NCBI RefSeq assembly: GCF_023476645.1
Contig: NZ_JAMCOJ010000005.1
Location: 248,001-312,000, forward strand
Source of the DNA: Cellulophaga sp. 20_2_10
GTDB taxonomy: Bacteria; Bacteroidota; Bacteroidia; Flavobacteriales; Flavobacteriaceae
Length of the DNA: 64,000 bases
Direction: 5' to 3'
The notes under the pieces were generated by a model, which saw only the letters and a program-made list of their open reading frames with translations, searched no databases and was not told the origin of the DNA. This document shows positions 1 through 64,000 of the stretch, piece after piece. The translations under genes and the position numbers were made by a program. Every line of letters starts with the position of its first letter. The stretch's first letter is position 1.

Positions 1-246
1 GCCATATGCTATACCAGCTGTAATAAGTAATAGCTTACCAGCTCCTTTGCCCAAATCCGCAATTGCAGGCATAATTAAGCCCAAAATAATTAACGGAATG
101 GCAAACCCTAGAAACTCGCTAAAAAATGCTTTAAAAGTATTAAAAAAACGGTTTATAGATTCTGGTAAATACAAACCAATAAGTATACCTAAAATGATTG
201 CGATAAATACTTTAAACAGTAGGTTTGATGTAATTTTTTTAAGCAT
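1..246 (-). CDS. Dicarboxylate/amino acid:cation symporter, N-terminal part only
   Basis: The gene starts with ATG at 246 on the minus strand and runs off the left edge, so only the first 82 residues are visible. They read MLKKITSNLLFKVFIAIILG and continue through GLYLPESINRFF and a second hydrophobic stretch rich in Gly and Ile. This matches the N-terminus of the DAACS family (GltP/DctA type), which import dicarboxylates or glutamate with H+ or Na+ in the inner membrane. The first two membrane segments lie at about residues 10-28 and 45-62. Substrate cannot be judged without the C-terminal half. Confidence 0.7.
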   Translation of the reverse strand, partial: MLKKITSNLLFKVFIAIILGILIGLYLPESINRFFNTFKAFFSEFLGFAIPLIILGLIMPAIADLGKGAGKLLLITAGIAYG

Positions 247-350
247 AATTTAGTTTTGTTGTTTGTAAGAAACACAAATATAGCCTAAGTAAATTACAAC
301 AGAATTTTATACGCTAGTAAATTTCTATTTCTCTAAATTGATAAAAACTA

Positions 351-1430
351 CTAATCTAAAGAAAAAGAAAAGTCGTTAAATGTTTCTGTACTCCACGCTA
401 AATGCTTGGTTGCTGGTGATGCGGCAAATAAAGGAGAAAACGTATGTACTTGTACTGTTTTACCATCTGGTAAAAACTCTAGTATTCTTAACCAGCCATC
501 ACCACCATTACCCTGCCAGCCACCGCCCATAGCTTGGGCGTTAAATGCCATTTGACTCACTTTCTTACCTGCCTTGTTTTTATCTTCTTTAAAGCCTACG
601 TGTGCTTTAAAATCATCTGCACCACCTATATGACCAGAAAAGACAAGCTGTATATTTTTAGCCGGCTCAACTAATTTTTGCCAAACAGCCTCTCCATAAT
701 TACCATCCTTTATTGGGTAGTTTTCCTTTTTTATACGCTGGTTTTTAGAGTTTAAATACGAGTGTGTAAGCAATGCTATCGTATGGTCTTTGAATTTCTC
801 TTCATCAACAACATCTTTTGCCCATTGCACAATAGTATCTCGTGGAGCAAACTCTAAGGTCATAAATAAAAATTTACGCCCGTCTGGAGCTGTAAAATCG
901 AGTGCTGAATTTTCTAAACTAGGATGTCCTTCTGCGTTTTTACCTGCTGCGCTAAGCAATTTATAGTTTGCTTGGTTTTTATGTGCAGGGAAATAGGTAT
1001 TGTAATTAGAACCCCTATGCTCTACTTTTTTGTATCCATAATCGTGATTGCCTGTTGCTAATATATATGGTACTTGTCCATCTAGTCTACCAAACATTCT
1101 AGATACAGCCAACCATTGTTCTCTACTTGTCTGGTTTCCGTTTTTACCGTCTGGAACAATCATGTCATTTTGTTCTACCAAATCTCCGGTACACAACACC
1201 ATTTTTATATTTAAAGAATCTATGTTTTCGCTAATCCAAGCGGTCATTAAATCTAACGTTCCTTGGTTGCGTTGGTACTTTACATAGTTTTGGGTATCTG
1301 GCACTAAAATTAGTGACCAAGAGTTAGGGTTAGATAGCTTTGGAGCTTCATACTTTTTTTGAGCCTGAACAGGTTGCTGTACTACTGTTACTAAAAATGC
1401 TACTATTAGATATTGATAAACCTTTTTCAT
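351..1430 (-). CDS. Secreted calcineurin-like metallophosphoesterase
   Basis: A 359-residue protein with a Sec signal peptide (residues 1-23, ending in VQAQ). The metallophosphoesterase motifs appear in order: PDTQN (44-48), GDLVEQND (82-89), GNHDYG (127-132), a THSY histidine near 223 and SGHIGG near 265-270. Together they form the two-metal site of calcineurin-type phosphoesterases. The enzyme should act in the periplasm or outside the cell on a phosphomono- or diester; the substrate is unknown. It is monocistronic, with about 100 bases free on the 3' side and 75 to the next gene upstream. Confidence 0.85.
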   Translation of the reverse strand: MKKVYQYLIVAFLVTVVQQPVQAQKKYEAPKLSNPNSWSLILVPDTQNYVKYQRNQGTLDLMTAWISENIDSLNIKMVLCTGDLVEQNDMIVPDGKNGNQTSREQWLAVSRMFGRLDGQVPYILATGNHDYGYKKVEHRGSNYNTYFPAHKNQANYKLLSAAGKNAEGHPSLENSALDFTAPDGRKFLFMTLEFAPRDTIVQWAKDVVDEEKFKDHTIALLTHSYLNSKNQRIKKENYPIKDGNYGEAVWQKLVEPAKNIQLVFSGHIGGADDFKAHVGFKEDKNKAGKKVSQMAFNAQAMGGGWQGNGGDGWLRILEFLPDGKTVQVHTFSPLFAASPATKHLAWSTETFNDFSFSLD

Positions 1431-1505
1431 TCCAACGAAATTATGATCAACCTTAAAAAAGATTGATTGCTTTATTTTGGCATCAAAAATAAATGAAAAA
1501 ATAAT

Positions 1506-2255
1506 TTACTGGCTATTAAAAGAGTTTTTATTATTAGAATACATCGGCACATATTTATCTATTATATAGGGCGTAATAACTCTTAATGTTTTACCTGTAA
1601 CTGGGTGTAATCCTGGGCTAGAAAAATACTCTATTTTATCATTGCTTTTAACATACCAAACTAATGGTTTATTAGTTACTTCATCAAAAAAATTAGTAAC
1701 CATAGTAACCTCAACTTTTTTAAAATTTTTAAATTTATTCTTATCATACGGTAAAACATGAGTCCTATATTCTGGTGGTAAATTAGTAGTACAGTCTATT
1801 AGCTGGTACTCCGTTTTTACCCAAATCATACATTTTTCTATTTGGCTACTTGGTGGTTGACTAAAAAAATAAACAGCTCCTCCTAAAGCACAAATTAACA
1901 ACACAATAATTAGTAGAGCACTCCTCTTATTCACCTTATCATCTCTTGTAGATTTTAAAGGATCTGTTGTACTTTCTTTAGGCTTTTTACTTACCAAGTT
2001 ATCTGTTATATACTCCTCATAATTATTATATCCTAAGTATTTGCACAAAAGGCTGACACTAGAATCTCCAATATTCTTATACTTAGATTGCTTATTGCTT
2101 ACATATTTATCATAAGCTCTCTCTAAAGTCTTGGAGCTTAATGTTGTTTTATCTGCAATATGCATAGCCAGTGCATACCTAGAATGCGAAGGGATTTCAC
2201 TTTCTGCTTTTTTAAATGATTCACTAACAATCTCTTTTAAATAATTACGCTCCAT
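1506..2255 (-). CDS. Single-pass membrane protein with a helical cytoplasmic N-terminal domain, function unknown
   Basis: Not a family I can name. I chose the internal ATG at 2255 (MERNYLKEIVSESFKK) because the eight residues before it (MIICIFEV) look like chance coding. Residues 1 to about 80 form a charged helical region with a pattern seen in flavobacterial regulators (SRYALAMHIADKTTLSSKTLERAY, then LCKYLGYNNYEEYI). One membrane segment follows at about 116-132 (ALLIIVLLICALGGAVYFF), then a C-terminal domain with Cys residues outside the membrane. The layout suggests a signalling or sensing protein with a cytoplasmic DNA- or protein-binding head, which is inference only. Confidence 0.55.
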   Translation of the reverse strand: MERNYLKEIVSESFKKAESEIPSHSRYALAMHIADKTTLSSKTLERAYDKYVSNKQSKYKNIGDSSVSLLCKYLGYNNYEEYITDNLVSKKPKESTTDPLKSTRDDKVNKRSALLIIVLLICALGGAVYFFSQPPSSQIEKCMIWVKTEYQLIDCTTNLPPEYRTHVLPYDKNKFKNFKKVEVTMVTNFFDEVTNKPLVWYVKSNDKIEYFSSPGLHPVTGKTLRVITPYIIDKYVPMYSNNKNSFNSQ

Positions 2256-2646
2256 TACTTCAAAAATACAAATTATCAATTAGACAAAGTACAGACACAA
2301 CCCTCTACAAACGCTGTAAACATTGGTGTCTGCTAATTGTCTTACATAAGTCCCTAATGTGTCTATAACAAAACTTTCTTATTCAATTTACTTTGTCCCA
2401 AGATTGGTTTTACAGCTGTGTGTTGCTAACATAGCTATTCTAGAAAAATCTTTCTTACGGAAATCTGTAATGCGGTTGGTAATTAGCCGGTAGAGAAGTA
2501 GTTAAAAACTGCTGCATTACAATTTCTACTTCTCAAAAACAAAGGAGTAATCCTAACATTTTAAATGGTTGTTGCAACCTAAAAAAAACTTTCGAACAAC
2601 GAATCGGACAGCAACGCCTACGCCTAAAAATTAAAAAAAATAAATT
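2256..2646. other. Intergenic region between two divergent genes
   Basis: About 390 bases without a convincing gene. It must hold the promoters of the minus-strand gene at 1506-2255 and of the plus-strand small lipoprotein at 2647. The second half is rich in paired segments: the interleaved stems listed at 2466-2534, and a GGTTG/CAACC hairpin near 2567-2579. The length and pairing suggest a long structured leader on the lipoprotein transcript. Confidence 0.5.
2466..2534 (+). promoter_or_regulatory. Possible H-type pseudoknot in the leader of the small lipoprotein gene
   Basis: Two perfect inverted repeats interleave. TGTAATGC (2466-2473) pairs with GCATTACA (2514-2521), and GAGAAGTAG (2493-2501) pairs with CTACTTCTC (2526-2534). 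The 3' arm of the first stem lies inside the loop of the second, which is the arrangement of an H-type pseudoknot, or of two competing hairpins. It lies 113 bases before the start of the small lipoprotein gene. I do not recognise it as a known riboswitch class. Confidence 0.4.
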
Positions 2647-2814
2647 ATGAAAAAAGTATGTATAGCCTTAATGGCACTAGTTCTTAATATGTCTTTATTT
2701 TCTTGTACTGTAGATGCAAGCGATGCCCTATACGAAACACAAGCAACTGAGGGTGATGAGGGAGAAGATATTCCTTTACCAGAACCTCCTCCAATACCTG
2801 ATACTGGAAACTAA
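2647..2814 (+). CDS. Small acidic proline-rich lipoprotein, function unknown
   Basis: A 55-residue reading frame. It begins MKKVCIALMALVLNMSLFSC, a typical lipoprotein signal with the lipobox Cys at residue 20, and continues with a short acidic tail (EGDEGEDIP) ending in a proline run (PLPEPPPIPDTGN). It has its own strong terminator just downstream and a long structured leader upstream, which argues that it is really expressed. The mature part is only 35 residues and no domain is recognisable. It could be a cell-surface peptide or a structural partner; nothing in the sequence decides. Confidence 0.6.
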   Translation: MKKVCIALMALVLNMSLFSCTVDASDALYETQATEGDEGEDIPLPEPPPIPDTGN

Positions 2815-2826
2815 CAATGTTTTGAT

Positions 2827-2855
2827 CCACACCTTTTGGTGTGGCTCTTTTTTTT
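2827..2855 (+). terminator. Rho-independent terminator of the small lipoprotein gene
   Basis: CCACACC (2827-2833), a TTTT loop and GGTGTGG (2838-2844) form a perfect 7-bp stem, followed by CTC and a run of eight T (2848-2855). It ends the lipoprotein transcript 12 bases after its stop codon and separates it from the kinase gene. Confidence 0.85.
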
Positions 2856-2881
2856 GAATACATTTATGCGAAAAATATATT

Positions 2882-4825
2882 TTGGGTAAATTCTTTGTAT
2901 TTATAGTAGCACTCGTATTCCTTTCCTGTACTACAAAACAGAATAATACTACGTCCAGTACGGCATCCAAATTAGACAGCGTCTCTTTTTATCTTAATAA
3001 GTTTACCGATACAAAACTTAAAACTTCAGAGAAACTAAAGATAATTAATAAAGCCTATAATCTGATAAGATCTACAGATTATGATTTGTATAATATTGTT
3101 TTGACTCAAAAAATATATATGCATTTTGCTCTGCAGGAGTATGATAGTTTGATGTTTTATAGTAACCTACACATCAATCATTCTAAATATAAAAAAGGCA
3201 AAACAAATTTAGGAAACACCTATTACTTAAAGGCCTATTACTTTAATGCAATAGCTAATAATATAGACAGCGCCTTTGTAAATTACAATTTATCTAAAAA
3301 CCAGTACAAAGCATTTAATGATAGTAGTTTAATAGGTAAAAACCTCATTAGTATGGGGATGATCCAAAAAAACAAAAGTGATTTTTTCGGTAGTAAAGAA
3401 ACCATTACTGAAGCACTGCATTATTTAAAACCAAATAAAGATAGTACAACTGTTGCCCTTGCTTATAGTACATTAGCTGGCAACCACAGGAAATTATTAA
3501 ATTTTGACGATGCAGAACTGTACTATAAAAAAGCTTTTAGTTTAGCTACCAACCCTGAAACTATTCTTAAATACAAAAATAATTTAGCCGCTTCTTATAT
3601 AGACAACAAAGAGTATCCTAAAGCAATTGCATTATTAACTAAAGTTCACAAAGACCCATTAACAAAAATAGAAGAAAAACAAGCTGCTAGAGTACTAGAC
3701 AATTTAACCTATGCCAAATGGCTAAGCGGTAGTAAAGATAATATAGAGGCAGACTTGCTAAACGCTTTACAACAAAGAACCAAACATAAAGATCTAAAAG
3801 GTAAAATTGCCAGTTACACACGTTTAGGAGAGTTTTATACCAGTACAGATCCTAAAAAAGCATCTGCTTATTTAGATTCGGTTATTGCATTATCTAGAGT
3901 GATAAAAAACCCTAAAGCTGAAAAAGACGCACTAGGATTTTTAATTAGAGTGCATCCTAAAAATATAGATTTTAGAGATCGATATTTGTTTTTACAGGAT
4001 AGTCTTTATGCAAATGACTTAAAGGTAAAAACCCAATTTGCAAAGTATAAGTATGATGATACCTTAAAAGGAGAATCTATTTTGCGGCTTGAAAAAGAGA
4101 AGGCCCAAAATGAGCTAGAACTGACCCAACAACGGGTACAAAAACAGCGTTATAGTATTGGCATTATGGTTCTTTTACTTGGTTTGTGCTTTGTATTTTA
4201 CTTTTACATACAACGTAACAAAAGGCTAAAGCAACAAAATAAATTAGATAAATTACAAGCTACTTTAGAAACCGAAGCACAACTCTCTAGAAAACTACAT
4301 GACGATTTTGGCGCAAAAATAAATCACGCAATGGTTTTAGTACAAAACAATACGGAAACAACAAAGGTTTTAGATACTTTAGAGGATTTGTACAAGCAAA
4401 GTAGAGATTTTTCTAGAGAAATAAACGATGTAGATACTGGTGATAATTATAAAGACCATTTATATGGCATGTTACAACAAAACAATAATCCTGACATAAA
4501 ACTAGTAATTACTGGTGGTAAAAATATAGACTGGACTATTGTAAATAAAATAAACAAGACGGTGCTTTATAAAGTGCTTAGAGAACTTTTAATAAACACA
4601 AGTAAACACAGTAAGGCAACAGCTATTAACATCAGCTTTAAACAAACCCCTAAAAATTTAGAAGTTATATGTTCTGATAACGGCATTGGAGCATCTAAAA
4701 AAGCACTAAATACAAAAAACGGACTACTGAATACGGAAAAACGTATTAAAGCTATAAACGGAACAATTATATTTGAAACCAAGAAAGACAAGGGTTTTAA
4801 AACCTTAATTAAAATTTCTAATTAA
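2882..4825 (+). CDS. TPR-containing sensor histidine kinase (NarL/DesK-type catalytic domains)
   Basis: A 647-residue sensor. It has an N-terminal lipoprotein-like signal (VALVFLSC near residue 16), a long tetratricopeptide-like helical region to about residue 400 (YKKAFSLA and AYSTLAGNHRK repeats), and a coiled coil. A membrane helix (IMVLLLGLCFVFYFYIQ, about 424-440) leads to a dimerisation/phosphoacceptor helix with LSRKLHDDFGAKI and an HATPase with NTSKHSKA and DNGIGA. The His of LHDDFG is the likely phosphorylation site. The start is TTG at 2882; an ATG at 2866 is in another frame and stops after seven codons, and loss of one G would join it in phase. The partner regulator follows after 14 bases. 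Confidence 0.85.
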   Translation: MGKFFVFIVALVFLSCTTKQNNTTSSTASKLDSVSFYLNKFTDTKLKTSEKLKIINKAYNLIRSTDYDLYNIVLTQKIYMHFALQEYDSLMFYSNLHINHSKYKKGKTNLGNTYYLKAYYFNAIANNIDSAFVNYNLSKNQYKAFNDSSLIGKNLISMGMIQKNKSDFFGSKETITEALHYLKPNKDSTTVALAYSTLAGNHRKLLNFDDAELYYKKAFSLATNPETILKYKNNLAASYIDNKEYPKAIALLTKVHKDPLTKIEEKQAARVLDNLTYAKWLSGSKDNIEADLLNALQQRTKHKDLKGKIASYTRLGEFYTSTDPKKASAYLDSVIALSRVIKNPKAEKDALGFLIRVHPKNIDFRDRYLFLQDSLYANDLKVKTQFAKYKYDDTLKGESILRLEKEKAQNELELTQQRVQKQRYSIGIMVLLLGLCFVFYFYIQRNKRLKQQNKLDKLQATLETEAQLSRKLHDDFGAKINHAMVLVQNNTETTKVLDTLEDLYKQSRDFSREINDVDTGDNYKDHLYGMLQQNNNPDIKLVITGGKNIDWTIVNKINKTVLYKVLRELLINTSKHSKATAINISFKQTPKNLEVICSDNGIGASKKALNTKNGLLNTEKRIKAINGTIIFETKKDKGFKTLIKISN

Positions 4826-4839
4826 AAAATAGCCGTTTT

Positions 4840-5505
4840 ATGTTTACAAAAGTGCTAATAGCAGAAGATTTTCAGGACACCAATAATGGTATAGTAACCG
4901 CCATCACAAAAAAACTATCTATTGCCGAAATTAAAGAGGAATTGTATTGCGACAAAGCCTACAACCGCGCTGTAGTTGCCCTTAACAACAACGTACCTTT
5001 TCAGCTTTTAGTAACAGATTTACAATTTAAAGAAGGTTATGCAGACCGTAAACTTACCTCTGGTATAGAACTTATAAACGCCATTAAAAAAGTACAACCC
5101 AATATTAAGGTTATTGTAAATTCTATGGAAGATAACCCTACAAGAATTAAAGCACTTTTTAAAGAGCAAAAAATAAATGGTTTTGTTTGTAAAGGTAGAG
5201 AAAACCTAAACGAGCTTATGACCGCTATACAAGATGTGTATGATGGTCATGACTATATTTCTCCACAAATAAATAGGAACGCTAACAATACAATTATTGA
5301 GTTAGATGATTATGATTTTCTTATTTTAAAAGAATTAGCAGAAGGTTTAAGTAAAAAAGAAATTGTACTAAAATTTAAGCAAAATAACATTACGCCAAAT
5401 AGTGAAAGTACTATAGACAAAAGAATTGGTAAGTTATTTGATGATTTTGAAGCAAAAAATACAACACATCTAATTGCTAAACTTACTAGAGACGGAATTA
5501 TTTAA
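4840..5505 (+). CDS. Response regulator of the adjacent histidine kinase
   Basis: A 221-residue protein. The receiver domain (residues 1 to about 130) begins KVLIAEDFQDT with the acidic pocket (E9, D10), and the phosphoacceptor is D60 in LLVTDLQF. N/S occupies the Thr position (VNSME) and the usual Lys sits in FVCKG. The C-terminal part (about 155-221) is a helix-turn-helix of LuxR layout (LILKELAEGLSKKEIVLKF, STIDKRIGKLFDDF), slightly diverged from the GerE consensus. It follows the kinase gene by 14 bases, so the two form an operon and a two-component pair. The target genes are not evident; the neighbouring genes on either side are candidates only by position. Confidence 0.85.
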   Translation: MFTKVLIAEDFQDTNNGIVTAITKKLSIAEIKEELYCDKAYNRAVVALNNNVPFQLLVTDLQFKEGYADRKLTSGIELINAIKKVQPNIKVIVNSMEDNPTRIKALFKEQKINGFVCKGRENLNELMTAIQDVYDGHDYISPQINRNANNTIIELDDYDFLILKELAEGLSKKEIVLKFKQNNITPNSESTIDKRIGKLFDDFEAKNTTHLIAKLTRDGII

Positions 5506-5523
5506 TTTATAGACTCCTATTTA

Positions 5524-6336
5524 CTAATTAATAGAAAACTTTAAAAAAACAGGAAGGTGATCTGATAAGTTTCTTCCTGCTTCCAAATTATTACAGGTTT
5601 TAATAAAATCTATAACCTTACTATCTATCTTGTTTACCACTTTAGAATAGAAAATATTATCTATTGCGTGGTTTACGTACTTACCATTAGGGCAGGTTTT
5701 CTTTAATGTTGTTTTTTTATTGGAAAGAGCTGCAGTGTATCCTCCCTTTTTTAACGTATTAAAAACTACTCCTTTTTCATTTACATTAAAATCTCCAACA
5801 ATTAGGACTGGCGCAGAAAACGAGTCTAACACGAACTTAGATAGGGCCTTTATCTCCGTTTCTGGGTCTTTGTTGTAAGGCCTAGAATGAAAATTAAGTA
5901 TTGTAAACTTTTCTTTACCTAAGTAAAAGTCTAACAAAAAAGGTTCTCTATCTACTTCTAAATCTAGCTCCTTTACCAATCGTCCTCTATTTTTAATTTT
6001 AATATGTTTTGTTTTCCAAATAAAGGCATAACGCTCTGTTACATATTTAGAGCTGTTGGTGGGGTTGCTAATTACATAATCCCACTTACTGCCTTTTCTA
6101 TTTAAAGCGTCTGCAAGTTTTGCAACCGCTTGTGCACCACCATAGCCTGCAACAACTTCTTGTATTGCTAGAATGTCTGTATCTCTAACAATTTCTGCTA
6201 TTTTATCTAGTTCTTCACTATTCTTTGTCTTTCCAAAATCTCTAATATTCCAAGAAACTAATTTAATTTCTTCTGTTTGCGAGAAGACAGCTAAATGAAT
6301 TACAACAAAAAATAAAAATGATAATTTTTTTAACAT
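5524..6336 (-). CDS. Secreted endonuclease/exonuclease/phosphatase-family protein
   Basis: A 270-residue DNase I-fold hydrolase with a signal peptide ending near residue 20 (VIHLAVFSQ). Motifs of the family are present in order: SWNIRDFG (metal-side Asn), DILAIQEV (Glu), NFHSRPY (catalytic His region), LIVGDFNVN (Asp/Asn), and SDHLPVFLKF (C-terminal Asp-His pair). It should cleave phosphodiester bonds of DNA, RNA or phospholipid-type substrates in the periplasm or outside. It runs towards the response regulator gene, with 18 bases between the two stops. Confidence 0.85.
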   Translation of the reverse strand: MLKKLSFLFFVVIHLAVFSQTEEIKLVSWNIRDFGKTKNSEELDKIAEIVRDTDILAIQEVVAGYGGAQAVAKLADALNRKGSKWDYVISNPTNSSKYVTERYAFIWKTKHIKIKNRGRLVKELDLEVDREPFLLDFYLGKEKFTILNFHSRPYNKDPETEIKALSKFVLDSFSAPVLIVGDFNVNEKGVVFNTLKKGGYTAALSNKKTTLKKTCPNGKYVNHAIDNIFYSKVVNKIDSKVIDFIKTCNNLEAGRNLSDHLPVFLKFSIN

Positions 6337-6389
6337 CTATAATTTATTTTAAATAGCTAAAGTAGAAAAAAAGTCTGCTCACCCTTTAC

Positions 6390-6431
6390 GTAAATACGTA
6401 TTTACCATTATCCTTACGGATATCCGTAAGG
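6390..6431. promoter_or_regulatory. Two adjacent perfect palindromes
   Basis: GTAAATACGTATTTAC (6390-6405) is a perfect 16-bp palindrome and CCTTACGGATATCCGTAAGG (6412-6431) a perfect 20-bp palindrome, six bases apart. They lie in the divergent region between the DNase I-fold gene (start 6336) and the DUF1508-like gene. Related TACGTA/TTACGG words occur nearby (6541-6570). Dimeric repressor binding is the simplest reading. A TAAATTTG word (6451-6458) just downstream resembles the Bacteroidota -7 element. Confidence 0.45.
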
Positions 6432-6622
6432 CTTAATTATTTTATGGTTCTAAATTTGTCTTGTTATTACTAACATATATAACACAAATGGTATTAGGTC
6501 TGCTTGCTAAAAAGGTAATGGGGGAAGTTATCCAATTTAGTAAGTAAGGCCTTTACTTTACGTAATTCCATAATCTAATGTCAGTTATTGGTATAAATTT
6601 ATATTCTCTACGCACAACTACT

Positions 6623-6967
6623 ATGACTAAGCCTTACTACGAAGTAAAAAAGACTATTACCAATAGGTTTTACTTTAACCTTAAAACAAGTGAGGATGAA
6701 ATATTATTATATGGCGAAACTTGCAAAACTCTTAACCAATGTAAGCAGCAAATAATCTTTATTAAACAAAACGCATACGATTATGATTGTTACCAAAGTA
6801 AAATAACAAAAACCAACAGGTACTATTTTAACCTTTTGCAGAAAGAAGATATTATACTTGGACAAAGTAATAAGCACAACACTTTGGAAGAAAAAGAATT
6901 AGCAATTGCTTCCGTAATGTTATATGCTACTGTTGCTACAATTAAAATTTTTAATGAGGCTGAATAA
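6623..6967 (+). CDS. DUF1508/YegP-like protein with two tandem repeats
   Basis: The frame is open from an ATG at 6578, but I favour the ATG at 6623 (MTKPYYEVKKT), which starts just before the first domain. Two repeats of about 45 residues follow: FYFNLKTSEDEILLYGE and YYFNLLQKEDIILGQSN, each followed by a helix. This pattern of aromatic-x-aromatic-N/L followed by an exposed turn matches DUF1508, as in YegP, whose role is poorly known. The protein is small, soluble and probably cytoplasmic. The gene lies behind the paired palindromes, so it may be tightly regulated. Confidence 0.6.
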   Translation: MTKPYYEVKKTITNRFYFNLKTSEDEILLYGETCKTLNQCKQQIIFIKQNAYDYDCYQSKITKTNRYYFNLLQKEDIILGQSNKHNTLEEKELAIASVMLYATVATIKIFNEAE

Positions 6968-7018
6968 AACTAGTACTCGCAATTATTCTACACCACTGCC
7001 TATAAGATATTAAATTAT

Positions 7019-8458
7019 TTACAAATCCCACAACAGAGGAAGTACATAATAGACCATTATGCTTAAAACGAGTATTGATATTATATTCATCCAAAATCCA
7101 GACTTTATCATGTCTATTATTTTTAAATAACCAGAACCAAATACTACTGCATTTGGAGGTGTTGCCACAGGGAGCATAAAAGCACATGATGCCGCTGTAG
7201 TTGTTGCTACAATTAAGATAAAAGGATTTACATTTAATGTTAAGGAAATTGGAGCTAATATTGGTAATAACATAGCTGTTGTTGCTAAGTTTGATGTTAC
7301 TTCGGTTAAAAAATTCACAGCAACTATTACAATTAGAACTAGTAAAAAAAGTGATACTCCAATTAATAAATCTACCTGACTGCCTAACCATATAGCCAAA
7401 CCTGTTTCCTGAAAACCAGCAGCCAAAGCCATTCCTCCGCCAAAAAGTAAAATTATTCCCCAAGGTATTTTTACTGCATCTTCCCAAACAAGAATTCTAT
7501 TTTTCTTGTTTTTTGCAGGTAAAATAAATAAAATAACAGCTGCTCCCATTGCAATAATTGTATCATCTATACCCGGAATTAAAGGTTGTAATATAAAAGA
7601 ACGCATGATCCAACACAAAGCAGTTGCTATAAAAACAACCAATACTATTTTTTCTTCAAATTGCATTGGACCTAACTCTTTTATAAGTCTATTTACCTCT
7701 TCTTTACCGCCAGAAAATTGCTTTTGCTTAAATTTAAAAGCAACTCTAGTTAAGTAAAACCATGCAATGGTTAATAACAGTATCGATATTGGCAATCCAA
7801 ACTTAAACCATTGTCCAAATGTAATTTCTATTCCATATGTTTTTTCTACAAAACCTGCCATTACTAAATTGGGAGGCGTCCCTATTAAAGTTGCAATACC
7901 ACCTATAGAAGCAGAATATGCAATACCTAGCATTAATGCTTTTCCAAAAATAGAGTTTTCATTCTCTGATGTTGTAGGGTTGTCTTTTAGTTGAGACACA
8001 ATAGACATACCCATTGGGAGCATCATAACTGAAGTTGCCGTATTAGATATCCACATAGATAAAAACGCTGTGGCAACCATAAAACCAAGAATTACTTTAT
8101 ATACATTAACGCCAATAACACGAATAATATATAACGCTATACGCTTGTGTAAGTTCCATTTTTCTATTGCTATCGCTAAAAAAAACCCACCCAAATACAA
8201 AAACACATATTTATCTCCGTAAGCCGCAGTCGTATCTGCTATTTTTAGAATATCTGACGTAGGAAAAAGTAATAAAGGCAATAATGCTGTTACTGCAATT
8301 GGCACCGCTTCTGTAACCCACCAAATGGCAATCCAAAGCGTAACACCAAGCATTAAATAAGCACTCTCTGACATCCCTTCTGGGGCATCAAAAAAAGTTA
8401 AAACAGCAAAAGATAATGGTCCTAATAGTAGCGCTATGGTTTTTTTGGTAAGGGTCAT
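7019..8458 (-). CDS. DASS (SLC13) family sodium:anion symporter
   Basis: A polytopic inner-membrane protein of about 479 residues from the chosen start at 8458 (MTLTKKTIALLLG); the frame extends to 8509 but the added residues are not hydrophobic-leader-like. Family landmarks are WWVTEAVPIAVTALLP near the N-terminus, an SNTATSVMM motif in the first half, and ASCAFMLPVATPPNAVVFGSG near the C-terminus, the SLC13 signature. Members import di- or tricarboxylates or sulfate with Na+. It is the last gene on this strand after the polysaccharide locus and is separated from it by a terminator at 8533-8564, so it may be a separate unit. Sulfate or carboxylate release during glycan breakdown is a possible link. 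Confidence 0.85.
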   Translation of the reverse strand: MTLTKKTIALLLGPLSFAVLTFFDAPEGMSESAYLMLGVTLWIAIWWVTEAVPIAVTALLPLLLFPTSDILKIADTTAAYGDKYVFLYLGGFFLAIAIEKWNLHKRIALYIIRVIGVNVYKVILGFMVATAFLSMWISNTATSVMMLPMGMSIVSQLKDNPTTSENENSIFGKALMLGIAYSASIGGIATLIGTPPNLVMAGFVEKTYGIEITFGQWFKFGLPISILLLTIAWFYLTRVAFKFKQKQFSGGKEEVNRLIKELGPMQFEEKIVLVVFIATALCWIMRSFILQPLIPGIDDTIIAMGAAVILFILPAKNKKNRILVWEDAVKIPWGIILLFGGGMALAAGFQETGLAIWLGSQVDLLIGVSLFLLVLIVIVAVNFLTEVTSNLATTAMLLPILAPISLTLNVNPFILIVATTTAASCAFMLPVATPPNAVVFGSGYLKIIDMIKSGFWMNIISILVLSIMVYYVLPLLWDL

Positions 8459-8532
8459 TTTATACATATAAGTTATTAAAGGCTGCCAATACTTATGCAA
8501 TAATTGCATCTAGAGTTTTATTATCCAAACAC

Positions 8533-8564
8533 AATAAACCATACTGAAAAGAGTATGGTTTATT
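8533..8564 (-). terminator. Strong hairpin terminator after the PcRGLX/YetA-like gene
   Basis: AATAAACCATACT (8533-8545) and AGTATGGTTTATT (8552-8564) form a perfect 13-bp stem with a six-base loop. It lies between the stop at 8593 and the start of the DASS transporter, and so probably closes the polysaccharide operon. Confidence 0.8.
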
Positions 8565-8592
8565 TGTTTTGTTATTGATAAAAATACGCTTC

Positions 8593-11208
8593 CTAATTGG
8601 AAGTTACATCTTCTGGGTTATCTAACCAATAAAGTAAGTAAGGAATATTATTTGCATGTGTCCAACCAAAAACTCTTAATCCTTGATTTAGATCCCAAAT
8701 GGCAATTTTACCTTCATCTTTTGGCAATCTAGATATTTTTAACATTGCCTCATTATATTCTTTCTGAGTTGTGTTTTTGTCTATGTTTAGTGGTAGTTTT
8801 GATACCTTAAGCATTTCTGCTCTTTTCTTAGCTTCATTTAAAAAAGATTTATTTCCACTTAAATCGTACCCAATAACTAATGGGTAAATTGTTGCTAAAT
8901 AAGACTCCATTTTATGGTTTAAAGGAGGAATATTTTTCACCCATCTAGCATGATCTACAAGTGCCTTTTTTACTTCTTTACTTCCTGTTAATTGGTAATA
9001 CTTATATAGACCTTGCGCTACATATGTTTGTGAGTAACCATATCTGTCTAACAATAAATTACCACCTTGTTCTTTTTGTAATTCTAAAAGAATTTTTACT
9101 CTATCATCTAACTCTACTTTATATTTTTCAAGCTTCGTTGCATCATACAACTCTACTAAATTAAGTATAGATAAATAGAGTCTTCTTCCTCTAAGGTCAT
9201 GATCTCCCCAAATTCTATTTAAATAAGTGTCTCCTGTCATTTTAGCTACTTCTAAGGCTCGTTGGTCACCTGTTATATAATAAGAGGCTATCCAACCTTG
9301 GATCCATACATGGGCGCTTAGTAATGCCGACCAATGCTCGTCTCCATGTCTACGACCAATACCTAAATACGGAGTAGATTCTGGTTCTCCTTCATAATTC
9401 CAAAAATCTATAGCATCATTAATTTCACCAACATATGTTCTTTTTCTAGGCCAATGAATATTATCTACATCCATAGTATGCTTACTCATACCCTGAGCCA
9501 TATGGTAATATTTTGGATTACCTGTTCTCATAAAATTTGTCCAAAGGCTAAAATCTACTGTAGGCTCGTTATTTGTCCACATATGCCACTCGTCTTTAAA
9601 GTAATACGTTTTTATATCACCATAATCAAAAATACTATACCATGATTCCCATTCTTGGTTAAAGGCCATCCAATCATATTTATACTGTAATGCATTCTCA
9701 AATTCTGGATATTTTGTACTGTACGGTGCCATTTTACCATAAACTTTAGACGCTGTATACCACTCTGGATTTGCGTGTGCTATTGGTGGGTCTAAAACAT
9801 AATCCATAGTTAACTCTATATTCTCTATTTTCTCTGCTGTATGAAAATAATAGATAAACTCTGTTGTTTTAGTTATCCCTTGTGCAAAATTACCAAGCAT
9901 ACCACCGTCTAATTTTGTGTTTTTTCTTTCAAAACTCATAGCATCTATACTAGATGGCCATACATAGGCATTCACCGTATTTGTTTTTGGATCTATTTCT
10001 AGTTCTTTAGGGTATTCTTGTAAAAAGTTTTTTATACCAACACTAATACCTTTTGATGCATCAGAAACATCTACCCATCCTTTAGCTCTTTGCGCCTTTG
10101 CCTCTTCTTTTTTACCCTTAAAAATGGTTGCGTTAAAACCAACTTCTCTTTGCGTTGGAGTCGATTTTTCACTTTTCTTATTTTGTCTAGGCCCTGTTTG
10201 TAACACTCCCATCTTTTGGTTTGATACTTCTGCAGTATACAAATCGAACTCCTTATCTGTATTTAAATCTCTATCTTGATTGGTAGAGGTTGCAAATTGT
10301 ACTTCTTTATCTAAATGATATTTAAATGTTAGTCCACATCCTGATATTTGATCATTAGGTTGTGTCCAGCCCTTATCATCGGCAGTATCTTCAGAAACAA
10401 TAAAATCTTTTTGTGTTGCTATATTACTATGCTCCCCTTTTTGTATTTTATGTTTATCTGGTACACCTGTATAGGTAAGTGTATGTAAAACTTTTATATA
10501 TTTTTTGCCAGCATACGTATGTATTCTCATAGAAAACGGAGAATCATTATTATCTTCTTTATTATATTTATATGTGCCTTCTACCCTAAAAATAGCATGT
10601 AGTGGCCCAGAACCAACTTCTCTAAAAACCTCGTTTACTGTAGCCTTAGATAAATCTATACCAGAATCGTCTAAAATATCTAAAAAGGTCCCTCTAGAGT
10701 CTTCTGGAGCAGATGCTATTAACTCATTATCAGAGAATTTCTTATCGTTATTACGATCAATATAAACCTCATCTAAGAATCCGTGTCCCTTTTTATTAAT
10801 ATTAAATTGTAGTGCACCAGTGTTAACGGTTATTCCTCCCTGTGGTCTCATATTATTAACAGACACTATTCTATCTTCTGGTTCCATAGCATAAATACCA
10901 TCCCCGTATTCTAAGGTATAATTTGTATTTTCATCAGCAAAAAAGAAAACCCAAATCCATTTTATACTATCGTCTGCAGGTTTCCAAGAAGTTACTTCTG
11001 TTGTCTGACATACAATTTCTTTGCCTTTACTATTTAACAACCTTACGTTATCTATAGAAAAAAGTTCTCCTTTAGGAAACGGAATACCTAAGGTTATTGG
11101 AGCTCCTTTTTTATTGTTTTCAATTTTAATAGGCACTTGTTTGCTTACTGCCGCAGTACAACCTACAGTAATAGCCAGAACCAATAACAAGAATATTTTA
11201 TTTCTCAT
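8593..11208 (-). CDS. Large lipoprotein of the PcRGLX/YetA-like group, possible polysaccharide lyase or hydrolase
   Basis: An 871-residue lipoprotein (signal MRNKIFLLLVLAITVGC, lipid Cys 17). The N-terminal 250 residues are beta-rich and carry features I associate with the PcRGLX/YetA RIFT-barrel domain (GAPITLGIPFPKGEL, then DDSIKWIWVFF and NTNYTLEYG). The C-terminal half is a helical (alpha/alpha)-barrel-like region rich in Trp, Tyr and His (DYGDIKTYYFKDEWHMW, GIGRRHGDEHWSALLSAHVW). Fungal relatives include an exo-rhamnogalacturonan lyase (PL26), which is why a glycan-cleaving role is likely. Its place next to sugar kinase, permease and SusCD supports this. The substrate cannot be read from sequence. 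Confidence 0.6.
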   Translation of the reverse strand: MRNKIFLLLVLAITVGCTAAVSKQVPIKIENNKKGAPITLGIPFPKGELFSIDNVRLLNSKGKEIVCQTTEVTSWKPADDSIKWIWVFFFADENTNYTLEYGDGIYAMEPEDRIVSVNNMRPQGGITVNTGALQFNINKKGHGFLDEVYIDRNNDKKFSDNELIASAPEDSRGTFLDILDDSGIDLSKATVNEVFREVGSGPLHAIFRVEGTYKYNKEDNNDSPFSMRIHTYAGKKYIKVLHTLTYTGVPDKHKIQKGEHSNIATQKDFIVSEDTADDKGWTQPNDQISGCGLTFKYHLDKEVQFATSTNQDRDLNTDKEFDLYTAEVSNQKMGVLQTGPRQNKKSEKSTPTQREVGFNATIFKGKKEEAKAQRAKGWVDVSDASKGISVGIKNFLQEYPKELEIDPKTNTVNAYVWPSSIDAMSFERKNTKLDGGMLGNFAQGITKTTEFIYYFHTAEKIENIELTMDYVLDPPIAHANPEWYTASKVYGKMAPYSTKYPEFENALQYKYDWMAFNQEWESWYSIFDYGDIKTYYFKDEWHMWTNNEPTVDFSLWTNFMRTGNPKYYHMAQGMSKHTMDVDNIHWPRKRTYVGEINDAIDFWNYEGEPESTPYLGIGRRHGDEHWSALLSAHVWIQGWIASYYITGDQRALEVAKMTGDTYLNRIWGDHDLRGRRLYLSILNLVELYDATKLEKYKVELDDRVKILLELQKEQGGNLLLDRYGYSQTYVAQGLYKYYQLTGSKEVKKALVDHARWVKNIPPLNHKMESYLATIYPLVIGYDLSGNKSFLNEAKKRAEMLKVSKLPLNIDKNTTQKEYNEAMLKISRLPKDEGKIAIWDLNQGLRVFGWTHANNIPYLLYWLDNPEDVTSN

Positions 11209-11228
11209 AATTTTAATGTAAAGTATTA

Positions 11229-12077
11229 TTATTTATTTGTTTGGAAGCATAAAGAGGCGGCCCCTAAAATTGCTGATCCTTTTGTTTTTGAAACTTCTAT
11301 GGTTAAATCTTCTATTTGTTTTTGATACGCAAAACTTTCTAAGCTTTTAAACATCTCTTCTTTAAATAGTGGAAAAGCTTTACTAATAGAACCTCCCAGA
11401 ATTATTGTATTTGGAGCAAACAAATACAGGATGCTTTTAATTGCTTCTCCTAAATGCTTGCCATATTCATTAAATGCTATTAGTGCAGTTACATCTCCAC
11501 CTTTAGCTTTTTCCGCAAGTTTTTTGGCCGTAGACTTGTAATGTGCTGTAAAAAAGAAACTACCTGCGTAATCCTCTACAATGCTATCCTTATAGGCTAA
11601 CATTCCTATTTCGCCAGCACCGCATAAAACCCCATTATAAAGTGCATTATTAATAATAATACCCATACCTAAACCTGTTCCTAAAGAAAGGCCAATCATG
11701 TTCTCTCTAGTCCTTATTTTGCTATATGTAAATTCTCCTAGAGCAAAACAATTGGCATCATTATTAATAAAAACAGGTATATTAAATTCTTTTTCTAAAA
11801 GCTCTTTTAAATTAACTTTTTTCCATGATTTTATATTTTGAACATCGTAGACAATCCCTTTTATTGGGTCTACTACAGCTGGTACTCCAATACCTATAGC
11901 AACAACACTAATTGTTAAATTCTGTCGAATTATTGTATATAAATTTTCTAGTGTTTCTTCTGCGGTAGCATCACTATCTACAAAGGTTGTATCTTCTTTT
12001 TTTAGTACACTACCTTGTACTAAACCAACATTTATTGTGGTTCCTCCAATGTCTACTCCTAACACTTCTGCTTCCAT
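11229..12077 (-). CDS. ROK-family sugar kinase
   Basis: A 282-residue cytoplasmic protein with the N-terminal phosphate-binding DIGGTT motif (about residues 9-14), GIGVPAVVD, the sugar-binding NNDANCFALGE with the catalytic Asp, and GLSLGTGLGMGI. ROK kinases phosphorylate glucose, N-acetylglucosamine or N-acetylmannosamine. The usual zinc motif with three Cys is missing: only CGAGEIGM remains where the Cys-rich loop would be, as in some family members. It follows the MFS permease gene by four bases, so the two form one transcript that imports and phosphorylates a hexose or amino sugar. Confidence 0.85.
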   Translation of the reverse strand: MEAEVLGVDIGGTTINVGLVQGSVLKKEDTTFVDSDATAEETLENLYTIIRQNLTISVVAIGIGVPAVVDPIKGIVYDVQNIKSWKKVNLKELLEKEFNIPVFINNDANCFALGEFTYSKIRTRENMIGLSLGTGLGMGIIINNALYNGVLCGAGEIGMLAYKDSIVEDYAGSFFFTAHYKSTAKKLAEKAKGGDVTALIAFNEYGKHLGEAIKSILYLFAPNTIILGGSISKAFPLFKEEMFKSLESFAYQKQIEDLTIEVSKTKGSAILGAASLCFQTNK

Positions 12078-12081
12078 ACTT

Positions 12082-13344
12082 TTAGTTTTCTTTTTTTAAG
12101 CTAATCGTTTTATTATTTACCAGCGGATTGGCCCAAAAACCTATAGATAAAATAAATAACAACGGAAGTATTAAGAAAAACATCCCAGCTCTAAGACTCA
12201 TCAATTCTCCTAACCAACCAACTATAAATGGGACTATTGCACCACCTGCAATACCAGTACATAAAATTCCTGATAATGATCCGTGGTGACTTTTTACAGA
12301 GTTTAGTGCCAAAGAGAAAATAATAGACCACATTACCGATATAAAAAACCCAAGTAACGGAAAGGCAATTAATGCCACTTCTGATGATCCCGTTATAGCG
12401 AGTACAATTGTAATAATGGTTATTAAAGTTGCATAGATTAATAGTTTACGACTGTCGATAAATTTTAATAAAAGCAGCCCCAAAAGACAACCAACAGTAA
12501 GCATAGCCCAGAAATAAGCTACGGTGTCTGCACCAATAGTTTGCGGATCTATATTGTGGTATTCAAATAAAAACTGAGAAATCCAATTTCCAATACCTTG
12601 CTCTGTACCTACGTAACAGAAAATACCTAAAAAATATAATAATGTCCACTTATTCTTTAAAAGACTTAAGTAAGAACTTTTATCACCAGCTTTTTCATCT
12701 TCATTTTTTTTAACCTTTGGGTATTTTACAAAAAAGACAATTAAAAGCATGGCAAAAGCAATTAGTGAAAAAACAAAATACAATGCTACCCATGGTAAGT
12801 TTTCTGGAACATAACTTCTTAATAAACTAGCGACACCTTGTGTACTGGGATCGTCATTATTAACTAAGTATTTATACAAGTATGGACTAGCAAAAGAAGC
12901 CAAACCAAATACAAGTTGTGCTAATACAGAATTAAAGGCAAAATGTTCTTCACCACCTGCCACTCTAAGCATGGGGTTTATTACAACCTGTAATACCGCC
13001 ATACAACTTCCTAAACTAAATAGTGTAATTGTAAAAGTTATATAACTAGGATTAAAGGCAAACAAAAACGAGGCTAACATCATCACAAAAAATGAGGCTA
13101 CTAGTAGTGTTTTATCGCCATACTTTTCTGCTAAAAAACCGGCAGGAATAGACATTATACCATACGCGATAAAGAATGAAAACGGCAATAAACCTGTAAG
13201 GGTTAAACTTAGATCAAAACTCTGCTTTACATCTACTATTATAGAGTTAAGGATATTTGTTATAAATGATATAACAAAGAAAACTAACATAACCAATAGG
13301 ATTATATGGTAGAACTTCTTTGTTGTTTTGCTTTGGCTGTTCAT
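12082..13344 (-). CDS. MFS sugar permease, FucP/GluP-like
   Basis: A 420-residue inner-membrane protein with about 12 membrane segments. The first half has FFIAYGIMSIPAGFLAEKYG, the MFS loop 2-3 motif in the form seen in FucP-like fucose/glucose:H+ symporters, and FSLGSCMAVLQVVINPMLR, typical of that group. The C-terminal half has the GGAIVPFIVGWLGE motif. It lies between the PIG-L genes and the ROK kinase in the same direction, which suits import of a monosaccharide released in the periplasm. Confidence 0.85.
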   Translation of the reverse strand: MNSQSKTTKKFYHIILLVMLVFFVISFITNILNSIIVDVKQSFDLSLTLTGLLPFSFFIAYGIMSIPAGFLAEKYGDKTLLVASFFVMMLASFLFAFNPSYITFTITLFSLGSCMAVLQVVINPMLRVAGGEEHFAFNSVLAQLVFGLASFASPYLYKYLVNNDDPSTQGVASLLRSYVPENLPWVALYFVFSLIAFAMLLIVFFVKYPKVKKNEDEKAGDKSSYLSLLKNKWTLLYFLGIFCYVGTEQGIGNWISQFLFEYHNIDPQTIGADTVAYFWAMLTVGCLLGLLLLKFIDSRKLLIYATLITIITIVLAITGSSEVALIAFPLLGFFISVMWSIIFSLALNSVKSHHGSLSGILCTGIAGGAIVPFIVGWLGELMSLRAGMFFLILPLLFILSIGFWANPLVNNKTISLKKEN

Positions 13345-13381
13345 ACTGGTTTTAATTTGGTTTAATTAGCGATCTCTAGTA

Positions 13382-14269
13382 TTATTTTAACATTGGAAAA
13401 TAATATTTTATTTCTTCTTCTGTAGGTTGTTTACCGTATTCACATATCTCAAAAAACTCTACATTTTTTACCTTAGAAGCATCTGTTTTAGGGTACCATC
13501 TTTTTAAAGCATCTACTCCTGTTTTATCTAACTTTTTTTCTTTTAGATATACTTTTTTCATCCAATCTAAACGCTCTTGTTCTCCTTTAGGAATATCATC
13601 TTCGTTCATCCCCATAGTCCAAGGCATCCACTCAAAAACCTGAGATTCATGTGCGGCAAAAGCCCTTTGCTTTTTATCCATAACATCATCTATAACAATA
13701 GCTATATCTTTTGAAAAAGGATATGGTTTTTGAAAACCATCTTGCATGTATAAAAAGATTGGATTTTTCTTTAATGGTGGAGTATCTGGCGTAACGTTGG
13801 GTACTATTACTAAATATGCAGCATCTTGCACAACTATACCCGCATTTCTATGATCTGGATGATAATCGTTAGGTCTTAAACCCAAAACAATATCTGCATC
13901 CCATTCTCTAATTTTTCTAATTACCTGATGTCTTACATTTAAGGTTGGTATTAATTCTGCATCATGATTGTCTAGCACATCATATTCTACTCCTAAAATT
14001 GCTCCTGCTTTTTTAGCCTCTTCTCTTCTTCTTTTACCCAATACGCCACCTCCCATATTTTGGTGTCCCGCATCGCCATTTGTAAGTGCTAAAAATTTTA
14101 CCTTATGTCCTAATTGTGCATACAATGCAGCCGTACCACCAAACTTTGCATCACAATCATCTGGATGAGCACCAATTGCAATAATTCTTAACGGTTTATT
14201 TGTTTTTTCTTGGGCATAAGAGCCAAAGCTAATAACAGCCATAAGTACTATAAATGTTAGATTTTTCAT
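13382..14269 (-). CDS. Secreted PIG-L family deacetylase (copy 1)
   Basis: A 295-residue protein with a signal peptide (residues 1-19). The family motif GAHPDDCD (residues 33-40) supplies the zinc ligands and catalytic Asp, and YHPDHRNAG provides the third His. PIG-L/LmbE enzymes remove N-acetyl groups from amino sugars or related compounds; export points to action in the periplasm. It lies 12 bases before the start of nothing else on the strand but directly downstream of copy 2 (stop 14282), and the two share long identical runs such as PNVTPDTPPLKKNP. They are tandem duplicates that have diverged in their C-terminal halves. Confidence 0.85.
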   Translation of the reverse strand: MKNLTFIVLMAVISFGSYAQEKTNKPLRIIAIGAHPDDCDAKFGGTAALYAQLGHKVKFLALTNGDAGHQNMGGGVLGKRRREEAKKAGAILGVEYDVLDNHDAELIPTLNVRHQVIRKIREWDADIVLGLRPNDYHPDHRNAGIVVQDAAYLVIVPNVTPDTPPLKKNPIFLYMQDGFQKPYPFSKDIAIVIDDVMDKKQRAFAAHESQVFEWMPWTMGMNEDDIPKGEQERLDWMKKVYLKEKKLDKTGVDALKRWYPKTDASKVKNVEFFEICEYGKQPTEEEIKYYFPMLK

Positions 14270-14281
14270 TATCTCTATATT

Positions 14282-15175
14282 TTAATTATTCAACATTGGA
14301 AAAAGTACTCTTATTTCCTCATCGGTAGGTTGTTTACCATACTCACATATCTCAAAAGCTTCTGCATGCATTGCTTCTTTTGCTTTTTTATGTCCGTACC
14401 ATTTTGTTAAAGAAGCCCTTACGTTATCAGATATTGGTCTGCTCCATTCTTTAATAAGAAATTCTCTTTTTTCCTTTTCTTCTTTTGGAACCTCAGCAAG
14501 TTTGCCTTCGGTCCAAGGAAGCCACTCATAAAATTGAGAACTATGCGCATCTAAACCATCCATTTTTGTATCAAAAACACTTGTAATATCTACAGCTATA
14601 TCTGCTTTAAATTCGTTTGGTTTTTGAAAATGATCTTGTAAATAAAGAAAAACAGGATTCTTCTTTAAGGGTGGTGTATCTGGCGTAACATTAGGAACAA
14701 TTACTAAATATGCAGCATCTTGTACTAAAACACCTGTATATCTATGGTCTGGATGGTAATCTACAGGTCTGTGTGTAAGTACAATATCTGCATCCCATTT
14801 TCTAATTTCTCTAATTACCTGATGCCTTACTTCTATTGTTGGGAAAAGCTCACCATCATGATTGTCTAGAACGGTATATTCTATGCCCAATCTTTTACCG
14901 GCTTCTTGTGCTTCTTTTCTTCTAATTTTAGCCAGGTTACCACCTCCTTTAGCATAATGACCCGCATCTCCGTTTGTTACTGAAACAAATTTAACTCGGT
15001 GTCCCATTTTTGCAAACAATGCGGCCGTGCCACCTATTTTATTATCACAATCATCTGGGTGTGCGCCAAACACTATAATGTTTAACTGTTTTTTTGGTTT
15101 CTCTTGTGCAGAAACATTAGATAAACTACATACAATACACAATGCAACCATAGTTTGAATAATCTTGTTTTTCAA
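14282..15175 (-). CDS. Secreted PIG-L family deacetylase (copy 2)
   Basis: A 297-residue paralogue of the preceding gene, with its own signal peptide ending near SNVSAQ (about residue 24). The zinc/catalytic motif is FGAHPDDCDNKIGGTAALF (37-55) and the second motif HRPVDYHPDHRYTG. Both copies end with the same ending style (ICEYGKQPT then a Glu-rich turn and FPMLN or FPMLK). Keeping two complete copies beside SusCD suggests two different acetylated positions or substrates. It lies downstream of the SusD terminator-like hairpin at 15215-15250. Confidence 0.85.
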   Translation of the reverse strand: MKNKIIQTMVALCIVCSLSNVSAQEKPKKQLNIIVFGAHPDDCDNKIGGTAALFAKMGHRVKFVSVTNGDAGHYAKGGGNLAKIRRKEAQEAGKRLGIEYTVLDNHDGELFPTIEVRHQVIREIRKWDADIVLTHRPVDYHPDHRYTGVLVQDAAYLVIVPNVTPDTPPLKKNPVFLYLQDHFQKPNEFKADIAVDITSVFDTKMDGLDAHSSQFYEWLPWTEGKLAEVPKEEKEKREFLIKEWSRPISDNVRASLTKWYGHKKAKEAMHAEAFEICEYGKQPTDEEIRVLFPMLNN

Positions 15176-15214
15176 AGTCTTGATTTTTATAAATTCGTAA
15201 AAAAAATTTCTTAA

Positions 15215-15250
15215 AATTAACCGCCATAGCCTTACGTATGGCGGTTAATT
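15215..15250 (-). terminator. Long hairpin after susD-like gene
   Basis: AATTAACCGCCATA (15215-15228) pairs perfectly with TATGGCGGTTAATT (15237-15250), a 14-bp stem with an eight-base loop. On the minus strand it is followed by a T-rich stretch. It lies between the SusD stop (15262) and the first deacetylase (start 15175). It may end most transcripts after SusD or protect the SusCD messenger from the 3' side, giving more SusCD than enzyme. Confidence 0.8.
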
Positions 15251-15261
15251 ATGGAATGTTC

Positions 15262-16656
15262 TTAATTGGTATTCTGCGTAAAATTTGTATTAATATCCAT
15301 CTCTCTTTGTGGTATATAAAACAAGTTTCTAACAGAAGCTGTAGAAATTATAGGTTCTGCTTGGTTTACTTTTTCTGCCGCAACACCAAATCTTTTTAGA
15401 TCTGCCCATCTATGGTTTTCAAAAGCCAATTCTAATTGTCTTTCTTCTAATAGTTTTTCATCAAAAGTACCTGGAGTTGTAGCATCAATATCATCTAAAC
15501 CAGCTCTATCTCTTACTTCATTAATTAGATCATAAGCCTCATCAGATTCTCCTACTGCCTCTGCAAGCATTAATAAAACATCTGCATATCTAAAAACCAC
15601 AAAATTTATATCAGAATCATTTTCTGTGGGAGGTTGACTAAAGTATTTTTGAACATAATTAGCTACTATAGTTTCACCAGCTGCGTTTAAGTATGTTGTA
15701 CCCATAGACGAATTAAATCTCTGGTCTTCTACTACATAAGAATTTTCCATCTCTGAAGTTGGTCTATTTCTACCAAAACCTTGACCAGTCTGTAAAAATG
15801 CACTTGGAGAAAAATCGTTAGTAAAAGCACTACCTTGACCAATACCTCCGCTTACAAATTCTACTTCAAAAATAGATTCTTCATTGTTTTCGTTATCTGC
15901 TCCCCATAGGTTCGCGTAGTCATCAACCAAATCATAACCATAGGTTCCTATTATTCTTCTTAAAGCAGTTTCTGCCTCTGATTTTTGATTGGTAGTTAAG
16001 AATATTTTTGCCAATAAGGTTGCTGCCGCTCCTTTTGTTGCTCTTCCTTTATCATTCCCAGAATAAGACGTGCTTAAATTAGATTCTGCTGTAGTTAAAT
16101 CTGTTATTAACTGAGTGTAAATTGTAGAAGCGTCTACCTGTGTTAACTCGTCTCCTGGTGTAAAAGGAGTTAATTGCAAAGGTATATTACCAAAAGCAAC
16201 AGCTAAATGATAGTACATTAAAGATCTAATAAATAATGCTTCTCCAGTAATTCTCTTTTTAATATCGGCATTCATTTCTATACCTTCTATTCTGGTTAGA
16301 ATAACATTACAGTTGGCTATTACAGCGTAAGAATCTGTCCAAGCAGAAGTTATTTGTTCGTTTAAAGGATCTTCTGTAAATGAATTAATCTCTGCAAACT
16401 GCCTAGCTAAACCAGTAGCATCTGCTCCTTGATCTGTGTTATCGCCTCTCATCTCAAACATTGTCCAGTAACCACGACCGTAAACTCCGTTTTTTTGTAA
16501 GCCTGCGTAACTTGCGTTTATTGCAGAAACAAAATCATTTTCTGTAGTATAAAAATCGGCTTCATTTCTATTAGAAATAGGTGCTAGATCTGTAAAATCA
16601 TCACTACACGAGCTCAATAGTATAATTGATATAAAGAATATAAATATATTTTTCAT
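15262..16656 (-). CDS. SusD/RagB-like outer-membrane glycan-binding lipoprotein
   Basis: A 464-residue lipoprotein (signal then LLSSCSDDF, lipid Cys 17). The N-terminal SusD-like domain has the TPR-like helices with GEALFIRSLMYYHLAVAFGNIPL, and the C-terminal region has LLEERQLELAFENHRWADLKRFG, the RagB/SusD hallmark. SusD proteins cap the SusC channel from outside and bind glycan for import. It follows SusC by 17 bases, forming the standard pair. It is slightly shorter than the usual 500-550 residues of this family. Confidence 0.95.
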   Translation of the reverse strand: MKNIFIFFISIILLSSCSDDFTDLAPISNRNEADFYTTENDFVSAINASYAGLQKNGVYGRGYWTMFEMRGDNTDQGADATGLARQFAEINSFTEDPLNEQITSAWTDSYAVIANCNVILTRIEGIEMNADIKKRITGEALFIRSLMYYHLAVAFGNIPLQLTPFTPGDELTQVDASTIYTQLITDLTTAESNLSTSYSGNDKGRATKGAAATLLAKIFLTTNQKSEAETALRRIIGTYGYDLVDDYANLWGADNENNEESIFEVEFVSGGIGQGSAFTNDFSPSAFLQTGQGFGRNRPTSEMENSYVVEDQRFNSSMGTTYLNAAGETIVANYVQKYFSQPPTENDSDINFVVFRYADVLLMLAEAVGESDEAYDLINEVRDRAGLDDIDATTPGTFDEKLLEERQLELAFENHRWADLKRFGVAAEKVNQAEPIISTASVRNLFYIPQREMDINTNFTQNTN

Positions 16657-16673
16657 TTTGATTTGTTTTTAAA

Positions 16674-19600
16674 TTAGAAAGAAAGGTTTAATCCCATTGT
16701 AAATGACTTTGTCAAAGGGTAAGCTCCGTAATCTTCACCAGGTGTTAAACTACTGTTTGGTCTATTACTTACCTCTGGGTTATACCCTAGGTAATCTGTT
16801 TTAGTAAACAAGTTTGTACCTGTTATAAAAAAACGTAGTTTTTCTATACTACTTCCAAAAACCTCTTTAGTTGGTAAAGTGTATCCTAAAGTCATATTTC
16901 TTAGTCTAACAAAAGAACCGTCTTCTACTTGAAAAGATGATGGTCTGTTATTATTACCATGATTACCAGACAACCTATCTGCTCTAGGTACACTTCCGTT
17001 TCCTGGATCTGCTTCAGATTTCCATCTATCATTAAAGATTGCATAAGAATTAAAGTTTGCCTCACCATTTTTTAAGTGCCTAGAAGTTAAGTTTAATACT
17101 TCATTACCTTCTACACCTTGTATTAAAAAGGTAAAATCTACTCCCTTATAACTAAATCTATTTGTTATACCCCAAGTAAAATCTGGAAAATAACTACCCG
17201 TTACTGTTCTATCATCTGGAGTTATTTCTCCGTCACCATCTACATCCTTAAATTTAAAATCTCCAGGTCCTGGATTGGGCGCTTGTGTATCTATTGGTGC
17301 ATCTATTATATCTTGCTGATTTTGATATATACCATCAACAACATACCCATAGTAGCTACCAATAGATTCCCCTACCTGCGTAATGTGTCTAATACCCGCA
17401 CTACCAGAAGAAAAAATTGGTTCGCCTTTATCATTAAGTGATAAAACTTCGTTCTTATTTGTAGAGAAGTTAATATCTGTTTCCCACTTAAAATCACCAA
17501 CAAAGTTTCTACTCTTTAATGCTATTTCAAAACCTTCGTTTTTAACTTCACCTATATTTTGTAGTGTTGTTTCAAAACCAGAAACTGAAGTAATACCAAC
17601 ATTTAAAAGAAGGTCTGATGTAATTGTTCTGTAATAATCTGCTAATAAAAATATTCTATTGTTTACTAAGCCTAATTCTAGACCAACGTTAGTTTGTACA
17701 GATTTTTCCCAAGTTAATTCTGGGTTTGGTATTGTAGACTGTATTAAACCGTTAGACTCATTGCCACTGTAATTGTAATTATTTGGAGAAAGTAAACCTA
17801 TAGCTCCGTAGTTAGGAATCTCAAAGTTTCCTGTTTCTCCCCAACTAAATCTTAGTTTTAATTCTGATACTGCTTCTAGAGGTTTCATAAAATCTTCCTC
17901 GGTAACACGCCACCCTAAAGAAAATGATGGAAAATATCCTGTTTGATTATTTTTTCCGAATCTAGAAGATTTATCTGAACGAAAAGTTCCTGTAAATAAG
18001 TACTTATCATCAAAACTATAGTTCATTCTAAATAAAGCCGACACTAAAGACCATTGCTCCCTCGCAGAACTCCCTGCAAAAACTTGTCCTCCACTAATAG
18101 TAGATACTAAATCATCCGGAAAATTATCTGCCTGTACTTGCTTAATACTTATGTTATCTTTTTGAGCTGTATACCCTGCAATAGCATTAAAATAATGTAC
18201 ACCAATTTCTTTTTCCCAATTAAGTGTGTTTTCCCAAAGCCAGTTTACTTCTGTAGAAGAAGATGCCTGTGCATAAGACTCACCTTCTGTTGCTTCTCTG
18301 TACAGCAATGTATTTGCTCTGTAAAAATCTCTGTTATAAAGATTTACATAAGTACCTCCAAAAGTTTTAAAGGTTAAATCTGGATTTATTTTATAGGATA
18401 AACCAAGGGATGCTCTTGTTTGAAATTGAAATAACTTATCATCTACAGCATCTATAATTGCAAGTGGGTTACTCGCTGTTGTTGTACCACCTCCTAAATG
18501 AGATTGATTATCCGTTTGGTTTGGCGTACCATCAGAATTATATGGTTTTACTGTAGGTGAGTGTACTAAACCAGAGTATACAATTCCGGGAGGTCTAGCA
18601 AAATATGGTGCAGATGCCGGTTGTCTTTGATTCTCTGTAATTGTTGGTGCTACTCTTAAATCGATACTAAACTTATCACTTATATCAGAATTTAAGTTTA
18701 ACATTAAATTATACCTCTCAAAACTAGATCCAGGGATAATTCCTTCTTGTTTAAAATATCCTCCAGAAGCGTGGTAACTTGTTTTTTCTATTAAAGGAGA
18801 GTCATAAGACAAATTGTAACTTTGAGTATATCCTGTTTTAAAAATTAAGTCTTGCCAATCTGTATCTGTACCATCCCAGTTAATATAAGATTCTGGAAGC
18901 TCATAATTTGTATCACCTCTATCTCCTGGTCCAATAGGATCATTTGCAGAAGCACCAGGGAAATCTGATAAGTATGCATTATTTCTTGAGTCTCTTGTAA
19001 AATCAATTAGCTCTTCAGCATTCATTAAATCTACTTTATTAGCTACATTTTGTGTTGTAAAAAAAGTGTCAAAAGAAAAAACACCTTTATCTGATGCAAC
19101 ACCCTTTTTTGTGCTAATTAAAACAACACCATTACCACCTCTAGAACCATAAATTGCAGCCGCTGAAGCATCTTTTAAAATCTCAATAGAAGCGATGTCA
19201 TTTGGGTTAATAGTTGCTAATGGATTCACTGGTGGCGCCTGAAAAGAACCTCCTCTACGTGCCAAATCTCCTTGTAAACCTAATGTTGTTAAATTTTTTG
19301 AAATTGGAATACCATCTACAACAAATAATGGGTCGTTACCCGCAGATATAGAACCAGATCCACGAACACGTATATTAGGACTAGAACCTGGCTCACCAGA
19401 AACTTCTTGTACTTGTACACCTGCTACCTGACCAATTATAGCATTCTCTGCACTTACTACAGGGATATCTGCTAATGCTCTAGGTGATATTGATGCTACT
19501 GCTCCAGTAACTCTCTTTTTAGATAATGTACCGTAACCAACAACTATAATTTCATCTAATGCTGCTGCATCTGGAACTAAACTTACAGATATAGTATTTT

Positions 19601-20198
19601 TTCCTTGAATATTAATATGCTGTGTTTTATACCCAACATAAGAAACTATAATTTCTACACTGTTACTTTGTAGCTCCAACTCAAAATTACCATCAAAGTC
19701 AGAAATAACACCTGTAGTAGTTCCTTTTATCTGAACTGTAGCTCCTGGTAAAGGAACTCCTGCTTCATCTAAAATAGTTCCTTTAAGCTTTTCTTGCTTT
19801 TCCTTAACCACTTTTTTATCTGCTATTTTAGTAGCATTTGTATTGTAACTTTTTTTAGTTACTACAATTTGGTTAGAGGTTATCTCATAATTTAAATTAG
19901 AAGTAACAGAAAGTTCTTCTAATAATTCTGATAAGCAAACCTTAGTATATTCTAGGTTCATTTTTTTGGTAACATCAATCTCTGACGTTTCATAAAAAAA
20001 TTTATACCCTACAGAATCTGTAATAGCTTTAAAAACCTTGTCTAATGACTTATTTTTAATACTAACAGATACAATCTCGTTTTGGTCGCACGAAACAGCT
20101 GCATTTACATTTGTAAAAAAAAGGAGTAACAAGAAAAAGAAAGCTTTTGTTACATAGGCAGCTCGTGGTCTTTTTAATTTTTGTATTATACTTTTCAT
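16674..20198 (-). CDS. SusC/RagA-like TonB-dependent outer-membrane transporter with STN signalling domain
   Basis: A 1174-residue protein. After the signal region comes an STN/secretin-like domain (about 45-105, SLDKVFKAI and LSELLEELS), which talks to FecR. Next come a carboxypeptidase-regulatory-like domain (about 134-215, GTILDEAGVPLPGATV), a TonB plug with LDEIIVVGYGT and VSGEPGSSPNIRVRG, and a 22-strand barrel ending in an aromatic residue (LNLSF). The STN domain means this transporter also signals through the FecR and sigma genes directly upstream. It imports oligosaccharides with TonB energy. Confidence 0.95.
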   Translation of the reverse strand: MKSIIQKLKRPRAAYVTKAFFFLLLLFFTNVNAAVSCDQNEIVSVSIKNKSLDKVFKAITDSVGYKFFYETSEIDVTKKMNLEYTKVCLSELLEELSVTSNLNYEITSNQIVVTKKSYNTNATKIADKKVVKEKQEKLKGTILDEAGVPLPGATVQIKGTTTGVISDFDGNFELELQSNSVEIIVSYVGYKTQHINIQGKNTISVSLVPDAAALDEIIVVGYGTLSKKRVTGAVASISPRALADIPVVSAENAIIGQVAGVQVQEVSGEPGSSPNIRVRGSGSISAGNDPLFVVDGIPISKNLTTLGLQGDLARRGGSFQAPPVNPLATINPNDIASIEILKDASAAAIYGSRGGNGVVLISTKKGVASDKGVFSFDTFFTTQNVANKVDLMNAEELIDFTRDSRNNAYLSDFPGASANDPIGPGDRGDTNYELPESYINWDGTDTDWQDLIFKTGYTQSYNLSYDSPLIEKTSYHASGGYFKQEGIIPGSSFERYNLMLNLNSDISDKFSIDLRVAPTITENQRQPASAPYFARPPGIVYSGLVHSPTVKPYNSDGTPNQTDNQSHLGGGTTTASNPLAIIDAVDDKLFQFQTRASLGLSYKINPDLTFKTFGGTYVNLYNRDFYRANTLLYREATEGESYAQASSSTEVNWLWENTLNWEKEIGVHYFNAIAGYTAQKDNISIKQVQADNFPDDLVSTISGGQVFAGSSAREQWSLVSALFRMNYSFDDKYLFTGTFRSDKSSRFGKNNQTGYFPSFSLGWRVTEEDFMKPLEAVSELKLRFSWGETGNFEIPNYGAIGLLSPNNYNYSGNESNGLIQSTIPNPELTWEKSVQTNVGLELGLVNNRIFLLADYYRTITSDLLLNVGITSVSGFETTLQNIGEVKNEGFEIALKSRNFVGDFKWETDINFSTNKNEVLSLNDKGEPIFSSGSAGIRHITQVGESIGSYYGYVVDGIYQNQQDIIDAPIDTQAPNPGPGDFKFKDVDGDGEITPDDRTVTGSYFPDFTWGITNRFSYKGVDFTFLIQGVEGNEVLNLTSRHLKNGEANFNSYAIFNDRWKSEADPGNGSVPRADRLSGNHGNNNRPSSFQVEDGSFVRLRNMTLGYTLPTKEVFGSSIEKLRFFITGTNLFTKTDYLGYNPEVSNRPNSSLTPGEDYGAYPLTKSFTMGLNLSF

Positions 20199-20252
20199 AA
20201 ATTTTGAGTTAGGTTATTAGTTAGTGGTTAGTTTACTGCTACATCATAAAAA

Positions 20253-21422
20253 TTATTTAATTGTTTTAGGGTTATTAATAGTAATAGTGTTCTCTGTTCT
20301 TGTAAAAGAAAAGTTGGTATGGGTCTTAATAGTATTCAGTATTTTTTCTATACTATCATTCTGAAAACTTCCGTTAAACCTTAGCTTGTTTATTTCCTGG
20401 AAGTTGTTTGTTATAGAAACATTGTAGTGACGTTCTAATATTTTAGTAATAGCATCAAACCTATCGTTTTCAAATATTAAGAATCCGTTTGTCCATCCAA
20501 TATATTTTTGAGTATCTACAGATGTAATTTCAAACGTATTTGTATTTCTAGTAAGAGATGCTTTTTGAGAGGGCGTAATTAATTTAAAAGGATCTTCAGA
20601 ATTTGCTTCTGCTTTTTTCTTAACTCCTACAGAACCTTCTACTAAAACTATTTCTGTGGCAGTATTATCTGAATATGTAGAAACATTAAAGGCTGTTCCA
20701 AAAACTTTGGTAATACTTGTTTTTGACGATACTAAGAAAGAGTGGTTCTTATCTTTGGAAACATTAAAAAAGGCTTCGCCCTCTAAACAAACCTCTCTTG
20801 GCTCATTTTTATTAAATGTATTTGGGTATTTTAAAACAGATCCAGAATTTAGTTGCACCAAGGATCCATCTGCTAAAACAACCTTAAATGTTTTACCGTA
20901 GGGAACAGTAAGAATATTTTGAAATTTACTATGTTCTTCCTCTGTTGTTGTTTTTGTGTATTCTAAGACTCCGTTTTTTACAACCGCAATTTCTTTACCA
21001 TTGGCTGCAGTAATAATTTTATCTTCTAATAAGTTAATATGTTCTGTACTACCATTAAGTATTTGCAAAGAAACCTCATTAGGATTTATATCTATTTCGG
21101 TGTTATTATCTTTAGTTGTAAAATAAAGTAGTGTTAAAAATACACCGGCAAATAGTGCTGCATATTTAAGGTAAGGCGTAATGCTTTTAAACGTAAGTCC
21201 CTTTTTATCATTCTTAATCTTAGTTAAAAAGTTAGTAAAGGCAGACTCAGAATCTACAGTCTTATATTTTATATCTATAAGTTGTTGCGCTTTTACAAAC
21301 TCCTTAAATATTTTTTGGTTTTTCTTAGCTTCAACCCATTTATAAAGCTGCTCTTTTTCTGTAGCAGTTGCCTCAGAAGCCAAGTATTTCACAATGATTT
21401 TCTTTGCGTTAAATTCTTTCAT
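20253..21422 (-). CDS. FecR-family anti-sigma factor
   Basis: A 389-residue single-pass protein. A cytoplasmic N-terminal sigma-binding region (YLASEATATEKEQLYKWV) leads to a membrane helix (about 86-104, YLKYAALFAGVFLTLLYF). The periplasmic FecR domain holds TVPYGKTFKVVLADGSLVQLNSGS, and a DUF4974-type C-terminal domain contains FDAITKILERHYNV. It senses the STN domain of the SusC protein and releases the ECF sigma factor encoded just upstream. The 92-base gap to the sigma gene and 54-base gap to SusC indicate a single regulatory unit. Confidence 0.92.
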   Translation of the reverse strand: MKEFNAKKIIVKYLASEATATEKEQLYKWVEAKKNQKIFKEFVKAQQLIDIKYKTVDSESAFTNFLTKIKNDKKGLTFKSITPYLKYAALFAGVFLTLLYFTTKDNNTEIDINPNEVSLQILNGSTEHINLLEDKIITAANGKEIAVVKNGVLEYTKTTTEEEHSKFQNILTVPYGKTFKVVLADGSLVQLNSGSVLKYPNTFNKNEPREVCLEGEAFFNVSKDKNHSFLVSSKTSITKVFGTAFNVSTYSDNTATEIVLVEGSVGVKKKAEANSEDPFKLITPSQKASLTRNTNTFEITSVDTQKYIGWTNGFLIFENDRFDAITKILERHYNVSITNNFQEINKLRFNGSFQNDSIEKILNTIKTHTNFSFTRTENTITINNPKTIK

Positions 21423-21514
21423 TTTTAACTAAAATATTAGATATATAAAACGAAGACGGAGGTTTATTAAAAATACCCCCACTTTTTTTTCTAATTTTTT
21501 AAGAAAAATGAAAT

Positions 21515-22120
21515 TTAGTTGTTTTTAAAGATGTTAGATTTAAATGAACTTATTATTACAAAGATGTAATCTGAGTTCTCTTTTAAACTCTTCCTAAGTC
21601 TCTTTAGGGCTTTGGTCATATGCCTTTCGACCGTTTTTATAGAGATATTAAGTTCTTCTGATATTTCTCTATACTTTAAACCATCTTTTTTTCCAAGTAA
21701 AAACACTTTTTTACATTGCTTTGGTAACTTATCTACTTCTTGTATTAAAAGATGTATTTTTTTATCTAATACATCTGTAGAACCATCAACCAAGTCTGTT
21801 ACAACCTCATACTTTAATTGCTCTATAAGTAGATTGTTTTTAGTTTTTTCTCGCTTTAAATCTATAAACAGGTTATAGGCAATCTTAAAAATGTATTTTC
21901 TTAAAGAGTATTCTATACAGAGTATATCTCTTTTTTTCCAAATTTTTATAAATGCTTGCTGTACTATGTCTTTAGAGACATCCATACTCCCAGATACGGT
22001 ATTTATATAATGACACAACTCCGAATAATATAACTTATATAGGTGTTTGTAAGCAGCCTCGTCACCTGCTTTTAACCTATTAATAAGTATATCTTCATTA
22101 TCGTAATTGTATAAACTCAT
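21515..22120 (-). CDS. ECF-type RNA polymerase sigma factor
   Basis: A 201-residue sigma-70-family factor. Region 2 (about 12-85) contains GDEAAYKHLYKLYYSELCHYI and DIVQQAFIKIWKKRD. Region 4 (about 125-185) contains LPKQCKKVFLLGKKDGLKYREISEELNIS followed by the recognition helix with KTVERHMTKALKRLRK. It is the first gene of the SusCD locus and is paired with FecR, so it should direct transcription of the polysaccharide genes once released. A 22-residue C-terminal tail is hydrophobic and of unknown use. Confidence 0.93.
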   Translation of the reverse strand: MSLYNYDNEDILINRLKAGDEAAYKHLYKLYYSELCHYINTVSGSMDVSKDIVQQAFIKIWKKRDILCIEYSLRKYIFKIAYNLFIDLKREKTKNNLLIEQLKYEVVTDLVDGSTDVLDKKIHLLIQEVDKLPKQCKKVFLLGKKDGLKYREISEELNISIKTVERHMTKALKRLRKSLKENSDYIFVIISSFKSNIFKNN

Positions 22121-22780
22121 TTAGGGGAATTAGTTCAACGTAAAATTTAATTAAAAATTAACAAAACTTTTATAAATCTACCCATTCTTTTACTAACATA
22201 TAATAGAATAACCAATAAATTAATTAAAATACAAACGAACATCTCTTTTCATTTTAAAAAGACTACTCTCATTAGTAAAACCAACGTGTACCAATAAGTT
22301 AATTAGATGTAGCTGTTTAACTACAAGTTGTTTAAAGCATTAGTTGCCCCTTATAACTTTACTGTTATTTTAGAACAAAATTTGATTGCAAAGAAAAAAC
22401 TCATAGAGATCAATATATGAAAATCACAGTAGAATATAAAAACTAAACAAAAACCGCACTGCAACAAAAGCTATATTTAATACGGGACTTATTTCTTAAC
22501 CTAAAGCATTCTTTCCGCTTCATAAAAGTCTTCATACTTTTAACGAATATATATTTTATTGCTACAATTATAAATCTAGCATATTATGTTAAAGCTAGTT
22601 TCTATATTTTTAATACTTCTAAATCGATATGTTTTTAGGATCTTGCATAGACTAAAATTAAAAATAGAATAGTTTATTTAGTTGATAAAAAGGAATTATA
22701 ATGTTTATTGATAACCTATATATAATCAAGAACGATTGTAATAAAAAACAGGAAATATCAATAAAGAAAAATAATGTTTT
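22121..22780. other. Long AT-rich intergenic region
   Basis: About 660 bases between divergent genes: the sigma factor (minus) and a small membrane protein (plus). No reading frame with plausible codon use and no strong hairpin is seen. It must hold promoters for both sides. Confidence 0.5.
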
Positions 22781-23077
22781 ATGATTAAAACCAAAACAAA
22801 GTTTAATAGCTCTTTGACGTTTCTAATAGCTATTATAAACACCATATTACTTTTTGCGTTTTTAATAGAGATCAGTAATCATGAAAACCAGTTCTTATTT
22901 ATTTTTAATTTATTTTGGGTGGTAGTTGCAATTCAGCTGTTTTTAATAGCATATTTTGATGCTTCTAAAAATAAAAAAACATTTAAAATTCTTGGTATAA
23001 TAGCCGTAGTAATTTCATTACTAGTGGCACTAGGTATAGCATTTTTAACAGGGCTTGGAGCAGCTTTTCAGCATTAA
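22781..23077 (+). CDS. Small three-helix membrane protein, function unknown
   Basis: A 98-residue protein with three predicted membrane segments: about 13-31 (LTFLIAIINTILLFAFLI), 42-60 (FNLFWVVVAIQLFLIAYF) and 73-92 (IIAVVISLLVALGIAFLTG). It begins MIKTKTKFNSS. It ends two bases before the DUF2931 gene, so the two form an operon. The protein may anchor or assist the DUF2931 product at the membrane; no family is recognised. Confidence 0.6.
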   Translation: MIKTKTKFNSSLTFLIAIINTILLFAFLIEISNHENQFLFIFNLFWVVVAIQLFLIAYFDASKNKKTFKILGIIAVVISLLVALGIAFLTGLGAAFQH

Positions 23078-23079
23078 AT

Positions 23080-24072
23080 ATGAAAATTCATAAACTTACT
23101 TTATCTTTTTTAATAATTACTGTAATTCTTATAGGATTACACGTATGGAGAATGATTGCATACCAAACCTTTGCGCGAGAAAATTATTCACTTAGTATTA
23201 GTGTAGCAGAACACCACCCTATTATGGGCAAGTTTGAATTTATAACTGAAAATAAAAATCAATCTATAACTATTTCTGAAGACTACAAAGAAGATGATGC
23301 ATACTGGGGGTTTGCCAGTGGTTCTCAATTTAAAAATTTACCTCCACCATATACCTTATCCTGCCATTGGGTTTCTCTTCGTGAACGTAAAATATATAAA
23401 GGCACTTTTGAGCTTCCTCATAAAACAATTGACAGTTTATTTAAATTAGAAAAATCTAAAATGAATAAATTTACGCCGTATAATGGACCTCATGCTTATG
23501 GATATAATTTTGGAGTTGGCATTGCACCTGGTGGCATGGTGACAGTTTGGGCTTCGGGTAACCATTATTTTCAAAAGGAAATTGCTACGTATCAAGCAAA
23601 AGAATTTGATAGTTATAATTGGAATGCCTTTGGAGACGAACTCTTAAATTCTTTACCTGAAAACTTTGATTCTAATAGTAAAGAAACAGATAGTATTATA
23701 AAAAATAACATTCCTCCTGAAATGGAAAAATGGAAAAACTTTTCAAAAAAATACCTTTATTATGTACAGATAATTGGTTTTTCTGATGAAGTTACTTCTG
23801 TAGATTTAGAATGTTTTAATGAAGAATCTAATCGATTCAAAGATAACAACGGTGCTAAACAATTAATTTACACAGGGGTTCCAAACCATATAGATATCAA
23901 TAAAACAGAATTAGATGATAGAAAATCTTATCGTTTATCTGAAGATTATATGATTAGTTTTAAACAAGAGAAAAAAAACCTTGCTACAGGAGATACGCTC
24001 GTATTTGTAATTGAAAAAAGCAGCAATGACCAAATTAAAACCATAGTTACAACTACAAGTGATATTGAATAA
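23080..24072 (+). CDS. DUF2931-family membrane-anchored protein
   Basis: A 330-residue protein with an N-terminal membrane helix (about 6-26, LTLSFLIITVILIGLHVWR) and a large extracytoplasmic domain. The stretch GIAPGGMVTVWASGN followed by a charged segment and YQAKEFDSYNWNAF is what I recognise as the DUF2931 core; LRERKIYKGTFELPHKTI lies just before. DUF2931 proteins are widespread in Bacteroidota and Proteobacteria and have no known function, though several lie beside secretion or interbacterial genes. Here the only linked gene is the small membrane protein two bases upstream. Confidence 0.7.
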   Translation: MKIHKLTLSFLIITVILIGLHVWRMIAYQTFARENYSLSISVAEHHPIMGKFEFITENKNQSITISEDYKEDDAYWGFASGSQFKNLPPPYTLSCHWVSLRERKIYKGTFELPHKTIDSLFKLEKSKMNKFTPYNGPHAYGYNFGVGIAPGGMVTVWASGNHYFQKEIATYQAKEFDSYNWNAFGDELLNSLPENFDSNSKETDSIIKNNIPPEMEKWKNFSKKYLYYVQIIGFSDEVTSVDLECFNEESNRFKDNNGAKQLIYTGVPNHIDINKTELDDRKSYRLSEDYMISFKQEKKNLATGDTLVFVIEKSSNDQIKTIVTTTSDIE

Positions 24073-24161
24073 AAGAAGAATAAAAAACAAAAGACTATTC
24101 TATTAAAATAAAAATTGTTCTTTTAGAGAAAAATACTCCTACACAAAATCAAAACTATAAA

Positions 24162-24986
24162 ATGAATCGTATCTTCTTAGTTGCTATAATATCGCTTTTA
24201 ATTTCTTGTAACCGATCCGATAATTCGGAAGAAGCTACAACTTTAAATAACGCTATTCCAATTTATAACCAAGCCTATAATGAAAATTTTGAACCAGATA
24301 AAATTGAAGATATTCTTGTAAATGCAAAAAACGGATATGTTTTACTTGACCCATTTGCAGATAATGTTCCTGCTTCAATTGCAGCCATAAAGGCAAACGG
24401 AAATGAGGTTGGCGCCTATATTAGTATTGGTACAGGTGAAAACTACAGAGATGACTTTACTAAAATGACACCTTTTTTAGTAACTAGATCTTGGGGAGAG
24501 TGGCCAGATGAATATTTTGTGAATTCTACAACCACCGGGATACTAGATATAATGAAAGCACGTATAGACCAAATAGCCTCTTGGGGTTGTGATTGGGTAG
24601 AATTTGATAATATGGATTGGTGTTATGATGATGAATTAAGAGCTACTTATGGGTTTCAGGTGACAGAAGAAGAGGGTATAGCTTATTATCAAGAACTCTG
24701 TGATTATGTTCACCTAAAAGGAATGAAATGTATGGCTAAAAATTTGGTAGAACACGCTTCTAATTTTGATGGTGTTTTATATGAATCTTATAGCAATGAT
24801 AAAAATTGGTGGAACCAATCTGGAGCTCAAAGCTTTTTAGACTCCGGTAAACTCGTTATCATAAACCATTACAACGAAACCAATTGCGGCCAAGTGTACT
24901 CTGACTATAAAGGTATTTACAATTCTGATTTATCCTTTATCTGCGAAGATGCCAATTTGCAAAAATATGTTCACTATAACGAGTAA
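24162..24986 (+). CDS. GH114-like lipoprotein (endo-alpha-1,4-polygalactosaminidase-like TIM barrel)
   Basis: A 274-residue lipoprotein (LLISCNRSD, Cys 16). The body matches the GH114 TIM barrel: VGAYISIGTGENYRDDF, SWGEWPDEYFVN, then the motif CDWVEFDNMDW with the paired acidic residues typical of the active site, and KGMKCMAKN. The type member cleaves polygalactosamine; many relatives lack a tested substrate. It follows the DUF2931 gene after about 90 bases and may be separate. An amino-sugar substrate would fit the neighbouring PIG-L-containing locus, but that is a guess. Confidence 0.75.
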   Translation: MNRIFLVAIISLLISCNRSDNSEEATTLNNAIPIYNQAYNENFEPDKIEDILVNAKNGYVLLDPFADNVPASIAAIKANGNEVGAYISIGTGENYRDDFTKMTPFLVTRSWGEWPDEYFVNSTTTGILDIMKARIDQIASWGCDWVEFDNMDWCYDDELRATYGFQVTEEEGIAYYQELCDYVHLKGMKCMAKNLVEHASNFDGVLYESYSNDKNWWNQSGAQSFLDSGKLVIINHYNETNCGQVYSDYKGIYNSDLSFICEDANLQKYVHYNE

Positions 24987-25453
24987 TTCTAGTCTCAAAA
25001 AAAAAGATTATTATTGTTTTGCCAGAGCTGCTTTTTTGTAAAAATCGCTCGTGTAAAAAATCATAAATTTTTATATAGAAAGAAAAAATAAACTGCTATT
25101 TATTAAATCTGTATTGATGTTTTTGAAGATCATTGGACCTAATTTGAAATCTACACACATAATTATAACCTAATATATTATTCAGGTCCTTATTTAAAAT
25201 AAAAACCAATTGGTAACACTATTTGTAATTAGTTGCTAGTTAAAATATTTTTAGAGTTTTGTCTTATTTTTATTTACTAAATTAGGTACTTATAATTCTA
25301 CTTTTTATCTCAGTCACAAAGTTGACTGTGACTTTGTTCTTTACATAACTATGTATTTTTTTAACTTAATAAAAAAGAAAATTGCTAAGCAAAGTTTGAA
25401 AAACTAAAAATTAGAATAGAAAACAGATAGCTGCTATTATACTATAAAAAACT
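24987..25453. other. Intergenic region with a diverged repeat
   Basis: About 470 bases without a gene. It contains an ACAAAGT/ACTTTGT inverted repeat (25316-25322 and 25331-25337). A stretch around 25200-25295 ending ATTTACTAAATTAGG resembles the intergenic stretch at about 27146-27240. Confidence 0.5.
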
Positions 25454-26359
25454 ATGGAAATATTTGAAAATATAAGTAAGTGGATGACTGAACATCCTGT
25501 TTCTACAAATATTATTAAATATTTAATTTGGGCTGTATTTGTATTGTTTTTAATTGCCTTTCTAAGACGACTTTTAAGAAAAAAGCTACCAGACACAGGA
25601 GTCAGATATAAATCTCAAAAAGCAGTTGAATTTTTTGGCTATGTACTGCTATTAATAATTACCATATCTTTCTTTACAGGCAGTATCAAGGACTTTGCAC
25701 TCGCAGTCGGATTTCTTACAGCTGGCATCACAATAACACTGCAAGAATTAATTCTAAGTGTTGCTGGCTCTTTCTATATCTTTTTTGTTGGTGTGTACAA
25801 ACCTGGAGACAGAATAGAAATTAATAACATAAAAGGTGACGTAATTGATATTGACAGCGTATATACAACTATGATGGAAATTGGAGAATGGGTTTCTAGT
25901 GATAATTATAGTGGTAGAATTGTTAAATTAAGTAATGCCTTTGTTTTTAAAGGTCCTGTATATAATTATTCTAAAGACTTTCCTTTTGTTTGGGACGAAT
26001 TTAATCTTCCTATAAGATATGGTTCAGATGTAGAATTGGCTAAAGCTATTGTAGTAAAAATTGCTTCTGAAACCTTGTCAGAATATGTGTCAAAATCTAT
26101 ATCAGAATGGAGTCAAGTTGTAAATAAATTTTATATTGAAAATGCCGAAGTAGATCCTACTTTAGCAATAACTATGACAGATAATTGGATACAGTTTAAT
26201 CTGCGTTATATCGTAGATTATAAAAAAAGAAGATATACAAAAAGCATATTAAATGAGTTAATTGGAAAAGAAATTCAAAAGACAGATGGCAAAGTACAAC
26301 TAGCTTCTACTACCTTTGAAATTGTTCAAATACCCAATATTAATATAAAAAAAGAATAA
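25454..26359 (+). CDS. MscS-family mechanosensitive ion channel
   Basis: A 301-residue protein. There are membrane helices at about 17-35 and 56-75, then the pore-lining TM3 with ALAVGFLTAGITITLQELILSVAGSFYIFF, rich in Gly and Ala. A beta domain with YKPGDRIEINNIKGDVIDID and a C-terminal alpha/beta domain follow. These are the hallmarks of MscS-type channels that release solutes under osmotic downshock. The N-terminal part is short, as in minimal MscS. The gene stands alone on its strand. Confidence 0.9.
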   Translation: MEIFENISKWMTEHPVSTNIIKYLIWAVFVLFLIAFLRRLLRKKLPDTGVRYKSQKAVEFFGYVLLLIITISFFTGSIKDFALAVGFLTAGITITLQELILSVAGSFYIFFVGVYKPGDRIEINNIKGDVIDIDSVYTTMMEIGEWVSSDNYSGRIVKLSNAFVFKGPVYNYSKDFPFVWDEFNLPIRYGSDVELAKAIVVKIASETLSEYVSKSISEWSQVVNKFYIENAEVDPTLAITMTDNWIQFNLRYIVDYKKRRYTKSILNELIGKEIQKTDGKVQLASTTFEIVQIPNINIKKE

Positions 26360-26434
26360 AAAACACATACAATAGGGTATTTAATTATTTGACAGGAGCC
26401 CGTTTTTAAAATCACTACTCCTAATTTATAAAAA

Positions 26435-27019
26435 ATGATTTACACAATTATTTCTGTATTAGGTTTGCTACTAATAGTGCCAATTCTGATTGCTTATTAC
26501 TACGATTATAAGGCCAACCCAAAAGAATTTCACTTTTCTATAAAGACATTAGGCAAAGGCCTTATTAAAGGTTTAATGTATGTTACAATCTATATTGGAA
26601 TGAACAAAGCATATGAGCTAATTGTACCTTTTAATAAAGATCACGGAATGGATTTTAATTCTCAGCGCAAAAAACTTGGAATACCCATTTTAAAAGCGAA
26701 TTGGAAGGTTAGCGATTACGAATCTGGACAATTCACAACTTATTGGTGGAAACCTAAACCTTATAGCGGACATTTTAAAAAAGTACTAGAATACAGTATT
26801 TTTAATTGTAAATCTGAAACCGACTACTACTCTAGTAAAAAAATAAAAGGAACAGTAGCTTGGTCTATATATGATTACGATAAAAAAATATTTAACTATT
26901 TTATTGAGTCCCCAAATAGTGATGGTATTGTGTCACAAGTTGATGGATGGAAAGTTATCAACGATAAAATTATAGAAGCTGTATCAATAGAGGAATTCCA
27001 CCATTATATTACGGAATAA
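26435..27019 (+). CDS. Membrane-anchored protein of unknown function
   Basis: A 194-residue protein with an N-terminal membrane helix (residues 2-22, IYTIISVLGLLLIVPILIAYY). A possible second segment at about 44-60 (LIKGLMYVTIYIGMNKAY) is followed by an outward-facing domain with Trp- and Tyr-rich stretches (FTTYWWKPKPY, VAWSIYDYDKK). I do not recognise the family. It follows the MscS gene by 75 bases in the same direction and could be cotranscribed. Confidence 0.55.
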   Translation: MIYTIISVLGLLLIVPILIAYYYDYKANPKEFHFSIKTLGKGLIKGLMYVTIYIGMNKAYELIVPFNKDHGMDFNSQRKKLGIPILKANWKVSDYESGQFTTYWWKPKPYSGHFKKVLEYSIFNCKSETDYYSSKKIKGTVAWSIYDYDKKIFNYFIESPNSDGIVSQVDGWKVINDKIIEAVSIEEFHHYITE

Positions 27020-27145
27020 AGCTAAACTTATGTTGTCTACTATAAAAATGCACCGAACACCTCTTTCAATTACGCCAACGACCCTAAAGTATAACTTTAA
27101 AAAAATTGAACAATTAAGACCATTTCAATTTAACCAAAAAAAACG

Positions 27146-27182
27146 TTGGGTAAACACTATCTGCAATTAAGTTCTTACCCAA
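27146..27182. repeat. Inverted repeat within a diverged intergenic repeat
   Basis: TTGGGTAA (27146-27153) and TTACCCAA (27175-27182) form an 8-bp stem. The region around it, up to the ATTTACTAAATTAGG word near 27218, resembles 25200-25295. It is not a strong terminator because no T-run follows. Confidence 0.45.
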
Positions 27183-27292
27183 TTACAAAAATATTCTTAG
27201 GTTTTCTATCTAATGTTTATTTACTAAATTAGGAGCTTAATACAATTTATTGCCATTAAAAAACGAATACCTAAACATTAAAGCTATAAAAA

Positions 27293-27664
27293 ATGGAAAG
27301 ATTTAGTAAAAAATACATCAGTGCAAAAGAACTAGAATGGGAAAAACTTGGTGGTGGCGTGTCAAGAAAGTTCTTAGGTTACGATAACCAAATTATGATG
27401 GTAAAAGTAAAGTTTGATAAAGGTGCATTAGGAGCGCCTCACCAACATTTTCATACACAAGCTACTTTTTGTGTTTCAGGTAAATTTGAATTTGAAATTG
27501 ATGGAGAAAAGAAAATCGTAGAAGCAGGAGACGGTGTCTATATTGAACCTAATTTATTACACAGTGCTGTTTGCCTAGAAGAAGGAATGTTAATAGACAC
27601 ATTTAGCCCTGTAAGAGAAGATTTCTTAAGTGGTGGTGGTGTATCTTATTTTGGAGATAAATAG
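27293..27664 (+). CDS. Cupin-domain protein
   Basis: A 123-residue single-domain cupin. The first motif is PHQHFHTQATFCVSGKFEFEI (metal-binding His residues), the second GDGVYIEPNLLHSAVCLEEGM. Such small cupins bind a metal and act as sugar- or acid-binding sensors, dioxygenases or isomerases; similar ones sit next to carbohydrate genes. It stands alone with a 270-base gap upstream. Confidence 0.85.
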   Translation: MERFSKKYISAKELEWEKLGGGVSRKFLGYDNQIMMVKVKFDKGALGAPHQHFHTQATFCVSGKFEFEIDGEKKIVEAGDGVYIEPNLLHSAVCLEEGMLIDTFSPVREDFLSGGGVSYFGDK

Positions 27665-27795
27665 GCTTAAAAAAATTACAGATGCGTAGTACTGCTTACT
27701 TACATTGCTACGCATATACTACTCTTTACCTATAAACGCTACTGCATTTAAAGGTTTTATCCAAATAAAAGCCCACATACATAGCAAAATAGTAT

Positions 27796-28908
27796 ATGAA
27801 ACTAAAAGTCATACTAATTATTCTAATAGGGCTTTGTACTACTTTAAATGCGCAATCGCAAAAAGAAGACACCCTTAATTCTATACGTACCGATTTTACA
27901 AACAGTATAAAAAAAGACGTAGAAGAAGATAATGTTAAGGGCAGTATATCTATTGCTATAGTAAAAGGAGATTCTATTATTTGGTCTGGTGCTTATGGGT
28001 ATGCGGACTACAATAATAATTTAAAGGCAGATTCCGCAAGTATTTATCGTACAGGATCTATCTCTAAATCTTTTACAGCCTTTTTAATGATGCAACTGGT
28101 TGAAGACGGAACTATTAAATTAGATGACCCAATAGAGAAGTATTTGCCAGAGATAAGTGAACTAAATGGTTATTCGGATGCAACAAAAATAACTTTTAAA
28201 CATTTAGCCAGTCATACATCTGGATTAATTAGGGAACCTAAATTAGAGCATGCTGCTTCTGGTGCTATTGAAGAATGGGAGCGTAAAGTTTTACAATCAA
28301 TTCCAAAAACATCTTTTAAATCTAAGCTTGGGGAACAATACAGCTATTCTAACATAGGCTACGGAATTTTAGGATTGGCTATTTCTAGAGCCGCAAAAAA
28401 ACCGTTTATAACATTGGTTAGGGAGCGAATATTTAAACCCTTACATATGACCAATAGCTTTTTTACTGTGCCCAAAGATAAAGTGACTCATCTTGCAAAA
28501 GGTATGGACATTTCTTCCATTGGAAAAAATAACTCCAAAGCAGAACTAGAGCATAAAGGTCGAGGGTATAAAGTGCCAAATGGCGGCATTTATACTACAC
28601 CAAATGATTTAGCAAAATTTGCCGCAGCTAATATGGGGTATACAGCAATACTAAGCAAGCATAGTTTAGACACTATACATAGTGGGCATACACCAGAAGG
28701 AAATTATGGCTTAGGCTTTTTCCTTTATCAAGATAGTAACGTTTCTACAGTTGGTCACGGCGGAGGTGTTGCAGGCTATACTTGTAGTCTTTTTTTTGAA
28801 AAAGAAAGTGAGTACGGGGTAATTTTAATGCGAAACTACAATAGCGGCAATACTAAACTTATTTCAGCCTCTAAAGAGTTAATTAGAAAGTTTAAAAATC
28901 TATTCTAA
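27796..28908 (+). CDS. Secreted beta-lactamase-fold serine hydrolase
   Basis: A 370-residue protein with a signal peptide (residues 1-20, ending NAQ). The catalytic SxxK is S88-I-S-K91 (TGSISKSF), the YxN-type motif appears in YSYSNIGYGILG, and a third motif HGGGVAGY is near the C-terminus. It belongs to the penicillin-binding-protein-like/AmpC fold that includes esterases, D-aminopeptidases and beta-lactamase-like proteins. It acts in the periplasm on an unknown ester or amide. Confidence 0.85.
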   Translation: MKLKVILIILIGLCTTLNAQSQKEDTLNSIRTDFTNSIKKDVEEDNVKGSISIAIVKGDSIIWSGAYGYADYNNNLKADSASIYRTGSISKSFTAFLMMQLVEDGTIKLDDPIEKYLPEISELNGYSDATKITFKHLASHTSGLIREPKLEHAASGAIEEWERKVLQSIPKTSFKSKLGEQYSYSNIGYGILGLAISRAAKKPFITLVRERIFKPLHMTNSFFTVPKDKVTHLAKGMDISSIGKNNSKAELEHKGRGYKVPNGGIYTTPNDLAKFAAANMGYTAILSKHSLDTIHSGHTPEGNYGLGFFLYQDSNVSTVGHGGGVAGYTCSLFFEKESEYGVILMRNYNSGNTKLISASKELIRKFKNLF

Positions 28909-28992
28909 ATATTTGAATAACCTAATCCTTGATACACATCGAACTCCATAAAATATAGTTTTATTCAAATAAGTTATGACTTCCCTATAAAA

Positions 28993-29376
28993 TTAAGACC
29001 ATCCCGAACTTAAGTTACATAAAAATATATCTTGGATTCCATTTTTGGAAGTGTTTATAATATAAGCAAATTCTGGCTTCGTTCTATTTCCATAAAATTC
29101 ATAGGTAGAATGACCCAAAACACACATTCCACACTTTCCTTGTTTCATAGTAATATCGGTTGCACCTCTTGCAATTGCCCAATCAAACTGTTGTTTTACT
29201 GAAGCTAAAAATCTGTACTTATCTAAGTCTTCAAAATATTGGTTCTCATCTATCAGAGGTTCCAAAATAGAGCAATCTAAAGACAAACAAGCCTTTATGA
29301 AATGAGATATAATTTTTTGAGCTGATTCACCAGTTGTGGCTTCACTTTTTATCTTAAGTTTTATTAGTTCAGACAT
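28993..29376 (-). CDS. Conserved protein of unknown function (copy 1, next to att site)
   Basis: A 127-residue cytoplasmic protein without signal or membrane segments. Features: an N-terminal LIKLKIKSEATTGESAQKI, a helix with CLSLDCSILEPLIDE, a block FDWAIARGATDITMKQGKCGMC with a CGMC pair, and an ending with IFLCNLSSGW. A close copy lies at 34376-34762. Each copy points away from an attachment site about 160-410 bases upstream (29539 and 35174), and the flanking DNA is also similar. The CxxC could bind a metal. The family is not recognised. Confidence 0.65.
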   Translation of the reverse strand: MSELIKLKIKSEATTGESAQKIISHFIKACLSLDCSILEPLIDENQYFEDLDKYRFLASVKQQFDWAIARGATDITMKQGKCGMCVLGHSTYEFYGNRTKPEFAYIINTSKNGIQDIFLCNLSSGWS

Positions 29377-29538
29377 ATTATATGTTTTTATAATGGAGAC
29401 AAGTTTATATTTTTAATCCATAAATAAAATTTTATTATATCAAATGCTTTTTTAAATCGACCTACCTCAAAAGAACATAAATTTCACTTGTATATTGCTC
29501 CAGATTTTTATTCAAAAATCACTTAGCGCAGATTCTTT

Positions 29539-29597
29539 AAACCAAAAAAGCCTTTACATTTCTGTAAAGGCTTTTGTTTGCTTGTGGTCCCACATGG
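29539..29597. repeat. Left attachment-site repeat: tRNA 3' end plus terminator
   Basis: These 59 bases are identical to 52138-52196. They hold the last 13 bases of the tRNA (29585-29597) and the hairpin AAGCCTTTACA (29548-29558) / TGTAAAGGCTT (29563-29573) that follows the tRNA at its intact locus. They mark the far left end of the integrated DNA. Confidence 0.85.
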
Positions 29598-29726
29598 ACC
29601 ACGAATAATTTAATCACAATTAATTGAAATTAATTAAAACTCTTCGAAAACCCTTATCATATTAGTTTATATAAAAAATAGATTAATTAGAGTTAAGAGA
29701 GATTTCGGTTAATTCATCGAAAAAAG

Positions 29727-29746
29727 CACCCTTATCAACACCCTAA
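29727..29746 (+). other. Arm-type integrase site, left end of element A
   Basis: CACCCTTATCAACACCCTAA lies 36 bases before the integrase start. A near-identical copy lies at 35102-35122, close to the other end of element A. Each is itself a pair of CACCCTTA/CACCCTAA words. Confidence 0.6.
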
Positions 29747-29781
29747 TACTCTTTATTCCTATCTTTACAAAAAATCTAACT

Positions 29782-31065
29782 ATGGCTATAGTTCAAAGAG
29801 CAAAAGGTAAAATTCGGTTTGCATTCAAAGATGCTCTTAAGGTGTTGTCCAAAAACCCCAACAAAGAATCTTTAATTATGCTTCACTTCAGTTATGGCAA
29901 AATAAGGTTTAAGTATACTACTGGCTATTATTCTCGATACAATGACTGGGACTATTCCAATCAACGCTTAAAGAATAAAGCAACTATACTTAACAGAGCG
30001 TTTGTAAATGATTTCCTGAATTCTTTAAAAACCGAGTTATATAAAGAAGTTAGCTATTTAGAGTCCATACAGAGCCCTATTACAAAAGATGCTTTAAGAA
30101 GTAAGTTAGATATACTAACTAATAAGGACCCACAAGGCGAGAATAAAGCGCAAGACCTTAATTTCTACGAGTACTTTGATAATTTTTTGAACCTGAGAAA
30201 AAGTACGTTGAAAAAAATTACAATTCGCTCATATAACCAGACAAAAAGACTTCTTAAAGAATATAACAGTAGAATAGATTTTGATGGTATTGATTTGAGC
30301 TTTTACTATGGTTTTATTGAATTTCTAGAAGAAGATGATAAGTCCGTCAACACCATTGGTAAGCACATTAAAAATTTGAAATCAATATTAAGAAGTGCTA
30401 CACAAGATGGATTAAACAAAAATTTAGCCTATACCAAACGAGAATTTAAGGTTTTAAAAGAACGGACTACTGCCATCCATTTAGATGAGAAAGAATTGAA
30501 GCTTATGGCAGATTATGACCTCTCGGCATTCCCTAACTTAGATTTGGCAAGAGATATATTTCTTATTGGCTGCTATACTGGTCAGCGTGTTAGTGATTAT
30601 AATGGCTTAACAAAAGCTAACTTTTATCAAAAAGATGGTCTTCAATTTTTTAAAATCAAACAGCAGAAAACTAATAAAGAAGTTTTCTGTCCAGTAACAT
30701 TAGAGATTAAAACCATTCTAGCAAAATACAAGAATGTGCCTCCTAAAAAAATGAACGAACCAGATATAAACGAATACATAAAGGAAGTTGGTAGAAAGGT
30801 AGGATTAACACAAACGGAAATTAAGAACTATACTAGAGGAGGTATTGAACGAGCCGAAGAAATACCAAAATATAAAATGATTAGTTCGCATACTGCTAGG
30901 CGTTCTTTCTGCACAAATATGTACGAGAAAGGTATGCCTATTTATGATATTATGCATTTTTCTGGTCATGCCTCCGAGAAAGAGTTTTATAACTACATTA
31001 GAACAAAAAAAGAACAAAGAGCTATTAAAATTGCTCAAAGTGGTTTTTTCAATTTGTCGGATTAA
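29782..31065 (+). CDS. Tyrosine recombinase/integrase of element A
   Basis: A 427-residue phage/ICE-type integrase. The N-terminal arm-binding domain (to about 110) is followed by the core-binding domain (about 125-225) and the catalytic domain. The catalytic Arg is in CYTGQRVSDYNGL, the second box HxxR is in SSHTARRSF, and the third His and the Tyr nucleophile are in SGHASEKEFYNYI. It starts 185 bases inside the left att repeat and reads inward, as integrases of tRNA-targeting elements usually do. Confidence 0.92.
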   Translation: MAIVQRAKGKIRFAFKDALKVLSKNPNKESLIMLHFSYGKIRFKYTTGYYSRYNDWDYSNQRLKNKATILNRAFVNDFLNSLKTELYKEVSYLESIQSPITKDALRSKLDILTNKDPQGENKAQDLNFYEYFDNFLNLRKSTLKKITIRSYNQTKRLLKEYNSRIDFDGIDLSFYYGFIEFLEEDDKSVNTIGKHIKNLKSILRSATQDGLNKNLAYTKREFKVLKERTTAIHLDEKELKLMADYDLSAFPNLDLARDIFLIGCYTGQRVSDYNGLTKANFYQKDGLQFFKIKQQKTNKEVFCPVTLEIKTILAKYKNVPPKKMNEPDINEYIKEVGRKVGLTQTEIKNYTRGGIERAEEIPKYKMISSHTARRSFCTNMYEKGMPIYDIMHFSGHASEKEFYNYIRTKKEQRAIKIAQSGFFNLSD

Positions 31066-31097
31066 ATTACTCTTCAACGAAAATCACATAGTTACCC

Positions 31098-31129
31098 TTT
31101 GTTAAATATTTGTTAAATATTTGTTAAAG
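31098..31129 (+). repeat. Three tandem 11-bp repeats
   Basis: TTTGTTAAATA occurs at 31098-31108 and 31109-31119, and TTTGTTAAAG at 31120-31129. The set lies between the integrase and the HTH/replication genes and could bind the HTH protein or act as iterons for the initiator. Confidence 0.6.
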
Positions 31130-31280
31130 TCAGGTTTATATTAATTTATATAAACTCAACTTTTTGATTAATAGCTATTTATAAAAAAATTAGTTTTAAT
31201 TTTCATATAAACTAATATAACACTTTGATTTTCAGAATAATAGGTTGTAACTCTGCATTATAATTTTAAAATAATGTCAA

Positions 31281-31466
31281 ATGAAACAACAATTTTTAAG
31301 CAGACAAGAAGTCGCAAAGATGCTAGGCATCTCTTTGGTTACATTACACAATCATAACAAGAAGGGAATCTTAAAACCCTCACACAAAATCGGGAGAAAA
31401 CCATTGTACCTATATGAGGATATAATGGCACAAATTCAATTGTCTAACTACAAAAAAACTGCCTAA
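31281..31466 (+). CDS. Small MerR/excisionase-like HTH protein
   Basis: A 61-residue protein: FLSRQEVAKMLGISLVTLHNH then KKGILKPSHKIGRKPLYLYEDI. This is the winged-helix HTH_17 fold used by excisionases and by regulators of plasmid and ICE genes in Bacteroidota. It overlaps the next gene in a TAATG junction, so it is translated with the replication protein and may control excision or replication of element A. Confidence 0.8.
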   Translation: MKQQFLSRQEVAKMLGISLVTLHNHNKKGILKPSHKIGRKPLYLYEDIMAQIQLSNYKKTA

Positions 31467-32386
31467 TGATAGACAATATAAAATTCTACATCAACGATAA
31501 AGACAGATTTGAGCATAATCTTGAAACTCATCAAAACATTCCAATGAATGCAAAGTATGACGTTTATACTGGTGAGGCATTGAATTACCCAAAATCAGGA
31601 AAGCTACATAATTTAGATATCAGGCTTACTCAAGAAAGAGCCTCTGTTTTAGGTAGTCTACATAAGTTTAACAACTTATGGGTTTATAACGATAATCATA
31701 ATTACAACGATTTTAATGCTTGCGAGATAGATTGCGTCAACGATTTTATATGTGATTCTTTAGATATAGACCCCAGAGAAACTAAAATTACTAATTTAGA
31801 GTTTGGGTTTAATATATTGGTAGATGAAGATATCAAGGATATACTTGACAGGACTATTATGTACAATTTTGAAAATCATACCAGAAAAGAAACTTTTAGA
31901 GGGCAGGGTTATTTTAAACAGTTCTGTAAAACTGACTATAGTATAAAAGTTTATGACAAGTCTAAGCAATACAAAGTAAACCAGAATATTCTAAGAATAG
32001 AGTTGAAAATTACCAGAGCTAGACTCTTGAACAACTTAGGTATTTATTGTTTGGCTGATTTAAATAAAACCTCATACAAAAGCTTATTTAAAGCCTTTTT
32101 AGAGCGCTTTGACAAGTTGCTGATAGTTGACACATTGCGTATGATTAACGAAAAGCACAAGTCAAACAAAGACTTATTGATAGATGGCACCAACCCACAC
32201 TTCTGGATAGACTTAAGGAATAGGGGCACAAGAAATGTAAACGCCCACCAAAAAGCGAAATTTAAGAAATTGCTTAATGACAATTACTCTTTAATTACCC
32301 ATAATAAAATTAAAAATTCTCTTATAGCAAAGTTCAATGAACTGATGAATGATAATTGCACTAATTCTCTACAACAAGTTGCTTAA
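31466..32386 (+). CDS. Replication-initiator-like protein (phage/plasmid gene II/X type)
   Basis: A 306-residue protein. The blocks TNLEFGFNI, SIKVYDKSKQY and ILRIELKITRARLL correspond in type and order to the beta-strand core of gene II/X-like replication initiators of filamentous phages and plasmids; HFWIDLRNRGTRNV is near the C-terminus. I could not identify a conserved Tyr pair with certainty. No coat or assembly genes follow, so element A is better read as a small replicating integrative element than as a filamentous prophage. Confidence 0.5.
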   Translation: MIDNIKFYINDKDRFEHNLETHQNIPMNAKYDVYTGEALNYPKSGKLHNLDIRLTQERASVLGSLHKFNNLWVYNDNHNYNDFNACEIDCVNDFICDSLDIDPRETKITNLEFGFNILVDEDIKDILDRTIMYNFENHTRKETFRGQGYFKQFCKTDYSIKVYDKSKQYKVNQNILRIELKITRARLLNNLGIYCLADLNKTSYKSLFKAFLERFDKLLIVDTLRMINEKHKSNKDLLIDGTNPHFWIDLRNRGTRNVNAHQKAKFKKLLNDNYSLITHNKIKNSLIAKFNELMNDNCTNSLQQVA

Positions 32387-32491
32387 GAGTAAATGTCAGC
32401 TATAAGACAAATAACATTATACAAAAAAGTACTTTGCAGATATGTAATTAAACAGCTACATTTAAATTTTAAATAAATATTATATAAGTTA

Positions 32492-32597
32492 ATGTCAGAA
32501 GAACAAAAAAATAACTAATTTCTTTACAGATGTTGATGCTAAAATAGAAAATAGTAAAACCTTTAAAAAAGGGCTTTTACAAAAAATGTTTGTTTAA
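32492..32597 (+). pseudogene. Deletion scar: start of hsdM joined to the end of hsdS
   Basis: ATG at 32492 reads MSEEQKNN and stops. The first six residues match the usual start of Bacteroidota HsdM as I know it. In another frame, 32517-32597 reads NFFTDVDAKIENSKTFKKG then LLQKMFV and stop, the usual C-terminal end of HsdS proteins. The intervening bulk of both genes is missing. It lies directly before the toxin-like gene, so that operon once followed a type I modification system. Confidence 0.6.
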
Positions 32598-32614
32598 AAA
32601 ATTGTTAATAAGTA

Positions 32615-32626
32615 AACCTGTAGGTT
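32615..32626 (+). promoter_or_regulatory. Putative operator of the toxin-antitoxin operon
   Basis: AACCTGTAGGTT is an inverted repeat (AACCT/AGGTT) ending seven bases before the toxin ATG (32633). It overlaps a TAGGTTGA word that resembles a -7 element, with a TTG about 18 bases further upstream. This position suits repression by the HTH antitoxin. Confidence 0.45.
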
Positions 32627-32632
32627 GATTAT

Positions 32633-33175
32633 ATGAAAATAGTTGATATATTTGCAAAGAAATTATGTTCCATTGCCTACAAAAAAGTAGGTAGTGAAGA
32701 ATATGATATTTGTGAATACGATAGATTATTAGATTTATGGACAGATGTTAGTTATCTACATCAATATGCAATAGCTAATAAAGTAAAAAATATAGATAAG
32801 TTTGTAAAAGCAAGATTAAGAGACGCAGAAAAAATAGAAGACTTTTTAGAAGAACTTACTCAAGAAAACACACCGTTAGACTCATATTTTCATCAATTAG
32901 ATAATAATGAAACAGGTTTTAAACTACTATCATTACGTAAGGGTAAAGCATCTAAACAAGATGGTTTAAGACTATATGCAATTAAAATAGACGATGATTG
33001 TTTTTTAATAACAGGTGGTGCTATTAAAATGAGTTTAAAAAACGATGACCACAAGGATACTCAAAAAGAAATGGAAAAAATCGCAGAAGTCAAATCTATA
33101 TTACAAGATAATGATGTAATTGATAGCGAATCTTTTTACGAATTTAGAACAGAACTTGAAGATGACAACAAATAA
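32633..33175 (+). CDS. Putative toxin of a three-gene toxin/antitoxin/SecB-like operon
   Basis: A 180-residue protein. The N-terminal half is helical (CEYDRLLDLWTDVSYLHQYA). The C-terminal half has FKLLSLRKGKASKQDGLRLYAIKIDDDCFLITGGAIKMS, a basic loop then beta strands typical of HigB/RelE-like ribonuclease toxins, followed by KEMEKIAEVKSIL. Longer than common RelE proteins (about 90-110 residues), so the N-terminal part is an extra domain. The gene overlaps the antitoxin-like gene by 14 bases. Assignment rests on operon order and on this fold reading, not on a search. Confidence 0.5.
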   Translation: MKIVDIFAKKLCSIAYKKVGSEEYDICEYDRLLDLWTDVSYLHQYAIANKVKNIDKFVKARLRDAEKIEDFLEELTQENTPLDSYFHQLDNNETGFKLLSLRKGKASKQDGLRLYAIKIDDDCFLITGGAIKMSLKNDDHKDTQKEMEKIAEVKSILQDNDVIDSESFYEFRTELEDDNK

Positions 33176-33638
33176 AGAAAAATTTCAAAGCTTAATATCT
33201 AAAGAAAAAAGCAATACAGTTTCAAGAAATAGAGACCGTATTAAAAATAGAGCACGTTTAAGAGAGTCTCAAGATATTGCTCTTAAGGTGCTTAATAAAT
33301 TAAATGATTTGGGTTGGTCACAACGTAAATTTGCAGAAGAGTTAAATGTAACACCGCAGCAAGTAAATAAAATTGTTAAGGGTAAAGAAAATTTAACTTT
33401 AGAAACACAAGTAAAACTGCAAGAAGTATTAAATATACCCATATTAGCAAGTTATTACGAGAACAAAGTTCAGGCATTTTCTTTTGAAGATGTTTTAAAC
33501 TTAGGTATTGAGACACCTTTAAATCAAACATTAAATTATTCTGGAACTTCTTTTTATAAAGAACAGTTTAAAAGAGCTTTTAGTGTAGAGCCATTAATGG
33601 TAGCAGTTAAAGAATCTAATTATCAAATGGCATCATAA
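33162..33638 (+). CDS. XRE-family HTH antitoxin-like protein
   Basis: A 158-residue protein; I use the ATG at 33162 (MTTNKEKFQ) because the longer frame begins inside the toxin gene. The HTH is at about 44-85: LNKLNDLGWSQRKFAEELNV then TPQQVNKIVKGKENLT. After it lies a tail (about 95-158, FEDVLNLGIETPLNQTL) that could clasp the toxin or the chaperone. It stops one base into the start of the next gene (TAATG). It would both neutralise the toxin and repress the promoter through the operator at 32615. Confidence 0.75.
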   Translation: MTTNKEKFQSLISKEKSNTVSRNRDRIKNRARLRESQDIALKVLNKLNDLGWSQRKFAEELNVTPQQVNKIVKGKENLTLETQVKLQEVLNIPILASYYENKVQAFSFEDVLNLGIETPLNQTLNYSGTSFYKEQFKRAFSVEPLMVAVKESNYQMAS

Positions 33639-34069
33639 TGAAAGAAGCTAACGTAGGTTTTGCATTAGTTGGTATTAAGACCGAGCAATATGCCACTTTT
33701 AATGAAAATTATAAAGACAAAGCTAAAACAGGATTAAATACAGGTTTAGAATTTAAGTTTAATAAAGAAGATAAAATAATAGCAGTAGTAGTTACTATTA
33801 CTTTCGAGCAAAATAAGAAAGCCTTTCTTAAGTTGCAAGTTAGTTGCCACTTTAAAATATCAGAAGATTCATTTAAAGGCTTTTGTAATGATTCCATAAT
33901 TACTTTGCCAAAAGGTTTTATGACTCATTTAACTATGATTACCGTTAGCTCTGTTAGAGGCGTATTACACGCTAAAACAGAAGGGACTATCTTTAACAAA
34001 TACCTATTACCTACTTTAGATGTTACAGAAATGGTAAAAGAAGATGTTGATTTTTCTTTAGATAATTAA
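33638..34069 (+). CDS. SecB-like chaperone of the toxin-antitoxin operon
   Basis: A 143-residue protein. The middle is beta-rich (GLEFKFNKEDKIIAVVVTITF, KLQVSCHFKI). The C-terminal part, a helix SSVRGVLHAKTEGT then YLLPTLDVTEMV, lines up in kind and spacing with the SecB end ([20 protein letters not shown]). In toxin-antitoxin-chaperone modules a SecB-like protein protects an aggregation-prone antitoxin, and gene order toxin, antitoxin, chaperone is the same here. It starts within the antitoxin stop codon, so the three genes are one translation unit. Confidence 0.5.
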   Translation: MKEANVGFALVGIKTEQYATFNENYKDKAKTGLNTGLEFKFNKEDKIIAVVVTITFEQNKKAFLKLQVSCHFKISEDSFKGFCNDSIITLPKGFMTHLTMITVSSVRGVLHAKTEGTIFNKYLLPTLDVTEMVKEDVDFSLDN

Positions 34070-34375
34070 AAGACTTGTAATATTTTCCACATTGTTTATG
34101 CCGTTTTTCTAAAAAATAATTTTTTTTTAACGACCACCCAAGCAGAGCAAGTAATTAGAAAATAATTTAGTAAACCAATTAATTGGTTTAGGTCACAAAT
34201 TGGAAACTATAAAAACCGAAGATTAAGCATTAGAAAAACAACCAAGTGTCTTACAAAGAGAATCGATAAGCACCAGAATCACAGAAAAAATAAAAGACTT
34301 TGTAAAAACTTTTATTAATGGAGTTGGAGAATAGATAAACTAATATTAAATCGATAAACTATAAGTTTATATAAT
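34070..34375. other. Intergenic region of element A with a decayed reading frame
   Basis: About 300 bases after the SecB-like gene. An open stretch at 34227-34334 reads ALEKQPSVLQRESIST then ITEKIKDFVKTF and INGVGE before a stop, and a shorter stretch earlier reads TTTQAEQVIRK. They look like remnants, possibly of hsdR or another lost gene, but I cannot assign them. Confidence 0.35.
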
Positions 34376-34762
34376 TTAGTTACCCCATCCAGAACTCCCA
34401 TTGCAAAGGAATATATCGTTAATGCCTTTTTTGTTGGTATTGATGATATAGGCAAATTCTGGTTTTACCTTACTCCCATAAAATTCGTAGGTAGTATGAC
34501 CAATAACACACATTTCGCACTTTCCTTGCTTCATAGTAATATCGGTCGCACCTCTTGCAATTGCCCAATCAAACTGCTGTTTCAAAGAAGCTAGAAACCT
34601 GTATTTGTCTAATTCTTCAAAAAACTGGTCTTCATCTATCATAGGTTCTAATATTGAACAGTCTAAGGCTAAACAAGCTTTTAAGAAATGAGATATAATT
34701 TTTTGAGCAGATTCCCCCGAGGTGGCTTCACTCTTAATTTTAAGTTTTATTAGCTCTTGCAT
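34376..34762 (-). CDS. Conserved protein of unknown function (copy 2, element A)
   Basis: A 128-residue paralogue of the gene at 28993-29376, with nearly the same sequence: LIKLKIKSEATSGESAQKI, FDWAIARGATDITMKQGK, CEMC in place of CGMC, and IFLCNGSSGW. The two are far more alike than chance. Both lie just left of an att site and their upstream sequences share blocks (near 29427-29467 and 34817-34857). The best reading is that this gene travels with elements that use this tRNA. Function unknown; the two Cys pairs suggest a metal site. Confidence 0.65.
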   Translation of the reverse strand: MQELIKLKIKSEATSGESAQKIISHFLKACLALDCSILEPMIDEDQFFEELDKYRFLASLKQQFDWAIARGATDITMKQGKCEMCVIGHTTYEFYGSKVKPEFAYIINTNKKGINDIFLCNGSSGWGN

Positions 34763-35101
34763 ATAAATGAAATATTTGAGATAAGGGTAATATTGAATTT
34801 TTATTTAATAAAAACAAATTTATTATACAAATGGTTCAACAAGTCTACCTACCTCCATACTTATGCTTTTAGCACAATAAAACAATACTAAATTATTTAT
34901 TTCTATATGATGCACTATTGCACAATACCAGTATTTTTAAAAATTGATGTATGTCTATAAATCAGACGCCCCTTGGATTAGACCCCATATGTTTTAGGAG
35001 AAAAGGGATGCACCCCCCTTTTGAAGTTATCCACGATGAAAAATCTTTTCGTGATTTTTAAGCCATAAAAAAATGAGATTAGAGTATTTCTATTTAAAAA
35101 A

Positions 35102-35122
35102 CACCCTTACCAACACCCTTAA
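35102..35122 (+). other. Arm-type integrase site, right end of element A
   Basis: CACCCTTACCAACACCC followed by TTAA matches the motif at 29727-29746 in all but a few positions and in the same orientation. The pair frames element A. Confidence 0.6.
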
Positions 35123-35134
35123 AAAACAAAAAAC

Positions 35135-35165
35135 CCATAACTACTTAATTAAAAGTGTGTTATGG
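35135..35165. terminator. Hairpin next to the tRNA fragment
   Basis: CCATAAC (35135-35141) and GTTATGG (35159-35165) form a 7-bp stem, with ATTTATT after it and an A-run before it. It could terminate transcripts from either side. Confidence 0.5.
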
Positions 35166-35173
35166 ATTTATTA

Positions 35174-35222
35174 TGTGGTCCCACATGGGCTCGAACCATG
35201 GACCCCCTGATTATGAGTCAGG
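35174..35222 (-). pseudogene. 3' half of the tRNA gene at the A/B junction
   Basis: These 49 bases equal 52182-52230. They start exactly at the first base of the anticodon stem and run through the T arm and acceptor 3' strand, so the copy lacks the D arm and the 5' acceptor strand. It cannot give a working tRNA. It marks the crossover region shared by elements A and B. Confidence 0.85.
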
Positions 35223-35333
35223 ACTTTTTTTTATTCATATAGTTTCATTAGTCTTCTTTTGTATTGAAAATCAATTAATTAAGTAATTAAATTTTTCTTA
35301 TGGTTATATTTAATTTACTTTTAACCTACTAAT

Positions 35334-35353
35334 TGTTGTACTAATGTTGTATT
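35334..35353 (+). other. Arm-type integrase site, left end of element B
   Basis: TGTTGTACTAATGTTGTATT immediately precedes the integrase start (35357). A close copy lies at 52114-52133 near the right end. Both contain two TGTTGYA words. Confidence 0.55.
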
Positions 35354-35356
35354 GAT

Positions 35357-36583
35357 ATGCCCACTGTAAAATCTGTTTTGCGCAAGACGAAATTAACAAA
35401 TAATAAATACCCTATATACTTAAGGGTAACTTATTTAAGAAAATCTAAGTTTTTTAGAACTAACTTTAATGCTTCTCTTAAGGAGTGGAACCAAAAAACG
35501 GGTCAGTTTAATTCTAAAAATGAAAACTCAACACAAAATAATAGAGTTCTTAAAAAATTTGAAAGCAAAGTATTAGAAATAGTAAATGGATTTGAATTAG
35601 AAGATAAGGATTTTAGCTTAGAAACTATAGAAAGAGCTTTAAGAGTTGAAGCAAATCCTATTACTGACAATTTTTTTATTTTCTTCAGCATAATTACCAG
35701 AGAAATGCTTGATAGTGGAAGAACTGGAAGCGCTAAAGTGAATAAAGACACCTACAACTCATTAAAATTATTTAACAAGGGCTTATTAGAACTAACTTTT
35801 GAAGATTTAAATGCCGATTTTCTGTATAAATATGAGGTATTCTTAAGAAAAAGAGGAGGAACAGATGGTGGTATAGGTGTTAAAATGCGAGCCATTAGAA
35901 GTGTTTATAATTTAGCCATAAAACGTAACATTACTAAGGAAATTAACTATCCCTTTAAGAAATATAAAATAGCTAAATTAAAGGGTAAAAGCTTAAAAAG
36001 AGCTTTAAATTTAGAAGACATATATACTATAAAGAGTTTTGATTTTTCAAACCAACAACATTTAATAAACTCAAGAAACTATTTTTTATTTAGCTTTTTT
36101 ACCCGAGGAATGAATTTTGCAGATATGATGAGGCTAAAATGGTCTAATATTTCTAACGATAAAATATTCTATACCAGATCTAAAACCAATTATAATTTCT
36201 CAATAAAAATTTTAAGCCCTGTTCAAGAAATATTGGATTATTACAAAACCAATGCACTTTCTACTGAATATGTTTTTCCTATATTATTAAGGGACGATCT
36301 TAAACCTAACCAAATAGAGAATAGGAAACATAAAGTTTTAAAAGCTTTTAATAAAGATTTAAAAGCCATAGGCACTTTATGTAAAATAGATCATAAGTTA
36401 ACTAGTTATGTTGCAAGGCATAGTTATGCAAACTGTATGAGAAAAGCAGGCAGCTCTACAGAGATTATTAGCGAGAGTTTAGGACATCAGGAACTAAGTA
36501 CAACAAAAGCTTATTTAAAAGAGCTAGGAGCGTCTGAAATAGATAACGCTTGTGATTCTTTATTATTAAATACAGCCTCTTAA
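35357..36583 (+). CDS. Tyrosine recombinase/integrase of element B
   Basis: A 408-residue integrase of the Bacteroidota ICE/Tn type. The core-binding region (about 105-205) is followed by the catalytic domain with the first Arg in FFTRGMNFADMMRLKW, the box-II R in YVARHSYANCMRKAG, and LGHQELSTTKAYL with the last His and the Tyr nucleophile. It differs clearly from the integrase of element A, so the two elements entered independently. It begins about 130 bases right of the tRNA fragment and reads inward. Its stop is two bases from the stop of hsdR. Confidence 0.92.
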   Translation: MPTVKSVLRKTKLTNNKYPIYLRVTYLRKSKFFRTNFNASLKEWNQKTGQFNSKNENSTQNNRVLKKFESKVLEIVNGFELEDKDFSLETIERALRVEANPITDNFFIFFSIITREMLDSGRTGSAKVNKDTYNSLKLFNKGLLELTFEDLNADFLYKYEVFLRKRGGTDGGIGVKMRAIRSVYNLAIKRNITKEINYPFKKYKIAKLKGKSLKRALNLEDIYTIKSFDFSNQQHLINSRNYFLFSFFTRGMNFADMMRLKWSNISNDKIFYTRSKTNYNFSIKILSPVQEILDYYKTNALSTEYVFPILLRDDLKPNQIENRKHKVLKAFNKDLKAIGTLCKIDHKLTSYVARHSYANCMRKAGSSTEIISESLGHQELSTTKAYLKELGASEIDNACDSLLLNTAS

Positions 36584-36584
36584 T

Positions 36585-39500
36585 TTAAGCACTCCACTCG
36601 CTATACTGCCCTTCTGCTTGTTGCATTATTTCTTCTAATATTTCGTTAAGTTTAGACAAACTTACTTTTTTACGCAGTTCTTTCTTTACAGCTAAGCGAA
36701 TTGAAGCTTTTGCATTTTCCTTTTTGGTCCAATCTAGTTGAAGATTAGATTTTACTGCTTTTACAATGGCGTGTACAATATCTTGTATTGGGCCTTCCTC
36801 TTTTACTATTTCCTTTTTTGCTGCTAGAATATCATAAAAAGCCAGCTCTTCTTCACTTAAACCTAACTCCCCTGTTCTTTTATCATCATTTTGCAAATTT
36901 TTAGCCCTCTCTATTAGCTCTGCTATTGTTGCATAACTATCTAAAGCATTTGTATGATATCTATCTATTACTTTTTCAAGCTCTTCTCTTAAAGACGTGT
37001 ACTTTTTAATGTTTTTATGAAGTCGTAATTTAATTTCATCTTTTAAAATATTTTTAATCAATTCTATTTTTAAAGCGTGACCATCTTTTTCTTCTTTTGC
37101 ACCTAAAAGAAAGGTTTCATCTAAAATTGAAATATCTGGCTTTTCAATACCTGCCATAGCAAATACATCAACTATGTCTTCAGAATCTATACTTTGACTA
37201 ATTAATTCTTTGATTTTCTCTTTTTGTTCGCCTCTACTTGATGTTACAGATTTTGCGTTACGCAAAGCTTTAGATACATGTTGCGCAAATAGCACATCTA
37301 CAGCATAATCTTGAATTTCGGGTTGACTTTTAACTATAGACAATAAACTTGATAAGGTTTTCTCGGCTTTCATGAAATTATTAGCATCCTCATCGTATTT
37401 AATGACATGATTTACTGCGCTTTTTACTAATAATACTTTGTCTCCATCACGCAAACGTTTCCAATCGGAATAATCAATAGTTTTAGGTATAAAGGTTTTG
37501 CAAATTTCAACTTGATTAAAAAACAACTCTAAAGCCTGTTCTATATCTATAGTTGGCTTTCCTTGTCCTCCACTTCCTGTATATTTACTGGTTGCTGTTT
37601 TTAAATTATCACCAATCCCAATATAATCTACAATAACACCGTTTTTCTTATCTTTTAAAACACGATTAGTCCTTGTAATGGCTTGCATTAAATTATGTCC
37701 TTTCATAATTTTGTCAACATACATGCTGTGTACACAAGGTGCATCAAAACCAGTTAGCCACATATCTCTAACAATTACAATTTTTAAAGGATCGTCTTCT
37801 TTTTTTAATCTCTTTTTTAAAGCTTCGGTAGCATCTTTTGTTCTAAAATGCGGATTCCATTCTATTGGATCTTTAGATATATTACCCGTCATTACCACAG
37901 CTACTTCTGGACAGTCCTCTAAAGCGGTTAACGCATTATACATTTTAACGCAATTGCGCCTACTCATGCAAACTACCATAGCTTTTCCTGCTAAAGTGTT
38001 AGTTCTGTTTGTGTAATGATTTAGTATGTCTTTTGCTATTTTATTTACCCGATCTTCACTTCCTGCTGCATCCTCAATCGCTGCCCATTTTAAGTTACTA
38101 TTATCTTCCACATCCTCGGTAATAGCATCTACTTCATCATCTATAGTTTCGTTCCATAAATGGAGTTTTGCCAAACGTGGCTCGTAAAATATATTTACAG
38201 TTGCGTTATCTTCTACAGCTTGTTTAATATCGTAGGTATGTATTACAGATCCAAACACTTCTTGTGTATCTGCATCTTTACTATCTACGGGTGTACCTGT
38301 AAAACCTATAAAGGATGCATTAGGCAACGCTTTGCGCAAATTAGAAGCAAATCCATCTAGCAAACCATATTGTGTCCTGTGTGCTTCATCTGCCATAACA
38401 ATAACGTTCTGGCGCTCTGATAAAACTGGATGTTCCAATTCGCCCAACGCTTCATCGGTGGTTTGTTTAAGCCGGAACTTTTCTATGGTCGTAAAAATAA
38501 CTCCACCAGCGCCTGCGCTTAATAATTGTCGTAAATCGTTAGTAGAATCAGCATGTTGTACTTCGCCCACCAAATCTTTTGCAAGTATAAAGTTTTCGTA
38601 CAATTGCATATCTAAATCACTACGGTCTACTTGTATAACAATGGTAGGATTTTTTAGTTCGTGAAGACTACGCAATATACCAGTGTAAATTGCCATAGAA
38701 ATACTTTTACCAGAACCTTGTGTATGCCATATTACACCAATACGACCATCGCCAAACGGACGTACCGATTTTTTAGCTGCTTCTACCGCAAAATTGACTC
38801 CGAAAAACTGATGGTATTTTGCACCTTTTTTTATAAGTGACCCATTATGATCTTCATGAAAAATGAAATTCTTTATATAATTTAAGATTCTCTCTTTAGG
38901 AAACAACCCCATTAACAAGGTATGCATCTGAAAATCGTTATCCTGCACGGTGTCTTTACCATTAATACTTTTCCATGGTGCAAACCACTCCATACCAGAA
39001 CTAAACATACCGTGTTGTGCCTCGTTACCATCGCTAATAATAGTTATGGCGTTATACTCAAACAATAACGGAATGTCTTTTTTGTAATGCTGTATTTGGT
39101 TGTGTGCTTCTTTTATATTAGTGTTTTGATCGTACCAATTTTTAAGCTCAAAAACAATTAATGGTAAACCATTTATGTAAATGATAATATCTGGACGTCT
39201 TTTATTTTTACCAATAATAGAAAACTGATTAACTGCCCAAAACGTATTATTTTCTGGGTTATTAAAGTCTATTGGGTAAATGTGTACTGCTTTTTCTTTA
39301 CCCGAAGCATCCTCGTAAGCAAACTCAATACCTTTAGTTAGTTTTAAATGAAAGGTACGGTTACGATGCTCTAGATCTGCTCCTGCATTATTAGAAAATT
39401 CTGCAACTGCTAGATTTTGAATCTCTTCTGGAATATGCGGATATTGTTGTTGTATAAACTGAAGCAACTGGTCTTTTAATACCACATCTGTATTGTTTTG

Positions 39501-39587
39501 TGGTAACTGTGTACCCAATTGGTGTTTGTAACCTAAATCGGTTAGCCAATCTATAGTAGCTTGTTCTATGGTTGCTTCTGTTGTCAT
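36585..39587 (-). CDS. hsdR: Type I restriction enzyme, R (motor and nuclease) subunit
   Basis: A 1000-residue HsdR. The N-terminal nuclease has the PD-ExK residues D133, E147 and K149 (RRPDIIIY, VFELKN). The motor follows with Walker A TQGSGKSIS (289-297), DEAH box MADEAHR (398-404) and GFTGTP. It translocates DNA and cuts unmethylated DNA far from the recognition site, in complex with HsdM and HsdS. It is the last gene of the set on this strand and is separated from hsdS by a repeat-rich gap. Confidence 0.93.
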   Translation of the reverse strand: MTTEATIEQATIDWLTDLGYKHQLGTQLPQNNTDVVLKDQLLQFIQQQYPHIPEEIQNLAVAEFSNNAGADLEHRNRTFHLKLTKGIEFAYEDASGKEKAVHIYPIDFNNPENNTFWAVNQFSIIGKNKRRPDIIIYINGLPLIVFELKNWYDQNTNIKEAHNQIQHYKKDIPLLFEYNAITIISDGNEAQHGMFSSGMEWFAPWKSINGKDTVQDNDFQMHTLLMGLFPKERILNYIKNFIFHEDHNGSLIKKGAKYHQFFGVNFAVEAAKKSVRPFGDGRIGVIWHTQGSGKSISMAIYTGILRSLHELKNPTIVIQVDRSDLDMQLYENFILAKDLVGEVQHADSTNDLRQLLSAGAGGVIFTTIEKFRLKQTTDEALGELEHPVLSERQNVIVMADEAHRTQYGLLDGFASNLRKALPNASFIGFTGTPVDSKDADTQEVFGSVIHTYDIKQAVEDNATVNIFYEPRLAKLHLWNETIDDEVDAITEDVEDNSNLKWAAIEDAAGSEDRVNKIAKDILNHYTNRTNTLAGKAMVVCMSRRNCVKMYNALTALEDCPEVAVVMTGNISKDPIEWNPHFRTKDATEALKKRLKKEDDPLKIVIVRDMWLTGFDAPCVHSMYVDKIMKGHNLMQAITRTNRVLKDKKNGVIVDYIGIGDNLKTATSKYTGSGGQGKPTIDIEQALELFFNQVEICKTFIPKTIDYSDWKRLRDGDKVLLVKSAVNHVIKYDEDANNFMKAEKTLSSLLSIVKSQPEIQDYAVDVLFAQHVSKALRNAKSVTSSRGEQKEKIKELISQSIDSEDIVDVFAMAGIEKPDISILDETFLLGAKEEKDGHALKIELIKNILKDEIKLRLHKNIKKYTSLREELEKVIDRYHTNALDSYATIAELIERAKNLQNDDKRTGELGLSEEELAFYDILAAKKEIVKEEGPIQDIVHAIVKAVKSNLQLDWTKKENAKASIRLAVKKELRKKVSLSKLNEILEEIMQQAEGQYSEWSA

Positions 39588-39601
39588 ACTTTATTCTTTC
39601 A

Positions 39602-39685
39602 GTCATTGCGAGACTTTTTTAAGTCGTGCAATCTGTTTGTTGTTTCCTTTCATGAGATTGCCACGTCCTAAGTCCTCGCAATGAC
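39602..39685. repeat. REP-like nested inverted repeat between hsdS and hsdR
   Basis: GTCATTGCGAG (39602-39612) pairs perfectly with CTCGCAATGAC (39675-39685), and between them GTGCAATCT/AGATTGCCAC pair as well. This GTCATTGCGAG form is a common interspersed repeat in Bacteroidota genomes. The right arm lies inside the hsdS 3' end (stop at 39668), so the last residues of HsdS (VENVIART) come from the repeat. Confidence 0.7.
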
Positions 39686-40954
39686 GTTTTCTACTTGTGT
39701 TCTAAATGCCTTTAAATGTACTTCTCCACTTATTAGTTTTGGTAATAGCGTGTCACGGAGTTTTGTTAAGGTTTGGTTTTCTAAAATAAGAGCATTTTGT
39801 TCTGCAATATTTGACTGTATCAATTTTGAAAACTCTTTGATTATTTCAACACCTCCAAAAGGAATAGGATAATTAAAAATATCAACTAACTTAATGCTTG
39901 CTTGACTCGCACTACCTTGAGCACTATTTACTATATAATTTAAAAACCTACTGTTCTTTAAAATACAATATAATAATCCTTGGTGCTGCTCATTATCAAT
40001 ATCCATTTTTAATCTAACTGCATTTTGATTTAACAAACCTCCTTCTGCTGTTTTTGGTACTCTAACAACCTTACCTACAACAGATGAATAATTTGGTGGC
40101 CAAGAACCAACTGTAGCAATAATGACATCATCAGTATTTAATGAATAAGCAATATGTTTTAAAGCTAACTCAGTGGAGATTTTATTACAAGATTCTACAT
40201 TTATAGAATTATGAGTTGTATCACTTATTCTTACAACTAATTTACCATTATCTTGATACCATTTTGATTTAAAAGCAAAACCTTTTTGATGATTTACAAA
40301 ATCTCCTAAAATACTTATTCCCCAACCTTTAGGAATTAATCCCAACTCACTATCCACAAACTCACCATCTTTAAAAGGACCAAAATCTACAAACCAATGT
40401 TTGTATAATGCCATAGCCATGTCTTCTAAGGTTTTGTTTGTGGCTAGGTTGTTTTCTATTTTATCGTCTATTGCTGATAGGATGCTGGCTATTGCTTTTT
40501 GTTCTGGGAGAGGTGGTAAGTCTAGTTCCAAATTTTTAAAAGCCTCTTTAGCTATTCTTTGTCTACCTGAAGTTCCAATCATATTAGCTTCAGCAAATTG
40601 TCTCACAAAGGGTTCTCTAGATAAATAGTAAACAAAATCATTATCCGAAATATTTTCTTTTCCTCTAAAAACTAAAAATTCCGTTGAACCAAAACCTTCA
40701 TTATTTTTCAACCCTTGGACTTGACAAATTTTTCCATTCTGCAAACAAGGTGTGATTCTTGCAAATAATGTATCTCCATTTTGAAACTTTGCTCCACCTT
40801 TTAACTTCTTAATATTTGAAGGTAAAACTGTCCTATTATTAGGATCTAAGTCTTTCATTTCAACAAAAGAGTATTCTTCCTTTGAATTAAATTTCATTCT
40901 AGGATTTATATCGATGAAGTCAAAAAGATTATATATTTTCCAGTTATTTGGCAT
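39668..40954 (-). CDS. hsdS: Type I restriction enzyme, S (specificity) subunit
   Basis: A 428-residue HsdS with two target-recognition domains. The first (residues to about 150) is followed by the conserved helix PLPEQKAIASILSAIDDKIEN (about 145-165). The second is followed by a matching helix ending LRDTLLPKLISGEVHL. The variable parts decide the DNA sequence recognised and cannot be predicted here. The C-terminal residues after LKAFRTQ are supplied by the repeat at 39602-39685, which suggests that the original end was replaced. Confidence 0.92.
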   Translation of the reverse strand: MPNNWKIYNLFDFIDINPRMKFNSKEEYSFVEMKDLDPNNRTVLPSNIKKLKGGAKFQNGDTLFARITPCLQNGKICQVQGLKNNEGFGSTEFLVFRGKENISDNDFVYYLSREPFVRQFAEANMIGTSGRQRIAKEAFKNLELDLPPLPEQKAIASILSAIDDKIENNLATNKTLEDMAMALYKHWFVDFGPFKDGEFVDSELGLIPKGWGISILGDFVNHQKGFAFKSKWYQDNGKLVVRISDTTHNSINVESCNKISTELALKHIAYSLNTDDVIIATVGSWPPNYSSVVGKVVRVPKTAEGGLLNQNAVRLKMDIDNEQHQGLLYCILKNSRFLNYIVNSAQGSASQASIKLVDIFNYPIPFGGVEIIKEFSKLIQSNIAEQNALILENQTLTKLRDTLLPKLISGEVHLKAFRTQVENVIART

Positions 40955-41082
40955 TAGTTTTTTGTTACTTGTTCACCATTTTTATTTGTTCATGTAACAT
41001 GAACAAACTTGTTTTTTAAACATTAAAAATGATTTGTCTCTAGTTTTTATTTTAAATTATAAAAAAGAAAAAAAAGAAAAAC

Positions 41083-41098
41083 CCCTGTAAACACAGGG
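41083..41098 (-). terminator. Terminator between the AlbA_2 gene and hsdS
   Basis: CCCTGT (41083-41088) and ACAGGG (41093-41098) form a short stem, with AAAAACCC on one side and TTTTTG on the other, and T-runs in both orientations. It lies inside the restriction gene block and would partly uncouple hsdS and hsdR from hsdM. Confidence 0.6.
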
Positions 41099-41132
41099 TT
41101 TTGTTCTTTTTATTTTTAATTTTATTTTCAAT

Positions 41133-42785
41133 TTATTTTTTTTTAGCCAATTTATAGGTTCTATTTTTTCTCCCTCCTAAAGGTAATAAACTGCCTTCTT
41201 TTGTTAAGGCATACAAACATTTTTGGATATCACTAAGTTCCACATCTTTAATATGCTTATGGATTTCTTGTTTAGAACGTTCTCCATTGTATTTTAGGTA
41301 TTCAATAATTAAATGCTTTAACTGCTCCTTATCTATTGTTTTTAAGGTAGGGACAATATTTAATTTTGACTGAGAGAACAACGCTGGATTTAATAAATAC
41401 TCTGTTCCTTTCTTTATTCCTCTTGTGGTTAAAATAGATTTATCTAATAAACTACCTAACCAACTTCTCAATCTATCTTCTGTTGCCAACTGCAATTTAT
41501 AAGATAATTGTGTCGAAAGTATTTTTTTATCAGAAGCAACTAAACCAAGTAAAATATATTCTTTTTGGCTTAATTTAAAATGCTGTGAAATATATTCTAA
41601 AATTTCTAATGCCTCTTTATCCACTACACCAGAATATACGGTAACGGAAGTTTTATTAATAGAGCTTTCAATAATCGGCAAAGGCTTAATCTCTCTTACT
41701 AACTTTTCATAAATTAAATCATAACCAGAACCTTCACCTTCCATTAATCCTAAATCATGAAGTGTTTGTATTAAATGAGGGTTACGTCTATGCCTTTCGT
41801 GTAATATATTATCAGCAGTAATTCCCAAAGGTAAACCTCCAGGGTTTGTAATAACCATTCTGTCTGGGTATACTTCAATGAATATATCTCCTGAAATGGT
41901 ATATCGTTTATGAGCAATGGCATTAATAAGTAATTCTCTAATGACTTCCTTCGGATAATTACGTAATTGTTTTCTAAAGAGCCCACTAGAAATCTCGGTA
42001 GAGTAATTTAGTTCAATAGCTTCTTTTTCAATTTCAACAAGTAACTCTTTAGGATTGTGTAAATGAAAATGCCAGTCCTTTTTTCGTATTTTCTCCTCTA
42101 AATTGTTGTAAACAATATATTGAACAGTTAAAGGATAACTTAATCTTGCCCTTTGATTGGCCTTACCTAACCAAATAATACCTAAATTGGTTAAAAAACC
42201 ATCTGGAGTAATTAATTGATAAAATTCTAAAATTTCCTCATTAGATTTTTCTTTTATAAAATCTGAAACAAATTTTGAATTTTGAATCTGCTCTACAAAA
42301 TAAGTAACTTGATTTATATCTGCATCCTCTAATGTTACGCGTCCTACAGATACTAACTCCCATTGAAAAGCACTTTTCTCAGCAGCTAAATTTGTAAGTT
42401 CTTCCCCTGAAACAGGAACACAATTATCTGTAACTCGAATAAAAACTTTACCAGTAGAAGTAGTTGCAATTGTGCGTGTTGATGGATGTATTACAAATTT
42501 AAAATACTCACCTCCGTTTTCGTGAACAATAATTTCAGGATTTAAAAGACCAACTGAATCTGTTAAATCTCTTAATCTTGAAATAGTTTTATTTGCTACT
42601 TCTTGTTCAATTTTTTGATTTCTAGGAGGTTCAGATTTTCGATCTTCTATACCCACTATTATTGCACCACCTTGAGCATTTGCAAAAGAAACGCAAGTTT
42701 CTGCCAAACTTTTTAGATCTGATCTAGGTCCAATGACCTTTTTTAAGCTTTTAAAATCAATATTACTGCTTTCTGAAAAATCCAT
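41133..42785 (-). CDS. AlbA_2/Schlafen-type putative DNA-binding ATPase inserted in the RM operon
   Basis: A 550-residue protein. The N-terminal AlbA_2 domain begins SSNIDFKSLKKVIGPRSDLKS and has the core CVSFANAQGGAIIVGIEDR (about 35-53). The middle has HATPase_c_4-type motifs RELLINAIAHKRY (about 280-292), ITNPGGLPLGI and EGEGSGYDLIYEK. The C-terminal half is a series of winged-helix-like segments. Such proteins are common beside type I restriction genes and may modulate them or act in defence; their activity is not settled. It sits between hsdM (start 44378) and hsdS and is followed by its own terminator. Confidence 0.8.
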   Translation of the reverse strand: MDFSESSNIDFKSLKKVIGPRSDLKSLAETCVSFANAQGGAIIVGIEDRKSEPPRNQKIEQEVANKTISRLRDLTDSVGLLNPEIIVHENGGEYFKFVIHPSTRTIATTSTGKVFIRVTDNCVPVSGEELTNLAAEKSAFQWELVSVGRVTLEDADINQVTYFVEQIQNSKFVSDFIKEKSNEEILEFYQLITPDGFLTNLGIIWLGKANQRARLSYPLTVQYIVYNNLEEKIRKKDWHFHLHNPKELLVEIEKEAIELNYSTEISSGLFRKQLRNYPKEVIRELLINAIAHKRYTISGDIFIEVYPDRMVITNPGGLPLGITADNILHERHRRNPHLIQTLHDLGLMEGEGSGYDLIYEKLVREIKPLPIIESSINKTSVTVYSGVVDKEALEILEYISQHFKLSQKEYILLGLVASDKKILSTQLSYKLQLATEDRLRSWLGSLLDKSILTTRGIKKGTEYLLNPALFSQSKLNIVPTLKTIDKEQLKHLIIEYLKYNGERSKQEIHKHIKDVELSDIQKCLYALTKEGSLLPLGGRKNRTYKLAKKK

Positions 42786-42788
42786 ATA

Positions 42789-44378
42789 TTAAAATTTATC
42801 AAAATTTTCTAAAATCTGTTTCTGCAATGCATTTCCTTTTTCAAACTGGGTTTCCAACTGCGCTTTTAATGTTTCCATTTTATCTTCAAATGGGATACCA
42901 TCATCTTCAACAGCTTCTGTACCAACGTAAATACCAGGTGTTAGTTTGTAGTCTTGTTTTTTAACTTCTTCTAAAGTTGCACTATAGCAAAAACCATCTT
43001 CATTTTTATAAGAACCGTCTAAGTTTCTCCAATTATGGTATATTTCCGTTACTTTATTAATATCGTCGTTTGTAAAAACACGGAGTTTTCGGCTTTCCAT
43101 AGTCCCCATTTTAGAGGTATCGATAAACAAAATATCATTAGAACGCTCTCTATGCACACCATCTTTACCATCTCTGTTTTTACTTAAAATAAAAATACAC
43201 GCTGGAATGCCTGTAGTTAAAAATAGTTTGTCTGGTAAACGTACAATACAATCTACCATACTATTGTCTACCATATGTTGACGTACATTCTTTTCTCCTT
43301 TATTATTAGAAGTCATTGCGCCGTTTGCCATAACTACACTTGCAGTACCAGTATCGCTTAAATGAGACCAAAAGGTTTGCATCCACATATAATTGGCATT
43401 ACCATCTGTGGTAAACTCCTCTTTTGGGCCAAATAGTCGTGGATCATTTTCCGGTAAATCTTCTGGATGCCATTGACTAACATTAAACGGTGGATTTACA
43501 ATAATAAAATCTGCTTCTAAATCAGGAAATTTATCTTGTAGTAAAGAGTCTCCTAAGCGTACATCAAAAGATAAATCTCGTAGTGCTAAATTCATTTTAC
43601 ATAAACGCAGTGTGCCATCGTAACGTTCTTGCCCGTAAATAGAAATGTTTTTCTTGTCGCCATTATGTGCTTGTAAAAACTTTAAAGATTGCACAAACAT
43701 ACCTCCAGAACCACAGGCAGCATCAAAGATTTTACCCTCGTAAGGCTCTATCATTTCTACCAATAAACGCACAATACTTCCTGGTGTGAAAAATTGTCCT
43801 GCACCAGAACCTTCTGCTATAGCAAACTTACCAATATAATACTCGTAAACACGGCCTAAAATATCACTGTCTGGGTTTTCCTTTTCAGATAACTTAGGGT
43901 TTGCTAAAAGATTAATTAAACCCGCAACTTGCTTTGCTGTTAGCTGACTTTTCACAAAGATGCGCGGTAAAATACCTTTTAAATCTGGTCTATATGTCGC
44001 TAATGTTTGGTCTAACAAATCAAAAGCATCATCTACTAAAACTTTAATATTATCTTGCTCGGCATTGTCTTGTAGAAATTGCCAAGTAGCTTTTTCAGGA
44101 ATAATATAAGTGCTTTCAGATAAATACTCATCTGGATCCTCTAACACATAGTTTTGCTCTTCAATATCTTCTGTAAAATATTCTGATGATTTATCGTTAA
44201 ACAAAATTTTTAAACTATCCCTACGTAACTCGTAACGCTCGGAAATGTGTTTTAAAAATATTAATGGTAGTATGTAATCCTTATATTGATTTTCAGCCAC
44301 AGCGCCTCGAAGTTCATTTGCTGCTTTCCACAACTCTTTTTCAAAGTTGATATCTGCTTTGGTTGTATTTGTACTCAT
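42789..44378 (-). CDS. hsdM: Type I restriction enzyme, M (DNA methyltransferase) subunit
   Basis: A 529-residue HsdM. The N-terminal helical domain has ELWKAANELRGAVAENQYKDYILPLIFLKHIS, the SAM-binding motif is FDAACGSGGMF (218-228), and the catalytic motif NPPF (295-298) marks an N6-adenine methyltransferase. TPGSIVRLLVEMI (198-210) precedes the SAM motif as in the family. It stops four bases before the AlbA_2 gene. It starts the cargo block at the left of the mobilisation genes. Confidence 0.95.
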   Translation of the reverse strand: MSTNTTKADINFEKELWKAANELRGAVAENQYKDYILPLIFLKHISERYELRRDSLKILFNDKSSEYFTEDIEEQNYVLEDPDEYLSESTYIIPEKATWQFLQDNAEQDNIKVLVDDAFDLLDQTLATYRPDLKGILPRIFVKSQLTAKQVAGLINLLANPKLSEKENPDSDILGRVYEYYIGKFAIAEGSGAGQFFTPGSIVRLLVEMIEPYEGKIFDAACGSGGMFVQSLKFLQAHNGDKKNISIYGQERYDGTLRLCKMNLALRDLSFDVRLGDSLLQDKFPDLEADFIIVNPPFNVSQWHPEDLPENDPRLFGPKEEFTTDGNANYMWMQTFWSHLSDTGTASVVMANGAMTSNNKGEKNVRQHMVDNSMVDCIVRLPDKLFLTTGIPACIFILSKNRDGKDGVHRERSNDILFIDTSKMGTMESRKLRVFTNDDINKVTEIYHNWRNLDGSYKNEDGFCYSATLEEVKKQDYKLTPGIYVGTEAVEDDGIPFEDKMETLKAQLETQFEKGNALQKQILENFDKF

Positions 44379-44624
44379 CTAAATTTGAGAGATAATGTTT
44401 GGTTAAACTTGACACAAAAACCGATTAAACAAAGGCATTGCGCTTAATAATAAAAATTATATCTAATACGCTCTAAATAATTTGAATACTCCTATTGACC
44501 CTCTATTTTATTATAGAATATTCAAAATTTCAGGGTTAAAACGCAGTAAAAAAACCGTAATATAAATATACAATTATATAATGTTAGACCTAATATAAAC
44601 TCTCAAAATAATAACTAGTATTAC

Positions 44625-44858
44625 CTAAAACATTTTATCTAATTGGTCTTTTCTTATGGTCATTCGTTCTTTAATTTCATCTTCATTCTCTTTAAAAAAA
44701 GACAATACAATATTACTTATTACCTGACTTCTAGTAACATCAAAAAGATCTGCAATTAAAGATATTCTTGCGTGAGTAGCATCAGAAATGTTAACTACTT
44801 TTTTACCTTGCTTTTCATTATTAGTAATAGGAGCCGTGATTGTTTTTTTTATACTCAT
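44625..44858 (-). CDS. Small DNA-binding protein (ribbon-helix-helix-like)
   Basis: I use the ATG at 44858 (MSIKKTITAPITNNE), giving 77 residues; the longer frame reads through the hairpin-rich region 44887-45013 and is not credible. KKVVNISDATHARISLIADLF is strand-then-helix, followed by DVTRSQVISNIVLSFF, the spacing of ribbon-helix-helix or Arc-type proteins. It lies right beside the nested hairpins at 44887-45013, so it may bind them as a relaxosome helper or as an autoregulator. Confidence 0.55.
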   Translation of the reverse strand: MSIKKTITAPITNNEKQGKKVVNISDATHARISLIADLFDVTRSQVISNIVLSFFKENEDEIKERMTIRKDQLDKMF

Positions 44859-45226
44859 AGTGTAGTGGAATAAAAAAAGCGTGGAACTGTAACTCATCGA
44901 TCTTACAGGTCTCGCCAGAAACCTTTCCTCCAAATAAGAACAGCCCACGCAGTCACGTGGGCGTCTTAACTTTGTTTGGAGGTAATTAATAGAACCTGGC
45001 GAGTTCGAAGACCAAATCAAAAGCTAAACGCTTTATATTTTAATATATATTTTACTTATAAAAATGTATGGCAATATACATATATTTAAATATTTCATTT
45101 AACATTTAAATACATTTTTAAAGCATTAATTATTGTCTTTGATACTTAAAAAACAATAGCTATAAGCTATAATACTTAAAGGTATTTAGTTCTGGCGTCT
45201 TTTATTCCTAGGCACTACAATAAGGC
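44859..45226. other. Structured intergenic region of element B
   Basis: About 370 bases whose centre (44887-45013) is a GC-rich, highly paired island in AT-rich surroundings; the rest (45014-45226) is AT-rich and shows nothing further. Confidence 0.6.
44887..45013. ncRNA. Nested hairpins: candidate structured RNA or transfer origin
   Basis: One hairpin is CTGTAA (44887-44892) / TTACAG (44903-44908). A second, three-tier structure follows: CTCGCCAG (44911-44918) with CTGGCGAG (44996-45003), inside it CCTCCAAA (44927-44934) with TTTGGAGG (44975-44982), and inside that GCCCACG (44943-44949) with CGTGGGC (44956-44962). An outer GGTC/GACC pair closes at 44908-44911 and 45010-45013. All stems are perfect. 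I do not recognise the family; strand is not decided. Confidence 0.45.
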
Positions 45227-45361
45227 TTACTTTTTGGTAGATTTACTTGGTTTTAGCGTTGGCTTATTACCTGGTGTATTCTTGTTATCTCTTCTTCTTT
45301 TATCCAGTGTACCATCTTCCTTTTTAGGTTTTGGACCGGGCTTAATTGCTTGAATTTTCAT
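45227..45361 (-). CDS. Very small lysine-rich basic protein, unknown
   Basis: ATG at 45361 gives 44 residues, MKIQAIKPGPKPKKEDG then DKRRRDNKNTPGNKP and a lysine-rich end. Half the residues are charged or Pro. The high net charge suits nucleic-acid binding. The frame is short enough that chance cannot be excluded; its position in a compact operon supports it weakly. Confidence 0.35.
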   Translation of the reverse strand: MKIQAIKPGPKPKKEDGTLDKRRRDNKNTPGNKPTLKPSKSTKK

Positions 45362-45459
45362 ATTGCGCTGAATTTAAATTATTTATAATTGTATCAAAAA
45401 TAATTAATCGCAAATTAAATGCTTTACGGAAAGCCGTAATTTGATTCTAAAATTTGGAT

Positions 45460-45849
45460 TTATTCTGGTTTATTCCTAAGCAATGAATCACGAAGAAAGA
45501 TTAATTTTTCTTTTTCGATATTAAAAGTAACGAATTCATCATCGTGCACATAATGTATATTCTGGATTTGACTTGAATACAAAATACCGTTTATATAAAA
45601 TTTTTGAGAGTTAAAAGTAAGTTCTCTTATTGCTTCAATAATTAATTCTTCATTAAAGCCAGAGGCATCTAATTCAACTTGATAGAAATTTTTATCATAT
45701 ACCCTAAAACCTTCTTTTCCGCAACTGGTATTTTTACGTAGCATATTCTTAAAAAGGCCGACAATTATATTGTCAACTGGAAAACTTAAATTATTAGGAT
45801 TTTCTCTATTGATGAATTCTTTAAAAACTTCTGTTTTTTTATTATTCAA
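45460..45849 (-). CDS. Conserved hypothetical protein in the mobilisation block
   Basis: A 129-residue soluble protein without motifs that I recognise. It has a central CGKEGFRVYDKNFYQVEL and helical ends (NIEKEKLIFLRDSLL). It lies at the distal end of the minus-strand replication and mobilisation operon, 19 bases from the next gene. Nothing in it decides a role. Confidence 0.5.
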   Translation of the reverse strand: MNNKKTEVFKEFINRENPNNLSFPVDNIIVGLFKNMLRKNTSCGKEGFRVYDKNFYQVELDASGFNEELIIEAIRELTFNSQKFYINGILYSSQIQNIHYVHDDEFVTFNIEKEKLIFLRDSLLRNKPE

Positions 45850-45867
45850 TATACTGGAGTTAAGGTA

Positions 45868-46089
45868 TTAATCTGCAAAAAGTCTTTCTTGCTCTTCATT
45901 TAAAACTTGCTTCCTTTTAGTACTGATAGCTTCCTTTGTAGAATTAATTTCATCCTTAAAGTTAAGCCTAGCTACCTCCTCTGCATAATTTCTTAAGATC
46001 TTATAATCCGTTTGCCAACATTTTAAACCATCATTATGGTTATTTAAAATTTCAATTTCTTCAAAACTTAAATTATCCAAGTACCCCAT
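45868..46089 (-). CDS. Small helical protein, unknown
   Basis: About 73 residues from the ATG at 46089 (MGYLDNLSFEEIEILNN); a longer start at 46131 is possible but its residues (MDCIILAKIIKN) look less natural. The protein is highly charged and helical (EEVARLNFKDEINSTKEAIS, TKRKQVLNEEQERLF) and ends in a coiled-coil-like tail. The family is unknown. Confidence 0.45.
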   Translation of the reverse strand: MGYLDNLSFEEIEILNNHNDGLKCWQTDYKILRNYAEEVARLNFKDEINSTKEAISTKRKQVLNEEQERLFAD

Positions 46090-46182
46090 TATTCTGTTTT
46101 TAATAATTTTAGCTAAAATTATACAATCCAATACAACTTAACAAAAATTAACAGTAATTTTCTTATCCAATACTTGAGGCAC

Positions 46183-46413
46183 TTAAAATGATAGATAATC
46201 TTCAATACTACTGTTTATAATATCCTTTATGCTTCTATCTTCCTCTAAAGCTTTTGTCTTTAGTCTTTTTAATAGATCAACATCTATATAAAATGAAAAT
46301 TGCTTAGAATTATTAAGAATAGACTCTTTTTCAGACACCACCTTTTGTATCGGTATTTTTACCTGACCTGACTTTACCTTACCTAAAAGGCTATCAAAAC
46401 TTTCTTTTTTCAT
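46183..46413 (-). CDS. Ribbon-helix-helix protein, probable ParB-like partner of ParA
   Basis: A 76-residue protein. After a flexible start, FSFYIDVDLLKRLKTKALEED is strand-helix and RSIKDIINSSIEDYL the second helix, the ribbon-helix-helix layout. It lies 34 bases downstream of a ParA gene, as small DNA-binding partition partners often do. The candidate binding site is not identified. Confidence 0.6.
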   Translation of the reverse strand: MKKESFDSLLGKVKSGQVKIPIQKVVSEKESILNNSKQFSFYIDVDLLKRLKTKALEEDRSIKDIINSSIEDYLSF

Positions 46414-46447
46414 AATTATGTATTTATATAATTCTAGGTTTATACAA

Positions 46448-47029
46448 TTATATTAATGCCTTTAACACTTCTTTTGTTAAACCATCTATTTGTTTTTGGG
46501 CATTATTATTACGCTCTACTCCTTTAAGCAAAACAGAACGAGTAAATACAACCAAATCATTAATTTGAGTATTTGCAATTTTAACCTTGTAAGTTTTTAA
46601 TTCATTTAAAATATCAGAAGTCAAAGAAGTATTGTGTTTTACCATATTTAACACTATTAGTGTTTTATCTAATTTATTATTATCTCCAATAATGCTAATA
46701 GTACTTTCTATTGCTAATAAATCTAATACGCCAGCTTTGGTAGGGACTATTATTAAATCTGATAACTCCATTAAACCTGATAACTTATCTGATAAGTAAG
46801 GTGGTGTATCAATAAATATAAAGTCCAAATTTGAATTTTTAAGTATTGATTTATCTGAAGTAATTATGAAATCATTTACAATATGATTAATCCCCAAAAG
46901 ACTTCCTTGCAGATCCATATCTAGAATTGCTACTTTACTACAACTACTAAGGTTTTGAGCCAAATTAAAGGTCAAAGTACTTTTGCCAACTCCTCCTTTT
47001 TGATGAGTCACTAATATAATTTTAGCCAT
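46448..47029 (-). CDS. ParA-family partition ATPase
   Basis: A 193-residue protein with the deviant Walker A motif HQKGGVGKSTLTFNLA (about 8-23), VAILDMDLQGS, and DFIFIDTPPYLSD. ParA-type ATPases move plasmid or element copies before cell division, or place other cargo. It lies between the relaxase gene block and the RHH gene, with four bases to its upstream neighbour. On an integrative element it suggests a replicative excised stage. Confidence 0.9.
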   Translation of the reverse strand: MAKIILVTHQKGGVGKSTLTFNLAQNLSSCSKVAILDMDLQGSLLGINHIVNDFIITSDKSILKNSNLDFIFIDTPPYLSDKLSGLMELSDLIIVPTKAGVLDLLAIESTISIIGDNNKLDKTLIVLNMVKHNTSLTSDILNELKTYKVKIANTQINDLVVFTRSVLLKGVERNNNAQKQIDGLTKEVLKALI

Positions 47030-47033
47030 ATTA

Positions 47034-47477
47034 TTATTTTATTTTCCAAGTTTGGTACTGCTTAAAAGCATCTGGGTTATCATTAAAAAATTCCTCGATA
47101 TGGCTTTTAACCTTATTTGCACCTCTATTGTATTCTTTATCCTCAATATTGTTAAAGCTTTGAAATTGATATACATTAAAAAACATTGAAATAATTGTGA
47201 CTATTAAACAGAGAACAATTGGTGTAAAATATCTTCTCGGAAATAATATAAAATTATCTAGTCTATGCTGTATCTTATTCAGTTCAACGCTATAAACTCT
47301 GTTTCTTTGGTCTAATTTTTTTAAAAAAATTGAAAAACTATCTTCTACTTTTTTTGTGCTTAGAATAAGCTTTAAACCCTCAATTCTTTTAGTTTCCTTC
47401 TGCAGTTGAGAAATACCCTTTTGAAATGTCTCAATTTCATCAATAATCAAAGATGCTAATTCTTCAATTTTAGCCAT
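47034..47477 (-). CDS. Single-pass membrane protein linked to mobilisation genes
   Basis: A 147-residue protein. A coiled-coil start (IIDEIETFQKGISQLQKETKR) leads through a basic helix to one membrane segment (about 101-120, YFTPIVLCLIVTIISMFFNV) and a charged tail. In many Bacteroidota mobilisable elements a similar coiled-coil/membrane protein follows the relaxase; it may hold the relaxosome near the membrane. The family name is unknown to me. Confidence 0.5.
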   Translation of the reverse strand: MAKIEELASLIIDEIETFQKGISQLQKETKRIEGLKLILSTKKVEDSFSIFLKKLDQRNRVYSVELNKIQHRLDNFILFPRRYFTPIVLCLIVTIISMFFNVYQFQSFNNIEDKEYNRGANKVKSHIEEFFNDNPDAFKQYQTWKIK

Positions 47478-47479
47478 AA

Positions 47480-48232
47480 TTATATATTTATAGATTTATA
47501 CTTTACCCCCTCTACTTTTAGCAATTGCTGCTTTATTTTATTAAAAGACAGGTTTCTATGCACTTCGCTTCCCTTTAAGTTGATGTTTTTAAATTGATAT
47601 CTAAAACCCTGTATATTATTTGATTTGTTAATTACAGGGATAACATTTACACCCAACTTTCTCATTTCAAGTATATATTCATTTATACTTTTTGATCTTC
47701 TACCACTTAAGCAGCTATCGTGCTTTTCTTTTATACTAGATCTAATAGCTTTTAAGCTATCTAACTTTTCCTGTTTTACATCTTTTACAGTTTTTAGTCC
47801 TAACTTTTTAGCAACACGCTCTGCTGCTTTTTGAGCACGTTTGCTTATATAATTGTCTTTATAGGCACAACCATTAAAATCAATTCGATTAACATATAAA
47901 TGAATATGACGATGCTCTTTATCTTGATGTAAGAATGCTATAGACTGGTGATCATTCAATCCCAAATCCTCTACAAACTCACTAGTTATATTATAAAAAT
48001 CACGAAGCTTCATATTCTTACCATCTTCAATAGTTGGACTTAAAACAAAACTAAAGGTGTTTTTAAGGCATCGAGAGTTCATTGCCTGTATTGTTTTAAA
48101 CTCATTTGTGATCTCTTTAGGTGTTAATCCTACCAAACTTTTTTTAAAGACAATTTTAGCATCCTTCTCTTGATTCCAACCATAACCAATTGAAGCTTCT
48201 GTATGTGAAATAGATTTACCCTTACTTATCAT
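47480..48232 (-). CDS. Relaxase/mobilisation nuclease
   Basis: A 250-residue relaxase. The metal-binding HxHxxxN motif is in KEHRHIHLYVNRI (about 96-108), preceded by NMKLRDFYNITSEF. The likely nicking Tyr is Y17 in ASIGYGW. The C-terminal part is shorter than in large MobA proteins. It cuts one strand at the transfer origin to start transfer with a helper's conjugation pore. It overlaps the MobC-like gene by four bases. Confidence 0.85.
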   Translation of the reverse strand: MISKGKSISHTEASIGYGWNQEKDAKIVFKKSLVGLTPKEITNEFKTIQAMNSRCLKNTFSFVLSPTIEDGKNMKLRDFYNITSEFVEDLGLNDHQSIAFLHQDKEHRHIHLYVNRIDFNGCAYKDNYISKRAQKAAERVAKKLGLKTVKDVKQEKLDSLKAIRSSIKEKHDSCLSGRRSKSINEYILEMRKLGVNVIPVINKSNNIQGFRYQFKNINLKGSEVHRNLSFNKIKQQLLKVEGVKYKSINI

Positions 48233-48525
48233 TTTCTAAAATTTATAAGGTGTTCTTTAATTTCATTAGCAACTTCAGATGTCAATTTAAACAACCCTGG
48301 TTCCTTCTTTTTTATTAAGTTTCCAATACTCTTAAAGTTATTGTGATACTTAATCAACATTCTATAAAACAAAACTTGCTCTTCTGTAAGTATGGCTTTT
48401 ATATCTTTATTTAAAGCTGATTTTCTACAGTAATCTGCTGTTTTAAGTCCAGCCTTTTTTGCTTTAATTTTTATTAACTTTTTTTCATATGAGCTACACA
48501 CAAATTCAATTCTAGTTCTTTTCAT
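48229..48525 (-). CDS. MobC-like relaxosome accessory protein
   Basis: A 98-residue basic protein: RIEFVCSSYEKKLIKIKAKK then AGLKTADYCRKSALNKDI, a MobC-type DNA-binding arrangement, and KEHLINFRK at the end. Accessory proteins of this kind open the DNA at the transfer origin for the relaxase. The gene starts just beside the 48527-48631 region, where the origin is expected, and overlaps the relaxase gene by four bases. Confidence 0.7.
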   Translation of the reverse strand: MKRTRIEFVCSSYEKKLIKIKAKKAGLKTADYCRKSALNKDIKAILTEEQVLFYRMLIKYHNNFKSIGNLIKKKEPGLFKLTSEVANEIKEHLINFRK

Positions 48526-48526
48526 A

Positions 48527-48631
48527 TTAAAAATAAATTCAAGTTTATAACTTTTGCGACCATCGGGAGAAAAAGCGAGATTTGTTCAAAAAAGGGACCT
48601 GAGTACCGGTATTGAACACCTCTCGAAATAC
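48527..48631. other. Candidate transfer origin (oriT) region
   Basis: About 105 bases between mobC and the primase gene. It contains TGTTCAA (48583-48589) and TTGAACA (48612-48618), a perfect 7-bp inverted repeat around a GC-richer segment with ACCGGT. In mobilisable elements the nick region usually lies immediately upstream of mobC. No nick sequence can be identified by eye. Confidence 0.4.
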
Positions 48632-49477
48632 TCAACCGTTAGCCATTTTGGAGTTTATTAAAAAAGCGTTTAAATCCTTATGATTTTTATAGTAGTATCG
48701 GTAATCAAAAACTTCTAACCCTCTATTATCTTTTATTATTTGTAACGTATTAGAACCAGATTCATCGTTATCAAAAAAAGATTTAACTACACAATATTGA
48801 TTTACAATTTCTAATGCTTTTTTTATTAATGCAGTTGAATTTAATATGATAAAATCTTCCTCTGGAACCTTATTTTTTAAAGTTAAATATGATAAAAAGT
48901 CAGACCAAGATTCAAAAACAGAAACAGTAGAGTAGTCTCTTTTAATTGTAGTAAAATGTTTGCGGCCAATGCAACCTTTAAAAAACTGATTCCTTAATTC
49001 AAAGCCACCTAAATCATTTTTAAAACCAATAGCATAATATGTTTTGTTTGAGTCAAAAGTATAGTAGACCTCAAAGCAAAACTCTTTTGCCAACTCTAAA
49101 TTAATTTCTCTTTCCTTAAGGTAGGCGATTAAGTATTTATTCTGAAGAGCCTTAACTTTAATAATATCCCCTTTTTTAGTATGAGGACTTATAATTTTCT
49201 GCTGATGAAAAGAAAAAGTATCTTCTGTTAATTTGTTTAAAACCTCTGAAATAGCACAACCATAATATTCCTGTAAAAAATCTATAATTGTTCCTCCGTG
49301 ACCGCTACCGAAATCGTACCAAGTGTTTTTATCTGTATCCACTTTAAAAGAGGCCGTTTTCTCCTTTCTAAAAGGTGATAAAAACCAATGGTTTTGACCT
49401 GTGATCTTTTGAGGTTTAAAACCGTTTTTTATTAGATATAAAAGGAGGTCTATATTTTTAGCTTTATTACAATTCAT
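48632..49477 (-). CDS. Toprim-domain primase of element B
   Basis: A 281-residue protein. The N-terminal part resembles the CHC2-like primase fold (GQNHWFLSPFRKEKTASFKV, TWYDFGSGHGGTIIDFL) but without the Cys ligands. The C-terminal toprim domain has VFESWSDFLSYLTL and FFDNDESGSNTLQII with the acidic metal-binding residues. It would make primers for replication of the excised element. It lies directly beside the iteron cluster. Confidence 0.8.
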   Translation of the reverse strand: MNCNKAKNIDLLLYLIKNGFKPQKITGQNHWFLSPFRKEKTASFKVDTDKNTWYDFGSGHGGTIIDFLQEYYGCAISEVLNKLTEDTFSFHQQKIISPHTKKGDIIKVKALQNKYLIAYLKEREINLELAKEFCFEVYYTFDSNKTYYAIGFKNDLGGFELRNQFFKGCIGRKHFTTIKRDYSTVSVFESWSDFLSYLTLKNKVPEEDFIILNSTALIKKALEIVNQYCVVKSFFDNDESGSNTLQIIKDNRGLEVFDYRYYYKNHKDLNAFLINSKMANG

Positions 49478-49512
49478 TGTACATTATTATTAATTGAAAA
49501 AAGTATAAAAAG

Positions 49513-49719
49513 TGATGATTTGATGACAAACAGTTGAAAACCCTTGATTTCATTGGCAGTCAAGACATCATCAAGATGTCATCAAATCATCAAAGTTTAC
49601 ATCAACACGTCATCAATATATTTTTGTGATGACAGAGTGATGACGAAACTGATGATCTTGGTAACCCTATTATTACTAGTAATAGATAAAGATTAACCTA
49701 TTACGTCATCAAATCATCA
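49513..49719. repeat. Iteron cluster, candidate replication origin of element B
   Basis: The 15-bp word GTCATCAAATCATCA occurs at 49578-49592 and 49705-49719, and as its reverse complement at 49513-49527. Shorter GTCATCA/TGATGAC words fill the space between. The last copy lies within the end of the helicase gene. Such direct and inverted iterons beside primase and helicase genes suit an initiator-binding origin. Confidence 0.65.
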
Positions 49720-50903
49720 AATGTTTTATGTAAAAAAGTTTTAGAGACAGTATAATACCTTCCTTTGGTATCAGTAAGAACGATATCTCCATCACTTAAA
49801 ATCACAAATTTTTGATACTTAAATGAATTATTTTTTTGTTCTACCTTCCACTCCGTCTTAAGAAGCTTTCTAAGCTGCGTTAAATCAGTCTTTACTCTTG
49901 TTTTAGATAATGCATTAAGAAGATCCATAAGACTAAAATGAACTTCCTCTAGTTCAAATTTCTCAAGAACACTATAAAGCAATTGCCCTATTTCCTTTTC
50001 AACTTTATTCTTGTTATTGCTTACTAACTTCTTAAGAGCATTGGTGTAAATCTGCTCAGCTGTAAACCACATTCTTGTTTTTCTTTCTGTAGCAAAATCT
50101 CTACTTTTAATATAATCTAGAAAGGCTGGAATTTCGTCAATTAATTTATCTAAAAAATTAACGTCTTCATTTTCAAGCTTCGGAATTTTTCTAACCCAAA
50201 ATCGAGTTTCATCAGAATCTATTTTAATAAAAGAGTCTTCCCTATTGCTACATAAAATAAATTTGCCAAAAAAATCTACTTCAAACCTTTCTTTACCCTT
50301 AGCTTCTATTTTATTAATATTAGACGTCGATAAATATTTTATTTTTTCTGTTATTTCTTCTTTCTGAAGTACGGCTTCATCAAGACCCAATAATAATTTA
50401 TTTCCCCAGTCAAGGTTAAAATTACTATTCAATGTATGACTATCTAAATACGTCATATTAAGCCCAAAAACTTCCTTTAAGTATTTTAAAAAAGATGATT
50501 TCCCAGTTACCCTTTCTCTACTTACCAAACATAAAACTGGTAACATTTGAGAAGGTTTTTCATATAAAAGCTTAAAATAATCTAACCCTATTTCTAAATG
50601 AGATCCAAATATGTGTTTAAAAAAATTAAGAGTATGAGAGACACTTCCTTGTTTGGGGGAATACTTTAAGTGAGAATATGTGTTATAAAAGCCGTGAATT
50701 TCTTTTGAAAAATTAAAATGGTTTGGAAAACATATTTTACCGTGGTATTTAGGTATTTGTGACAGGTATTCCCTATTATGATCCTCAATGACGGTTAATT
50801 TATCCCATTTTATAAGAGTTTCATTAAACCCTCCCTTTAATGATGGAACTTGAACTATTCTATAATAACTGGTACCAATCCTTATGTATGATTTTTGATT
50901 CAT
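49701..50903 (-). CDS. DUF5906 primase-helicase-like ATPase
   Basis: A 400-residue protein. The helicase core has RERVTGKSSFLKYL (Walker A-like, about 133-146), LLGLDEAVLQKEE (Walker B-like) and FILCSNREDSFIKI then TRFWVRKIP (sensor and Arg region). Such superfamily 3-like ATPases are found on many Bacteroidota ICEs and satellites and unwind the origin. It ends inside the iteron cluster. With the primase it makes a replication pair. Confidence 0.8.
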   Translation of the reverse strand: MNQKSYIRIGTSYYRIVQVPSLKGGFNETLIKWDKLTVIEDHNREYLSQIPKYHGKICFPNHFNFSKEIHGFYNTYSHLKYSPKQGSVSHTLNFFKHIFGSHLEIGLDYFKLLYEKPSQMLPVLCLVSRERVTGKSSFLKYLKEVFGLNMTYLDSHTLNSNFNLDWGNKLLLGLDEAVLQKEEITEKIKYLSTSNINKIEAKGKERFEVDFFGKFILCSNREDSFIKIDSDETRFWVRKIPKLENEDVNFLDKLIDEIPAFLDYIKSRDFATERKTRMWFTAEQIYTNALKKLVSNNKNKVEKEIGQLLYSVLEKFELEEVHFSLMDLLNALSKTRVKTDLTQLRKLLKTEWKVEQKNNSFKYQKFVILSDGDIVLTDTKGRYYTVSKTFLHKTFDDLMT

Positions 50904-50985
50904 AGGTATATTGAATTAAACCCATATATTTGTATACAGATTAAAAGTGAAATAAAATTTGATAAGAGCGTAAAAGGTGAAGTTT

Positions 50986-51279
50986 TTACGCTTTTTTGTT
51001 TTTTAATAATTGAGCATTCATTTGTTGCTCCAGGTATTCATCAGATAAGTTTGGTTTTCCTAATAACCACTCATCAATATCTTCTTTATTAAAAAACTTC
51101 TGGCGAATATGCTCATTTGTTCCAATTGGAATCAATTTGAGCATTGATAGTTTATATATCTTACTTTTAGATAACCCTGTGTAGCTTACTAGATCATCAA
51201 TATTTAATACCTTTTTGTTATGAGATAATAAGTTTCTAATATCCTGTAATATCTCAATCATATTACTATTTTCATCCAT
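50986..51279 (-). CDS. MerR/excisionase-like HTH protein of element B
   Basis: A 97-residue protein from the ATG at 51279 (MDENSNMIEIL); the longer start adds an unlikely leader. NIDDLVSYTGLSKSKIYKLS is the HTH, followed by KLIPIGTNEHIRQKFFNKEDIDEWL, the HTH_17 winged-helix form shared with the small protein of element A (31281-31466). It is probably the excisionase or a regulator of the replication operon. Confidence 0.8.
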   Translation of the reverse strand: MDENSNMIEILQDIRNLLSHNKKVLNIDDLVSYTGLSKSKIYKLSMLKLIPIGTNEHIRQKFFNKEDIDEWLLGKPNLSDEYLEQQMNAQLLKNKKA

Positions 51280-51400
51280 TATATTGCGATTTAGAATTAA
51301 AAAATAAACGAATGGCCATTCATTCTGAAAAGCAAACATATGAAAGTAAATATCACATTAGCAATAGGTTAATCAGCTCAAACCTTAAATTAATCTACCA

Positions 51401-52066
51401 TTAACCTTTAAAAAATACTTTTTCTATAATTGTTTTTCTTTCTTGTAGTTTCTTTTCATCTTTCTCATTGACCCAATTATAAAAAAGTGTACCAAAACTG
51501 TCCTCATTCAATTTTAAACCTGCCATTAAAAAGTTATCATTTAATATAGAAAATAGCTCTTGTTTCTTAGTGCTTTTTAAACCATTAACTGTAACATAGT
51601 CTAAAATTGTCAAGAGTGTTTTATGATTAGCACCCCTCTTACTTTTATTAGGAGCTGTGAAGTTTACTTTTCCAGATATAGATTCTCCCCTTAATAAACT
51701 TTTAAATTTTAATTCATTCTCCAAACCTTCAACATACCCTTGAAAGTTTAGATTATTTATGTTAATTTTTTTAATTGAACACTTTAGAAAATTATCCTTT
51801 TGTACTTTAAAAACCTCCTTTCTTAATTGACAAAAAAATAAAACACCAAAACCAATTAAAGTGTATACTGCAATAACAAGAGCACTAAGACCTAACGGAA
51901 ATGGGTTATCTATTAATAAAAGAATAAAGACGTATATAAAAAACGAAAGAGTCAAGTACTTTATTAATGAATAATTGTTTACAAGTACTTTTGTATCAAC
52001 ATAAGTTCCGAATTTTATCTGTTTTCCAACTAAATAATGTGCCAAAGAGATTGTAGTTCGTTCCAT
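51401..52066 (-). CDS. Two-helix membrane protein, unknown
   Basis: I use the ATG at 52066 (MERTTISLAHYLVG), giving 221 residues, because the frame upstream reads through the tRNA and its terminator. Two membrane segments lie at about 36-53 (YLTLSFFIYVFILLLI) and 58-80 (LGLSALVIAVYTLIGFGVLFF). The rest is a cytoplasmic domain with GESISGKVNFTAPNKSKRG and a basic C-terminal helix. No family is recognised. It is the right-most gene of element B, close to the arm motif, and may be an element-specific factor. Confidence 0.55.
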   Translation of the reverse strand: MERTTISLAHYLVGKQIKFGTYVDTKVLVNNYSLIKYLTLSFFIYVFILLLIDNPFPLGLSALVIAVYTLIGFGVLFFCQLRKEVFKVQKDNFLKCSIKKININNLNFQGYVEGLENELKFKSLLRGESISGKVNFTAPNKSKRGANHKTLLTILDYVTVNGLKSTKKQELFSILNDNFLMAGLKLNEDSFGTLFYNWVNEKDEKKLQERKTIIEKVFFKG

Positions 52067-52113
52067 TTTATAATTTTTTAAGAAAATAAAATTAGTACAA
52101 AAAAAGAAAATGG

Positions 52114-52133
52114 TGTTGCACATATGTTGTACT
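52114..52133 (+). other. Arm-type integrase site, right end of element B
   Basis: TGTTGCACATATGTTGTACT matches the motif at 35334-35353 in 16 of 20 positions and in the same direction. It sits five bases before the att repeat that begins at 52138. Confidence 0.55.
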
Positions 52134-52146
52134 CCTAAAACCAAAA

Positions 52147-52172
52147 AAGCCTTTACATTTCTGTAAAGGCTT
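52147..52172. terminator. Terminator after the tRNA gene
   Basis: AAGCCTTTACA (52147-52157) and TGTAAAGGCTT (52162-52172) form an 11-bp stem, with A- and T-runs on both sides. It ends the tRNA transcript (minus strand) and is duplicated at 29548-29573. Confidence 0.85.
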
Positions 52173-52183
52173 TTGTTTGCTTG

Positions 52184-52257
52184 TGGTCCCACATGGGCTC
52201 GAACCATGGACCCCCTGATTATGAGTCAGGTGCTCTAACCAGCTGAGCTATAGGACC
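52184..52257 (-). tRNA. tRNA with anticodon CAU (probable tRNA-Ile2, lysidine type, or tRNA-Met)
   Basis: A complete 74-base cloverleaf on the minus strand. Acceptor GGTCCTA/TGGGACC, D arm GCTC...GAGC, anticodon arm CCTGA-CTCATAA-TCAGG with loop CAT, variable GGGTC, T arm CATGG/CCATG with TTCGAGC, and discriminator A. The CCA end is not encoded. The features resemble the Ile2 group whose C34 is changed to lysidine, but Met cannot be excluded without model scoring. The 3' half is the integration target of elements A and B. Confidence 0.92.
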
Positions 52258-52330
52258 CGCAAATTGCGGATGCAATATTACTATTTATTTTGTTACAATC
52301 CAAAATAAGATTGCAGTTATATTTACTTTT

Positions 52331-52744
52331 TTATTCGGCTACCGTTGGCGCTTCTTGGCAAAGCTCTATTAATGTGCCATTTGTACCCTTAGGATGTAAA
52401 AAAGCAACTAGTTTATTATCTGCTCCTTTTTTAGGTATTTCATTTAAAACCACAAAACCTTCTGCTTTTAAACGTGCAATTTCTGAAACTATATTATCCA
52501 CAGCAAAAGCAATATGGTGCACACCTTCTCCTTTTTTTGCAATGAACTTTGCTATAGGGCTATCTTCTTTTGTTGCCTCTAACAATTCTATTTTATTTGG
52601 GCCCGACATAAAAAAAGAGGTTTTAACACCTTCAGACGCTACTTCTTCTTCCTTATAACTTGGTGTTCCTAAAAGCTTTTCAAACAAGATGTTAGATGCT
52701 TTTAAATCCTTAACTGCTATTCCTATATGTTCTATTTTTTGCAT
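52331..52744 (-). CDS. mce: Methylmalonyl-CoA epimerase
   Basis: A 137-residue vicinal-oxygen-chelate protein. MQKIEHIGIAVKDLKASN holds the first metal His, EGVHHIAFAVDN the second, and NGTLIELCQE the terminal Glu, giving the metal site used to interconvert R- and S-methylmalonyl-CoA. It serves propionate-succinate metabolism. It is the first chromosomal gene right of the tRNA, transcribed away from rbfA. Confidence 0.93.
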   Translation of the reverse strand: MQKIEHIGIAVKDLKASNILFEKLLGTPSYKEEEVASEGVKTSFFMSGPNKIELLEATKEDSPIAKFIAKKGEGVHHIAFAVDNIVSEIARLKAEGFVVLNEIPKKGADNKLVAFLHPKGTNGTLIELCQEAPTVAE

Positions 52745-52846
52745 AATCGATCTTTAAAAATATAAAAGCTAAAATTACAACAATAAATCTTTTGCGTAAT
52801 CCCTAGGATACTAGGCTAAGGTATAGGAGTCTAATGATATAAATTG

Positions 52847-52854
52847 TACTTTTG
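52847..52854 (+). promoter_or_regulatory. -7 promoter element of rbfA
   Basis: TACTTTTG matches the Bacteroidota -7 consensus TAnnTTTG. It ends four bases before the rbfA ATG (52859), so the transcript would have little or no leader. A clear -33 TTG at the usual distance is not seen. Confidence 0.55.
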
Positions 52855-52858
52855 CCCC

Positions 52859-53251
52859 ATGGAAACTCAAAGACAGAAAAAAATAGGAGGCGTAATACAA
52901 AAAGATATCGCAGATATCTTACAACGCGCAGTGATTGATGGAGGTTTGCGTGGAACACTTATATCTGTTTCTAAGGTGGTTGTTACTACAGATTTATCTA
53001 TAGCTAAAGTATATATTAGTATTTTTCCTCATAAAAATTCGCAAGAACTTTTAGAAGGTATACAGTCTAACCAACCGCTTATAAAGCACGAACTTTCGCA
53101 ACGTACCAAAAACCAATTACGTCGTGTACCAGAATTGTTATTTTTTATAGACGATTCTTTGGAGTACATAGATGGCATAGAAAAATCTTTAAAAAGGGAA
53201 GAAAACCCAATAGAGAACCCAGATTTATTAGAACGTAGAAAAAAATCTTAA
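52859..53251 (+). CDS. rbfA: Ribosome-binding factor A
   Basis: A 130-residue protein from the ATG at 52859 (METQRQKKIGGVIQKDIADIL). RRVPELLFFIDDSLEYIDGIEKSL near the C-terminus is typical of RbfA. It binds the 30S subunit during late 16S rRNA maturation and in cold adaptation. The longer in-frame start (MYFCP...) lies over the promoter element and is rejected. It ends two bases before the next gene. Confidence 0.93.
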   Translation: METQRQKKIGGVIQKDIADILQRAVIDGGLRGTLISVSKVVVTTDLSIAKVYISIFPHKNSQELLEGIQSNQPLIKHELSQRTKNQLRRVPELLFFIDDSLEYIDGIEKSLKREENPIENPDLLERRKKS

Positions 53252-53253
53252 GA

Positions 53254-54462
53254 TTGAATTTTCCGCTGTACATCGCTAAGCGATACTTACGTTCTAAAAG
53301 CAGTCAAAACGCTGTGAATATTATCAATTTTATTACTTTTTTAGTTATAGTAATTGGTTCTGCAGCGCTTTTTATTGTTTTATCTGGCTTTGCCGGATTA
53401 AAAACATACAGCCTTAGTTTTAGTGAAAGTTTTGATCCAGATTTAAAAGCTTCTCCCTTAACCGGAAAATTTATATCGGTTTTACCAGAACAAGAAGCGG
53501 AACTATCTAAAATTGATGGTGTACTTGCCTTTTCTAAAGAACTAGAAGAAAAGGTATACTTTTTACATAATGAGAAAAGCCATATTGGCTACATTAAAGG
53601 CGTAGATAACAACTACAACAAAGTTACAGGTATAGATAGTACGTTGTATTTTGGTGAGTGGTTAATAGACAGCCAGAGAGGTGTAGTTGGTATCGGAATT
53701 GCTAATTTACTAGGTTTAACTGTAAACAATTACAGAAGTCCATTGCAAATATTAGTTCCTAAATCTAAAAAAGGAGCTATTAACCAAGGCGGACTAAACA
53801 AGGCTCCGTACAACCAACACAATGTTGTGATTAGCGGTATGTATAACGTTGCCGAAGATTTAGATAAAAAGTACCTATTTACAGACTTACCTGTAGTACA
53901 AAAACTTTTAGAAAAAGATAGCTTACAGGTCTCTGCCCTAAACTTTAAAATAGATGCTACTAAAGATATTGCTGCCATAAAACAGAGCATTACTACTGTT
54001 TTACAACATAATGTTGTTTTAAAAGATAGGCAAGAACAAAATAGTACGCTCCACCGTATGTTAAACACAGAGAACCTAGCAACATACCTAATTTTTACAT
54101 TAGTGCTTATTATTGCTTTATTTAATGTTGTAGGCGCTATTATTATGATGATTTTAGACAAACAACAAAACTCTAAAACCCTTTACTACCTAGGCACTAC
54201 AATTAAAGAATTGCGAAGTATATACTTTGTACAAGGCACCTTGGTTACTAGTATTGGTGGCTTAGTTGGGGTTTTTATAGGCTCTCTACTAATATGGTCG
54301 CAATTAGCTTTTGGATGGCTTAAAATAAACGCGTTTTTAGCGTACCCTGTAGAGTATAAATTACTAAACGTTGTTATTGTGCTCGCTACTATTATAGTGC
54401 TGGGTCTTATTTCTGCAAAAATTGCCAGTAGCAGAATAAGTAAAAAATTAATTGCGCAATAA
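53254..54462 (+). CDS. LolC/LolE-like ABC transporter permease (FtsX family)
   Basis: A 402-residue inner-membrane protein starting with TTG at 53254 (MNFPLYIAKRYLRSKSSQNA). The N-terminal helix (about 25-46, FITFLVIVIGSAALFIVLSGF) is followed by a large periplasmic domain and three C-terminal membrane helices (about 275-300, 320-345 and 370-390). This layout fits FtsX-type permeases of lipoprotein-release systems. The ATPase partner is not visible here. It lies two bases after rbfA and is likely cotranscribed. Confidence 0.85.
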   Translation: MNFPLYIAKRYLRSKSSQNAVNIINFITFLVIVIGSAALFIVLSGFAGLKTYSLSFSESFDPDLKASPLTGKFISVLPEQEAELSKIDGVLAFSKELEEKVYFLHNEKSHIGYIKGVDNNYNKVTGIDSTLYFGEWLIDSQRGVVGIGIANLLGLTVNNYRSPLQILVPKSKKGAINQGGLNKAPYNQHNVVISGMYNVAEDLDKKYLFTDLPVVQKLLEKDSLQVSALNFKIDATKDIAAIKQSITTVLQHNVVLKDRQEQNSTLHRMLNTENLATYLIFTLVLIIALFNVVGAIIMMILDKQQNSKTLYYLGTTIKELRSIYFVQGTLVTSIGGLVGVFIGSLLIWSQLAFGWLKINAFLAYPVEYKLLNVVIVLATIIVLGLISAKIASSRISKKLIAQ

Positions 54463-54544
54463 AACTGCTTCTTTTTAGAAGTTCTACTTAGCAACTAAGA
54501 TTTAAAACGATCTACTTAAGACTTTGCACTTAAGACTTTTCTAT

Positions 54545-55537
54545 TTAAGAAAACTGAAAATCTCCAAACTTATCTAAAACAGCGTCGAATGCAGCAAAAA
54601 CATCTGGAGACTCATCACTAGTAACCATTTTCATGCGATATTCTTTAAAATCTGGAATACCTTTAAAATAGTTTGTATAATGCCTACGGGTTTCAAAAAC
54701 ACCTAACTTTTCACCTTTCCAGTCAATTGCCATTTGTAAATGCCTACGAGCTGCCTCTACACGTTCTTGCATTGTTGGTGGTGCTTTGTGTTCTCCGGTT
54801 TCTATAAAATGTTTAACCTCGTTAAAGAACCAAGGGTAACCAATGCTTGCTCTACCAATCATAGCGCCATCTAAACCATACTCGTCTCGCATTTTTACCG
54901 CTGCTTCTGGTGTATTTACATCGCCATTACCAAAAACAGGAATATGCATACGTTGGTTGTTTTTAACTTGAGCAATTGGCGCCCAATCTGCATCGCCTTT
55001 ATACATTTGCACACGCGTTCTACCGTGTATAGCTATTGCTGCACAACCTACGTCTTGCAAGCGCTCTGCAACCTCAACAATTTTAATAGAATCAGTATCC
55101 CACCCTAAACGGGTTTTTACTGTAATTGGCAAGTTGGTATGTTTTACCATAGCATCGGTTAGCTTAACCATTAGGTCTATATCTTTTAAAATACCTGCTC
55201 CTGCACCTTTACTTACTACCTTTTTTACGGGACAGCCAAAATTAATGTCTATAATATCTGGATTAGACTTTTCTACAATCTCTACAGATCGTAACATAGA
55301 ATCTAAATTTGCTCCAAAAATTTGTATCCCTACTGGTCGTTCTTTTTCATAAATATCTAATTTCATAACGCTTTTTGCAGCATCACGAATTAAACCTTCT
55401 GATGATATAAACTCTGTATACACCACATCTGCTCCCTGTTCTTTGCATAACGCTCTAAACGGTGGGTCGCTTACATCTTCCATTGGTGCTAACAACAACG
55501 GAAAATCTGGTAACTGTATGTCTCCTATTTTTGGCAT
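54545..55537 (-). CDS. dusB: tRNA-dihydrouridine synthase
   Basis: A 330-residue flavoenzyme of the Dus family. APMEDVSDPPFRALC (about 17-31) begins the FMN site, then INFGCPVKKVVSKGAGA with the catalytic Cys, TVKTRLGWD, AIAIHGRTRVQMYKG and the GNGDVNTPEAA phosphate-binding end. It reduces uridines in the D loop of tRNA using NADPH. It is transcribed towards the FtsX-like gene and stands alone. Confidence 0.93.
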   Translation of the reverse strand: MPKIGDIQLPDFPLLLAPMEDVSDPPFRALCKEQGADVVYTEFISSEGLIRDAAKSVMKLDIYEKERPVGIQIFGANLDSMLRSVEIVEKSNPDIIDINFGCPVKKVVSKGAGAGILKDIDLMVKLTDAMVKHTNLPITVKTRLGWDTDSIKIVEVAERLQDVGCAAIAIHGRTRVQMYKGDADWAPIAQVKNNQRMHIPVFGNGDVNTPEAAVKMRDEYGLDGAMIGRASIGYPWFFNEVKHFIETGEHKAPPTMQERVEAARRHLQMAIDWKGEKLGVFETRRHYTNYFKGIPDFKEYRMKMVTSDESPDVFAAFDAVLDKFGDFQFS

Positions 55538-55664
55538 TCGGCAAATTTACAACATATCCGCTATCTAAAAAACAGAAAAGATTCTATCTTAAGGCAATAC
55601 CCATAGAAATTAGTAACTCTACGTATTTAGGAGTCTATGCCATTGGTAGTTTTTAAGCATAAAA

Positions 55665-55696
55665 AAAGCGGAAATCCAATTAAGGAATTCCGCTTT
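55665..55696 (-). terminator. Terminator after the OmpA-family gene
   Basis: AAAGCGGAA (55665-55673) and TTCCGCTTT (55688-55696) form a perfect 9-bp stem, with a run of A on the left that becomes T on the minus strand. It ends the OmpA-family transcript. Confidence 0.8.
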
Positions 55697-55727
55697 AACA
55701 ATTTATAGTTGTTAGCTAGTGTATTGC

Positions 55728-56558
55728 TTATTCGTTAGAAGCCATTAATGCAAAAAACTTATCTATATTAGGTAAGATTACAATACGTGTTCTTCTGTTT
55801 TTAGCTCTGTCTTCTTTAGAATCGTTAGATGCTAAAGGCTTATAGCTACTTCTACCAGATGCAATTAATTTCTCTGGTGCTACATTATATTTAGTTTGTA
55901 ATTTACGTACAATAGATGTTGCTCTTAACACACTTAAGTCCCAGTTATCTGTTACTTTAGGAGTACTAATAGATCTTGCATCTGTATGCCCTTCTACCAT
56001 AACTTCAATGCTAGGCTCAGAGTTAATAACGTCTGCTAATTTTTGTAAAATAGCATCTGCCTTGTTGCTTACATTGTAACTAGCAGTGTTAAATAATAAT
56101 TTATCAGAAATAGAAATCATTACAACAGTATCGTCAATATCAATTGCGATATCATCATCTTCATTTAAACTATTTGAACCAATAGATTTCTTTAGGTTAT
56201 GAGATAATGCTAAGTTCATAGAATCTTTAAGTGTTTTAGCACCCATTAATTGTTCTGGACTAACGTTCTTTAATGTCTCACGCATTTTAGCTTTAACATT
56301 GTTAGATATAACTGCACCATCTGCAGAAATTAATTTTGCATCGTTATCTTCTGTTAAAGCAGTAATTTTAGAGTTGTAATCTGAAACTCTTGCTTCAATC
56401 TTAGCAAATTTTGCTTCTAATTCTTCTTTTTCTACAGCAGTCTTGGTTAGTTGACTTTTAGTTTCACCGTGAGCTTGTTGTAATTCTACATATTTCTTTT
56501 TAGAAACACATGATCCCAATAAAACTACTGCGGCTAATGCTAATGATATCTTCTTCAT
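55728..56558 (-). CDS. OmpA-family lipoprotein
   Basis: A 276-residue lipoprotein (signal, then GSCVSKKKYVE, Cys 16). A coiled coil (about 24-65, with KEELEAKFAKIEARVSDY) follows, then an OmpA-like peptidoglycan-binding domain: LFNTASYNVSNKADAILQKL, VEGHTDARS, and GRSSYKPLASN...NRRTRIVIL with the conserved Arg. The domain ties the outer membrane to the cell wall. The gene has its own terminator and a diverging neighbour, lepA. Confidence 0.9.
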   Translation of the reverse strand: MKKISLALAAVVLLGSCVSKKKYVELQQAHGETKSQLTKTAVEKEELEAKFAKIEARVSDYNSKITALTEDNDAKLISADGAVISNNVKAKMRETLKNVSPEQLMGAKTLKDSMNLALSHNLKKSIGSNSLNEDDDIAIDIDDTVVMISISDKLLFNTASYNVSNKADAILQKLADVINSEPSIEVMVEGHTDARSISTPKVTDNWDLSVLRATSIVRKLQTKYNVAPEKLIASGRSSYKPLASNDSKEDRAKNRRTRIVILPNIDKFFALMASNE

Positions 56559-56866
56559 AATTTTAAGTTTTGTTTTGTTCTGCTATAGATACGAGCAGAA
56601 GCTTAAAATAGATTTTTTATAATCAAAAATTACACACTACACACTAATTATCAAATAGATAACACTTAAAAAAAATAAGAAAAAGAACATCGAAAACATC
56701 ACTTTTAACCTATTTTCAGTGTACTAAAGAAGAAAAAGCAACTCATAAAAGGTGCAAGAACACTTGTCTTGTTCATTTTCTTTATCTAAATTATGGACCC
56801 TTTAAATATTAGACGTTCATAACCTATAAAATATAAACTATATTTGCAGCTACTTTAGTAATATAT
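56559..56866. other. Divergent intergenic region between ompA-like gene and lepA
   Basis: About 308 bases. The lepA side holds TATATTTG (56839-56846), which fits the -7 element TAnnTTTG, 20 bases before the lepA ATG. The rest is AT-rich and shows nothing else. Confidence 0.6.
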
Positions 56867-58663
56867 ATGAAGAACATTCGAAATTTTTGCATTATTGCAC
56901 ACATAGATCACGGAAAAAGTACATTAGCAGATAGGCTTTTAGACTTTACAGGCTCTGTGACAGATCGTGAAAAACAAGATCAACTTTTAGATAGTATGGA
57001 TTTGGAGCGAGAACGTGGTATTACCATAAAATCGCACGCCATACAAATGGATTTTGAATACAAAGGAGAACAATATATTCTAAATTTAATTGATACTCCT
57101 GGCCACGTAGATTTTAGCTACGAGGTGTCTAGATCTATTGCTGCTTGTGAAGGTGCTTTATTAATTGTAGATGCTGCGCAAAGTATACAAGCGCAAACAA
57201 TATCTAACCTATATCTTGCTTTAGAAAACGATTTAGAAATAATACCAGTACTTAATAAGGTAGATTTACCTAGTGCAAACCCAGAAGAAGTAACAGATGA
57301 TATTGTTGAGCTTTTAGGTTGCAAACCAGAAGACATTATACATGCTAGTGGTAAAACTGGCTTTGGTGTAGATAATATACTATCTGCAGTTATAGAGCGT
57401 ATACCAGCACCAGTTGGTAACGTAGATGAACCATTACAAGCATTAGTGTTTGACTCTGTTTATAACCCTTTTAGAGGTGTAGAAACATATTTTAGAGTTA
57501 TTAATGGTGAAATTAAAAAAGGACAAAAAATAAAATTTGTAGCAACTGGCAAGAGTTATTTTGCAGATGAAGTTGGTACATTAAAACTGTCACAAGTTAT
57601 AAAGCAAAGTGTAAAAGCTGGTGATGTTGGTTACTTAATTACAGGTATTAAAGATGCTCGTGAGGTTAAAGTAGGGGATACTATTACAGATTCTGCAACA
57701 CCAACAGTAAACCCTATTGCTGGTTTTGAAGATGTAAAGCCAATGGTATTTGCCGGTATTTACCCTGTAGATACAGATGAGTTTGAAGAATTACGCTCTT
57801 CTATGGAGAAATTGCAGTTAAATGATGCTTCTTTGGTTTTTGCACCAGAAAGTAGTGCTGCTCTTGGTTTTGGTTTTCGTTGTGGTTTCTTAGGAATGCT
57901 ACACATGGAGATTATACAAGAACGTTTAGAGCGCGAGTTTAATATGACTGTTATTACAACAGTTCCTAACGTTAGTTACCACGCATTTACGCGTAAAGAT
58001 CCAGATACACCTCTTATTGTTAACAACCCTACAGATTTACCAGATCCGTCTAGTGTAGACCGTGTAGAAGAACCATATATTAAAGCTACTATTATTACAA
58101 AATCTGATTTTGTAGGTAATGTTATGTCTTTATGTATAGAGAAGCGTGGACAAATTACAAATCAGAATTACTTAACACCTGAACGTGTAGAGCTATCTTT
58201 TGATATGCCACTTGCAGAGATTGTTTTTGATTTTTATGATAGATTAAAAACAGTATCTAAAGGATATGCTTCTTTTGATTATACGCCTATTGGTATGCGT
58301 GTATCTAAATTAGTGCGTGTAGATATTTTATTAAACGCACAACCGGTTGATGCTTTATCTGCCCTTATTCATGCAGACAATGCAGTGCATATTGGTAAAA
58401 AGATGTGCGAGAAGTTAAAAGAACTTATTCCAAGACAACAGTTTGATATTCCTATACAGGCTGCAATTGGAGCTAAAATTATCTCTAGAGAAACAACTAA
58501 GGCTTTACGTAAAGATGTTACCGCTAAATGTTATGGTGGTGATATTTCTAGAAAACGTAAACTTTTAGAGAAACAGAAAAAAGGTAAAAAACGTATGCGC
58601 CAAGTTGGTAACGTAGAAGTACCACAAGAAGCATTTATGGCTGTATTAAAGCTTAACGATTAA
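56867..58663 (+). CDS. lepA: Elongation factor 4 (LepA)
   Basis: A 598-residue translational GTPase. G1 is [17 protein letters not shown] (about 9-25), G3 DTPGHVDF, G4 NKVDLP. Further on are the signature [17 protein letters not shown]-type segment (here [18 protein letters not shown]) and the LepA C-terminal domain [17 protein letters not shown]. Full length for the family. It promotes back-translocation or biogenesis of ribosomes under stress. The start ATG at 56867 is supported by the upstream -7 element. Confidence 0.97.
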
Positions 58664-58702
58664 TTCTATTACAACGTAATTTGAATTTTTAGATATAAAA
58701 AA

Positions 58703-58727
58703 AACCTTCATTTAAAAAATGAAGGTT
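58703..58727. terminator. Bidirectional terminator after lepA
   Basis: AACCTTCATTT (58703-58713) and AAATGAAGGTT (58717-58727) form a perfect 11-bp stem with a three-base loop, an A-run before and a T-run after. It suits termination of lepA and of the lipoprotein gene that approaches from the right. Confidence 0.85.
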
Positions 58728-58896
58728 TTTTGTTTTTAGTACAAACCGTATTCTATACAGCTTTGCTATAACCTTTACTCTATACCATAAATACGGTTTT
58801 GTTCTACCGCCTTTAAAATTAAAGCACAAAAAAACCGCCTTAAACATACCACTGTCTAAGACGGTTTTACAACTAATAACCAACCTAAAAATTCTT

Positions 58897-59817
58897 CTAT
58901 TTTATTCGTTGTCTCTTCACTGTTTTTACAGCGTTTGTAGACTTCGTTCTTTTTTTATCTGTTACAGAGGCATCACCTTTTAAGTACTCTCTGTATCCTA
59001 CTCCTGTAAACTCATAAACCGTGCCAGAGTTTGGATGGTACAATTCTATTGTTCTATCATTTATTACATAAAACTCAAAATAATCATCTCCTAAATAATC
59101 ATAATCCAGCTCTAATAATTTTAGAGTTTCATCTCCATGAACATCAAACACTTTATAATCACCTTCGTAATCCCAAGTTACGTTGTTAGGGCGTGTACCA
59201 TTGTTATCTATAGAAGACCTAAATATATCTGCATCTCTATCTGTAAAAAACTGTAAAAAATTCTCTTCATCAAAATTGTTTATAGCCCCCTGTTCACTTG
59301 TGTATGTTTTTTCCCAAGCATTGTATTCTTGTAAAAAGTACTTTAGGTTATCATAAAAAACATAATCATAATCAAACGTGTTTTGTCTGTATCCCTTTAA
59401 GTAGTAAGACGTGTTTGTTGCAACATCTAACAACTCTAATGTATTACTGTTAACAACATACACCTCTAAAGGCCATCTACCATCTACAGCATGGTTAATA
59501 CGTATACCATCATTAAAAACATCGTAGTTGCCAACATCTATACCATAACCATTACCTGTTTTACCAATACCAACAATATTATTATTAGCAAACAAACGGC
59601 CATTATTAAATGTTATAGTAAATGCACGTTGTAAAAAAGGCACTTCTCCGCTTCCTTGGGTAGCATTAATATCTACATACCAAAGATCATATTTATGAAT
59701 AGCGTTTTCCACAGAAATTCCTGGGGCTATATAACCGTCATCAATTATAATCTCTGAGTAGCAAGATGAAACTAAAGTTCCCAATAGCAGTAATCCAAAT
59801 AGTAGTTTTGTTCTCAT
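58897..59817 (-). CDS. Lipoprotein with two internal repeats, function unknown
   Basis: A 306-residue lipoprotein from the ATG at 59817 (MRTKLLFGLLLLGTLVSSC, lipid Cys 19); the longer frame adds 25 residues before the signal and is rejected. Two similar blocks occur: LEVYVVNSNTLELLDVATNT then YYLKGYR, and FEFYVINDRTIELYHPNSGT then YEFTGVGYR. This suggests a duplicated beta-sheet domain. The rest is acidic and aromatic. The end is basic (KKRTKSTNAVKTVKRQRIK). It probably lies in the outer membrane; role unknown. Confidence 0.65.
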   Translation of the reverse strand: MRTKLLFGLLLLGTLVSSCYSEIIIDDGYIAPGISVENAIHKYDLWYVDINATQGSGEVPFLQRAFTITFNNGRLFANNNIVGIGKTGNGYGIDVGNYDVFNDGIRINHAVDGRWPLEVYVVNSNTLELLDVATNTSYYLKGYRQNTFDYDYVFYDNLKYFLQEYNAWEKTYTSEQGAINNFDEENFLQFFTDRDADIFRSSIDNNGTRPNNVTWDYEGDYKVFDVHGDETLKLLELDYDYLGDDYFEFYVINDRTIELYHPNSGTVYEFTGVGYREYLKGDASVTDKKRTKSTNAVKTVKRQRIK

Positions 59818-60051
59818 AATAAAAATGTATTGGTTCTGTTTACTCCAAGACAAAGGTTGTGCCAAAAAATACAACCTCTTGATTATCAACAATTAGAAAA
59901 ACAAAAAACAACTTCCTTTATTTCTTTTTTATAGGTCGATGTTTAAAAAAAACATAAATAATCTGAAAAACACACTGATACTAGCGCATACATTTTTTAT
60001 TAATTTGATAATCTACAGGCTCTAAATTTCCGCTATCATCAAAATTTTATC

Positions 60052-60059
60052 TACTTTTG
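60052..60059 (+). promoter_or_regulatory. -7 promoter element of gpsA
   Basis: TACTTTTG fits TAnnTTTG and lies 18 bases before the gpsA ATG (60078). The same octamer stands before rbfA. Confidence 0.55.
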
Positions 60060-60077
60060 ATTTACTAAATCAATTTT

Positions 60078-61079
60078 ATGAAAAATACTACAAAATTCGC
60101 TGTTTTAGGTGGTGGTAGCTGGGCTACTGCAATTGTAAAAATGCTTACCGAAAACGTAAGCACAGTAAATTGGTATATGCGTAACACAGATGCCATTGCG
60201 CATATTAAAGAGCACAGTCACAACCCTAATTATATAAGTGCGGTAGAGTTTAATGTAGACCAGTTAGCGCTTACATCGGACATAAACACTGCTATTTCTA
60301 ATGCCGATGTTGTAATTTTTGCAATTCCGTCTGCATTTTTAGTAAAAGAATTAGAAAAATTAACCGTTTCTTTAGAGGGTAAAATTATATTTTCTGCTAT
60401 TAAAGGTATTGTACCAGAAACCGGATTAATAGTAGGTGAACATTTTAACCAGACCTACAATGTACCATTAGATAATATAGGTGTTATTGCCGGTCCATGT
60501 CATGCAGAAGAGGTTGCTTTAGAGCGTTTATCTTATCTAACAATTGCTTGTGCAGATGAGGAAAAAGCAAAATTGGTTGCTAAAAATTTAAGTAGCGATT
60601 ACATAAAAACAAAAACGTCTGATGATATTATTGGTACAGAATACGCTGCAGTATTAAAAAATATTTACGCTATTGCTGCTGGTATGGCTCACGGTTTAGG
60701 TTACGGAGATAACTTTCAGAGTGTATTAATGAGCAATGCTATTAGGGAAATGAAACGTTTTATTAAACGTGTACATCATATGAAACGTAACATAAACAAC
60801 TCGGCTTACTTAGGCGATTTACTTGTTACAGGATACTCTGTTTTTAGTAGAAATAGAATGTTTGGTAATATGATTGGTAAAGGATACACCGTTAAAAGTG
60901 CCATGATGGAAATGAGTATGGTTGCAGAAGGTTATTATGCTACTAAAAGCGCCCATTTAATTAATGAAAAATATACTAAAAAGTCTAAAACACCAATTAT
61001 AGATGCTGTTTATGCTATTTTGTATGATGGTAAAAATCCTAAAAAAGTGTTTCATAATTTAACTGAAAAATTAGACTAA
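60078..61079 (+). CDS. gpsA: Glycerol-3-phosphate dehydrogenase [NAD(P)+]
   Basis: A 333-residue enzyme. The N-terminal Rossmann fold begins FAVLGGGSWATAIVKMLTEN, then SNADVVIFAIPSAFLV and VIAGPCHAEEVALERLS. The C-terminal helical domain has EYAAVLKNIYAIAAGMAHGLGYGDN (catalytic Lys) and GDLLVTGYSVFSRNRMFG. It makes glycerol-3-phosphate for phospholipids. The Pro-Cys variant in GPCHAEE, instead of GPSHAEE, is common in Bacteroidota. Ends before a strong terminator. Confidence 0.96.
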   Translation: MKNTTKFAVLGGGSWATAIVKMLTENVSTVNWYMRNTDAIAHIKEHSHNPNYISAVEFNVDQLALTSDINTAISNADVVIFAIPSAFLVKELEKLTVSLEGKIIFSAIKGIVPETGLIVGEHFNQTYNVPLDNIGVIAGPCHAEEVALERLSYLTIACADEEKAKLVAKNLSSDYIKTKTSDDIIGTEYAAVLKNIYAIAAGMAHGLGYGDNFQSVLMSNAIREMKRFIKRVHHMKRNINNSAYLGDLLVTGYSVFSRNRMFGNMIGKGYTVKSAMMEMSMVAEGYYATKSAHLINEKYTKKSKTPIIDAVYAILYDGKNPKKVFHNLTEKLD

Positions 61080-61108
61080 AACACAACATTAGAATACCTA
61101 TTAGTAAT

Positions 61109-61152
61109 AGCTTGTTTTTAAAGTGATCTTGTAATTGCTCTAAAAACAAGCT
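61109..61152 (+). terminator. Terminator after gpsA
   Basis: AGCTTGTTTTTA (61109-61120) and TAAAAACAAGCT (61141-61152) form a perfect 12-bp stem with a 20-base loop, followed by TTTTC. It closes the gpsA transcript. Confidence 0.8.
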
Positions 61153-61256
61153 TTTTCATTGGGCTATTAACAAAAACAACATAAATTGTAAAAAATTATA
61201 GTTTAACTACGTTTACACCTTTACAATTCCAACAAACTACTAAATAACCTAGACCA

Positions 61257-61856
61257 ATGAAAAGCTTTAAATCTGTACTCTATAGAATAGTACTACTAAT
61301 AGTATTCTCTCTTTTAGCAAAATCCTGTGTCACAGATTACGTATACAAAGGTGACAAGGACAAAATAGAACAGCGCCAACAAATGTTAGACGATAACACT
61401 TTTGTTATAGCAGATTTGTCTAGTGAATACACAGAAACAACAGTTGCTAGAGTTGTAAAAACATACAAGTTTAATTATTCTTTTACAGTAGATAACCGTT
61501 TTTATACAGATGAGATTTCTTTAACCGAATTGCCAAGCTTTCCTAAGCTAAAACTGTATTATCTAAAAGACGATCCTAATGTAATCTCTAAAGACCCACA
61601 AGGCGAAATTGCATCAGAGAATAAAAAAGGGGACTCTATAACAGATCTTTTAGTGGGTATTGTTTGGGGAATTTTAGCAGCCTTAATACTATTATCCTTC
61701 TTTGGAAAATCTGATAAAAAAGAACAAAAAATAGCAACACAAACTAAAGAATCAGCAACAACAAATACTACTACAACTGCTGCATCAGAAGAAAAAATAG
61801 GCACTAAAGAAGAACGCAAAGCCAAAGAAGACCCCAATAGGTTTATGCCTAAGTAA
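61257..61856 (+). CDS. Membrane protein with an outer beta domain, unknown
   Basis: A 199-residue protein. A hydrophobic start (LYRIVLLIVFSLLAKSC, Cys near 24) could be a lipoprotein signal. The domain after it has EYTETTVARVVKTYKFNYSFTV and a second membrane segment at about 130-148 (LLVGIVWGILAALILLSFFG). The C-terminal tail is charged and Lys/Thr-rich (KESATTNTTTTAASEEK). The family is not recognised. It leads a run of four small genes with short gaps. Confidence 0.55.
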   Translation: MKSFKSVLYRIVLLIVFSLLAKSCVTDYVYKGDKDKIEQRQQMLDDNTFVIADLSSEYTETTVARVVKTYKFNYSFTVDNRFYTDEISLTELPSFPKLKLYYLKDDPNVISKDPQGEIASENKKGDSITDLLVGIVWGILAALILLSFFGKSDKKEQKIATQTKESATTNTTTTAASEEKIGTKEERKAKEDPNRFMPK

Positions 61857-61868
61857 ACTTAAGATAAA

Positions 61869-62450
61869 ATGAAAATTACCAACACTAAGTTTACAGACTT
61901 TAATCTAGCATCAGAAGATACTAGAATTGAGAACTTTTATATAGACTTTATTCTATCTTCTTTAATAGCTGCGCCAATTGCCACTTATTTTTACATAGAG
62001 ACGGACTCTATACTTTACTTTATAGTACTATTTTACAGTTTTAGATGGTTGTATTATATGATTTTTGAAATGACTTGCGGACGTACACCTGGTAAATTTG
62101 AAACTAGGAGTATTGTTGTAGATGCTAAAAAACAAAGACCTCATTTTTTAAGATTAGCAATACGTAATTGGAGCCGATTTTATAGTGTCTTATCTGCCGT
62201 TAGTGATGATGAAATTGCATTACATGACAAACATTCTAAAACCTTTGTCATTGAAGACAAATCATTAAAGAAAATTAATTTTAAAAAAATTGTTTTCCTT
62301 CTTTTCTTAGTTGCCAAAGCCCTTTTTTGGGCAGCTATGCTAAAACTTAAAAATGCTACATCTATCTTTTACATAAGTATGTTATTGTTAACCTTATTTC
62401 TAGTAATTTATACCTTAAAATTACTGCTATCCAAAAGAAATAAAATCTAA
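61869..62450 (+). CDS. RDD-family membrane protein
   Basis: A 193-residue protein. The RDD-type core is DTRIENFYIDFILSSLIAAPI then YMIFEMTCGRTPGKFETRSIVVDAK, where RTPGK is the typical loop, and NWSRFYSVLSAVSDD. About four membrane segments are predicted. RDD proteins have been linked to ion transport or to envelope stress, without one agreed function. It follows the previous gene by 12 bases. Confidence 0.8.
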   Translation: MKITNTKFTDFNLASEDTRIENFYIDFILSSLIAAPIATYFYIETDSILYFIVLFYSFRWLYYMIFEMTCGRTPGKFETRSIVVDAKKQRPHFLRLAIRNWSRFYSVLSAVSDDEIALHDKHSKTFVIEDKSLKKINFKKIVFLLFLVAKALFWAAMLKLKNATSIFYISMLLLTLFLVIYTLKLLLSKRNKI

Positions 62451-62486
62451 CAGCCAAAATCATCAACTGAAAATCAATAAAAAATT

Positions 62487-62903
62487 ATGGATGAAAAAAT
62501 AAAATTATTAAAAATTATTCACCTTGCTATAACAGCAGGTTCTGCCCTGGCTTATATTTTTATAGGCGATATTTCGGCCTTACAAAACTTTAAAGTACCA
62601 GAAATAAATGCAGGTTCTATTATCTTTTTTGCACTACCTCTTATTGCTGTTTTTGCTAGTACATTTATGTTTAAAAATATGCTAAAACAAGCAAAAGACA
62701 TTAAGACCTTAGAAGACAAATTTGGCGTGTACCAAACTGCATCTATAGTACGTTTAGCAATTTTAGAAAGTGCAACTTTTATAATTCTATTTTTAAAACA
62801 AGACTTTATGCTTTTTGGACTTTTAATTATACTTTATATGGTATTTTTAAGCCCTACTATAGACAAAATGAAAAACGATTTTGAAAGCCTTCGTTTAAAA
62901 TAA
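62487..62903 (+). CDS. Small polytopic membrane protein, unknown
   Basis: A 138-residue protein with four hydrophobic segments (about 11-27, 43-60, 90-105 and 108-125; e.g. FFALPLIAVFASTFMF and QDFMLFGLLIILYMVF). The ends are charged. It has no motif I can assign. It lies in the small-gene run between the RDD gene and a lipoprotein gene, with short gaps. Confidence 0.55.
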   Translation: MDEKIKLLKIIHLAITAGSALAYIFIGDISALQNFKVPEINAGSIIFFALPLIAVFASTFMFKNMLKQAKDIKTLEDKFGVYQTASIVRLAILESATFIILFLKQDFMLFGLLIILYMVFLSPTIDKMKNDFESLRLK

Positions 62904-62914
62904 TACTAATTCTT

Positions 62915-63421
62915 ATGAAAAAAATCGTAACTATTACCGCTGTCTTTATTCTTGTAATAAGTTCTTGCAAAGAAACTACATCTTCTAAAATAGAACGTGA
63001 TGGCGAGCCAGATGTGATGAACGTAGCGAGTGAAAATGTTGCTATGAACCGAGCTATTGAAGAAGCCAATAGAACTCTATCTAACTTTAAAACTGCCATA
63101 CAAAGCAATAATAAAAACTACTACGGCTTTACCCTAAAACAAAAATTTACAGATGCAGATGACAACTCAGAACACATTTGGATACAAAGTATAACCTATA
63201 ACAATTCTAAATTTAAAGGTGTTGTTGCTAATAAGCCTTTGTATGAAATTAAAGTACAATTAGGCGATACTATTACCGTAGATGAGTCTAACATTAGTGA
63301 CTGGATGTATTTTGACAATAAGATTACCAAAGGTGCATACACTATTAAAGTATTACGAGACCAAATGTCTACAGAAGAACAAAAGGAGTTCGACATACAG
63401 AACGGAATGCAATTTGACTAA
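62915..63421 (+). CDS. Lipoprotein with a DUF2314-like domain
   Basis: A 168-residue lipoprotein (MKKIVTITAVFILVISSC, Cys 18). After a linker, AMNRAIEEANRTLSNFKTAIQ leads into FTLKQKFTDADDNSEHIWIQ and FKGVVANKPLYEIKVQLGDTI, then DWMYFDNKITKGAYTIKVLRD. The pattern (helix, then HIW, then GDxVxV-like turn, then DWMYxDNxxxxGxYT) is what I recall for DUF2314, a small domain of unknown function. Twelve bases follow the previous stop, so it belongs to the same run. Confidence 0.65.
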   Translation: MKKIVTITAVFILVISSCKETTSSKIERDGEPDVMNVASENVAMNRAIEEANRTLSNFKTAIQSNNKNYYGFTLKQKFTDADDNSEHIWIQSITYNNSKFKGVVANKPLYEIKVQLGDTITVDESNISDWMYFDNKITKGAYTIKVLRDQMSTEEQKEFDIQNGMQFD

Positions 63422-63445
63422 CTAATTACCAACCAAATCTACACT

Positions 63446-64000
63446 ATGAAAATAAAACTTATGCTACTTGCCCTAATACTAACAGTTATTGGTTGCAAAA
63501 CAGAAGAACCCGTAAAAATAGCAAACCTGTCTAACCTATATGGCGTAGATGGCTTTGTAGACATACCACTTACCATTACAGATACGCAAGAAACAGACAG
63601 TTACAATACCTACACTATTAAGGCAATTGTTAATACAGATACTATTGGTATGCTTGTTAAACTAAAAAAAGGTATTAAAGCAGGTTTTATAAACGGCGAA
63701 CCTAAAAATATGTTTGTAGACCAAGGCGTTAGTTTTATTTCTACCGGTGAGCAAAGCAACATGTTGCTAGAGTTTTTAGCTAAAAAATACGAGATTAATA
63801 GCAGCAATAACAAACTTAAAGATACACAAGAATTTACCTGTGCCAACCTTAATACCCAAGACATAGATTACGAGAAAGGCACTGCTAAGTTTAAAATATT
63901 TTTAGAGGGCAAGGATGATTATGCTGAGCTGTTCGTAAATTTTGACTTTGCTAAAAACACCATCAATTTAAACGAAAAAGATAACGAGTACAGAGCGCCT
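63446..64000 (+). CDS. Lipoprotein, truncated by the window end
   Basis: Starts with ATG at 63446 (MKIKLMLLALILTVIGCKTE, lipid Cys 17) and is open to the edge, 185 codons. The mature part is mixed beta and charged (VDIPLTITDTQETDSY, FVDQGVSFISTGEQSNMLLEFLAKKY, then KFKIFLEGKDDYAELFVNFDF). No family is assigned. It continues the small-gene run after the DUF2314-like gene. Confidence 0.6.
   Translation, partial: MKIKLMLLALILTVIGCKTEEPVKIANLSNLYGVDGFVDIPLTITDTQETDSYNTYTIKAIVNTDTIGMLVKLKKGIKAGFINGEPKNMFVDQGVSFISTGEQSNMLLEFLAKKYEINSSNNKLKDTQEFTCANLNTQDIDYEKGTAKFKIFLEGKDDYAELFVNFDFAKNTINLNEKDNEYRAP

Follow-up and report, generated by a model that had tools for sequence, protein, structure and literature searches.

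A toxin-antitoxin-chaperone-like operon kept among the remnants of a type I restriction locus in Cellulophaga sp. 20_2_10

The stretch of Cellulophaga sp. 20_2_10 DNA that we analyzed (64,000 nucleotides, the window) carries a three-gene operon. We read it, with a probability of about 0.75, as a portable toxin-antitoxin-chaperone (TAC) module of a kind found in defence loci, in which the chaperone would control the toxin pair and phage infection would trigger abortive infection. The operon sits between scraps of a type I restriction system, on a mobile element with an integrase gene, and in related loci the tail of the antitoxin follows the presence of the chaperone gene.

Three genes and their predicted products

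The genes lie on the forward strand and encode a toxin-like protein, T (32633-33175, 180 amino acids [aa]); an XRE-type antitoxin, A (33162-33638, 158 aa from its ATG); and a SecB-like chaperone, C (33638-34069, 143 aa). T and A overlap by 14 nucleotides (33162-33175) and A and C by one (33638), and all three frames are open, as the sequence-only reading had described. For A, the open reading frame (ORF) list gives a longer version beginning with TTG at 33120; this start is mechanical, and we preferred the ATG at 33162, which agrees with the start of the relative in locus L003. The order toxin, XRE antitoxin, SecB-like protein, also proposed earlier, recurs in 35 further deduplicated loci (30 with toxins of the close family and 5 with distant toxins), and the overlapping ORFs and conserved order place the three genes in one operon. 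T, A, and C are under purifying selection, with dN/dS values against L003 of 0.17, 0.16, and 0.07, respectively (dS up to 1.29). Just upstream of T we found no match to the Bacteroidota-type promoter pattern, which occurs 16 times in the window against 9.7 expected. The inverted repeats upstream of the operon are short or AT rich, and none stands out as an operator.

Profile comparison and structure prediction together show that C is SecB-like in its predicted fold. In a profile-profile comparison, C matched SecB at 95.7% (E 8.5e-9, 130 columns), and 60 shuffles scored far lower. The structure model of C has a pLDDT of 74.9, and both Foldseek (best E-value, 1.4e-3) and VIA gave SecB as the best match. 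The fold of the third protein had been named beforehand as a point to check, and it came out SecB-like. C also matches the PADLOC model PDC-M64C at 1e-12. It matched no Pfam family above the cut-off, its profile found no match among PDB sequences, and E. coli SecB taken alone gave 0.4% by profile, which is no match. Two distant relatives, L107 and L111, have the T-A-C order with a C protein above the Pfam SecB cut-off, and that of L107 also matches the PADLOC model PD-T4-9_C (the CmdC model) at 2.2e-11. Relatives of C turned up once in the genome-contig scan, once among plasmids, and not among phages; a viral scan using one distant C found none. On a viral contig (L042:5056-6408), a different toxin, PDC-M64B-like by eye, accompanies a C homologue 42% identical to that of the window, a pairing which suggests that C may move between toxin types.

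A has a helix-turn-helix at residues 48-94, followed by a 63-residue tail ending in -YQMAS. It matches Pfam HTH_3 (8.7e-11) and the PADLOC PDC-M64 antitoxin model (3.5e-13), as well as a HigA-like model at 2.4e-9, which is below the cut-off of that model. The XRE domain with a C-terminal tail noticed in the first reading is thus present, and in related loci the tail goes along with the chaperone gene, as described below.

T was harder to place. Because of its kinship to the PDC-M64B-type and Gp49/RelE toxins, we infer that T belongs with the RelE/HigB-like translation inhibitors and carries an additional segment. PADLOC PDC-M64B matches T at 5.5e-5, over residues 66-159 only. At the level of profiles, the T family matches PDC-M64B-type toxins at 98.1% (E 1.3e-13), and these in turn match Gp49/RelE at 92.9% (E 3.7e-7); a direct comparison of T with Gp49 gave 13% and a score of 25.5, against a maximum of 16.9 in 60 shuffles. 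Residues K103, R113, G128, I131, and K132 are invariant in 49 of 49 close-family members. No Pfam family reached the cut-off, the Pfam HigB and Gp49 models being unmatched; searches of Pfam, NCBIfam, and PHROGs assigned neither T nor C to a family and yielded just weak scattered matches. The T profile had seven matches among PDB sequences, all at chance level, and no PADLOC PD-T4-9 model (the comparison being with these models) matched T at E≤1. An AF2 model of T from a five-sequence alignment had a pLDDT of 48.8 and no fold match, and we discarded fold searches with this model as too poor. The earlier toxin call therefore receives indirect support, from the profile links through PDC-M64B toxins and from conservation, set against the missing Pfam family and the 13% with Gp49. 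In the profile alignment with PDC-M64B-type toxins, T has an extra stretch; that the extra segment may be helical, as claimed earlier, comes from the low-confidence model.

A lost restriction operon on an integrative element

In Aureibaculum marinum, another member of the Flavobacteriaceae, the three genes are part of a type I restriction operon with the order hsdM-hsdS-T-A-C-hsdR, all on one strand. The window aligns with the A. marinum locus L021 at 80% over 32542-34223 (hsdS end through hsdR start), and 34225-34333 aligns with the end of hsdR at 91%, which bears out the suggestion that the operon lies behind a former restriction system. In the window itself, the hsd genes of this locus are scraps on both sides of an intact TAC. 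Upstream (32492-32597, forward strand), the first codons of hsdM (MSEEQK-, start placed by eye against L003) run into the last codons of hsdS, the latter recognized by tblastn with A. marinum HsdS at 5.9e-10. Downstream (34131-34334, forward strand), approximately the first 30 codons of hsdR adjoin approximately its last 33, as seen by blastn and tblastn with hsdR of L021 and L003, with the outer ends set by eye. The TAC was kept when the surrounding restriction genes were deleted.

The slot between hsdS and hsdR holds T-A-C in L003 and in L126, whose hsdS is split over two overlapping frames. In L118 it holds T-A and a gene for a 388-aa protein, with no C. The nesting is exact in these three loci. 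In L038, hsdM-hsdS is followed by three genes, then T-A-C, and then a reversed hsdR. On the tree, a supported branch unites the toxin of the window with those of L003, L118, L126, and L057; around the last of these, the 10 kb examined of an 11.7-kb contig contain no hsd gene. A wider association of hsd genes with T is not proven: of 53 regions around T, some of them truncated by the contig, 10 contain such genes, versus 1 of 20 controls taken at a distance of 100 kb (p 0.13). The same slot is used by toxin pairs in E. coli, where DarTG2 is reported between hsdS and hsdR (PMC12255303).

The mobile-element setting also held up. A tyrosine integrase (29782-31065, forward strand; Pfam Phage_integrase, 1.3e-14) lies upstream of the operon on the TAC-bearing element. 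It is followed on the same strand by a small helix-turn-helix protein, excisionase-like to judge by its size and place (31281-31466; Pfam HTH_17, 2e-7), and by a 306-aa element protein from the ORF list with no Pfam match (31466-32386). The putative att repeat GTGGTCCCACATGG is present in three exact forward-strand copies, with 0.03 expected: at 29584-29597; at 35175-35188, with a longer piece of the tRNA 3′ end; and at 52183-52196, which is the 3′ end of an intact tRNA gene with a CAT anticodon (52183-52257, reverse strand). Marked off by these repeats, two integrase elements appear to stand in tandem at the tRNA gene, the TAC-bearing one at 29584-35175 and another at 35175-52183. The second element carries a primase-like gene, MobA- and ParA-like genes (by eye), and a second type I restriction operon (36585-44378), complete-looking and different from the former host of the TAC. 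Between its hsdM and hsdS is a gene with AlbA/Schlafen and HATPase_c_4 domains (41133-42785). Two reverse-strand genes, 28993-29376 and 34376-34762, encode paralogous proteins of 127 and 128 aa with no Pfam match; they are 5386 bases apart and share 80% DNA identity over 300 nt.

The TAC module moves among defence loci as a cassette, seen in four genomes with differing defence genes upstream. A block of about 3.05 to 3.08 kb in L022, consisting of T-A-C and the sequence that follows, is 96% identical to L024 and 92% to L027 (where the toxin lacks an in-frame start), and 1.56 kb of L022 is 97% identical to L025; upstream of the common block, no alignment of L022 with these three loci was reported. 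PADLOC recognizes a type I restriction subunit upstream of the TAC in L022, MkoC in L027, and a type IIG-like methylase with a PLD/DISARM-like helicase in L024. In L025, BLAST against other hsd proteins revealed a type I restriction operon there. Among hand-picked neighbours, 8 of 10 had PADLOC matches at 1e-5, versus 3 of 10 control proteins (p 0.035, for a test set that was not blind).

Antitoxin tails and chaperones across related loci

We searched overlapping sets of 299 family, 395 class, and 395 phylum genomes for relatives of the toxin and found matches in 18, 19, and 31 of them, respectively. The comparison was based on 52 toxin loci, 36 with C next door (C+; 31 with close and 5 with distant toxins) and 16 without (C-). 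We left out T ORFs shorter than 150 aa, near-copies (90% identity over T residues 31-120), two C- loci with less than 300 bases downstream, and two T loci with no antitoxin call (L087 and L091); L058, L061, and L105 were reassigned to C+ after a wider look. Uncorrected for shared ancestry, the median tail is 58 residues (range, 22 to 143) in the 36 C+ loci versus 27.5 (5 to 64) in the 16 C- loci, aromatic residues make up 10.8% of the 36 C+ tails versus 2.3% of the nine C- tails of at least 20 residues, and the antitoxin ends in A, S, or G at 26 of 36 C+ versus 5 of 16 C- loci.

Shared ancestry as the cause of this link was our main worry, and we addressed it with independent pairs. A careful tree of 45 toxins, omitting the five distant and two long-branch ones, has supported branches that force at least seven changes of C state. 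Seven independent pairs were drawn from it in 200 pairings. With a tail cut-off of 45 residues, six pairs were concordant in 143 pairings, seven in 48, and five in 9, and none was opposed. The median p was 0.03 for tails of at least 45 residues and 0.016 for at least 50, both cut-offs having been picked after the lengths had been seen. A quick tree of all 52 toxins gave six pairs, mostly five of them concordant, with one opposed in a few pairings and a median p of 0.06. The antitoxin extension is thus tied to the chaperone, as would be expected if the antitoxin depended on the chaperone because of its tail. On these trees, chaperone and tail appear to have been gained or lost together several times in this toxin family. 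Tentatively, and at somewhat less than even odds, we suggest that the family switches repeatedly between a two-gene and a chaperone-controlled form, tail and C together, which would turn a toxin pair in a restriction locus into a phage-sensing second defence and back.

There are counter-cases. In 10 of the 36 C+ loci the antitoxin has a last residue other than A, S, or G, and C is also found beside antitoxins with tails of just 22 and 30 residues. Conversely, some C- antitoxins have tails of 34 to 64 residues, many of them Lys rich, for which we offer no explanation. Whole-genome searches of 14 C- genomes found no C match (E 0.01) in 11, an unlinked C in two, and a separate TAC with a distant toxin in one. 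The two genomes with an unlinked C are among those with long-tailed C- antitoxins. Their C genes, L198 and L199, have no T or A found in their flanks, and these chaperones possibly act in trans. A small search showed the antitoxin tail of L071 to end like a C protein (46.7% over 30 residues, E 0.002), which reads as if tail and C had been lost in one deletion. Three IMG/VR contigs have a two-gene T-A without chaperone, the antitoxins being 102 to 123 aa as called. Other arrangements include a single 291-aa frame that joins A and C, beside a split toxin gene (L064:2362-3237, also L132) and three tandem T-A pairs without C (L129; L056, L063, and L065).

Proposed mode of action and known relatives

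We propose that the TAC is most likely an abortive-infection module. A would bind and neutralize T and would probably repress the operon through its XRE domain. Its 63-residue tail, with a small-residue C terminus of the ClpXP-degron kind, would keep A unfolded and protease prone unless C covered the tail and shielded A, as the comparative pattern suggests. Once C was drawn off (an unfolded structural protein of the phage is the most plausible cause), A would be degraded and T would stop translation, leading to abortive infection. An integrase element at the tRNA gene would have carried the module within hsdM-hsdS-[T-A-C]-hsdR, and the module would have been kept after the hsd deletion. Toxicity, neutralization, degradation, trigger, and phage defence we infer by analogy with CmdTAC and HigBAC: CmdTAC is reported to work by such chaperone-release logic (PMC11618068), the trigger of HigBAC is given as a phage tail protein (PMC11980606), and the dependence on C would follow the ChAD logic of chaperone addiction (PMC5105189).

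The same operon could instead serve mainly to prevent loss of its host locus or integrative element by post-segregational killing, with no phage sensor. It outlasted the restriction genes, it moves as a cassette between loci, and plain two-gene relatives exist, including the three IMG/VR contigs, all of which fit such a role; yet it failed to prevent the loss of the very genes around it, and defence genes are common among its neighbours (8 of 10 against 3 of 10). Moreover, the SecB-type TACs CmdTAC (PMC11618068), MqsRAC (PMC9519451), and HigBAC (PMC11980606) are described as acting against phage. On balance, we hold this role to be rather unlikely. The frames might also be open just because the hsd deletion is recent, the operon being a decaying relic. 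The 80 to 91% identity of the hsd scraps to A. marinum does allow a young deletion, but all three frames are open and dN/dS is 0.07 to 0.17 (although most of the divergence may predate the deletion), and we think a relic very improbable.

The idea that the operon guards defence cargo is weakened in its strict sense, in which hsd products restrain T and phage inactivation of restriction frees it, as PrrC guards EcoprrI. The exact hsdS-hsdR position in L003, L126, and L118 suits such a guard, and so does the DarTG2 pair in the same slot in E. coli (PMC12255303). In the window, however, the TAC is intact while no hsd gene of that locus is, although the different, complete-looking type I system at 36585-44378 in the neighbouring element leaves some room for a guard; moreover, near-identical TACs adjoin quite different systems. 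With the TAC still whole after the loss of its hsd genes, we do not adopt the guard as the main reading and judge it improbable; abortive infection under chaperone control remains the reading we prefer.

Modules of this kind are already known. Three things are new to us: this branch of toxins, a TAC that was nested in a type I restriction operon and survived it, and the way in which tail and chaperone change repeatedly and in concert. In the open-access literature searched, we found no report of the three. Toxin pairs were already known from within type I restriction operons; the present case adds a chaperone-controlled module to them, and one that survived the loss of its host operon. Laboratory studies of chaperone addiction in toxin pairs have used grafted tails (PMC5105189). 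Sister operons that have or lack tail and chaperone, including some at the same position between hsdS and hsdR, are natural matched pairs in which to test addiction.

Among characterized systems, CmdTAC (PD-T4-9) shares the T-A-C order and the SecB-like third protein, and the C protein of L107 matches its PD-T4-9_C model. As described in PMC11618068, however, CmdT is an ADP-ribosyltransferase, whereas T looks RelE-like, and CmdA consists of two N-terminal helices and a long unstructured part, whereas A is of the XRE type. HigBAC and the mycobacterial HigBA-SecB TAC are likewise reported to combine a RelE-superfamily toxin, a HigA-type antitoxin with a C-terminal extension, and a SecB-like chaperone (PMC5105189, PMC11980606); T differs in its 180 aa and in matching neither Pfam HigB nor Gp49. 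The RptR-RMS-DarTG2 island of E. coli has a toxin pair between hsdS and hsdR, but in the account given of it DarTG2 is a two-gene ADP-ribosyltransferase pair, described without a chaperone (PMC12255303). The suggestion of a new TAC subgroup stands insofar as Pfam has no family for T or C, and gives way insofar as PADLOC already lists related genes as the candidate PDC-M64. This is the closest entry in the databases, and no paper found in the open-access literature searched mentions it by name. Against the PDC-M64 models, A (3.5e-13) and C (1e-12) match, and T matches partly and weakly (5.5e-5, judged by E-value), over residues 66-159 only, having an extra stretch relative to PDC-M64B-type toxins. 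The toxin of the more distant relative L107 matches PDC-M64 at 1.4e-45.
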